Source: Balneolaceae bacterium (lineage in GTDB: Bacteria > Bacteroidota > Rhodothermia > Balneolales > Cyclonatronaceae). Taken from it: a stretch of 35,095 nt of DNA. Positions 1-35,095 of this stretch are shown piece by piece. Position numbers and translations under genes: made by a program. The notes under the pieces are model-generated. The model searched no databases, was not told the DNA's origin, and was given only the letters and a program-made list of their open reading frames with translations. Location of the stretch: assembly GCA_007694035.1 (NCBI GenBank), contig RECM01000166.1:1-35095 (forward strand). The letters are read 5' to 3'. Each line of letters opens with the position of its first letter. Position 1 is the stretch's first letter.

Positions 1-196
1 AGCAGGAGCAGAGGGATGAGGATGAGGGTGGGGATGTGAGTGGGTGAAAAACGGGGCATCGTGGGGTGGGGAGTAGTGAGTATTGAGTATTGAGACGTAA
101 GACGCAAGACACAAGACATGAGACATGAGACAGGGGACCGGGGGTTGCGGGTGTCACTTTTGCCTTTTGTTTTTTGTTTTTTGCTCCGAAATATAC
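1..196. repeat. G-rich and 7-bp tandem repeat tract, no gene
   Basis: Bases 1-72 are a purine/G-rich tract with no coding signal. Bases 73-135 are nine consecutive 7-bp units in perfect register: GTAGTGA, GTATTGA twice, GACGTAA, GACGCAA, GACACAA, GACATGA twice, GACAGGG. The units drift stepwise by one or two bases, as expected of a slippage-grown minisatellite. A T-rich stretch with TTTTTTG words follows at about 160-192. I see no gene here. From 197 to 532 the short ORFs look like chance; I see only the leader of the next lipoprotein gene. Confidence 0.75.
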
Positions 197-532
197 GCTG
201 ATGGTACTTAAAAGTTTAGTGGTTTGCCGGTGCGATGCTGAATGTGTTCATGCAGGTTACAGATTAAAAGCCGGTGTTACGGAGATACCGCGTTTTGATG
301 TATTCACAGGCATTTGAAAGGGTTTATCAGCCGGGTAAATCCGGTGGTTGCGGAGAATTGATGGATGGTTATATTCTAACTGATTATTTTTGTCACAGAC
401 CGTTAAATTCCATGGATGCCGGTGTGTGCCGGCTATGCGGATATGAGCCGGTAGCATCGCCTCCGCAGACCGGCATTTTTCCAAATCCGGTTACTATTTG
501 GCAATCGAGGCAACATAATAAGGGTGATCAGT

Positions 533-1378
533 ATGGTAAAACGAATACATATGATTCTGGCGGTAACCGCTGTTGCTGCGGCCGGCCTGGCCTGCACGGG
601 CGGGAACACGGACGCTGACGGGAACAGGAGCGCTAACATGAGCGGTGACAGGGTTACAGTACCTCAGGCCGACCGGCAGGGTGTGCACAATGCCGCCAAC
701 TCGCTCGACTGGCACGGAACATACACCGGAGTACTGCCCTGTGCCGACTGCGAGGGCATAGCCACTACACTTACGCTGAATGCGGATGAAACCTACCATC
801 TCATTATGGTCTATCTGGGCAGGGAGGATGGCGAATTCCACAACCGGGGTACATTCAGCTGGAACGAGGCGGGAAATACCGTGCGCCTGAACGGTTATGA
901 GGAGGGGCCCGGTCTCTATTTTGTGGCCGAAGACCGCCTGTTCCATCTCGATGCCGATGGCAAACGCATCTCCGGTGACCTTGCCGGGATGTACATCCTT
1001 GAGAAACAGCCGGCCGAACCGGGTACGCCACTTACCGGAACCCGCTGGGTGCTTGATGAAATCATGGGTCAGCCGATCATACAGCGCGGAGATGAGCAGG
1101 CGCCCTGGTTCACCCTGAGCCGGGATGGGAACCGGATTCACGGTTATGGGGGCTGCAACACCTTTAACGGTAGTTACGAGCTTCAGGAGGGCGGCCGGAT
1201 CTCCTTTTCGCAGATCGCCGCCACTAAAATGGCCTGTCTGAACCGGGATGTTGACTATGAACCGATGGTGTTTGAAGTACTCGAAAATGCCGATAATTAC
1301 GACCACCGGGGAGATATGCTAACACTTAACCGGGCACAAATGGCCCCGCTGTCGGTCTGGCGGGCTGAGCACCCTTAG
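533..1378 (+). CDS. NlpE-like / META (HslJ-like) two-domain lipoprotein
   Basis: The product is a 281-residue envelope lipoprotein. An in-frame GTG lies at 524, but ATG 533 is preferred: AAGGG lies about 9 nt upstream and the protein then starts with a clean lipoprotein signal with lipobox GLAC and acylated Cys21. Residues about 48-160 match the NlpE N-terminal barrel, including the PCADCEG motif with its CxxC pair (Cys70, Cys73). Residues about 164-280 match a META domain (GTRWVLDEI, then GGCNTFNGSY). NlpE is known as an outer-membrane lipoprotein linked to copper and surface stress sensing, and META/HslJ domains occur in stress-related lipoproteins. A stress or metal role here is inference. 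The next gene starts 51 bp downstream on the same strand. Confidence 0.9.
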   Translation: MVKRIHMILAVTAVAAAGLACTGGNTDADGNRSANMSGDRVTVPQADRQGVHNAANSLDWHGTYTGVLPCADCEGIATTLTLNADETYHLIMVYLGREDGEFHNRGTFSWNEAGNTVRLNGYEEGPGLYFVAEDRLFHLDADGKRISGDLAGMYILEKQPAEPGTPLTGTRWVLDEIMGQPIIQRGDEQAPWFTLSRDGNRIHGYGGCNTFNGSYELQEGGRISFSQIAATKMACLNRDVDYEPMVFEVLENADNYDHRGDMLTLNRAQMAPLSVWRAEHP

Positions 1379-1429
1379 AACAGTGTTCAGACTCCCGGTC
1401 CGTTCTATTTCAACTATAAATATTTTGTT

Positions 1430-4400
1430 ATGAAAAAAAGTGCGCTAACCCTTGCCCTCCTCCTGCTCATATCCCTGCTTATGCTCGCTGATACCGTTTC
1501 TGGTCAGATCAGTGCCAAGCTGATGCGGTATATGGATGTATCCGACACCCACATCGCTTTCGTGTACGGGGGCGATATCTGGACGGTTCCGAAGGAGGGC
1601 GGACAGGCCACGCAGCTCACCCGATCGCCGGGCGAGGAGAGCTGGCCGAGGTTTTCGCCCGACGGGCAGTCGATCGCCTTCACTGCCCTGTACAACGGCA
1701 GCTCCGACATCTACCGGATGCCGGTAACCGGCGGCGTTCCTGAGCGCATCACCTGGAATTCGTTTTACGACCGCATGATCGCCTGGCATCCCGAAGGGGA
1801 GCGAATCTTGTTCGCGTCGGCCCGTGAGAGCGGGCGCCAGAGCTACCGGCAGTTCTACCTGGTAGATAAGAACGGAGGGCTGCCCGAAAAACTGCCCATC
1901 CCCTACGGCGAGCTGGCGGCCTTCTCGCCCGATGGCAGCCGCCTGGCCTACATCACCAAAATAACGGAAAATTACCCTTTCAAGCGCTATCGGGGCGGGC
2001 TCACCTCCGACATCATCCTGTTCGACCTGACCACCAATACGGCCGAAAACATCACCAACCGGCACGCGAACGACGGCAAGCCGGCCTGGTCGGGCGATAC
2101 GGTCTGGTTCCTGTCGGATGAGGATGAAAACATGCGTATCAACATCTGGGCGTACGATACCAACTCGGGCGAGGCGGAGCAGGTGACCCGTTTTGAGGAT
2201 TTCGACATCTCCTACATGTCGGCCGGCCGCAACGACCTGGTGTTCGAGGTGGGAGGCGAGCTCTACCTGATGGACCTTACAACGCGCGAGTACCGGGTGG
2301 TGGATGTGCACGTGGTGAGCGACCTGTCGGCGGAGATGCCCCGCAGCGAAAACGTGGGCAGAAACATCTCGAACATGACCCCCTCGCCCGATGGCAAGCG
2401 GGTGGTGTTCGAGGCCCGCGGCGAACTGTTCAACGTGCCGGTATCGGATGGCTTTGTGATGAACCTGACGCGATCGAGCGGCGCTTTCGACCGGAACCCC
2501 GCATGGTCGCCCGACGGGCAGCATATCGCTTTCTGGAGCGACAAATCGGGCGAATATGAACTGTGGCTGCAGGATGCGGCCGGCCGGCAGGAGCCCCGCA
2601 TGATCACCAACCGGGGCTATGGGTTCGGCTATTCCCCGTACTGGTCGCCCGACGGCAAAAAGATCGCCTTCATCGACGAAAAGAACGACATATCGGTGGT
2701 GGATGTGGCCAGCGGACGGGTCCGGGTGGCGGGCCACACCAACTGGAACGTGAGCCACGGGGGCAAATTCGGCTTCCCGGTAAACTGGTCGCCCGATTCG
2801 CGGTGGATCGCCTTCACCCGCGGGCTCGAAAATGTGAACCAGGCCGTAATCCTCTACAATGTGGACGACGACCGCGCCACGCAGGCCACCAGCGGGTTTT
2901 ACAGCGACACCCATCCAACATTCAGCACCGACGGCAAGTACCTGTTCTACCAGACCAACCGCGAGATGAACGCCGCCTATTCGGCCCTTGACGACGCAAC
3001 CTGGATCTATCCGAACGCCACGCGGATCGCCGCGGTAAGCCTCAAGGCCGATACGCCGTCGATACTGCCCGTGAAAAACGACGAGGTAAAGGTGGATGGG
3101 GATGACAGTGCGGGTTCGGGATCAGCGACAAGGACAGGATCGGCAGCCTCCGGCCGGGGCAGCAAAAGCAACGATAAAAAAGATGACGACAAACCCGCCG
3201 ATGTCCGCGTGGAGATCGATTTCGAGGGATTGGAGGCCCGGGCCGACCTGCTGCCCGTTGCTGCCGGCAATTACGGCAGTATGGCCGCAGTGGATGGCAA
3301 GCTGATCTATATGAGATTGCCGAATACCGGATCCGACGGAGGCAACCCGTCGCTGCGCTTCTACGACATCGGAGAGCGCGAAGAGAAAACCATCATGGAG
3401 AATGTGAACCGCTTTGAGGTCACCGCTGATGGCAAGTCGGTGCTGGTGGCCAGCACAGGGCGTTACGGGGTAGTGAGCATCGCGCCGGGTCAGAGCCTCG
3501 ACAAACCGGTAAGTACGACCGGAATGGTGATGCAGCTCGTTCCGCGCGAGGAATGGAACCAGATTTTCATGGACACCTGGCGGCGCTACCGTGATTATTT
3601 CTACGATCCCGGCATGCACCAGGTCGACTGGGAAGGGCTGCGCGACCGCTACGGGGCGCTCATCCGGGATGCCCGCACCCGCTGGGACATCAGCAACCTG
3701 CAGTCGAACCTGTTGTCGGAGCTGAGCGCGGGGCATACGTACACCTTCGGCGGCGATACAGAATCGGTATCGTTCAGCTCGTCGGGCTTCATGGGCATCG
3801 ACTGGGAGCTTAACAACAACCGGTACCGCATCAAACGGATCGTGAGACCGGCCGCCTGGGACCTCGATACCCGTTCGCCGTTCGACCGTCCCGGCGTGGA
3901 CGTACGCGAGGGCGATTACATCGTGGCGGTGAACGGCATCCCGCTTGACCCGTCGCGCGACCCCATGGCGGCCTTCGCGGGGATGAGCGGCCAGACGGTA
4001 TCGCTGCAGATTGCCCGTATGGATGGCCGGCGCGAATCCGGCCACAATGTGGTGGTGACCCTGCTCTCGCAGAGCGAAGAGGTACGCCTGCGCTACCTGG
4101 AGTGGATCGAGAACAACCGCAAGATGGTGGATGAGCTTTCGGGCGGCCGCCTCGGCTACGTCTATATGTCGAATACGGCTGCTGCAGGCCAGCGCGAACT
4201 GGTGGCCATGTACTACGGACAGCTCCACAAAGAGGGCTTTATCATCGACGAGCGCTTCAATGGCGGCGGTCAGCTGGCCGACCGGTTCCTGGAACTGCTG
4301 ATGAGGCCGGTGGTCTATAACCTGCACTGGCGGCACGGCCGCGACCACACCCAGCCCATCAAAACCAATACCGGCCCGATGGGCATGCTCATCAACGGAT

Positions 4401-4774
4401 GGGCCGGCTCGGGCGGCGACGGGCTGCCGTGGGCGTTCAAAGAGCTGGGAGCGGGACCCATTGTAGGCGAGCGCACGCTGGGCATCCTGATCGGCCCGGC
4501 CACCGGACACATGCTGGTCGATGGCGGCGGCATCACCGTACCCGACGCACGCCTGTACGACAATGCCGGCCACTGGTTCTGGGAAGGTGTCGGCGTGTCG
4601 CCCGATATCGAGGTGTGGGACGACCCGAACATACTGGTACAAGGGCGTGACCCGCAGATCGAGCGGGTGGTACAAGAGGTGATGCAGCTGCTGGAGGCGG
4701 ATCCGCCGAAAATGACGCCGGCACCGCCGATGGAAGACCGGACGGCGAGAGGGCTGCAGAAGATATATGATTAG
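1430..4774 (+). CDS. Tricorn-type protease homolog (S41 family), exported
   Basis: This 1114-residue protein has the tricorn architecture. A signal peptide (about 1-25, ending VSGQ) is followed by PD40/WD40-like beta-propeller repeats to about residue 540, with several FSPDG and WSPDG blade motifs. A Ser/Gly/Lys/Asp-rich linker spans about 555-587. Next come the C1 region with active-site His769 (in ELSAGHTYTFGGD), a PDZ domain at about 820-875, and the C2 domain with nucleophile Ser994 in the WAGSGGD motif. It ends with the EGVGVSPDIEV block common to S41 peptidases. Tricorn cleaves peptides, usually as a large assembly. The signal peptide places this copy in the periplasm or on the surface. 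Length matches the family (about 1,050-1,100), and no catalytic residue appears lost. Confidence 0.95.
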   Translation: MKKSALTLALLLLISLLMLADTVSGQISAKLMRYMDVSDTHIAFVYGGDIWTVPKEGGQATQLTRSPGEESWPRFSPDGQSIAFTALYNGSSDIYRMPVTGGVPERITWNSFYDRMIAWHPEGERILFASARESGRQSYRQFYLVDKNGGLPEKLPIPYGELAAFSPDGSRLAYITKITENYPFKRYRGGLTSDIILFDLTTNTAENITNRHANDGKPAWSGDTVWFLSDEDENMRINIWAYDTNSGEAEQVTRFEDFDISYMSAGRNDLVFEVGGELYLMDLTTREYRVVDVHVVSDLSAEMPRSENVGRNISNMTPSPDGKRVVFEARGELFNVPVSDGFVMNLTRSSGAFDRNPAWSPDGQHIAFWSDKSGEYELWLQDAAGRQEPRMITNRGYGFGYSPYWSPDGKKIAFIDEKNDISVVDVASGRVRVAGHTNWNVSHGGKFGFPVNWSPDSRWIAFTRGLENVNQAVILYNVDDDRATQATSGFYSDTHPTFSTDGKYLFYQTNREMNAAYSALDDATWIYPNATRIAAVSLKADTPSILPVKNDEVKVDGDDSAGSGSATRTGSAASGRGSKSNDKKDDDKPADVRVEIDFEGLEARADLLPVAAGNYGSMAAVDGKLIYMRLPNTGSDGGNPSLRFYDIGEREEKTIMENVNRFEVTADGKSVLVASTGRYGVVSIAPGQSLDKPVSTTGMVMQLVPREEWNQIFMDTWRRYRDYFYDPGMHQVDWEGLRDRYGALIRDARTRWDISNLQSNLLSELSAGHTYTFGGDTESVSFSSSGFMGIDWELNNNRYRIKRIVRPAAWDLDTRSPFDRPGVDVREGDYIVAVNGIPLDPSRDPMAAFAGMSGQTVSLQIARMDGRRESGHNVVVTLLSQSEEVRLRYLEWIENNRKMVDELSGGRLGYVYMSNTAAAGQRELVAMYYGQLHKEGFIIDERFNGGGQLADRFLELLMRPVVYNLHWRHGRDHTQPIKTNTGPMGMLINGWAGSGGDGLPWAFKELGAGPIVGERTLGILIGPATGHMLVDGGGITVPDARLYDNAGHWFWEGVGVSPDIEVWDDPNILVQGRDPQIERVVQEVMQLLEADPPKMTPAPPMEDRTARGLQKIYD

Positions 4775-4777
4775 GGG

Positions 4778-5030
4778 ATGTACGATTTTGGGATTGGCGA
4801 TTTTGGGAGAACGGTTGAGGGGGGACTGTTTTTTGGATTGGGCGGGGTTTTGATTTTTGCGATTTGGAGATATTCGATGTGGGGGAGATGCGGGGGGAGG
4901 CGTGTTTTTGTATTTGAGCTGGGATTTGATTTGGCGATTCAGAGATATGCGATTTGGCGATATTCGATTTGGTGGCGGGAGGAAGAGGAAAGGGAAACGC
5001 GGGCTCAGGGAGTCGCTATTAAATGGTATA
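4778..5030. repeat. G/T-rich degenerate repeat tract (probably non-coding)
   Basis: An 85-codon plus-strand frame opens 3 bp after the tricorn stop, but its composition is that of a degenerate repeat. CGATTTTGGGA occurs twice (4783-4793 and 4798-4808), and variants of GATATTCGATTTGG and GATATGCGATTTGG recur to about 4975. The translation is dominated by Trp, Arg, Phe and Gly and matches no family I know. I read it as intergenic simple repeat, similar in G-rich strand bias to the tracts near 1-135 and 7745-7810. A small coupled protein cannot be fully excluded. Confidence 0.6.
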
Positions 5031-5092
5031 TTTGATGCCGGATATCAAAAGAATTGGTTAACGATATGCATATAAATGTAGCGGAGAGCAGG

Positions 5093-6106
5093 ATGATCCC
5101 GGTTTTGGTGCGGACGGCTTTTTTTGGGAAATTTCCGAATTATTGGTGCCATCTGTTGTTAATGCTGGTCTTGTTTCTGGTGAGTGGTTCACCTGTGGCT
5201 TTTTCGCAGGCCGTTGGAGGGCATGAAGATACCTCCGGATCAGTATTGGTTGAGGCTGATACCCTGCGTGTTTTGAGTTACAACATCCGGGCGGGGAGAG
5301 GCACCGATGATGTGTACGATTTCAGGCGCATCGCGGATGTGATCATTGAAAGCCGCGCCGGCCTGGTGGCCCTTCAGGAGGTGGATGTGGGAGTGGAGCG
5401 GTCGGGCGGCGTTGATATCATGCAAATCCTGGCGGATTATACGGGCATGGAACCCTTCTTTTTCATGAATACCCCTCATCAGGGCGGGGAATACGGGAAT
5501 GGCATTCTGTCGCGGTATCCGATGGCGGATGTGGTGAACCATCACCTGCCCCGGGTCGGGGATTCGGAGCAGCGCGGGCTGATGGAAGCGGTAATTGATG
5601 TGAACGGGGCTGAAATCCTCTTTTTCAATACCCATCTTGACCACCGTCCCGATGATGCCGAGCGCCTGCTGGGTGTGGATGTGATTCTGGAGCGGGCTGG
5701 CGCGCCGGAACACAAGGGCCGCGCAGTGATCGTGGCCGGCGACCTGAACGACATCCCCGGCAGTCCGGCTTACAGCAGGATTGCGGAGTATTTCACCGAT
5801 ATATGGGATCTTTTTGGCGTGGGTGATGGCTACACCTATCATACCGATAACCCCGACCGGCGCATCGATTATCTCTTTTTCAGGAACGCCGGTGACCAGT
5901 CTGGCACGGATCGCAAATCAGATAGTGAAACGGACTGGAAACAGGAGGGCGAAAAACCGGATGCGGAAGCCGTAAAAGGTGGCCATCGGTCGGGAGAAGG
6001 ACAGATTACCGGGTACCGGCTCCGGCCGGTGTCGGTGCGGGTGATCGAATCAGTCGGATCTGACCACCTGCCGCTGCTCGGTGTATTTGTGATTGAACGG
6101 TTTTAA
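5093..6106 (+). CDS. Secreted endonuclease/exonuclease/phosphatase (EEP) family hydrolase
   Basis: The protein belongs to the Mg-dependent EEP superfamily (DNase I, sphingomyelinase and inositol-phosphatase relatives). The start at 5093 is chosen because GGAG sits 6 nt upstream and a signal peptide ending AFSQA follows; an in-frame ATG at 5066 and a TTG at 5054 are less likely. All family motifs are visible in order: SYNIR (Asn64), LQEVD (Glu96), GNGILSR, FNTHLDH, GDLND (Asp217, Asn219), RIDYLFF and SDHLPLL (Asp324, His325). An odd hydrophilic insertion of about 40 residues (about 264-305, rich in Asp, Glu, Lys and Gly) sits between the last two motifs. The substrate (nucleic acid, phospholipid or sugar phosphate) cannot be told from sequence. 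Export suggests scavenging. Confidence 0.92.
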   Translation: MIPVLVRTAFFGKFPNYWCHLLLMLVLFLVSGSPVAFSQAVGGHEDTSGSVLVEADTLRVLSYNIRAGRGTDDVYDFRRIADVIIESRAGLVALQEVDVGVERSGGVDIMQILADYTGMEPFFFMNTPHQGGEYGNGILSRYPMADVVNHHLPRVGDSEQRGLMEAVIDVNGAEILFFNTHLDHRPDDAERLLGVDVILERAGAPEHKGRAVIVAGDLNDIPGSPAYSRIAEYFTDIWDLFGVGDGYTYHTDNPDRRIDYLFFRNAGDQSGTDRKSDSETDWKQEGEKPDAEAVKGGHRSGEGQITGYRLRPVSVRVIESVGSDHLPLLGVFVIERF

Positions 6107-6121
6107 CAGGCGCGAGGGACC

Positions 6122-6340
6122 ATGACAAACCTGCACCCTGGATATACACGTACACTGGATAATCCTGCAAATTTAGTAAACCTGCATCCTGGATATTCCA
6201 GAACACTGAATAATCCTGACACACACAGCAAAAACGAACACCGGATAGACCCAAATACGGGGAATACCATTAATAATGGATATACCTTACATACCGAAAA
6301 AATCATGCAACCATATTTATCAGGGGTTTGCACGTTATGA
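6122..6340 (+). CDS. Possible small ORF with duplicated 17-residue unit
   Basis: The 72-codon frame begins 15 bp after the EEP stop and ends with a TGA that overlaps the permease ATG as ATGA (6337-6340), an arrangement typical of translational coupling. GAGGG lies close upstream of the ATG. Residues 3-19 and 20-36 are a direct duplication (NLHPGYTRTLDNP versus NLHPGYSRTLNNP) with 51-bp period. Differences include CAC/CAT and CGT/AGA, both synonymous, which favours selection on protein. The rest is hydrophilic. No family is recognised. The alternative is a non-coding 51-bp tandem repeat, so I hold this call weakly. Confidence 0.33.
   Translation: MTNLHPGYTRTLDNPANLVNLHPGYSRTLNNPDTHSKNEHRIDPNTGNTINNGYTLHTEKIMQPYLSGVCTL
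6128..6220. repeat. 51-bp direct repeat, two copies
   Basis: Two adjacent units starting at 6128 and 6179 share about 40 bases with a few substitutions (each begins AACCTGCA and contains CCTGGATAT and ATAATCCTG). They lie between the EEP gene and the permease, and are in frame with the small ORF covering them. Confidence 0.8.
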
Positions 6341-7761
6341 ATGAATGGATTATTGCCGCATCGCTGATCCTGGTGCTGGCGGGCACGTTTCTGAAACGGA
6401 ATATCCGGGCGGGGGTGCTGGCCGGTCTGTTGCTTATTGCAATCAGCCTGGTCTGGACGGGCGATATTGGCATGCTGTACGGGACGGAGGTGGGCAACGG
6501 GCTCATCATCACGTTCGAACTGGGGCTGCTGCTGGTTGGAGCGCTCTTTTTCTACAATATCCTGCAGGCGCACGGGCATTTTCAGTTCATCACCGAACTG
6601 ATCGACCGGATCCCGTCGCGGCTGACGGTGGCGCTGATCCTGAGTTTTTTCCTGGTCAGTTTTCTGGAGGGGATTGCCGGGTTCGGTATCCCGACGATGC
6701 TGGCCGCACCGCTGATGCTCAGCGCGGGCTACCGTCCGGCAACGGCCATCCTGCTTCCGCTGGCGGCGAACACCACGGCGGTCACGTTCGGCGCACTGGG
6801 CATACCGCTCAAGGTCGGTTTTGAGATCTACGAATCGGGTGAGGTGGTTCGGCAGGTGCTGCTGCTGAACCTGCTTCCCGCCCTCATCCTCCCGTTTCTG
6901 CTGGCCGCGCTCTACGCCCGTACGGAAAAGGTGCGGATCGACTGGCGGGCCGAAGCCCGGATGCTGGCTGGTGCGGGAACCAGTTTCGCCCTGCCTTATT
7001 ATGTTACCGGCCTGTATTCCATCGAATTTCCGTCGGTCGCGGCCGGCTCAGTGGGGCTTGTACTGTTTATGGTGATGTTCGCGAAGGTGAGGGGCAGCAT
7101 CGGCCCGGCCTTCTGGTGGAAAGCGTTCTGGCCCTATATGGTATTTGTGCTGATGCTGGCGGTGATCAAACCGCTCGCGGCGGGCTATTCCATCGATTTC
7201 GGGGAGGGGCTGCGGCGCTTCCAGGTCTTTCAGCCGGGCATCATCTTCCTGTTTGCCGTCGGGGCATACCTGGGCGCCGGCCGTTTCCGCGACCGCCGCA
7301 GCAGCCTCATCACGCCCCTGCGCGACACGCTCACGAGCATGAAACTGCCCATGATCACCATCCTGATGCTGGTTTGCTATACCCAGCTGGTGCGCGGAAG
7401 CCTGGCCGGTATGGTGAGCGGGGGTATGGACATCATGCCCGCCTGGCTGCAGATGCTGATGCTGCCGGTGGCGGGTGTGTCGGGCAGCTTCATAACCGGG
7501 AGCGCCACCATGAGCAACCTGCTGCTGGCCGGAATCGTGCAGATGCCCGCGATCGGCGGAACGGCCGTGGCGATCGCGCTGCTGCATACCGGAAGTGCCC
7601 TCGGAAACGCGATCTCGCTGCAGAACATCGTGATGATCCGCTCGGTGGTGCCGTCGGAGGAGTCGGACAGGCGGATAATCGTCACCAATATGGTTCCGGT
7701 GGGGGTTTATATCGTGGTCGTGGCGGGGGTTTATGTAGCTATTAAGCTCTTAAGCTCTTAA
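6337..7761 (+). CDS. L-lactate permease family transporter
   Basis: This 474-residue polytopic membrane protein belongs to the lactate permease (LctP/LldP) family, which imports lactate or glycolate with protons. Diagnostic signs are the FLEGIAGFGIPTMLAAP segment, the ANTTAVTFGALGIP segment, and the late SGSFITGSATMSNLL motif, all set among about twelve hydrophobic helices. It is shorter than E. coli LldP (about 550), having shorter loops. ATG 6337 is preferred over TTG 6328: AGGGG lies about 10 nt upstream. The last codons (Leu-Leu-Ser-Ser-stop) are written by an 8-bp repeat array that continues past the gene. Lactate as substrate is inferred from the family. Confidence 0.9.
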   Translation: MNEWIIAASLILVLAGTFLKRNIRAGVLAGLLLIAISLVWTGDIGMLYGTEVGNGLIITFELGLLLVGALFFYNILQAHGHFQFITELIDRIPSRLTVALILSFFLVSFLEGIAGFGIPTMLAAPLMLSAGYRPATAILLPLAANTTAVTFGALGIPLKVGFEIYESGEVVRQVLLLNLLPALILPFLLAALYARTEKVRIDWRAEARMLAGAGTSFALPYYVTGLYSIEFPSVAAGSVGLVLFMVMFAKVRGSIGPAFWWKAFWPYMVFVLMLAVIKPLAAGYSIDFGEGLRRFQVFQPGIIFLFAVGAYLGAGRFRDRRSSLITPLRDTLTSMKLPMITILMLVCYTQLVRGSLAGMVSGGMDIMPAWLQMLMLPVAGVSGSFITGSATMSNLLLAGIVQMPAIGGTAVAIALLHTGSALGNAISLQNIVMIRSVVPSEESDRRIIVTNMVPVGVYIVVVAGVYVAIKLLSS

Positions 7762-7810
7762 GCTCATGAGCTCATGAGCTGATGGGGTGAGGGGTGAGGG
7801 GTGAGGGGTG
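7745..7810 (+). repeat. 8-bp x5 array followed by GGGGTGA x4 (G-quadruplex motif)
   Basis: AGCTCTTA (twice), AGCTCATG (twice) and AGCTGATG occupy 7745-7784 in perfect 8-bp register, starting inside the permease gene. Four GGGG runs each separated by TGA follow at 7784-7808, a canonical intramolecular G-quadruplex pattern on the + strand and in the permease transcript. Confidence 0.85.
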
Positions 7811-7849
7811 TTGAGCTGATGAGGTGGGGTGGAGTTTAGGCGTTTCCAC

Positions 7850-7926
7850 AACGTCAGGCTGAGCGCAGTACGGCGCGGAGCGGCGGACGAAGTCGAAGCC
7901 CGTGGGGAGGCTTTCAAAGCCTCTCC
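7850..7926 (+). repeat. Intergenic repeat element copy 1 with terminal hairpin
   Basis: This is a copy of the family whose ends read ACGTCAGGCTGAG and GTCGAAGCCCGT. It is followed directly by a hairpin: 7904-7914 pairs with 7916-7926 (11 bp, one G-U; apex is the single base 7915, so a few apex pairs must open). It lies downstream of the permease and may act as a 3'-end or terminator structure. A second small hairpin, TCGGTA-TCAG-TACCGA, follows at about 7932-7947. Short ORFs across it are by-products of the repeat. Confidence 0.7.
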
Positions 7927-8030
7927 GGAGGTCGGTATCAGTACCGATTTGTGCATTACTATTTGTGCCTTAATAACCGAAGTACCGCTCTTTTCAAGGG
8001 CTCAATCTACTGGCTTTTCAAATTTGCCCT

Positions 8031-8145
8031 TCGACTACAGCCTGCTGCAGAGGCTTGCGCCCTTCGTCTCCGCCCTTCGCCTCCGCTCCGCTGCGCTCAG
8101 GACTGCGCTCAGGGCTGCGCTCAGGCCATGCTCAGGGTGACGGAG
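8031..8145 (-). repeat. Intergenic repeat element copy 2 (inverted), 12-bp tandem units
   Basis: The same family in opposite orientation: CCCTTCGACT at the left edge and CTCAGGGTGACGG at the right. The centre is expanded into units of GCTGCGCTCAGG (about 8090-8136, three full units and one degenerate). No gene is supported. The gap from 7811 to 8251 otherwise holds only the leader of the following gene. Confidence 0.65.
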
Positions 8146-8251
8146 AAATGGTGCCGTTAAACATTTGTGATTGCTTTTTTTGGGTGGCCGATTATTTTTA
8201 TAGGTCATTAGAAGTGTAACAGGTAACAGGGTTAAGCAGAAGGAGCATGAC

Positions 8252-10342
8252 ATGAGAGAATCAGGATTATCGGCCATACTCGTATTGATTTTGGCGGCCG
8301 GGTTGAATGCCCAGAACGGCTGGTTCTGGCAGAACCCTCTGCCCCAGGGAAATGATCTGACGGATGTTTATTTCAGCGATCCGCTCACCGGAACAGCGGT
8401 GGGCGATGCGGGTACCATCCTCCGCACGACCGATGGGGGGCTCACATGGAACCAGCAGGAATCGGGAACCAGCCGCAAATTGTGGGCGGTGCGGTTCGAC
8501 GGGGCGTTTACGGGTATCGCCGTCGGGGAGTTCGGGGCGATCGTCCGCACCTTCAATGGGGGCGAAACCTGGGAGCCGGTAACGAACGCTACCAATCAGT
8601 ATCTCTACAATGTGCGTTTCACCGACGCCCTTACGGGCACTGCGGTCGGCAGCAACGGCACCATCCTACGAACGACCGACGGCGGGGCCACCTGGACGGG
8701 GCAGGTCAGCGGCACCAATGACCACCTGTGGGGCATCTGGTTTACCGATGCGGTTACCGGAATCGCGGTCGGCCGTAACGGAACCATCCTGCGCACAGTG
8801 AATGCAGGCGAGGAATGGGCGACCGTGGAATCGGGTGTATCTGTATCGCTGTTTGATGTGATGTTTACCGATGCGAACAACGGAATGGCGGTGGGCAACA
8901 GCGGCACCATCCTGCGCACTGTAAACGGAGGGTTGGACTGGGAGGTTGTGGAATCCGGCACAACGCGGACGCTGTCGGGTATCGGGTTCAGTGATGCGGA
9001 AAACGGCGTGATCACAGTATCGTTTGGTGATATGCTGATCACATCCGATGGCGGGGCAACGTGGGAGTCGCGGTCAGCGGGAACGATCGAGATGAAGCAT
9101 TCGGTCTTCTTCAGGGATGCGACCAATGGCGTGGCCGTAGGTGAAGCGGGTACGATTGCCAGTACGTCCGACCGCGGTAATACCTGGGATGTGGTTTCGC
9201 TGGGTGTTACCACAGACCTGACCGGGGTTTCATTTGCGAATGAGAGTACCGGGACCGCCGTGGGTGCAAGCGGCGTGATCCTGCGCACGGATGACGGCGG
9301 GTCGACCTGGACGGAACAGCCGACCCTGCAGCCAGGCGGCCAGTTGCATGCGGTTGTTATGCACGATGCGAACAACGCGACCATTGTGGGGGCCCACGGG
9401 CGCACATTTAACACACAGAACGGTGGTCAGACCTGGACCAGGGTTGTGGTTGAAGGCAGTGTTCATCTGTATGACGTAACAACGGCAGGACCAGGTTCTG
9501 TAGTGGCTACAGGATTCAACGGAAATGTGGTCCGTTCGGATGATGGTGGCATCTCATGGACTCCGCTGGATCCGGGTGTTACCAATAATCTGTCTGGCGT
9601 GAGTTTCTCCGACAGCCAGAACGGTACGGCGGTTGGCGCCAACGGAACCATCATCCGTACCACGGACGGTGGCCAGAACTGGACGGCACAGGAAAGCGGG
9701 GTTACAGTAAACCTGAGCGGGGTGCATTTTCCTGACGCCCAAACCGGGACCACTGTCGGGGCCAGAGGCACCATCCTGCGTACAACCAATGGCGGCGGCA
9801 CCTGGACGCCCCAGCAAAGCGGGACAAACGCGATACTTGCAGATGTCTGGTTTGCCGACGCGAACCACGGCACGGTAGTTGGGGCCGACGGGGTCATCCT
9901 GATGACGGCCAACGGCGGTGCCGACTGGGTGTTGCAGCCCCTTCTGGCCAATGAACAGTTGAGCGGGGTGGTAATGACCGATCAGCAAACAGGTTCGATT
10001 GTTGGCCGCAACGGTGTCATACTACGTACCGAAACCGGCGGTTTGGTATCGATCGGGCCGGAAATCGATGAATTGCCGAGGCGGGTCCGGCTCGGCCAGA
10101 ACTATCCGAACCCGTTTAATCCGTCAACGGTAATCCATTATGAAATTGAAGCCGACGCCCATGTGCTTCTCGGGGTTTACGATCTGCTGGGCCGGCGGGT
10201 GGCCACGCTTGCTGATGGCTGGAAACCTCAGGGCCGCCATCAGGTGATGTTTAACGGAACCGGGTTTGCCAGCGGAATCTACCTGTACCGTTTGCAGGCC
10301 GGTGACCGGGTGCTGACCCGCAAGATGATCCTGGTCAAGTAG
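8252..10342 (+). CDS. Secreted BNR/Ycf48-like repeat protein with type IX sorting domain
   Basis: The 696-residue exported protein starts at ATG 8252 with AGGAG 6 nt upstream, and its signal peptide ends near LNAQNG. Residues about 28-610 are fourteen repeats of roughly 42 residues, each ending in a form of VGxxGTILRTTDGGxTW. This is the pattern of BNR/sialidase-type and Ycf48-like beta-propellers. The last about 75 residues contain NYPNPFNPSTVIHYEI, a VYDLLGRRVATL strand and end TRKMILVK: a type IX secretion C-terminal sorting domain. Such proteins are carried across the outer membrane and anchored on the surface or released. No catalytic residues are evident, so a binding or scaffold role is inferred. 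High DNA similarity between repeats suggests recent internal duplication. Confidence 0.93.
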   Translation: MRESGLSAILVLILAAGLNAQNGWFWQNPLPQGNDLTDVYFSDPLTGTAVGDAGTILRTTDGGLTWNQQESGTSRKLWAVRFDGAFTGIAVGEFGAIVRTFNGGETWEPVTNATNQYLYNVRFTDALTGTAVGSNGTILRTTDGGATWTGQVSGTNDHLWGIWFTDAVTGIAVGRNGTILRTVNAGEEWATVESGVSVSLFDVMFTDANNGMAVGNSGTILRTVNGGLDWEVVESGTTRTLSGIGFSDAENGVITVSFGDMLITSDGGATWESRSAGTIEMKHSVFFRDATNGVAVGEAGTIASTSDRGNTWDVVSLGVTTDLTGVSFANESTGTAVGASGVILRTDDGGSTWTEQPTLQPGGQLHAVVMHDANNATIVGAHGRTFNTQNGGQTWTRVVVEGSVHLYDVTTAGPGSVVATGFNGNVVRSDDGGISWTPLDPGVTNNLSGVSFSDSQNGTAVGANGTIIRTTDGGQNWTAQESGVTVNLSGVHFPDAQTGTTVGARGTILRTTNGGGTWTPQQSGTNAILADVWFADANHGTVVGADGVILMTANGGADWVLQPLLANEQLSGVVMTDQQTGSIVGRNGVILRTETGGLVSIGPEIDELPRRVRLGQNYPNPFNPSTVIHYEIEADAHVLLGVYDLLGRRVATLADGWKPQGRHQVMFNGTGFASGIYLYRLQAGDRVLTRKMILVK

Positions 10343-10389
10343 CATCATAAATCCCATCGTACACACACTAACTCCGGGTTGTGCCCTCA

Positions 10390-10640
10390 CGATGCTCTAA
10401 CGGGCTTCGACTACGCCCTCCGAGAACATCCTTCGGCTCCGCCCTTCGACTCCGCTCCGCTGCGCTCAGGGTTGCGCTCAGGGCTGCTCAGGGCTGCGCT
10501 CAGGGTTGCTCGGGACTGCGCTCAGGGTTGCTCAGGGCTGCGCCCGGGGTTGCTCTGGACTGCGCCCGGGGTTGCTATTGACTGATCAGGTCTGCGCATA
10601 GGGTTGCTCAGGTCTGCGCTCAGCCCGACGTGAGGGCTCT
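10390..10640 (-). repeat. Intergenic repeat element copy 3, expanded 22-bp array
   Basis: The element edges are CGGGCTTCGACT (about 10400) and GCTCAGCCCGACGT (to about 10632). Its middle has grown into alternating 12- and 10-bp words, TGCGCTCAGGGT and TGCTCAGGGC, giving an effective 22-bp period over about 10459-10625. Units decay towards the right. Short ORFs in two frames are repeat artefacts. This fills most of the gap between the BNR protein and the amidohydrolase. Confidence 0.7.
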
Positions 10641-10678
10641 GTCCGGCTGGGGTGATGCCTGATGTTAGGGGAAAATAT

Positions 10679-10708
10679 TTTGAAACATAACATTTATCTC
10701 TATATTCG
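10679..10708 (+). promoter_or_regulatory. Candidate Bacteroidota-type promoter for the amidohydrolase
   Basis: TTTG at 10679-10682 and TATATTCG at 10701-10708 are 18 bp apart. They resemble the Bacteroidota -33 (TTTG) and -7 (TAnnTTTG) boxes, with one mismatch in the second. The initiation codon is 42 bp further on. Motif match only. Confidence 0.4.
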
Positions 10709-10749
10709 GCGATCAAAAATAACCTCAAACAACAAAGGAACAGTCGGGT

Positions 10750-11784
10750 ATGGGTAAACATATAATGCTTTCACTAATTATACTGGCTTTTGCCGGCGTG
10801 GCCCTGGCCGGCGGTCCAGACCGGGATACTGATCCCAAACCGCTTCCTATCATCGACATGCACCTGCATGCCAACCCTGCAACGAATAACGGGCCACCGC
10901 CAAACGGTATTTGTCCGGGCAACGCCCAGTTTCCCGATTTCGACCCCGACCGCCCCTGGATTGAAGTGTTCCTGAACTGGGCGGCCAATCCGCCCTGTGA
11001 TGATCCGGTCTGGGGACCGGAAACGAACGAGGGGGTGATGCAGGAGACGCTAGAGGTACTCCGGCGCCGTAACATCTACGGAGTGACCAGTGGTCCGCTG
11101 CTTGACGATTATATAGAGAACGGAGGCGATCATATCATCCCATCGCTCTGGTTAGGCGGCCATCCCGAAAGCTGGCCCTCTCCCGATTCCTTCAGAAGCA
11201 CGCTCGAAACGGGCAAGTACAAGGTTTTCGGCGAAATCGGCCTGCAGTACCTGGGCATGTCACCCGATCACCCGTCATTTGAGCCCTACCTGGAGATACT
11301 TGAAGAGATGGGCATCCCCCTTGGCATACATATCGGAACCGGACCTCCGGGCGTATCACACTTTCCCGGCAGCGGAGGCCACCTGGCCCGAATGCACAGC
11401 GCGCTTGAGATCGAGCCGGTCATAATGCGACATCCCAGGCTACAAGTCTACCTCATGCATGCCGGCTGGCCCATGATCGACGACCTGCTGGCCGTATTCT
11501 ATGCCCACCCGCAGGTGTACGCCGATCTGGGCATCATCATCTTTGCCCTGCCAAAGGCAGAAATCCACTACTACCTGCGCAGGATCGTGCAGGCCGGTTT
11601 CGGAAGGCGGGTGATGTTCGGCTCCGACCAGATGAACTGGCCAGGCGTGATCGAATATGCAATCGACGTGATCGAATCGGCCGATTTCCTGACGGAAACG
11701 CAAAAGCGCGACATCCTGTACAACAACGCCGCCCGTTTCCTGCGCCTGAGCGAAGAAGAGATCGCCCGCCACCACGGCCGGTAA
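10750..11784 (+). CDS. Exported amidohydrolase (amidohydrolase_2-like TIM barrel)
   Basis: The 344-residue protein has a signal peptide (about 1-20, ending VALAGG) and a metal-dependent TIM barrel. Motifs in order: IDMHLHANP (His38, His40), FGEIG (Glu162), GIHIGTG (His194), LMHAGWP (His237) and FGSDQMNW (Asp293). These match the metal ligands and catalytic Asp of the amidohydrolase superfamily, PF04909-like (PF number from memory). AAGGA lies about 10 nt before the ATG. Substrate is unknown; relatives include decarboxylases, lactonases and hydrolases. Export is unusual for the class and suggests periplasmic action. It stands alone, convergent with the next gene. Confidence 0.87.
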   Translation: MGKHIMLSLIILAFAGVALAGGPDRDTDPKPLPIIDMHLHANPATNNGPPPNGICPGNAQFPDFDPDRPWIEVFLNWAANPPCDDPVWGPETNEGVMQETLEVLRRRNIYGVTSGPLLDDYIENGGDHIIPSLWLGGHPESWPSPDSFRSTLETGKYKVFGEIGLQYLGMSPDHPSFEPYLEILEEMGIPLGIHIGTGPPGVSHFPGSGGHLARMHSALEIEPVIMRHPRLQVYLMHAGWPMIDDLLAVFYAHPQVYADLGIIIFALPKAEIHYYLRRIVQAGFGRRVMFGSDQMNWPGVIEYAIDVIESADFLTETQKRDILYNNAARFLRLSEEEIARHHGR

Positions 11785-11794
11785 ACCAAATTAA

Positions 11795-11895
11795 CGTCAG
11801 GCCCAAACGTCAGTCTGAGCAAAAAAACGTCAGGCTGAACAAAAAAACGTCAGGCTGAGCTTGTCGAAGCCCGTGGGGGGACGCAAGTCCCCCCC
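11795..11895 (+). repeat. Intergenic repeat element copy 4 with GNRA-loop hairpin
   Basis: AACGTCAGGCTGA-like starts occur repeatedly (about 11797, 11809, 11826, 11846). The last continues to GAGCTTGTCGAAGCCCGT. A perfect 8-bp G/C-rich hairpin follows directly: 11875-11882 pairs with 11887-11894, with loop GCAA (GNRA type). It sits at the tail of the amidohydrolase gene and could end or protect its transcript. Confidence 0.75.
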
Positions 11896-11941
11896 TAAGC
11901 GGTAATTGATAGGAAATCAGCAAGATTTCACCAAATATCCC

Positions 11942-12122
11942 GGGGGCATCATGATGCCCCCACGGGCTTCGACTTCGTCCTCCGCTTTGCTACGGACTGC
12001 GCTCAGCCTGACGTTGGGGGCTTCGACTTCGTCCTCCGCTTTGCTACGGACTGCGCTCAGCCTGACGTTGGGGGCTTCGACTTCGTCCTCCGCTTTGCTT
12101 CGGACTGCGCTCAGCCTGACGT
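11942..12122 (-). repeat. Intergenic repeat element copies 5-7: palindrome plus 54-bp x3
   Basis: A perfect 20-bp palindrome (11942-11961, GGGGGCATC and its complement) is followed by three tandem 54-bp units with TTCGACTTCGTCCTCCGC starting near 11968, 12022 and 12076. Each ends CTCAGCCTGACGTT, and the third ends at the stop codon of the minus-strand gene. Read on the minus strand, each unit has the same ends as the other copies. An 87-codon plus-strand ORF here only translates the repeat (18 residues three times). Confidence 0.8.
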
Positions 12123-14404
12123 TAGTAGATCAGCGTGTGCGAATATTTGATCAGGATGGCCCGGCTTGAGGTCATGGGCAGGCGTACGGTTTCGCGGTCG
12201 CGTTCGGTGTTGAACCCTTCGTTGTACACGATGTAGAGGTCGTTGCCCTCCCGGCGGTTGTAGCGTATGCGCAGGTTAATGAATACACCCCTTGCCGCAC
12301 TGTTGTACTGGATGAGGCCGGCGGCCGAAAGCGCTCTGTTCGCCGCGGCATTGATGCTCAGTCGCCCCAGGTGGCTGTGGAATTCCTCGTTGCGGTCGGA
12401 AAAGGAGATGGCAGTGTAGCGGTATGTACCAGAGAGTTGCAGGTGTTTCGACAGTATCCAGATCGGGCTGATGCCCCCCGAGGCGCTGGTGCCGTCGAAA
12501 AAGGTGCCCCCGTTGGCCGAGAAAGTGGCCCTCAGTTTCCCTCCGAAGATCTCCCAGGAGGCCCCGGCCTGTACGTATTCGTATTCGCCGGCCGGTACGC
12601 CCGCACGCTCGCTCAGGCTGAACCCGTTGATCAGGTTTTCGCGGTTAACCGTGAGGCTTACATTCAGGTTGTTGCCGTTCCGGAACGTGCCCGACCACGC
12701 CGGGCCGTACTGCAGGGTTTCGAGGGAGCCGTCGTCGTTGCTGTAGAAGACTACGCCGTTCAGGTTGAGCTGATGCCTCTGCAGAATGGAGCCCTCGCCC
12801 GGAAACCAGCCATAGAAGAGACGGTCGCCGAAGCGGGAGTAGTTCCGGCGCAGGAGGAACCCCGTACCGGGCTCATACCGCCCGCCCGACCGCGACAGGT
12901 TCACATCGTACCCGAAACCGTCCTGCGAACGCCGCTCCCAGCGGGCATGCATATGGCTGTCGTCGGGATCGGCGAATGCGTAATCCACATCATTCCGGGC
13001 CGACTGGGCAAGGGAGACCGACAGATAGTCCTCAGACGATACCCTGATGTTGCCGTCGATGCCCCAGGCGATGTTGTAGTTCCCGCCAGCATCATGCCGC
13101 GTGGTGGTCATCGCGCCAATGTAGGAGTAGTCGTTGAAGGCCCGGCGGCGCAGCCTGAGCACCCCGAAATTTTCAGTCGGCAGGGTCCGGTTGTCGCTGT
13201 AGAAGGAGGATACGCGCTGTGTCTGCATGTTAAGCAGGCCTATGTCCCAGCCACCGGCACGGCCTACCAGCCGCACCCCGCCGATCAGGGGCACCGGCTG
13301 GCCCTGCACCAGCCCGATCCGGCGGCTGTAGAAGAGCTGACTGGTGGTCGAGCCTGAGCCCGCGCCCGACCGCTCCAGGCTGCCGAAGGAAAAGATGCTC
13401 GACCGCTCCTGGAAAAAGAGCCGCTTCTCCGGAAAAAACAGGGAAAACCGCGTCAGGTTTACCTGCTGGTCGTCGGCCTCGGCCTGGGCGAAGTCGGTGT
13501 TAAGGGTCACATCCAGCGTCAGGTTGTTGGTGATGGAGTACTTCACATCCAGACCGGCCTCACGGGTCCAGTCATCGCGGCGGGTGTAGCGTGTGGCATA
13601 GGAATGGAGGCGGTACCGCTGGTCGAGGCCGCCCAGCAGATATGGGGTAATGTACACCGCACGCCGGCTTTGAACGCCCTCAAGAACCACTTTCTGCGCC
13701 TTCGAGGGTTTTGAGAAGCTCCAGAAACCCCAGTTCGGCGGGATGGGTGGAAACGTGGCCACCGATACGTTGGTGGCAAACCAGCGGTACACGATCATGC
13801 CCATCTCCACACGGCCGTTGTCGTCCTGGAAGCGCAGGCTCGAGAAGGGGATGCGCATTTCGACCGTCCAGCCCTCACCGGTAACCACGGTTTCGGCATC
13901 CCAGTAGGTGTTCCAGCTGCTGTTAAAGGAGCCGGTGGTCTGTGCATCGTCGAAGAAGGCCATGTCGACCCGGGCGCCAGTGGGTATCACCGAAAAGGAG
14001 AGGGCCGTCTCGTTGTCGTTGAACGTGTCGAGTACAATGGCGATGTAGTCGTTGGAGGCGGTTACGTGGTCGCGCCGGAAGGAGGTCAGGAAAATATCTT
14101 CCGGCGGGGAGCTGCAGATGGCCGACAGATAGAGGTACTGATCGTCGTAGGCCACGCGGATCTCGGTGGGGTACAGGGGTCCGGAACCAAAAACCGGCGT
14201 TTGCTCCACCAGCGGGAAGGGTTCGATCGTCTGCCAGAAGGGTTCATCGGGGATGCCGTCGAGCACAACCGGCTGGTCGATGCGGGTGAGGTAAATCGGT
14301 TCGGTTTGCTGATGCTGCCCAAGGGCGATATCCTGCACTGACAAGAGGATAAGAGCCGTTAACAGCAACAGTGCTAAAAAAGTGGGAATGGCCGATGGAT
14401 GCAT
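12122..14404 (-). CDS. DUF5916-type outer-membrane protein with CBM9-like N-terminal domain
   Basis: With start at 14404 the product is 760 residues with a signal peptide ending IALGQ; an in-frame ATG at 14458 would add 18 residues before the signal. Residues about 35-225 look like a carbohydrate-binding family 9-type sandwich (VLDGIPDEPFWQ, AYDDQYLYLSAICS, WTVEMRIPFSSLRF). The rest is a DUF5916-type barrel with the block LNTDFAQAEADDQQVNLTRF followed by SLFFPEKRLFFQE and aromatic beta-strands to the end. This family is common in Bacteroidota-related genomes and usually outer-membrane; its molecular role is not established. It is convergent with the amidohydrolase and divergent from the coiled-coil lipoprotein. 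Confidence 0.88.
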   Translation of the reverse strand: MHPSAIPTFLALLLLTALILLSVQDIALGQHQQTEPIYLTRIDQPVVLDGIPDEPFWQTIEPFPLVEQTPVFGSGPLYPTEIRVAYDDQYLYLSAICSSPPEDIFLTSFRRDHVTASNDYIAIVLDTFNDNETALSFSVIPTGARVDMAFFDDAQTTGSFNSSWNTYWDAETVVTGEGWTVEMRIPFSSLRFQDDNGRVEMGMIVYRWFATNVSVATFPPIPPNWGFWSFSKPSKAQKVVLEGVQSRRAVYITPYLLGGLDQRYRLHSYATRYTRRDDWTREAGLDVKYSITNNLTLDVTLNTDFAQAEADDQQVNLTRFSLFFPEKRLFFQERSSIFSFGSLERSGAGSGSTTSQLFYSRRIGLVQGQPVPLIGGVRLVGRAGGWDIGLLNMQTQRVSSFYSDNRTLPTENFGVLRLRRRAFNDYSYIGAMTTTRHDAGGNYNIAWGIDGNIRVSSEDYLSVSLAQSARNDVDYAFADPDDSHMHARWERRSQDGFGYDVNLSRSGGRYEPGTGFLLRRNYSRFGDRLFYGWFPGEGSILQRHQLNLNGVVFYSNDDGSLETLQYGPAWSGTFRNGNNLNVSLTVNRENLINGFSLSERAGVPAGEYEYVQAGASWEIFGGKLRATFSANGGTFFDGTSASGGISPIWILSKHLQLSGTYRYTAISFSDRNEEFHSHLGRLSINAAANRALSAAGLIQYNSAARGVFINLRIRYNRREGNDLYIVYNEGFNTERDRETVRLPMTSSRAILIKYSHTLIY

Positions 14405-14458
14405 GGCATGGTAGTCCCGGGATGTTCTTTGTTTACAGTCATGTTTACCGGCGCGCAT

Positions 14459-14880
14459 GATAGAGATAAATAAACAGTTATGCTAATCTTAAAAAACGCC
14501 GGGATATCCATATCTCACCCGAAAAAGACAGATCTCAAAGTACCTCAACGTATCTGAGTGCATCCAGGTTAATCTCACATTACCCCGCAGAATCTTGCGG
14601 AATAAGACAGACTCTGATATGATCTGATATGATCTGACATGATCTGACATGATCTGACATGTTCTGACGTGATCTCAAAAAAATCTCACAGGTGAACACC
14701 TCTTAAAACCTCTGCATACCTGTGAATATCTCCCGGAGTTGTGCAGTTCATCAGGCAGGTCTTTACGTTTTTTTACCCGATATGATTTGACCGGGCCCAT
14801 ACTGTTTGTTATTTATAATAACAGTTTAACGCCATATAATTAATAAATATGAGCTGAATATAGAAATAATCAACGTCATT
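14459..14880. promoter_or_regulatory. Divergent control region with phased decamers and inverted repeats
   Basis: This 420-bp AT-rich gap separates two diverging genes. It holds: (i) six to seven 10-bp units at 14611-14675 (GATCTGATAT, GATCTGACAT three times, GTTCTGACGT), an exact helical-turn period; (ii) scattered RTCTCA words on both sides; (iii) TCACAGGT (14686-14693) and its complement ACCTGTGA (14718-14725), with inner AGGTG-AA-CACCT; (iv) TGTTATT-TAT-AATAACA (14807-14823); (v) TATAAT at 14835-14840, 41 bp before the lipoprotein ATG. Regulator unknown. Confidence 0.55.
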
Positions 14881-15306
14881 ATGTTTTCATTTAAAAAAAC
14901 AGGAATACTAACCGTAATACTATTCACCGCATTTTCGCTGATGATGGTGGCCTGCAACGGCTCCGGTGATCAGGATGCTGCCGATATGGCTGCAGAAGAG
15001 CGCCAGGAGATGCAGGCCCAGCTTGAGGACCTTCGCGACGACATCGACGATGCCCTGGCTGAAATGGCCGGCCGCATAGACCGTGCATCCGACGAGGCCG
15101 AACGCGGCGAGCTTGAAGCCACCTACGAGGAACTGACCGGCCAGCGCACAGCCGTTGACCGCATGATCACCGATATTGAGTACGCCACGGCCGACGCCTG
15201 GGAAGCCACCCGCGACGGGATTTCCGATGCGTATAACTCGGTTTCGGAATCGTTCAGTGATCTGAGCGCTTCGATTGAAGAGGAGTATGAGGAGATAGTT
15301 GAATAA
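14881..15306 (+). CDS. Acidic coiled-coil lipoprotein
   Basis: The 141-residue product has a lipoprotein signal peptide with lipobox MVAC (Cys25). An acidic, Ala/Glu/Asp-rich helical body follows, with heptad-like spacing (EERQEMQAQLEDLRDDIDDA, then EATYEELTGQRTAVDRM). It resembles small hydrophilic stress-associated proteins of the sll1863 kind, but the match is from composition rather than clear motifs. The stress protein CsbD lies 294 bp downstream on the same strand, which fits an envelope-stress role. Start chosen as the first ATG giving a complete signal; no clear Shine-Dalgarno. Confidence 0.8.
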   Translation: MFSFKKTGILTVILFTAFSLMMVACNGSGDQDAADMAAEERQEMQAQLEDLRDDIDDALAEMAGRIDRASDEAERGELEATYEELTGQRTAVDRMITDIEYATADAWEATRDGISDAYNSVSESFSDLSASIEEEYEEIVE

Positions 15307-15600
15307 CGGGATGTGTAAAGTCTGATTCGGTCCGGATCAGTGACCGACGATCAAGGACCGACATGGTATCAAGAATCTTGGTTTTCAGGATACTGAATAC
15401 CAGGATTCCGAACAGGCAGGATTAATAGTAACCAGGATCCGGGGTATGCAGTACCAGGGTCTTCAGCACCCGTGTTTTTCAACTCCGGGATATTCATGGC
15501 CCGGGTAATCCGCGTTAGATTCATCCGTATTAAAAATCAATAGTTTACAATTAAGCATAACAAACAGATGTGAATCAGAATCACATCGGAGAGGAATAGA
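15307..15600 (+). promoter_or_regulatory. Spacer with hairpins upstream of CsbD
   Basis: CTGATTCG and CGGATCAG (15322-15340) can form a hairpin after the lipoprotein gene, but without a T-tract. ACCAGGAT-like words recur loosely between 15390 and 15460. Just before the CsbD ribosome-binding site lies GATGTGA-N7-TCACATC (15567-15587). It contains TGTGA-N7-TCACA, one base wider than the CRP/FNR-family consensus. It could be an operator or a leader hairpin that masks the GGAGAGG at 15588-15594. Confidence 0.5.
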
Positions 15601-15798
15601 ATGGAAGACCTGTTCATCAAAGGAAAATGGAATGAAATAAAGGGAATTCTCAAGCAGGAGTATGGCGAGCTCACCGACGACGAACTTGCCGTGGCCGAGG
15701 GCCAGGAGGATGAGCTTTTCGGCCGCATCCAGAAGAAATTTGGCAAGACCCGCGACGAGATCGAGTCCGTTATCAAGGAAAAGATGGATTCAATATGA
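15601..15798 (+). CDS. CsbD family stress protein
   Basis: The 65-residue soluble protein matches the CsbD family: [23 protein letters not shown], then [20 protein letters not shown]. The family is induced by general stress in many bacteria; its function is unresolved. GGAGAGG lies 6 nt before the ATG. The last gene before a composition change, it is convergent with the phosphatase operon that ends 84 bp downstream. Confidence 0.95.
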
Positions 15799-15881
15799 GT
15801 GTTGTGGATCCATCATTGCAATAAAAACATTAGAATAAAACGCCTCCCCTGATTTTGCCGAATTTCCGGAGTATCAATCCC

Positions 15882-17192
15882 TCAGTTAGTTCGATTAAGC
15901 CCGGGGAACTCATCAATCACTTCACCGGTGCTGCTGATAGCCTTAAAATGTCTGTGTGTGCCATGCAGTGTCATCAATATGAAATGTCGTTCGGAAGCTG
16001 CCTCTGCTATATACCAGCTATCATGCGACTGGCGCGACCCGATGATTCTGGTTTCGGTGCCCCAGGCGCCATCACCAATGTAAACAACACCATTATGTGA
16101 TATTCTGCCATCACGTATCGGGTGGGTTCTTTTGTAAGCATGATCGTGTGCCTCAAATACGACGTCCACATTGTATCGCTCGAAAAGAGGCACCCAGTTA
16201 TTCCGGACCCTGGCCTGAACTTCATCGTTGTAATCCCTCACAGACGGGTATGCGGGTACGTGGTAGCCGGGGAAAATGTGCGGAATATGAGCCCTTTCTG
16301 ACAATACATTCCGAAGCCATTCATTTTGATTTTCCACCGGGTTTACATGGTCGGTGTCCAGCAGGATGAGAGACATATAATCACCAAAATCGAGCACACC
16401 GTAACCAGGAAGGCCCGGACTCGCAAAAAGGCTGAAGAAGTATGGAGCTACGGTCTGTTTCCACTCATTGGTATCGGAATATGGCGGGTCGTCAGGACGC
16501 CTGTCATCACGGGTATAGTAGCCTCCTCTGACTTCATGGTTACCGATGGTAACAATCATGGGCACTACTCTGTAGTCATCGGTAATGAGTGTGTTTTTGT
16601 AAGCATCAAAAAAACTGTACCACTGGTTTTCTACCCGCGGGTTTTGAGTGTCACGTTGGCGCTGCTGCTCAGGAGGTAACCCATCGGCATAGGCCAGGTC
16701 ACCCATAATCATCACAAAATCGATGTCAAACTTCATAGCCTGACGGGCTGTTTTTTCCATCCAGCGTTTGCGGTGCATGGTATCGCCACCGATTGCCGCT
16801 CGTACCGGTTTCGATAAATCGGCCGGCATGGTCCTGAAATTGTAAACTTTTGAACTTTCGCCAAAGCGGAACTCATAAACGGTACCGGGCTCCAGACGCG
16901 TCAGCTCAACCCGGTGAATAGTTCGTGCAGAATGGGGAAAATCGATGGCAGTCGCAGCAATGGCATCACTCCATGACCCTCCGGGCAACCGGTATTCCAG
17001 TATGGTGCGATCTTCGTCAATGATATGCCAGTCAATAGTCATGGTTGTGGTTGGGTCGTTCTGCCAGGTAAGGTAAAGTGCAACCGGATCGTAAAATGGA
17101 GCATCGTTCAGGTTAGACTGTGCCTGAACCGGATCAGGGAACAGAAAAAGTAGTAGCGCCAAAAAGAGACCTGATGATAATTTGGTTTGCAT
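15882..17192 (-). CDS. Purple-acid-phosphatase-like metallophosphoesterase, secreted
   Basis: This 436-residue protein has a signal peptide (ending PVQAQ), a fibronectin III-like N-terminal domain (about 30-122) and a calcineurin-type metallophosphoesterase domain. The metal-site motifs are complete: GGD (Asp137), GDLAYADG (Asp165, Tyr168), GNHE (Asn218, His219), GYH (His311) and AHDHAYKR (His349, His351). The Tyr of GDxxY is the usual purple-acid-phosphatase iron ligand. It should release phosphate from organic monoesters outside the inner membrane. It is second in an operon: the upstream paralogous gene ends 8 bp before its start codon. Lower GC than the genes to the left. Confidence 0.93.
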   Translation of the reverse strand: MQTKLSSGLFLALLLFLFPDPVQAQSNLNDAPFYDPVALYLTWQNDPTTTMTIDWHIIDEDRTILEYRLPGGSWSDAIAATAIDFPHSARTIHRVELTRLEPGTVYEFRFGESSKVYNFRTMPADLSKPVRAAIGGDTMHRKRWMEKTARQAMKFDIDFVMIMGDLAYADGLPPEQQRQRDTQNPRVENQWYSFFDAYKNTLITDDYRVVPMIVTIGNHEVRGGYYTRDDRRPDDPPYSDTNEWKQTVAPYFFSLFASPGLPGYGVLDFGDYMSLILLDTDHVNPVENQNEWLRNVLSERAHIPHIFPGYHVPAYPSVRDYNDEVQARVRNNWVPLFERYNVDVVFEAHDHAYKRTHPIRDGRISHNGVVYIGDGAWGTETRIIGSRQSHDSWYIAEAASERHFILMTLHGTHRHFKAISSTGEVIDEFPGLNRTN

Positions 17193-17200
17193 GGAATAGG

Positions 17201-18535
17201 TTAGTTTAGATTGAGATCATTGAAGATTTTTTGCCTGCCTGCATCAACCGTTATTTTAAATTCATCCACGATTTCCCTGCTCAGGTTAAACGCCTGATAA
17301 TGCAAGGTATCCCGGGTAAGATGAATTGCCTGATACAGTTGCATATTTTCGAAACCAACATCATACCAGGTATGATTGGGATCAATGTCGCGCATTTTGG
17401 GGCCCGCAACAGAAATGATGTAAACAGGTATGGCATTGGTTTCGAGTGAGTCCGGCCCATGCCCTCGTGCATACAGATGGTCGTGTCCCTGAAGCACCAG
17501 GTCAACTCCGTACTCATCGAATAAAGGCTTCCACTGGTCACGGAGCCATTCATTTTCACGGTCTTCACGGGCGGTGTAAACCGGGTGGTGAAAGGTTACA
17601 GCAGTCCATGGCTGAGTATTAGAAGCCAGTACCTCTTGCAGCCAGTCAGTTTGAGCCTGAACCAGTTCTGGTGTTACCTGAACACCATCGCGGATGTAAA
17701 TCTCACGATCATCCTCAACAGATTCAAAATTGGAATAGAGGCTAATTACGCGGATTCCAGGGTAATCGACATAATAGGTCACGTTTTCCAGACCCTCTGG
17801 CCCATTTTGCGGAACATTGAAGGCAGCGTGCCATTGGGGATATAGTTTTCGGGTATCAACAGGCTCAATAGCAAGGCGGTTGTGGTCGCTGTTTCCGGGC
17901 GCAGGGAGTTGAGCTGTTTGTCTGAAAAGCCATGAGCCTGCTTCAAAAAACTCTCCCCATGTGTCGTCGTTACCGCTGCTTAAAACAAGGTCGCCTGCAT
18001 GCACTATGAAACGTGCATCGGGAAAGTGACCGGCTATGGTGTTATAAACACGGGGTGCGTAAGGGATGATGTCGTTCTGCGTGTCACCAACATACAGAAA
18101 AGTAAATGGCTCAAACGTTTCGGGTGCAGTTGAAACACTGAACCATTCAGAACGATTTGAATCTGAGCCAACACGTACCAGATAGCGGGTATCCGGTTCA
18201 AGACCCTCTACATTCACTTTATAGTACGAGTCTGTGAATCCATCGAAATGTACACTGTGTGCTGTTGCCGGAAACGTTCGTATGGTATCATGAAAATCTG
18301 AGCTGTTCGAAAATTCTGCCACTTCTGCATAAGCAGGTTTGTCCTTTTCGGAGCTTCTCCATGCAAAGGCCAGTTCACTATGGGGATGTTCAGACAGGTT
18401 TTGAACGATTCTGTCAGGCCCGGGGGCCGGTGTAAAAACACGCGGGCTTATAGTGTCTGAATCCGGTGTACAACCAAAACTGGTAACGATTATGATCGAA
18501 GTGGTGACGATTACTGCAATAGGGTTTTTCCACAT
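17201..18535 (-). CDS. Purple-acid-phosphatase-like lipoprotein with altered active site
   Basis: This 444-residue paralog of the downstream phosphatase is lipid-anchored (TSFGC, Cys22). Its layout is the same: fibronectin III-like region (about 40-137), then a metallophosphoesterase domain with GDTQ (Asp151), GDLV (Asp182), FHHPVY (His316, His317) and GHDHLYARG (His351, His353). Two departures stand out. GNHE is replaced by GNSD followed by His (Asn215, Ser216, Asp217, His218), so the usual catalytic histidine is missing or displaced. The tyrosine after GDL is also absent (GDLVLSSG). It may have changed activity or bind a phosphorylated ligand. First gene of the two-gene operon. Confidence 0.88.
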   Translation of the reverse strand: MWKNPIAVIVTTSIIIVTSFGCTPDSDTISPRVFTPAPGPDRIVQNLSEHPHSELAFAWRSSEKDKPAYAEVAEFSNSSDFHDTIRTFPATAHSVHFDGFTDSYYKVNVEGLEPDTRYLVRVGSDSNRSEWFSVSTAPETFEPFTFLYVGDTQNDIIPYAPRVYNTIAGHFPDARFIVHAGDLVLSSGNDDTWGEFFEAGSWLFRQTAQLPAPGNSDHNRLAIEPVDTRKLYPQWHAAFNVPQNGPEGLENVTYYVDYPGIRVISLYSNFESVEDDREIYIRDGVQVTPELVQAQTDWLQEVLASNTQPWTAVTFHHPVYTAREDRENEWLRDQWKPLFDEYGVDLVLQGHDHLYARGHGPDSLETNAIPVYIISVAGPKMRDIDPNHTWYDVGFENMQLYQAIHLTRDTLHYQAFNLSREIVDEFKITVDAGRQKIFNDLNLN

Positions 18536-18877
18536 GATGAACAGTTTGTGTTGAACGATTTTTGCAAAAACTATAATAATGGCATGGGCATTACATTAAC
18601 TGCATGTTATGAAATTGTTAAGAATTGACAGGTAAACATGTGGGAGTTGCCTGATTCCCAATCAAAAAAGGGCCCAAAAAAACCGGGTTAGCTGAATCGC
18701 AGGAGATGTTCTCAAGCAAGTCGAACAACAGGCGGACTGTTAATTTAACCAGCAGTTAATAATAAGGTAACATAGGCTGGTTAACATGCTGAAAACGATA
18801 ACTGTTGATTCAACATTATCAATATGTTGCTTCTATTTTTATCGTCATACAACGTACCTAACCAACAGGAAATCAGC
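18536..18877. promoter_or_regulatory. Divergent promoter region with 9-bp inverted repeat
   Basis: This 342-bp AT-rich region lies between the phosphatase operon (left) and the LRR/receptor block (right). TTAACCAGC at 18745-18753 and its exact complement GCTGGTTAA at 18776-18784 are separated by 22 bp, so the arm centres lie 31 bp apart, about three helical turns. GTTAA-T-TTAAC overlaps the left arm (18739-18749). TTTTTGCAAAAA (palindrome) lies close to the phosphatase start. I see no clear RNA gene. Confidence 0.5.
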
Positions 18878-21202
18878 ATGATTCACACTATACCAAAGCG
18901 TTGTTTTTTGGTTCTTAAAACGCTCCTTTTTCTCACTTTAACAGTAGTACTTACAGCAGCTACAACAGCAGAAGTTGCCGCTCAGGCCAAAGTCTTCAAC
19001 GCTGATGGTCAGGAGCTGAATATTTCAAACACAGTTCAGACTGTTGCCGAAGTGGACTCGCTTGCCCTTGTGGCATTTTATAACTCAATGAGAGGCGATA
19101 CCTGGCTGGATAATACCGGCTGGCTGGTAGATCCGGTTGCTTTTTGGCATGGTATTACCCGCATTAATGAAATCGAACTCCCAAGTGGTGACAGGGAATT
19201 CAGGGTAACCCGTATGGAGGTGTTCCCGAACGATAACAATATGACCCGATGTGGTTATCTGCCACCTGAACTATCTGATCTTGAATATCTTCAGTTTCTT
19301 GAAATGGGACGTCAGTTTGTTTGCGGTGAAATCCCTGCAGAGATTTTTGATCTTGAGTTTCTGGTCCGTTTGCGTTTGAGGGGAAGTTTTCTCACCGGCG
19401 AAATACCGTGGGATGCTATTGCAAATGCAACGAGCCTTGCAAGACTTGAACTTGAGCAGAACGAACTTGAAGGTCCGGTTATGACCCCGGCTATCGCAAA
19501 TAATCAAAGGCTTGCCCGCATTACCCTGGATGAAAATATCAGGCTGACCGGTTCTATTCCGAACGAAATCCTGCAACTGGAAAACCTCGAGCGCTTCGGT
19601 GCCGACGGGTTGATCAACATCAGCGGTCCGATGCCGGATTTCTCGCAGCTTCCGAGCCTTGAAGTACTTGAAATTCAGTTTTCGAATTTCGATCCCGGAC
19701 CATTTCCGTCGTGGGTGCAAAATATGGGTGGTTCTGACGGAATTGAACGTCTTGCATTGCATGAAACGAACATACAGGGTGAGATACCACAATGGATTAT
19801 TGAACTTACCAATGTAAGTGAACTGAAACTTGGTGGTACCGGCATGGGAATGGATATGGCAAACTTCCCTAACATGTCGTTCCTTCCGGCTTTGAGAAGA
19901 TTCAGAATCTGGGGCGGGAATTTTACAGGTGAACTTCCGAGCTGGTTTGGTGATATGGATCTGGAAAGACTCTGGATTTCGTACACCGATATTGGCGGTG
20001 ATTTACCGGGCGATGTTTTCCAGAACCTGACTTCGCTTACTCTTCTTAAAATGCGCCACAACCAATTCACAGGCGGACTTCCACCCCAGATTCAGTCTAT
20101 TTCAGGACTCGATTACCTCGCATTTGAGTATAATCAAATGGAGATAGGCGACATACCCGACTGGATTGGTCAGAACCTGACCGGTCTGTCAAAACTGTAT
20201 CTTGGCGGAAGTGGTGTAACAGGAACAATACCTGCGTCGCTCTCAAACCTCGAAAGCCTCACACACATCCGATTGCAGCACAACCCTGATTTGGGCGGTG
20301 ATCTGCCGGCCTGGGTCTGGAACCTCGATCTGAATGCCCTTGATATATCCTACACCTCTATAAATGTAGGTGAAACCATACCCAGTCAGCTTCAGAACCA
20401 CCCAAGGCTGCAAAAACTTGGCCTTGCAGGTCTCGGTTTAAGCGGCGAGATACCATCCTGGCTGGGTGATATGCCATTCCTGAGAACAGACGGAACCAGA
20501 GACTGGCATCCCTACATCTCTCTGGCCGATAACAACCTGCGTGGTCCGATCCCGGCAAGTATGGGCAATCTGCAAACCATCGATTCTCTTAACCTGGCCA
20601 ACAATAACCTCGAGGGCGATATCGCAATGTTTGCCAACCTCGGTTCTCCTAACGAAGGTGCATATCTGCTTGGTGCATTTGATGTTTCGGGAAATCCGGG
20701 TTTAACGGGTGCAATTCCATCGAACATGATGAATTTCTACAGAATGCGTGTGTTTCGCTTCGATGGCACAGAGTTGTGTATGCCCGCCGGCTTCGACACA
20801 TTCCTGGCATCAGTGCTTGAAAATGGTGGTCGCAGTTCACTCACCAACCGTCTGATGCCGTATGCAAGTGTTACCGATCCGGAGACTATGCAATTTTGCG
20901 TCACTTCATCCATTGATGATGACCTGGAACTGAACCCATACATCTTCAGGCTTAATAACAACTACCCGAATCCGTTTAACCCGACTACCAACATCGTGTA
21001 TCAGATACCATTTGATGCCAATGTTTCACTGACGGTTTACAATGTTATGGGTCAGCGTGTTGCCACACTTGTAGATGAGTACCGGCCTGCGGGCAATCAT
21101 ACTGTAATGTTTGATGCACGGCACCTGGCAAGCGGTCAGTACATGTATCGTTTACAGGTTGGTGAGATGTCAATGACCAGAAAGATGACACTGGTTAAAT
21201 AA
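18878..21202 (+). CDS. Leucine-rich-repeat surface protein with type IX sorting domain
   Basis: The start at ATG 18878 is chosen over the in-frame 18824: AGGAAA lies about 6 nt upstream and a signal peptide ending VAAQA begins there, giving 774 residues. After the DSLALVAFYNSMRGDTW cap typical of bacterial LRR proteins come many plant-type repeats of about 24 residues (consensus LxxLxLxxNxLxGxIPxxL), to about residue 660. The C-terminus carries NYPNPFNPTTNIVYQI, VYNVMGQRVATL and TRKMTLVK: a type IX sorting domain closely like that of the BNR protein. Expected location is the cell surface, as an adhesin or ligand binder. It heads the low-GC receptor block. Confidence 0.93.
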   Translation: MIHTIPKRCFLVLKTLLFLTLTVVLTAATTAEVAAQAKVFNADGQELNISNTVQTVAEVDSLALVAFYNSMRGDTWLDNTGWLVDPVAFWHGITRINEIELPSGDREFRVTRMEVFPNDNNMTRCGYLPPELSDLEYLQFLEMGRQFVCGEIPAEIFDLEFLVRLRLRGSFLTGEIPWDAIANATSLARLELEQNELEGPVMTPAIANNQRLARITLDENIRLTGSIPNEILQLENLERFGADGLINISGPMPDFSQLPSLEVLEIQFSNFDPGPFPSWVQNMGGSDGIERLALHETNIQGEIPQWIIELTNVSELKLGGTGMGMDMANFPNMSFLPALRRFRIWGGNFTGELPSWFGDMDLERLWISYTDIGGDLPGDVFQNLTSLTLLKMRHNQFTGGLPPQIQSISGLDYLAFEYNQMEIGDIPDWIGQNLTGLSKLYLGGSGVTGTIPASLSNLESLTHIRLQHNPDLGGDLPAWVWNLDLNALDISYTSINVGETIPSQLQNHPRLQKLGLAGLGLSGEIPSWLGDMPFLRTDGTRDWHPYISLADNNLRGPIPASMGNLQTIDSLNLANNNLEGDIAMFANLGSPNEGAYLLGAFDVSGNPGLTGAIPSNMMNFYRMRVFRFDGTELCMPAGFDTFLASVLENGGRSSLTNRLMPYASVTDPETMQFCVTSSIDDDLELNPYIFRLNNNYPNPFNPTTNIVYQIPFDANVSLTVYNVMGQRVATLVDEYRPAGNHTVMFDARHLASGQYMYRLQVGEMSMTRKMTLVK

Positions 21203-21228
21203 TCTGAGCTCAGTTAATCATTCAAATA

Positions 21229-21270
21229 CAACCAATCACAGGATTTCTCTGTGATTGGTTGATTTATTTT
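21229..21270 (+). terminator. Strong intrinsic terminator / attenuator
   Basis: CAACCAATCACAG (21229-21241) pairs perfectly with CTGTGATTGGTTG (21249-21261), a 13-bp stem with a 7-nt loop, followed by ATTTATTTT. Only 25 bp separate it from the ATG of the first receptor, leaving little room for a new promoter. It may act as an attenuator between the abundant LRR protein and the receptor genes. Confidence 0.85.
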
Positions 21271-21295
21271 AGCCAGTCATAGATAAAAAGCCGGG

Positions 21296-23833
21296 ATGAA
21301 TCATTTTCAGAAGCTGGATGTATGGTCAATTTTACTGATTCTTGCAGCGCTGACCTTTGCGGGTTTTTCAAAATCCAGTGCAAAATCGTCTGACTCTTCT
21401 TTTGTCGTTACCGGTTCTGATTCACCTGCTCTGTCCGATTCAATACGCGTAACCAACGCTGTACCCGCAGCACTCACTGTGCAAAATTTTACCAGGTTTA
21501 CCGGGCAATCGCTATCGTCGTATCAGTCTGTTTTTGAACTCCCTGATGGCAGCATCAGCTTCAGGGGACTGGGTCCGTTCAACAGCCAGTTCCCCGATGT
21601 GTTGGTTGACGGTCAGAGACTTGCTTCTACAGGATTTGAAAACAGAAGCACAAATTTTTCGGGCATCCCCCGGTTACTATTTTCCGAAATCCGCACTATA
21701 ACGTCACCAACGCCGGAATTCTCATCTGTTTCTTCCGGAAGCCTGGTGCTTTTAAATACGAATACGTATGAGACGGCCTCACCGGGATTGACATTTTCTG
21801 CAGGCGGGGGTTTACAGGGCAGTAACCGGGATTTTTTAACTCCGGATTCCAGATTCAGTCTTTTCTATTCTGATGCTGTTGCCGATCAGGTCGATTTTTT
21901 TGCCGGGGTTTATCAGGATGGATTTTCATCCGGTACCAATACACTTCGGTTACAATTTGCTGCAGCCGATTTCGGCAACGGGATGGCAGATGTGATCGAC
22001 CGGATTCATTCCGGGGCCTCTTTTAACCGGCAATTGAACAGAGGCGCATTCTTTAATACTACCATCCGGCAGTCTGAAACCACCAGTTACAGGATAAACG
22101 GGTTTGTAAACCAGTTAAATGCGGATGTGTCCAGCCATCACTATTTTTTCAATTCCGGTACTGACTGGATAAGTCCACAGGAAACAGGTGCAACGGGGAA
22201 CAGAGGTCAGCTCGATTATCTTGTTGGTGTAATGGAAACCCGGCTCCTGCAATCCGCGCTTTCTGCCAACGTCAACCTCGGTTTTAACCGCTTTCAAATG
22301 CGGTTCACCGGAGGCTGGTCATTCGGGGGGAATACCGGGAGTGATTTAACCATTCCATTCCGGGCAGGTGCACTTAATTACGTGATAACAGAAGAAAGAG
22401 CGGGATTTCCGGTCATGGAGGTATCTAACCGGGAAATCAGAAATCAGGATTTGCGAATCGAACAAATGCGCGATATCACCCATGTGCAAAATGAACACAT
22501 TCTGAATACCGGATTGGACGTTGAATACCGCGTTGATGATGTTTTTTCTGTGCATACAGGTGCCCTGTTTACGAATGTCAGCAAAAAGGGCTCATTCAAA
22601 AATGCCGGACTCCGGCTGCTTGCCCTGTCATCAGTGGCCAATTTCAGACAATTAAACGGCCAGGAGCTTACACCTTTTGATGAACCCGGTTACAGGTTTA
22701 TGACGATGGTTAGTCCGGTTGATGCACAGCGGTTTTTCAGGAATAATTACTCCCTGTTCCGGCAGGATTTGCGTGAGCAAATACGATTGTCCGATTATCG
22801 TAACTATGGCCATTCTGAACAGGAATATGCAGGATATTTGATGTTATATGCTTCCCATGGAATTGCCGATATCCGGGCAGGTGCAAGGGTTTGGCATACT
22901 GAGGGCTCCTACACCGGCAAAAAAGTCGGATTCAACGAAATCGGGAATCATAGCGGTACAACTGATACCACTGCAACCGCAGCACATACTTATGTTTTAC
23001 CTTTCGCAGCTTCTCAGATCCGGCTTGCAGAGAAAATTGCTTTCAACAGTTCACTCAGTACCTCCCTTTACCGGCAGGATTACCGGTCGATTACCCCTTT
23101 CCGACTCGAAAATGTGGCAACCGGAAATATTTTTGAGGGCAACTCTTCGCTAAAACCTGCATTGGCGTTACACATAGATGCCGGTTTATTATGGTCCGGC
23201 ATCCGTGGCGGCGATGTACGGATCGGAGGTTTTTATTCAAGCCTGCAAAATCTGGTTATTGAAACGGAATCGGTTGTTACTGCCGGTGATGAAAGCACCC
23301 GGCGCCTGTCCGGTTTTGCCAACAATTCCGAAAATGCGCAAATAACAGGAATTGAAGCTTCATGGAATCAAGCCCTGCTGTTCCTGCCCGGAATACTCGG
23401 CAATACAGGTTTTACTGCTGACTACACACTCATGAACAGCAGTTACAGGCCCCGGGCAGAGGGGCCAGAGCTGGCATTTACCGGTGTGCCTGACTATGTC
23501 TATTCCGCATCTGTTTATTACATGAGTCCGAAATTCTCGATTTCAGCAAGACTATCGCATGTGGCATCGTTCACGGCAGCGTACATCATACCGGAAATTG
23601 ATCTGATTCAATTGCCGTCGGCCGAACTCCAGGAGGTAAGAACCACCGATTATACCCTGTTATCAGTATCGGCATCATTCAACATCAGTACATCGGTTTC
23701 CCTGTGGGTTGATGCTTCCAATATGCTGCCTGTTGAATTCACAGAGTACAGTGTTTCAGAAAATACCTATCCGTGGCAGAGAACCAGATATCAGCGCGAC
23801 GTTATTATGGCCGGATTTCAGCTAAGCTTTTAA
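21296..23833 (+). CDS. TonB-dependent receptor-like outer-membrane protein (variant, no CarboxypepD domain)
   Basis: The 845-residue protein has a signal region (about 1-30), a plug-like domain (about 55-155: SFRGLGPFNSQFPDVLVDGQ, later SSGSLVLLNTN) and a long barrel ending in Phe (GFQLSF). It lacks the N-terminal carboxypeptidase-regulatory-like domain of SusC-type receptors, and I see no clear TonB box. Shared blocks (WISPQETGATGNRGQ, DLTIPF, FDEPGY, FFRNN) show it is a diverged paralog of the receptor at 26751. TonB receptors import large or scarce nutrients; the substrate here is unknown. It is first of five genes in close same-strand order. Confidence 0.87.
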   Translation: MNHFQKLDVWSILLILAALTFAGFSKSSAKSSDSSFVVTGSDSPALSDSIRVTNAVPAALTVQNFTRFTGQSLSSYQSVFELPDGSISFRGLGPFNSQFPDVLVDGQRLASTGFENRSTNFSGIPRLLFSEIRTITSPTPEFSSVSSGSLVLLNTNTYETASPGLTFSAGGGLQGSNRDFLTPDSRFSLFYSDAVADQVDFFAGVYQDGFSSGTNTLRLQFAAADFGNGMADVIDRIHSGASFNRQLNRGAFFNTTIRQSETTSYRINGFVNQLNADVSSHHYFFNSGTDWISPQETGATGNRGQLDYLVGVMETRLLQSALSANVNLGFNRFQMRFTGGWSFGGNTGSDLTIPFRAGALNYVITEERAGFPVMEVSNREIRNQDLRIEQMRDITHVQNEHILNTGLDVEYRVDDVFSVHTGALFTNVSKKGSFKNAGLRLLALSSVANFRQLNGQELTPFDEPGYRFMTMVSPVDAQRFFRNNYSLFRQDLREQIRLSDYRNYGHSEQEYAGYLMLYASHGIADIRAGARVWHTEGSYTGKKVGFNEIGNHSGTTDTTATAAHTYVLPFAASQIRLAEKIAFNSSLSTSLYRQDYRSITPFRLENVATGNIFEGNSSLKPALALHIDAGLLWSGIRGGDVRIGGFYSSLQNLVIETESVVTAGDESTRRLSGFANNSENAQITGIEASWNQALLFLPGILGNTGFTADYTLMNSSYRPRAEGPELAFTGVPDYVYSASVYYMSPKFSISARLSHVASFTAAYIIPEIDLIQLPSAELQEVRTTDYTLLSVSASFNISTSVSLWVDASNMLPVEFTEYSVSENTYPWQRTRYQRDVIMAGFQLSF

Positions 23834-23865
23834 TATATCCATGACAATCGTTTCTCATTGAATCA

Positions 23866-26745
23866 ATGAAAATCATTCAAATTATAACAATCCGTTTATC
23901 ATGTTTGGTTTTTCTTCTGATGCTGCCCGTATCAGGTTTATGGGCACAAACGGGTTTTATAACCGGTGAAGTTACCGACGCTCAAACCGCAGAAACGCTG
24001 CCCGGCGCCACGTTGTACCTGACAGATTTACAAATGGGCGTTACTACCGATGTAGACGGCAGGTATATAATGAGAAGAGTTCCTGTTGGTGCCCATTCAA
24101 TGGAGGTCCGGTATCTTGGCTACACCACAAAAACAATTGAAATCGAAGTAAAAGAGGGTGAATATACCGAGCGTAATATAAAACTGTCGGCTACAGCCAT
24201 TCAGGCAGACGATGTGGTAATTCTTGCCATACAACGGGGTCAGTCACGGGCTTTGACACGCCAGCGTCAGTCAGCGAATATCAGGACCGTAATATCTGCA
24301 GAACAGATTGACCGCTTTGCCGATCAAACAGTAGGTGATGCCCTGCAGCGTATACCCGGCATGGGTCACGGCGGCGAAGCCAACATCAGGGGCGTTGGCC
24401 AGGGTATGAGCCGTGTTACCGTCGACGGGCAGCGCATGGGTTCGACCGGAGCAGACAGAAGTGTGGATTTGAGCACGATTTCGGCAGATATGGTGCAGGA
24501 GCTTGATGTTATAAAAGTGATTACCCCCGACTTGTCGGCAGATGCGTTGAGTGGAGTGATCAACATAAGTACCAGAAGACCAATCGGTGGTGAAAGAACA
24601 CTGAATGTGAGAACCGGCAGTGGTTTTCATCCCCGTTATCTGGACGAGGCCGGCCCAGCGTACCGGATTTCTGTAAGCTATGGTGACTCGCCAACATCCA
24701 ATTATTCCTATGGCATGAACGTTAGTTACCAGCGGGAGCCAGGAGCGCAGGAATCGGTCTCGTTTGGATGGCGCACCCGTAACCTTGGAACCGAGTTCGG
24801 TATCGTCGATCTGCTGGATAACCTCCGGTCCACGTACGACTTTGGAATCAGAGATCGCTATGGCCTGGGCGGGCAATTCACATTTCAACCCACAAGCCGG
24901 TCTACATATCATGTTCAGGGAATGTTCAACTACACCGAACGGCGTGATAACTCCCACAGTATTAACATCAATATTGCATCAGACGACTACACTACTCCGT
25001 TTCAAACGGGGCCAACACAGAGCGAAGGTGGCGGTTCAATCGGGCATGGTACCCGATTTGACAACAGGGATATTCATCAGTACACACTGCAGGCTGGCGG
25101 CAGGCATTTGCTGGATGGTTTTGATGTTGAGTATAAACTTGGCTGGGGTTATGGCAAAAGCACATCCGACCGCTATTCCATGAGCTGGTCAAACGGCCGG
25201 CCCGGTATCGATTTTTTTGTTGATATTCAGGACCGCTGGCGTCCCTCTGTTGATATTGCCACTCACAGCCCGCGAAGAGCTTATCCGAATAACGAGCAGA
25301 TTGCGCTTACTTCGTTTCTTGATCACACCATTGGAACACACGTCGATAATGAGATCACTGCTGCAATCGACCTGGAAAGGCCCCTGAGATTAGGACGCAT
25401 AAAATTCGGGGCAAGCGCATTGCTTGCTTTTCAGGATGGATACGAGCAGTACCTTGATATGGCGTGGGACAGCCGCGAAGGACCCGGAAGTTTTGCACAG
25501 CTTTCTGCAGGGAGCTGGAATGTATTCGACAGGGAGGGCATTGCCTACGAAATCCGCTATCTCATAGATTCGCAGCGATTTGTAGAGGCTTATGAAAACA
25601 GGTACCCGATGTTGATTAAAAACGTAAACCGTTTTGGCGAATCAGAAAGTACCTTCTATAAAAGCAACGAAAATGTTTTAGCCACTTATGGCATGACGCA
25701 GCTTAACGTGAGCCGGTTAACCTTTTTAGGGGGAGTACGCGTTGAGCACACCATATCAGGTAATGAGGCGAGGGAGTCGCTTTTTTCAGATGGCGGCAAT
25801 TATTTGGGTTCCAGAAAAATAACAGCATCCAATTCCTTTACCAATGTTTTCCCCAATGCGCAGCTCATTCTCAGAATGACCGGTTTCACCAATTTCAGAC
25901 TTGCATACTCACGCTCCATTGGCCGTCCCACATTCAATCAGCTGTCACCTTTCCGGGAATACAATTACAATTCGAGAGAAATCCGGTACGGAAATCCTGC
26001 TCTGAAGCCAATGGTTTCCGAAAATTTTGACGTCATGATCGAACACTATTTCAGGAATGTAGGTCAGGTAAGTGCCGGACTTTTTTATAAAAAACTCGAC
26101 AATTTTGTCTTCTCAAGACGAAGCAGAATTGGAGAAAATGGCTTCAGTGAATTTGATGATCTTCCCAGAGGCGATACACCTGATCGGTTTATAGGATGGA
26201 ATCAGACCACCTTTCTGAACGGAGATGATGCCGATGTTTACGGGTTGGAACTGAGCTGGCAGCAGCACCTCACCTTTCTGCCATGGTATTTCAAAAATCT
26301 GGGCATCTATGTGAACTATACCTATACCTATTCGCAGGCAGATATCGACCGCCTCAACGATGCCGGAGAAACGGTGCTGGTCCGCTTGCAGGATCAGCGT
26401 CCGCACGTGGTTAATATAGGATTGGAGTACTCCCGGGGCCGTTTTTCTTCCCAGGTTTCGTATCAGTGGAGTGATCCGTTTGTATCGTCGTATGCGAATG
26501 AGCGGGATTGGGTGCCAACCATTCAGCTTAATGAAAGGGTCTACCCGGATGTATATACCGATGGTGCAAGTGATCTTTCCATGACAGTTCGCTACAGAAT
26601 TTCCTCAAATTTCAGGCTTTGGGCAGACGGGTCGAATTTGCTCAATAACCGGTCGATAGATTACAGATATAACCAGGATTTTTACCCAACCAATATGGCA
26701 TTAAAAGGGCGTGAAATCACCGTTGGTTTACATTACAGTTTCTGA
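23866..26745 (+). CDS. Canonical TonB-dependent receptor with CarboxypepD-like domain
   Basis: At 959 residues this is the most typical receptor of the three. The signal peptide ends GLWAQ. A carboxypeptidase-regulatory-like domain follows at 29-112 (GEVTDAQTAETLPGATLYL, then DVDGRYIM). The plug at about 130-250 includes DALQRIPGM, EANIRGVG, RVTVDGQRM and LSGVINISTR. The barrel contains the RPTFNQLSPF and NPALKPMVSENFD blocks and ends LHYSF. The pattern is that of the TonB-Xanth-Caul-type receptor group rather than SusC, and no SusD gene accompanies it. It begins 32 bp after the previous receptor and is followed after 5 bp by the next. It probably provides the energised transport channel of the block. 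Confidence 0.94.
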   Translation: MKIIQIITIRLSCLVFLLMLPVSGLWAQTGFITGEVTDAQTAETLPGATLYLTDLQMGVTTDVDGRYIMRRVPVGAHSMEVRYLGYTTKTIEIEVKEGEYTERNIKLSATAIQADDVVILAIQRGQSRALTRQRQSANIRTVISAEQIDRFADQTVGDALQRIPGMGHGGEANIRGVGQGMSRVTVDGQRMGSTGADRSVDLSTISADMVQELDVIKVITPDLSADALSGVINISTRRPIGGERTLNVRTGSGFHPRYLDEAGPAYRISVSYGDSPTSNYSYGMNVSYQREPGAQESVSFGWRTRNLGTEFGIVDLLDNLRSTYDFGIRDRYGLGGQFTFQPTSRSTYHVQGMFNYTERRDNSHSININIASDDYTTPFQTGPTQSEGGGSIGHGTRFDNRDIHQYTLQAGGRHLLDGFDVEYKLGWGYGKSTSDRYSMSWSNGRPGIDFFVDIQDRWRPSVDIATHSPRRAYPNNEQIALTSFLDHTIGTHVDNEITAAIDLERPLRLGRIKFGASALLAFQDGYEQYLDMAWDSREGPGSFAQLSAGSWNVFDREGIAYEIRYLIDSQRFVEAYENRYPMLIKNVNRFGESESTFYKSNENVLATYGMTQLNVSRLTFLGGVRVEHTISGNEARESLFSDGGNYLGSRKITASNSFTNVFPNAQLILRMTGFTNFRLAYSRSIGRPTFNQLSPFREYNYNSREIRYGNPALKPMVSENFDVMIEHYFRNVGQVSAGLFYKKLDNFVFSRRSRIGENGFSEFDDLPRGDTPDRFIGWNQTTFLNGDDADVYGLELSWQQHLTFLPWYFKNLGIYVNYTYTYSQADIDRLNDAGETVLVRLQDQRPHVVNIGLEYSRGRFSSQVSYQWSDPFVSSYANERDWVPTIQLNERVYPDVYTDGASDLSMTVRYRISSNFRLWADGSNLLNNRSIDYRYNQDFYPTNMALKGREITVGLHYSF

Positions 26746-26750
26746 TCACG

Positions 26751-29336
26751 ATGAATATCAAAACAGTTCCTACTCATTTCATCCCCAAACTGAAGTACCT
26801 CACCTGCCTGGCAGGTCTGGCGGGTCTGAAAGGTCAGAAAGGTCTGACAGCTCTGGCGGGTTTGAAAGGTTTGGCAGGTCTTACCGGTCTTACCGGTTTG
26901 ACTGCTCTGAAAGGTTTTACAGGTTTGGCAGGTACATTTCTGGCATTGGCCTGGTCGCCCGTTTTCGCACAAACGCATCAGATGGATGATGAGATTGAGC
27001 TGGTTCACGAACAGACCCTGGAAACATCAATCAGCAAACATCCGGGCTTTTATCTGGATTTAGACAGGAATCTTGTATATCGCGGCCTGGATGCTGCCCG
27101 AATTGCTTTTACCCTGAATGGAATGCCGCTGGCGGTAAGCACCCCCGATCAACGCGGCGTTTTGACGGCTGCCTTTACGCCGGATGCCTTCAGGCAGGTT
27201 GTGATACGCAGGTCACTAAATGCAAACCAGTGGGCAGCTCCGGCTGGTGTGGTAATCGACCTTCAAACCATGTCGGATGCCCCTGTTACCGGTCGTTCAC
27301 TGGTCGTGGCGGGTGGCGTTGGCACCTTTACCGATTATGGAAACTATGGAGCAATGGGATCCAGGGCTGCTGTTCAATACAGCGGTTTGGCCGGCGACGA
27401 TTTGGGCGTGGGCATTAACCTGGCATATCAGAACGGCTTTGATGCTTTCGAACAGCTGAATATGAATTATGTGGTTTCCACCTTTAACGGCAGTGCCACA
27501 GATTTTTTGAGAAACGTATCACCATCGCTTCAATTCCATCAGAATGAAAAATTAAACGGTAACATCTGGCTTGATTATCAACCCAATGCGTTCACGCGTC
27601 TCAGGCTTACAGCCGGTTACACGCAGTCGTCATTGCAGAACGACATCCACAGACGAATGGATGAAACCATGGGCGACTGGATAAATCCCGGGGAATCTGG
27701 TGCAACCGGGGCACAGGGTTTCACCATGTATGAAGCGTTTTTGGGAGAAACAGGTTTAGATCAACTCGATGTGCAGGCGCGGGGCAGTTCCCGGATAAAT
27801 GCTGTTAAAATGGATTATGGAGCATACTGGTCGCAGGCAGTTAACAAGTCAGACAATCTGACGATGCCTTTCAGACGGGATGGCATCAACTTCCTGATCG
27901 ATTTCGAAAACAGGGCCCGGCCCTTCATGGAAATAGCCAATATTCCAACCCTGGAAAACGGCACGGTCGATTACCGGAACATGAGACTTGCCTTCATCAA
28001 TGAGCAATTGCAGGAAAACACAAATAATCAGCTGGGCACCTATGTTGATGTATCATTGCCCGACCTGAACCTCAAAGCAGGCGTTTCTGCAAGAGTAACA
28101 CTCCATGATGGATTTTATGAGGAAGCAGACTATTCTTTTTTCCAGGTGTTGAATTTGTACCGCTTTTTTATGATTCCGCAGGGCAGCATCGAAGTTTTTA
28201 ACCAACCCGGTTATCTGGTCCCCTGGCTGATTGAAACCGATTATGCACGCTCATTTTTCAGAGGTAACACGCCACGCTTCAACAGAAACGAAGATCAGGT
28301 TTTTGTCAACTCGGAGTTCAGAAACTTCGAACTTACCGAAGGTTTGTATGCAGCGCATATTTCCGGCTCTGTGCAGGCAGGAGCGCTCAATACAACAGCG
28401 GGAGTTCGCTATGAGTACACTTCAGGTACGTATCGTGGCTTTGATATTGCAGAAAATGGTGAGGGCGACCGGGAATCTGAGACTCTGAAAAGGGAAATCA
28501 ATTTTGGAAACCTATTTCCATTCTTTCGGGCCGATATCACCCTGCTTGAAAATACGGGTATTACGGCAGGGTACAGCCGGGGAATTTACCGCCCGGGTTA
28601 TTTTAAACTGACCCCCTTTTCAAACAGAAACGAACAAACCGGTCTCATCAACCGCGGGAATTCCCGTTTGAAGCCCGAATTCACCGATAATCTGGATGTG
28701 GGGCTGAACTGGCAGCCCATCCGCTCAACAAGCATTCGCGCCGGCGGATTTTATATGATTTGGTCAGATGCCATCAGTCAAGCAATCATTCAAACCGATG
28801 ACAGCCTTCCGGTTCTTACATGGCTGAATGCTGACGAAACGATTTCGATTTATGGTTTTGAGTCGTCGCTTAGGCATCGCTTCTCCTATTTGCCCCGTAC
28901 ACTTGACGGCCTGGCATTGCATGTACATTACACCTGGACACGCTCCGATTACACCGATGGCGACCGATCGGGTGTGCCGTTTCCGGGTCAGCGTGAACAT
29001 GTAATCAATGGCGGTTTATCTTATGAATATGGCCGCTTCTCTGGCACTGTTCACTATCAGTTTGCATCGGGAACAACGCTCGCGCTTGCTACGGAACCGA
29101 CTCAAATACCATCTCAAACAGATCCGGTTTACCTTGACCTGAAGGAATCCGAAAAAACGATGCTATCTGCTGCGATGCAGTTCAGGATTTCAGACAATTT
29201 CACCTTTTGGGCCGACGCATGGAACCTGCTTAATCAAACCCAAACGGTGTATCAATACTCAGAGAAACGCTATCCGGCCCTGATTCGTGAAAACAGTGGA
29301 TTTTACTTCCGGACCGGTATCCGGTATCAACTATAA
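26751..29336 (+). CDS. TonB-dependent receptor-like protein with repeat-expanded signal peptide
   Basis: The 861-residue protein starts 5 bp after the previous stop, implying translational coupling. Residues 20-61 are fourteen Leu-x-Gly-type tripeptides encoded by a 9-bp tandem array, lying between a basic N-terminus and a signal-like end (FLALAWSPVFAQ, cleavage near residue 74). Thus the array lengthens the hydrophobic part of the signal peptide to roughly twice normal size. A reduced plug-like region (about 85-170: YRGLDAARIAFTLNGMPLAV) and a beta-barrel ending GIRYQL follow. It shares INPGESGATGAQG, NLTMPF, FNQPGY and FFRGN with the receptor at 21296. It has no CarboxypepD domain. Confidence 0.88.
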   Translation: MNIKTVPTHFIPKLKYLTCLAGLAGLKGQKGLTALAGLKGLAGLTGLTGLTALKGFTGLAGTFLALAWSPVFAQTHQMDDEIELVHEQTLETSISKHPGFYLDLDRNLVYRGLDAARIAFTLNGMPLAVSTPDQRGVLTAAFTPDAFRQVVIRRSLNANQWAAPAGVVIDLQTMSDAPVTGRSLVVAGGVGTFTDYGNYGAMGSRAAVQYSGLAGDDLGVGINLAYQNGFDAFEQLNMNYVVSTFNGSATDFLRNVSPSLQFHQNEKLNGNIWLDYQPNAFTRLRLTAGYTQSSLQNDIHRRMDETMGDWINPGESGATGAQGFTMYEAFLGETGLDQLDVQARGSSRINAVKMDYGAYWSQAVNKSDNLTMPFRRDGINFLIDFENRARPFMEIANIPTLENGTVDYRNMRLAFINEQLQENTNNQLGTYVDVSLPDLNLKAGVSARVTLHDGFYEEADYSFFQVLNLYRFFMIPQGSIEVFNQPGYLVPWLIETDYARSFFRGNTPRFNRNEDQVFVNSEFRNFELTEGLYAAHISGSVQAGALNTTAGVRYEYTSGTYRGFDIAENGEGDRESETLKREINFGNLFPFFRADITLLENTGITAGYSRGIYRPGYFKLTPFSNRNEQTGLINRGNSRLKPEFTDNLDVGLNWQPIRSTSIRAGGFYMIWSDAISQAIIQTDDSLPVLTWLNADETISIYGFESSLRHRFSYLPRTLDGLALHVHYTWTRSDYTDGDRSGVPFPGQREHVINGGLSYEYGRFSGTVHYQFASGTTLALATEPTQIPSQTDPVYLDLKESEKTMLSAAMQFRISDNFTFWADAWNLLNQTQTVYQYSEKRYPALIRENSGFYFRTGIRYQL
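26808..26933 (+). repeat. 9-bp x14 in-frame coding minisatellite
   Basis: Fourteen 9-bp units of the form CTG-NNN-GGT (for example CTGGCAGGT, CTGAAAGGT, CTTACCGGT) encode Leu-Ala-Gly, Leu-Lys-Gly and Leu-Thr-Gly. Two units have Ala and one Gln or Phe in variant positions. The period keeps the frame whatever the copy number. Confidence 0.93.
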
Positions 29337-29360
29337 ACACTCTCAAGACGATTAATTTAT

Positions 29361-30308
29361 ATGAACCTATCAAGAACGGGTATCATGCCCGTCCTTTTTG
29401 CTTTATTGTACATACTCTCAGGCTGTTCTGCGCAAAAAGATGACCGCCCCACCGGGAAGATTGTTGCCTGGGGGCTGGATGATTACGGACAAGTTTCCAA
29501 CCTGCCCCTGGGGGATGATTTTGTGGCCGTGGCAGCCGGTAACAAACACAGTATTGCACTTCGAAAAGATGGACGCATTGCAGCGTGGGGATATGACAGC
29601 AGCGGCCAGGTTTCGGAAACCCCAACCAATGATGGGTACACAGCCATATCAACAAGTTACAATCATAACCTTGCACTCCACAGAGATGGCACCATAAGCG
29701 CGTGGGGGCTGGATATGAGCGATATGGTTTACAATACACCAACCGGAAACGATTTTGTGGCAATTGCAGCCGGTTTTAATACCAGTATGGCACTGCGAAA
29801 GAATGGAACGGGTGTCATTTGGGGAGGACCTTATGGCCGGGGAACAGAATTGTCTGATGTACAGGGTATCAGCTACAACAACGATTTTACTGATATTGCC
29901 ATTTTCAATTCGCAGCATATGGGTCTGACCCGCGATGGAAGAATTATCGCCTGGGGCAGTGATTTAATGGGTTCAGTTGATAATACCCCTGCTTCTGACG
30001 GATTTCTGAGCATGTCGGCCGGCGGACGACATGGGCTCGCGATTGCCGCCGACAGCACTATAACCGGCTGGGGATGGGATTTACGCAATGAAGTGAGCGG
30101 GAAGCCGGATGGACCCAATTTTGTTTCCCTGTCGGCTGGGTTTGCACACAACCTTGCCCTTGATGCAGATGGCAGAATTCATGTTTGGGGATGGAGCCGG
30201 GGGAACCACAATCAGGTTGAACATACACCCGAAACCAGCGGTTTTATTTATATAAGTGCAGGAACGTATCATAATCTTGCTATCCAGAAATCAGGGGTGA
30301 ATGAGTAA
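29361..30308 (+). CDS. RCC1-like seven-bladed beta-propeller lipoprotein
   Basis: The 315-residue lipoprotein (lipobox LSGC, Cys22) consists of seven repeats of about 39 residues with the RCC1 pattern: xIxAWGxDxxGQV, a TPxxDGF stretch, then xAIAAGxxHxLALRxDG. Seven repeats are the number needed to close an RCC1-type propeller. The fourth repeat is slightly longer (GGPYGRGTELSDVQG). Bacterial RCC1 proteins are usually binding platforms; no catalytic motif is seen. It begins 24 bp after the receptor stop and its stop codon overlaps the next start by one base, so it belongs to the receptor operon. A surface-exposed partner of the receptors is inferred. Confidence 0.9.
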   Translation: MNLSRTGIMPVLFALLYILSGCSAQKDDRPTGKIVAWGLDDYGQVSNLPLGDDFVAVAAGNKHSIALRKDGRIAAWGYDSSGQVSETPTNDGYTAISTSYNHNLALHRDGTISAWGLDMSDMVYNTPTGNDFVAIAAGFNTSMALRKNGTGVIWGGPYGRGTELSDVQGISYNNDFTDIAIFNSQHMGLTRDGRIIAWGSDLMGSVDNTPASDGFLSMSAGGRHGLAIAADSTITGWGWDLRNEVSGKPDGPNFVSLSAGFAHNLALDADGRIHVWGWSRGNHNQVEHTPETSGFIYISAGTYHNLAIQKSGVNE

Positions 30309-31426
30309 TGGCCGGGCGATTTAATTCTCATAACCTCTGTTGCGCAATCCTGGCCATTGCAATGATATCGGGTTGCAGCTCTTATGAACAGCAGAACTGG
30401 CCTCAATTTGGCGGTGACGCACAAAACACTTCGAATAGCGCCCGGGGCATTAATCTTGCCGACCCGGTAAGCAGCTGGCGATTTGAAACGGATGGCCCCA
30501 TACGAACGGGCCCCGTTGTATACGGTGGTATCGTTTATGCGGGCAGTGGAGATAATGGCTTCTACGCAATTAATGAAAAAACCGGAGACTTAATCTGGCG
30601 GTACCGGTTATCCAGACCGGTTACTTCTGCGGCACTTGTAACAGACAGGGCAGTGTATTTTGGCGGCGGAGATAACGCCATGCACGCGGTAAACAGAGAA
30701 AACGGACGCAATATCTGGAAATTTCAGACGAGTGGAACTGTTTCATCTGACCCCAAACTGTCGGAAGGTCTGTTGTTTTTTGGCAGCTGGAACTATACGT
30801 TTTATGCCGTAAACGCCGACACTGGTGAAGAGATCTGGAACTTTCGTACAGGAAGGGCCATAAGTGCAGCTCCGGCTATTTATGAAAACCTGGTTATTTT
30901 CGGGAGTTGGGATGGCACAGTGTATGCACTGAACAAACAGGACGGGGCCATGGTCTGGACGTACGAAACGGGCGACGGTGTGGCTTCAAGCCCGGCTGTA
31001 TCTGATGGCATTGTTTATGTAGGCAGCCGTGACCACCACTTGTATGCACTGGATGCCGGTACCGGTGAACGTAAATGGAGAGCCGGGGGTGGTGCATGGT
31101 TTGATGCAAGTCCGGCAATAAGTCAGAATCTGGTAATTGCTGCCAATTATGACCATCACATTTACGCAATTGATCGAAATACCGGTGAAGTCGTCTGGAA
31201 ATTTGCTGGAGAAGGCCCAATATTATCGAGTCCATCGATTGCTGGTAATCAGATTTTTTTTGGAAGCTGGCGCAGGGTAATCCACGCCTTAAACCTGGAA
31301 AATGGCGAAGAGATCTGGCGCCAGCGTATTCGTGGCGATATTCAGTCAAGCCCGGCCATTGCGAATGGCAGAATATACATCGGCAGCAACGACGGCATTT
31401 TGCATGCAATCAGTAATTCTGATTAA
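30308..31426 (+). CDS. PQQ/BamB-like eight-bladed beta-propeller lipoprotein
   Basis: The 372-residue lipoprotein (lipobox ISGC, Cys23) has about eight repeats of 40 residues with the PQQ-propeller pattern: SSPAVSDGIVYVGSxDxxLYALDAxTGExxW. It resembles the BamB fold, but BamB is normally encoded alone or with der, and here the gene overlaps the RCC1-like gene by one base (TAATG). The PQQ-dehydrogenase catalytic residues cannot be identified, so it is probably non-enzymatic. It is last of the operon that begins with the first TonB receptor. A function as a receptor lid or ligand-presenting subunit is inference. Confidence 0.9.
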   Translation: MAGRFNSHNLCCAILAIAMISGCSSYEQQNWPQFGGDAQNTSNSARGINLADPVSSWRFETDGPIRTGPVVYGGIVYAGSGDNGFYAINEKTGDLIWRYRLSRPVTSAALVTDRAVYFGGGDNAMHAVNRENGRNIWKFQTSGTVSSDPKLSEGLLFFGSWNYTFYAVNADTGEEIWNFRTGRAISAAPAIYENLVIFGSWDGTVYALNKQDGAMVWTYETGDGVASSPAVSDGIVYVGSRDHHLYALDAGTGERKWRAGGGAWFDASPAISQNLVIAANYDHHIYAIDRNTGEVVWKFAGEGPILSSPSIAGNQIFFGSWRRVIHALNLENGEEIWRQRIRGDIQSSPAIANGRIYIGSNDGILHAISNSD

Positions 31427-31722
31427 AGCCGTACGACATTGCATGACCCGTCACATGATCGGGGCATTTCTCACAGGGAAGATGATAAAGGCCGGGGGGC
31501 ATGTTAAAAACCGCAAGAAGTTTTCCCTGTCAATCCCTCAAATATAGTTATTTGGGGGATCCGGATAACGCTGACTTCAAGAATCATGGCTAACATTCTG
31601 CATCAGCCAGCCCGGAACAGTTGACTCCCACCGGAGTGTATAAGCCGGATTCGCAGAAGTTCGCATACAATAGAGCGACCAACTGCCAGGACAAATAGCG
31701 ACTACAATCAGTCATAAAACGA
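31427..31722. other. Gap with hairpin, no gene
   Basis: A 12-bp hairpin with one G-U pair lies at 31533-31560 (ATCCCTCAAATA, loop TAGT, TATTTGGGGGAT). There is no T-tract after it, so it is a weak terminator candidate for the receptor operon. Nothing else is recognisable. Confidence 0.5.
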
Positions 31723-31992
31723 ATGGGTTTTAAAATCAGCACCGGGAAGCGGCAAAACAGCAGCATAGCCAGTTCACTGGCCGGCGGGCTTATCTGCGGT
31801 GTGCTGTCGGCCATCGGCTTTTACGTCGCCCTTGTTGATCCCGCCATATCGGGAGGCATCCCCTTTCTTGCCGATGAGGCGAACCGGACCCTGGGGAGGG
31901 TTGCCTTTGGCGCCGGCGCGGTGATCACCCTGCTGCTGGCGCTCTATGCCTTCCGCGAGGCGCTGGCCCTGTACAGGGAACGGCGCGGGTAA
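31723..31992 (+). CDS. Small two-TM membrane protein, unknown function
   Basis: The 89-residue protein has two predicted membrane segments (about 18-40, LAGGLICGVLSAIGFYVALV, and about 61-80, FGAGAVITLLLALYAF). A short loop separates them, and the tail is basic. No family recognised. Codon and GC composition are high-GC, like the main genome and unlike the preceding block. A good intrinsic terminator 34 bp downstream supports it as a real transcription unit. No clear ribosome-binding site is visible. Confidence 0.65.
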   Translation: MGFKISTGKRQNSSIASSLAGGLICGVLSAIGFYVALVDPAISGGIPFLADEANRTLGRVAFGAGAVITLLLALYAFREALALYRERRG

Positions 31993-32025
31993 GTGGTTGA
32001 AAAGAATTGCAGTTGTATCAAATTT

Positions 32026-32054
32026 CCGGTGATGGCGTCGCCATCACGGTTTTT
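32026..32054 (+). terminator. Intrinsic terminator after the small membrane protein
   Basis: GTGATGGC and GCCATCAC form an 8-bp stem with loop GTC, extended by CCG/CGG around a bulged G and followed by TTTTT. A second, weaker hairpin CCGGTG-N8-CACCGG follows at 32080-32099, just before the end of the convergent gene. Confidence 0.85.
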
Positions 32055-32107
32055 CATCCCCACTCGCCAGAGCGGCTTCCCGGTGGTTGTGATCACCGGT
32101 TTCTATA

Positions 32108-32731
32108 TCACGGGGCATCGAGCGGCTTATCGGCCGGTTCTGCCGACGCTTTGGCAGCTTCATCCCCCCGGTTGCCGGTGAGCCAGAAGATGGATCGCGT
32201 GTCGGGATCGACCTCGCCGTATTTCGCGAACACGATGCACATCTCGATGAAGGCCGCTATGTACATGAGCATCACCAGGCGGATGAGCAGCGTGGAATCG
32301 GCGAAGAAGGAGAGCAGGAAGGCCGCGAACAGCACCACCGCCGCGCTCCGGGCCAGGTGCGAGTGCAGGAACAGCACCCGTCCGAGCTGAATTCTCGATA
32401 CGGCCATCACGGCCAGGAACAGGAAAAGCAGCAGGTAGAGGTAGTTCAGGTTGGGGATGAGGTAATCGGGGAAGAGCACGATCAGGAACCAGGCCGTCGA
32501 CATATACAGGGCGATGTCGCCGATGGTGTCGAGCATGGACCCGAACTCGCTCGACTGGTTCCAGCGGCGGGCCAGGAAGCCGTCGAGCCAGTCGGTGAAG
32601 GCCAGGGCCACGAACAGGGCCACGAACCAGCCGATCGGCTCGAGGTGCACAAGCACGAACAGAAAGGGCGTTCCGGCCACGCGCGAGAGCGACAGCATGT
32701 TGGGGATAGTGAGGCGGGTGGGGTTATTCAT
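32108..32731 (-). CDS. CDP-alcohol phosphatidyltransferase family membrane enzyme
   Basis: The 207-residue integral membrane protein contains the full CDP-alcohol phosphotransferase signature DxxDGxxAR(x8)GxxxDxxxD: Asp47, Asp50, Gly51, Ala54, Arg55, Gly64, Asp68 and Asp72. IPNMLSLSR at the N-terminus is typical of PgsA-like members. About six membrane helices follow and a hydrophilic tail ends the protein. The family joins a CDP-linked lipid to an alcohol such as glycerol phosphate, inositol phosphate or serine. The exact acceptor cannot be fixed here. It lies 100 bp downstream of the SRPBCC gene on the same strand. Confidence 0.93.
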   Translation of the reverse strand: MNNPTRLTIPNMLSLSRVAGTPFLFVLVHLEPIGWFVALFVALAFTDWLDGFLARRWNQSSEFGSMLDTIGDIALYMSTAWFLIVLFPDYLIPNLNYLYLLLFLFLAVMAVSRIQLGRVLFLHSHLARSAAVVLFAAFLLSFFADSTLLIRLVMLMYIAAFIEMCIVFAKYGEVDPDTRSIFWLTGNRGDEAAKASAEPADKPLDAP

Positions 32732-32831
32732 GCCGCTGGCGGGTTTGGTGCAGGAGATGTTGCTGTATACGTTTCCAAATCGATTCGGGGATAATACCGG
32801 TTTATTGGAATAAAAACAGCATTCAATCAGT

Positions 32832-33272
32832 TCAGGTATCCATTCCCTCCGCCCGCTCCTTCAGCTTTTCGTTCATCATTTCGAACCCCTGGCGGGCGCT
32901 TGTGTCGAGCTGTTTCCAGAGCAGGGGCACCAGGATGCCCGAGAACCGCTCGCGCTGCACCAGTTTTGTGCCACCATCGGGCAGTGGTTCAAGCTCAAAA
33001 ATGTGTTCGCCGTCGAACAGGCCCATGAACAGCAGGTGGCCCAGCCAGCGAAATTCCCGGTTTTCGTCCATTTTCAGGCAGACGGGTTTGAAGGTCATCG
33101 GTTTTGAACCGGGCTGCCGGATGGTAACGCTGAAGCGCTCTCCGGCTGCCGGTTTCCCGCCGAATGAAAGAATGAACGGGTTCCAGGCGGGGTAGGCATC
33201 GAAATCGGTCAGGATGTTCCAGACCACGGCGGGCGGGGCATCGATGGTGATGGAGGTAATCAGTTCTTTCAC
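32832..33272 (-). CDS. SRPBCC (START-like) domain protein
   Basis: The 146-residue soluble protein fits the SRPBCC fold: ITIDAPPAVVWNILTDFDAYPAWNPF at the start, then alternating beta-strands, FSGILVPLL, and a long C-terminal helix ending ARQGFEMMNEKLK. SRPBCC proteins bind hydrophobic ligands in a deep cavity, and some act in lipid or polyketide handling. Size matches single-domain members. It sits upstream of the phosphatidyltransferase gene, so a lipid-linked role is possible but not shown. Confidence 0.92.
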   Translation of the reverse strand: MKELITSITIDAPPAVVWNILTDFDAYPAWNPFILSFGGKPAAGERFSVTIRQPGSKPMTFKPVCLKMDENREFRWLGHLLFMGLFDGEHIFELEPLPDGGTKLVQRERFSGILVPLLWKQLDTSARQGFEMMNEKLKERAEGMDT

Positions 33273-33594
33273 GGGTACGGGTAAGGGTTTTGGAATCGGG
33301 ATCGTTTTAGGGGAGTGGTACCGGTTATCGGTGTAGCCAGGCGAAATAAGGGTTTCAATACGGGCTGGAGGGTAAATGGTTGCCTTTTAGGAGCACATAT
33401 TTGAGGCGCTGTGATCCAACGGACGCGGTGGCTAGGGGTTATTGTGAGGCTTGAAGTTAACCCGGATTCTTTACACAGTGATGTAAGGCACATCACTTTT
33501 TTGGCTCTGTTATGAAATACCGGATTACTGCATATCGAATGCATCCGGTGTATTTCAAAAATCACTATTCATCCTGATGATAACGGAGCATATT
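33273..33594 (+). promoter_or_regulatory. Leader region with terminator and long hairpin before the peptide cassette
   Basis: AGTGATGT-AAGGC-ACATCACT followed by six T (33477-33502) is a good intrinsic terminator facing right. Immediately after, 33513-33556 forms a long hairpin: TGAAATACCGGAT pairs with ATCCGG-TATTTCA (2-nt bulge), and inner TGCAT pairs with ATGCA. The following gene's GGAG (33585-33588) comes next. No gene lies to the left on this strand for the terminator to serve, so an attenuated leader is possible. Confidence 0.6.
33477..33502 (+). terminator. Intrinsic terminator / leader attenuator
   Basis: Perfect 8-bp stem with a 5-nt loop and a run of six T. Its position 93 bp upstream of the next ATG fits attenuation or blocking of antisense-derived read-through. 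Confidence 0.75.
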
Positions 33595-34188
33595 ATGAAA
33601 AAACATACCTGGATATTTCTGATACACATCGCCCTTATAGCAATGGTGGCATGCGACAGGAACACGCCTGTTGCAAGTGAAGAACCGTTTGATATTGCAT
33701 TACATATGCAACAAATTGAGGAAAATGTTATTATTCCTGTCAGGAACCGGATTACGGCGGAAAATCTGGCCGATTTACGAATGTTTACTGAAGTCGAGGC
33801 AAAAGATCTTTCCGCTGCCGAAGGTGAACGACTCACTCAAATCATGGAAACGGTAATGCTCCCGTCTGAACGTGCCTATTTAACGTCGGTGGTACACTCG
33901 ATTATAGATGCGCATCCTGAAATAAAAGGGATGAATGTGCAGGAGTTACAGAGTTTTTTTGAAGCTTCACTGCCGGCGGGTGGTGGCAAGGGTTCTGTGG
34001 ATACGATTTTGTGTGAGGCAGCGGCTACAGCAGCTTTACACATAATAGCAATAGAAACAGCCTGGGTTATGGCAATGATTGCCTGTGCAGGGACAACGTT
34101 TGGTTATGCGCTTTGTGCGGGAATGGCAACGACGGTAAAATATGCAGCGTTAGCGGCAGTTATGGTAAATGTTGCATACTGTGAATAA
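33595..34188 (+). CDS. Lipoprotein with hydrophobic four-cysteine C-terminal domain (bacteriocin-like?)
   Basis: ATG 33595 is preferred over 33577 (GGAG 6 nt upstream, complete lipoprotein signal with lipobox MVAC, Cys20), giving 197 residues. Residues 21-125 are a charged helical region. A Gly-rich hinge (PAGGGKGS, about 128-135) leads to a very hydrophobic Ala/Met-rich C-terminal segment of about 60 residues with four cysteines (140, 164, 174, 196), the last next to the C-terminus. Leader, glycine hinge and cysteine-bearing hydrophobic core recall large-leader bacteriocins such as halocin C8, but there is no sequence match I can name. The two following small membrane proteins could be immunity factors. 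The alternative is a membrane-associated structural lipoprotein. Low GC. Confidence 0.75.
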   Translation: MKKHTWIFLIHIALIAMVACDRNTPVASEEPFDIALHMQQIEENVIIPVRNRITAENLADLRMFTEVEAKDLSAAEGERLTQIMETVMLPSERAYLTSVVHSIIDAHPEIKGMNVQELQSFFEASLPAGGGKGSVDTILCEAAATAALHIIAIETAWVMAMIACAGTTFGYALCAGMATTVKYAALAAVMVNVAYCE

Positions 34189-34203
34189 TTGAATGGAGGA
34201 AGT

Positions 34204-34416
34204 ATGGATGCAATTGAACAATTCCGAAGGGCTTTACTGCCCTTCGGAAAATATGTGAAATGGTTATTTCTTTTTGGAATAACCGTATGGGCTCTGTCCA
34301 TTGTGGTCGGTTTTTATATCGGTCAAATCAATTGGGCAAATTCATTAATGGTGTTGGCACTTATTATAGGGGCCTGGCTGCTCCATTTAAATGCTAATTA
34401 TGAGAAGCAGGAGTAA
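34204..34416 (+). CDS. Small two-TM protein (single module), immunity-like
   Basis: The 70-residue product starts at ATG 34204, after GGAGGA, 15 bp beyond the previous stop. Its layout is MDAIEQFRRALLPFGKY, two membrane helices (about 19-40 and 46-63) joined by a GQINW turn, and a polar tail NANYEKQE. No known family is recognised. It matches both halves of the protein at 34573, whose genes share the same GGAGGA signal. Tight linkage to the cysteine-rich lipoprotein suggests a partner or self-protection role (inference). Confidence 0.8.
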   Translation: MDAIEQFRRALLPFGKYVKWLFLFGITVWALSIVVGFYIGQINWANSLMVLALIIGAWLLHLNANYEKQE

Positions 34417-34424
34417 TCGTTAAC

Positions 34425-34456
34425 AGGGTACATGGGCTCCGAAGCTCATGTACCCT
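34425..34456 (+). terminator. Hairpin terminator candidate between the paralogous membrane genes
   Basis: AGGGTACATG pairs with CATGTACCCT, and the stem extends inward by GGCT/AGCT (one G-U) around a CCGA loop, about 14 bp in all. Only a weak TATT tract follows, so it could instead stabilise the transcript end. Confidence 0.65.
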
Positions 34457-34572
34457 TATTGAATCTCAAACCGGAAGCCGGGCAGTAGCGATCAGTCCAG
34501 CTCATAAAAGTGCAAATGATGGACCATATCCCTGTTTTCGTGAAACGTTGTGATTAATAGAATGGAGGAATA

Positions 34573-34980
34573 ATGAGTGCCATTGAGCAGATCCGAAACG
34601 CAATATTTCCTTTCCGAACCTATGCAAACTGGATATTTCTGATTGTTTTAGCTGGATGGACTCTGACGCTTGTGACCGGTTTTTTTAGTGGAAATAGTGA
34701 TTGGCCGGCTATTCTGTTGATACTCGCATATCTGGCACTCGCCGGGCTGATGATCCTGATTATCAGAAATTCCGGCATCCCGACAATGCAAGCAGGGAGA
34801 AAGAAACGGGATACTATCGTGAATGGGCTGCTTATCATTTCCTTTAGTGCCTGGGTACTATCGGTTGTGGTCGGTTTTTTTGCTGGTGGGATCAACTGGT
34901 CGACAAGCCTTATGCTGCTGGCGTTCCTGATGGCGGCCTGGTTTATTGATTTAAATGGGAATTATGAGAAGAAGGGGTGA
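34573..34980 (+). CDS. Four-TM protein made of two copies of the small module
   Basis: The 135-residue protein starts at ATG 34573 after GGAGGA. Residues 1-60 (MSAIEQIRNAIFPFRTYANW and two helices) match the start of the preceding 70-residue protein. Residues about 82-135 (IVNGLLIISFSAWVLSVVVGFFAGGINW, ending NGNYEKKG) match its second part even more closely. It thus looks like a tandem fusion of two modules with a basic connector (QAGRKKRD). Four membrane helices are predicted. No known family. Likely arose by duplication of the upstream gene. Confidence 0.82.
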   Translation: MSAIEQIRNAIFPFRTYANWIFLIVLAGWTLTLVTGFFSGNSDWPAILLILAYLALAGLMILIIRNSGIPTMQAGRKKRDTIVNGLLIISFSAWVLSVVVGFFAGGINWSTSLMLLAFLMAAWFIDLNGNYEKKG

Positions 34981-35095
34981 GAATTCGGCCCTGCCCGGGA
35001 TAGTGTGCCCGGGGTAATCCTTGATTTTATACGGTTCAGTTATTCGCGGGCTGCCCCGGAAGGCTGGTTTGACGATCTTGATGAGGAGGAAATCG
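34981..35095 (+). other. Gap at window end; strong ribosome-binding site at the edge
   Basis: Two CCCGGG sites about 8 bp apart (34996-35016) can pair as a small hairpin after the last gene. The window ends with GAGGAGGAAATCG, a strong Shine-Dalgarno-like string, so a rightward gene probably starts just beyond 35095. That frame cannot be verified here. Confidence 0.35.

Follow-up and report, generated by a model that had tools for sequence, protein, structure and literature searches.

Barrel-plug receptors of the TonB-dependent class are taken to need TonB. In SusC BT1763, the TonB box is required for growth on levan (excerpts of PMC7782687), and in two other systems a propeller protein is the lid of a TonB-dependent transporter, namely, BtuG (excerpts of PMC10404256) and XusB (excerpts of PMC13142918). 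The locus described here resembles BtuBG (vitamin B12) and XusAB (siderophore) in having a propeller lipoprotein gene beside a TonB-dependent-receptor gene, but differs in that its propellers are of the RCC1 and PQQ types, that it has several receptors and a leucine-rich-repeat (LRR) protein, and that not all of its RCC1 proteins have a lipobox. It resembles SusCD loci (e.g., BT1762-63) in that R2, a CarboxypepD-bearing TonB-dependent receptor, is encoded beside catabolic enzymes, which in Gracilimonas kin are pectin enzymes. Unlike SusCD loci, the module has no SusD, it has two receptor paralogues without a TonB box and an LRR protein with a type IX tail, and its copy in the window has phosphatases rather than glycan enzymes; R2 scores 52.5 bits against the SusC/RagA subfamily TIGR04056, for which the cut-off is 368 bits. 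Propeller lids have already been described; the new point is the receptors, with a TonB box in one and none recognizable in its paralogues. We found no description of this module in the titles and abstract openings listed by searches of the open-licence PMC literature.

Gene content of the locus

The window, i.e., the whole stretch of DNA that was analyzed, is 35,095 nucleotides from a Balneolaceae bacterium. The relevant features are as follows.

15882..17192, minus strand: PAP2, purple-acid-phosphatase-type metallophosphoesterase, 436 aa (PF16656 51.9 bits, cut-off 30; PF00149 46.7 bits, cut-off 21.5)
17201..18535, minus strand: PAP1, purple-acid-phosphatase-type metallophosphoesterase, 444 aa, with a lipobox-like N-terminus (PF16656 49.1 and PF00149 51.2 bits, both above cut-off)
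18824..21202, plus strand: LRR protein, 792 aa, carrying a type IX sorting domain at its C-terminus (LRR families and Por_Secre_tail above cut-off)
21229..21261, plus strand: terminator-like hairpin between the LRR gene and R1, 14-pair stem with T-rich tail
21296..23833, plus strand: R1, short TonB-dependent-receptor paralogue, 845 aa
23866..26745, plus strand: R2, full TonB-dependent receptor (CarboxypepD, TonB box, plug, and barrel), 959 aa
24208..24228, plus strand: TonB box of R2, DDVVILA, followed by RGQSRALTRQ (coordinates counted from the translation)
26751..29336, plus strand: R3, short TonB-dependent-receptor paralogue, R1-like, 861 aa
26808..26933, plus strand: in-frame 9-bp tandem repeats in the R3 signal-peptide region
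29361..30308, plus strand: RCC1-repeat propeller protein with lipobox, 315 aa
30308..31426, plus strand: PQQ/BamB-type propeller protein with lipobox, 372 aa, outside the conserved core

The five genes from R1 to the PQQ gene had been described in an earlier note as one operon, and their open reading frames are confirmed at the places and gaps given there, all on the plus strand, with spacings of 32, 5, and 24 bases and then a 1-base overlap. The left edge of that unit does not hold, as the LRR gene and the two divergent phosphatase genes lie upstream. Neither the LRR gene nor the phosphatases figured in that reading, and it did not remark that R1 and R3 lack a recognizable TonB box. Stable 3' folds follow 16/16 LRR genes that have enough flank, and, given the hairpin in the window, the LRR gene and the receptors may be on separate transcripts. 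The whole window contains no tRNA and no Rfam family at gathering score. The GC content of the module is 47.9%, compared with 58.4% on the left flank, which we weighed as a sign of horizontal transfer; three other stretches of the same genome have 51.6 to 55.3%, and in G008 the module has 48.9% and its flanks 46.9% and 41.6%.

The absence of SusD from the operon, also claimed earlier, is borne out. The SusD families PF07980 and PF14322 have 6 and 4 matches in this genome and none on the module contig. Likewise, the module contigs of 15 genomes have no match to either family, while elsewhere in these genomes, all of which own SusD, there are 62 and 60. Loss of SusD from the whole lineage is ruled out, as PF07980 is found in 140/146 relatives.

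Recurrence in relatives and neighboring enzymes

The order of genes in the window is repeated in G008 and G032:C83, and is therefore more than chance. The LRR gene is the most constant partner of the module. Its family occurs at 22 places in 14/128 Balneolales genomes, and at 19 of these, the window included, it directly adjoins a same-strand TonB-dependent-receptor gene. At 67 more distant LRR loci used as a control (L091, L092, and L095 to L159, several on short contigs), no receptor above 45 bits was found (0/67). Over 146 genomes, all 14 LRR genomes fall within the 17 that have R1, a statistic that shared descent inflates. A SusD-less multi-receptor operon with propellers, as described in the earlier note, does occur in related genomes: among the 15 loci on contigs long enough to judge, an RCC1 gene follows the receptors or the LRR gene at 13. 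Judged by the absence that the earlier note had itself named as refuting, the other propeller is not a constant partner, since a PQQ gene is present at 3/15 loci, which rules it out as part of the core.

The enzymes encoded next to the module differ between loci, which gives it the appearance of an uptake system that lacks SusD and whose cargo can be exchanged. In the window, the neighbors are PAP1 and PAP2, putative purple acid phosphatases with the metal-ligand motifs and the N-terminal and metallophosphoesterase domains (PF16656 and PF00149), while the Gracilimonas kin, among them the isolate Gracilimonas mengyeensis DSM 21985, have a pectin set. Phosphoesterase genes are found at 6/15 loci and pectin genes at 4/15. 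One Balneolaeota isolate does not use pectin (excerpts of PMC6243061), which is uninformative for the module.

TonB box and plug in the two receptor classes

R2 has CarbopepD_reg_2, Plug, and barrel matches that are all above the Pfam cut-offs. In contrast, the Plug matches of R1 and R3 score 15.8 and 16.6 bits, below the cut-off of 23.9 bits, and neither has a CarboxypepD match in a Pfam search, so that the description of the outer receptors as having reduced plugs and no CarboxypepD domain, on either side of a canonical receptor, is correct. The CarboxypepD extension and TonB box of a SusC-type receptor are both found in R2, and neither is recognized in R1 or R3. Against TIGR01782 (TonB-Xanth-Caul; cut-off, 310 bits), R2 scores 391 bits, whereas R1 and R3 score 158 and 163 bits, about half of the cut-off. 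A weak Collagen match in R3 was set aside, as it is the 9-bp tandem repeat within the signal peptide. A scan of the genome contigs with R1 as sole query found no relative.

In order to compare TonB boxes, the plug position was set by alignment anchoring in all 52 receptors: 22 of the R2 class, 24 of the short class (R1, R3, and their counterparts at other loci), and 6 intermediates. Placement by regular expression was dropped; it had worked in 7/22, 17/24, and 3/6 of these, respectively. In a motif search on this basis, a TonB box is found in 20/22 R2-class receptors, all 22 of which have the RGQxRA signature. The short class has a box in 1/24, and that one, a motif match only, lies within the plug helix. 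The intermediates have none (0/6), and their boxes look decayed. The search recognized no box ahead of the plug in R1 or R3. TonB boxes are degenerate, and the disordered N-terminus of R1 has a loose candidate, DSIRVTN. The plugs of the R1/R3 class are also far less conserved than those of R2: R2 plug identity is 85 to 98% across 6/6 locus pairs and exceeds that of the R2 barrel every time, while short-receptor plug identity is 30 to 79% (11 comparisons), with the qualification that in the pectin group some short-receptor plugs are better kept than the barrel, at ratios up to 1.24, equal to that of R2. Based on the contrast in boxes and in plug conservation, we infer that R1 and R3 are TonB-uncoupled partner barrels.

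The best of the other explanations, which we consider unlikely but the most serious competitor, is that R1, R2, and R3 are ordinary, independent TonB-dependent transporters that import three related substrates, the boxes of R1 and R3 being divergent. R1 and R3 do retain plug and barrel; the predicted structure of R1 is a plugged TonB-dependent-transporter barrel (pLDDT 84.8, pTM 0.82) whose closest folds in the PDB are siderophore receptors and TbpA, and 24/24 short receptors match TIGR01782 at an E value of ≤0.001. In most short receptors there are 20 to 60 residues between the guessed cleavage site and the plug, which is space for an odd box. However, 23/24 short receptors have no conserved box-like motif, the boxes of all six intermediates are decayed, and the receptor at L048:10757-13378 (Gracilimonas mengyeensis) apparently has, by eye, ~10 to 15 residues ahead of its plug.

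Candidate capture proteins and proposed mode of action

The earlier note had proposed that the propellers stand in for SusD as lids on the receptors, as BtuG does on BtuB and XusB on XusA. Its account of the two proteins is accurate: the RCC1-repeat protein has seven WG repeat motifs and a lipobox, and the PQQ-like protein has a lipobox and ~8 blades when its repeats are counted by eye (a regular expression for the blade found two). The PQQ protein also exceeds the cut-off for the Pfam family DUF5074 by 0.1 bit, and BtuG is presumably a member of that family. The term DUF5074 does not occur in excerpts of the BtuG paper (PMC10404256), and this link was given no weight. With BtuG and XusB as precedents, and with an RCC1 gene at most loci, the idea is sound, but it is weak at this module because a lipobox cysteine is present in 8/15 RCC1 members, the PQQ gene is infrequent, and there is no conserved lipoprotein export signal. 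The other 7/15 RCC1 members have an N-terminal hydrophobic anchor or signal-like segment and no cysteine. In Capnocytophaga, the export motif C-X-K-(D/E)2 is position-critical (excerpts of PMC5080379), and in the C-S-A-Q-K-D-D of the window the lysine is two positions off this optimum. Furthermore, G095 has the RCC1 gene without receptors. Taken together, these observations make lids quite improbable here.

The LRR protein is predicted to be type IX secretion cargo, its C-terminus scoring 35 bits for Por_Secre_tail (cut-off, 27) and 41.9 bits for TIGR04183 (cut-off, 23). Its AlphaFold2 model is a solenoid with a C-terminal beta domain and is nearest in fold to plant LRR receptor ectodomains (FLS2 and ERL1), with which it shares the type of solenoid; FLS2 is 28% identical over 610 alignment columns (E value, 6e-26). 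TM-scores of only 0.36 to 0.43 indicate that the overall curvature differs, and, unlike the plant receptors, the protein is bacterial, has a type IX sorting domain, and lacks a kinase. That fold, together with the fast evolution of the outer receptors (identity to the G008 counterparts is 47% for R1 and 50% for R3, versus 77% for R2), could be read as cell or surface recognition or attachment by the LRR and RCC1 proteins, with short receptors diversified under phage or toxin pressure and uptake secondary, but many loci have catabolic genes alongside and R2, the plug of which is nearly invariant, is a complete transporter, which makes this very improbable.

Our preferred reading, to which we give a probability of roughly 50%, is that the locus is a SusD-less module for phosphate-ester scavenging, with R1 and R3 as partner barrels uncoupled from TonB. 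Capture of the substrate at the cell surface would fall to the LRR protein, which is predicted to be secreted and would fill the role that SusD has elsewhere; import would fall to R2, the sole receptor with a TonB box. TonB would be unable to open R1 and R3, which might bind substrate or form a multi-barrel complex with R2. The two phosphatases would free phosphate from the ester once it is imported or captured, and the RCC1 protein would be an auxiliary binder tethered through a lipid or membrane anchor. Relatives join the same core to other catabolic genes, so that the substrate would depend on which cargo enzymes are present. A phosphate ester is a guess, because phosphatase cargo is present at a minority of loci. 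A three-barrel outer-membrane machine, in which the two uncoupled paralogues act as dedicated surface receptors and, with the LRR protein, feed one TonB-driven channel, so that nutrients are captured without SusD and substrate modules are interchangeable, is a tentative and rather doubtful proposal.

If the preferred reading is true, a box-bearing receptor, its box-less paralogues, and the intermediates would show a transporter becoming something else. It would also mean that bacteria that own SusD at other places rely, at loci whose cargo differs, on an LRR solenoid bearing a type IX tail as an alternative candidate for capture.

Gene set and extent of the proposed uptake unit

The earlier note had described five open reading frames, three TonB-dependent receptor genes (R1 to R3) followed by two propeller lipoprotein genes, and all five were confirmed; three of the junctions have spacers of 32, 5, and 24 bases, and the last two genes overlap by one base. 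The final two genes encode propellers of the RCC1-repeat and PQQ/BamB types, each with a lipobox. The contig has no SusD gene, although SusD genes are present elsewhere in the same genome. Neither R1 nor R3 matches CarboxypepD, and the Plug match of each is under the Pfam cut-off. The CarbopepD_reg_2, Plug, and barrel domains of R2 all exceed Pfam cut-offs. The unit is larger than these five genes. Immediately left of R1 is a gene for an LRR protein, and divergent from it are two purple-acid-phosphatase-type genes (PAP1 and PAP2) in which the metal-ligand motifs are present.

15882-17192, minus strand, PAP2
17201-18535, minus strand, PAP1
18824-21202, plus strand, LRR protein, 792 aa, type IX sorting domain
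21296-23833, plus strand, R1
23866-26745, plus strand, R2
26751-29336, plus strand, R3
29361-30308, plus strand, RCC1
30308-31426, plus strand, PQQ

The order PAP2-PAP1/LRR-R1-R2-R3-RCC1-PQQ is intact in G008 and on contig C83 of G032, which are both Balneolaceae/Balneolales bins.

The AlphaFold2 model of the LRR protein is a solenoid with a C-terminal beta domain (pLDDT 81.1, pTM 0.69, 10 sequences), and the nearest solved folds are plant receptor ectodomains (TM-scores of 0.3 to 0.45). The 130 bases 3' of the LRR gene fold more stably than shuffles in all 16 members with enough flank (z of -2.3 to -6.8; six others had too short a flank), a comparison made with shuffles at LRR gene ends only. 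These folds are mostly one long stem-loop of unrelated sequence, and their stability suggests that transcription may end or pause after LRR.

GC content drops from ~58% to ~47% across the module (14460-32000), which may, but need not, point to a horizontal origin. An unlisted 65-aa open reading frame at 15601-15798 (plus strand) may encode a CsbD-type stress protein, judged by reading. The small protein encoded at 14881-15306 has a lipobox-like N terminus and a match to the sll1863-family stress-response domain barely over the cut-off (38.7 versus 35 bits). Intergenic tandem-repeat arrays lie at 10405-12123 and 14613-14675 (units of 12, 22, 54, and 10 bp).

Linkage, core genes, and cargo in related genomes

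Among 128 genomes of the order, 14 contain the LRR family (E ≤ 1e-60), at 22 places in total, and the 6 positives in a draw of 395 phylum genomes all belong to the same order as the window. Two LRR genes belonging to the family lie on L085, a 5-kb contig that is labelled Limnochordia and is, we infer, probably misbinned. A same-strand receptor gene directly adjoins LRR at 19 of the 22 places and is at most two genes away at 20; the remaining two (G038:C346 and G038:C320) sit at the ends of short contigs. As a control, R1-R3-like receptors above 45 bits were found at none of 67 more distant LRR loci (L091, L092, and L095-L159), which were drawn from the best 80 of 500 LRR loci and include several short contigs.

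R1 relatives (E ≤ 1e-20) are present in 17 of 146 related genomes, frequently as several receptors in tandem. In a large protein set, of which roughly 8000 best candidates were scored, R1 and R3 have at least 5 rows each at E ≤ 1e-20, their own row counted. All 14 LRR genomes are among the 17 R1 genomes (n = 146; hypergeometric p of 6e-17), as are 13 of the 14 that encode a short RCC1 protein (p of 3e-14; the exception is G095), p values that take no account of shared descent. Dropped from these counts were 7 of 21 genomes matched in the LRR sorting tail only and 2 of 16 with much longer RCC1 proteins.

Gene content was judged at 15 of the 22 LRR places, on contigs of at least 8.7 kb (the window, G008, two in G032, G023, two in G012, G030, G045, G071, G037, G069, G059, G028, and G038:C53); the other seven are on contigs shorter than 6.3 kb. 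RCC1 is present at 13 of the 15 loci (missing at G012:C6a and G030), the PQQ gene at 3, and phosphoesterase genes at 6. RCC1 is also found downstream of a short receptor on G127:C232, at the contig end of G127:C278, at that of G038:C413, where two PAP2-like genes accompany it, and without receptors on G095:C324.

Cargo genes by locus
PAP1 and PAP2: window, G008, G032:C83
PAP2: G032:C180
Contig-end PAP2-like fragment and 817-aa metallophosphoesterase: G030
Alkaline phosphatase: G012:C6a
DUF6807 and DUF4962 genes: G045
Sulfatase and LacI regulator: G028
GH2 enzyme: G038:C53

A GDPD gene follows PQQ in G008, and a GDPD_2 match slightly below the cut-off lies between R3 and RCC1 on G032:C180. Neighbours in G071 (Balneola sp. 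EAC52) are a GDSL esterase, GH28, a pectinesterase, and UxaE, with homologues in G037, G069 (Gracilimonas mengyeensis DSM 21985), and G059, where the set is incomplete in some genomes. Pfam was run on just 20 neighbour genes outside the window, so further cargo may be unseen. Elsewhere in the window's own genome, a second PAP2-like gene lies beside another, unrelated TonB-dependent receptor (L051, contig C268, 219-5043).

Receptor classes

Once fragments and the three receptors that are unrelated (L051, L074, and L075) had been set aside, complete receptors were classed by length and tree place as R2 class (22), short (24, of 823 to 911 aa), and intermediates (6, all retaining the CarboxypepD domain). 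A TonB-box-like motif stands directly ahead of the plug in 20 of 22 R2-class receptors, compared with 1 of 24 short receptors, where it is within the plug helix, and none of the 6 intermediates, whose boxes are decayed. The RGQxRA signature is found in 22/22, 0/24, and 1/6, respectively. Pfam matches CarbopepD_reg_2 in 20/20 R2-class rows (two cut-off rows excluded) and 0/24 short rows, but CarboxypepD itself had a part in defining the classes, and the box count alone is independent.

In a tree of 46 receptors, 16 rows of the R2 type group in a supported clade. Separate supported clades hold the 5 rows of R1 and the 6 rows of R3, of which one retains CarboxypepD, and the short receptors of the pectin group (Gracilimonas kin) form two further supported clades. 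Deep branching is resolved only in part, so there may have been a single loss or repeated losses.

With plug borders drawn by hand, R2 plug identity between paired loci is 85 to 98% and exceeds barrel identity in 6 of 6 pairs (ratios of 1.13 to 1.30), while in 11 comparisons of short receptors plug identity is 30 to 79% and the plug/barrel ratio is 0.80 to 1.24. When R1 and R3 of the window are compared with G008 and G032:C83, the ratios are 0.83 to 0.89, below 1 in 4/4, and those of the pectin group are 0.81 to 1.24; short-receptor plug identity is below that of R2 in all six locus pairs. For the SusC protein BT1763, the TonB box and the CarboxypepD extension are both required for growth on its glycan (PMC7782687). 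On this evidence, R1 and R3 would not be TonB-driven. Against this, TonB boxes are degenerate, and the R1 N terminus, which is disordered in the model (residues 16-62, pLDDT < 50), has a loose TonB-box candidate inside.

In-frame tandem repeats of 9 bp, coding for GLx-type residues, extend the signal-peptide region of R3 (26808-26933) and were not found in the R3 orthologues compared; length variation is possible. In some relatives (L039 and L041), R2-type receptors exceed 1050 aa and have an additional N-terminal segment. This segment, a FecR gene at L039:5833-6942, and STN matches in 2 of 20 R2-class receptors suggest that sigma/anti-sigma control may operate in these relatives, not in the window.

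Propeller proteins and the reading of the module

The earlier note proposed that the propeller proteins serve as lids on the receptors, and we retain this as a rival explanation. Lids of propeller fold are known elsewhere, BtuG and XusB being described in PMC10404256 and PMC13142918. Here, an RCC1 lipobox is present in 8 of 15 module members and absent in 7 (one cut-off RCC1 protein and that of G095 are omitted), the RCC1 export motif is off register, and PQQ is sporadic. The PQQ-type protein is highly regular, its best PDB sequence match being the designed propeller Cake10 (E of 5e-106). Long RCC1-repeat proteins (715 to 722 aa), one with a type IX tail, are also encoded away from receptors in the window's own genome (L077:1013-3160 and L078:8465-10633).

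Our preferred reading is a SusD-less Balneolales uptake module of an LRR protein, one TonB-box receptor, and box-less receptor paralogues, with about half of its mechanism inferred. In the window's copy, the cargo is phosphatase.
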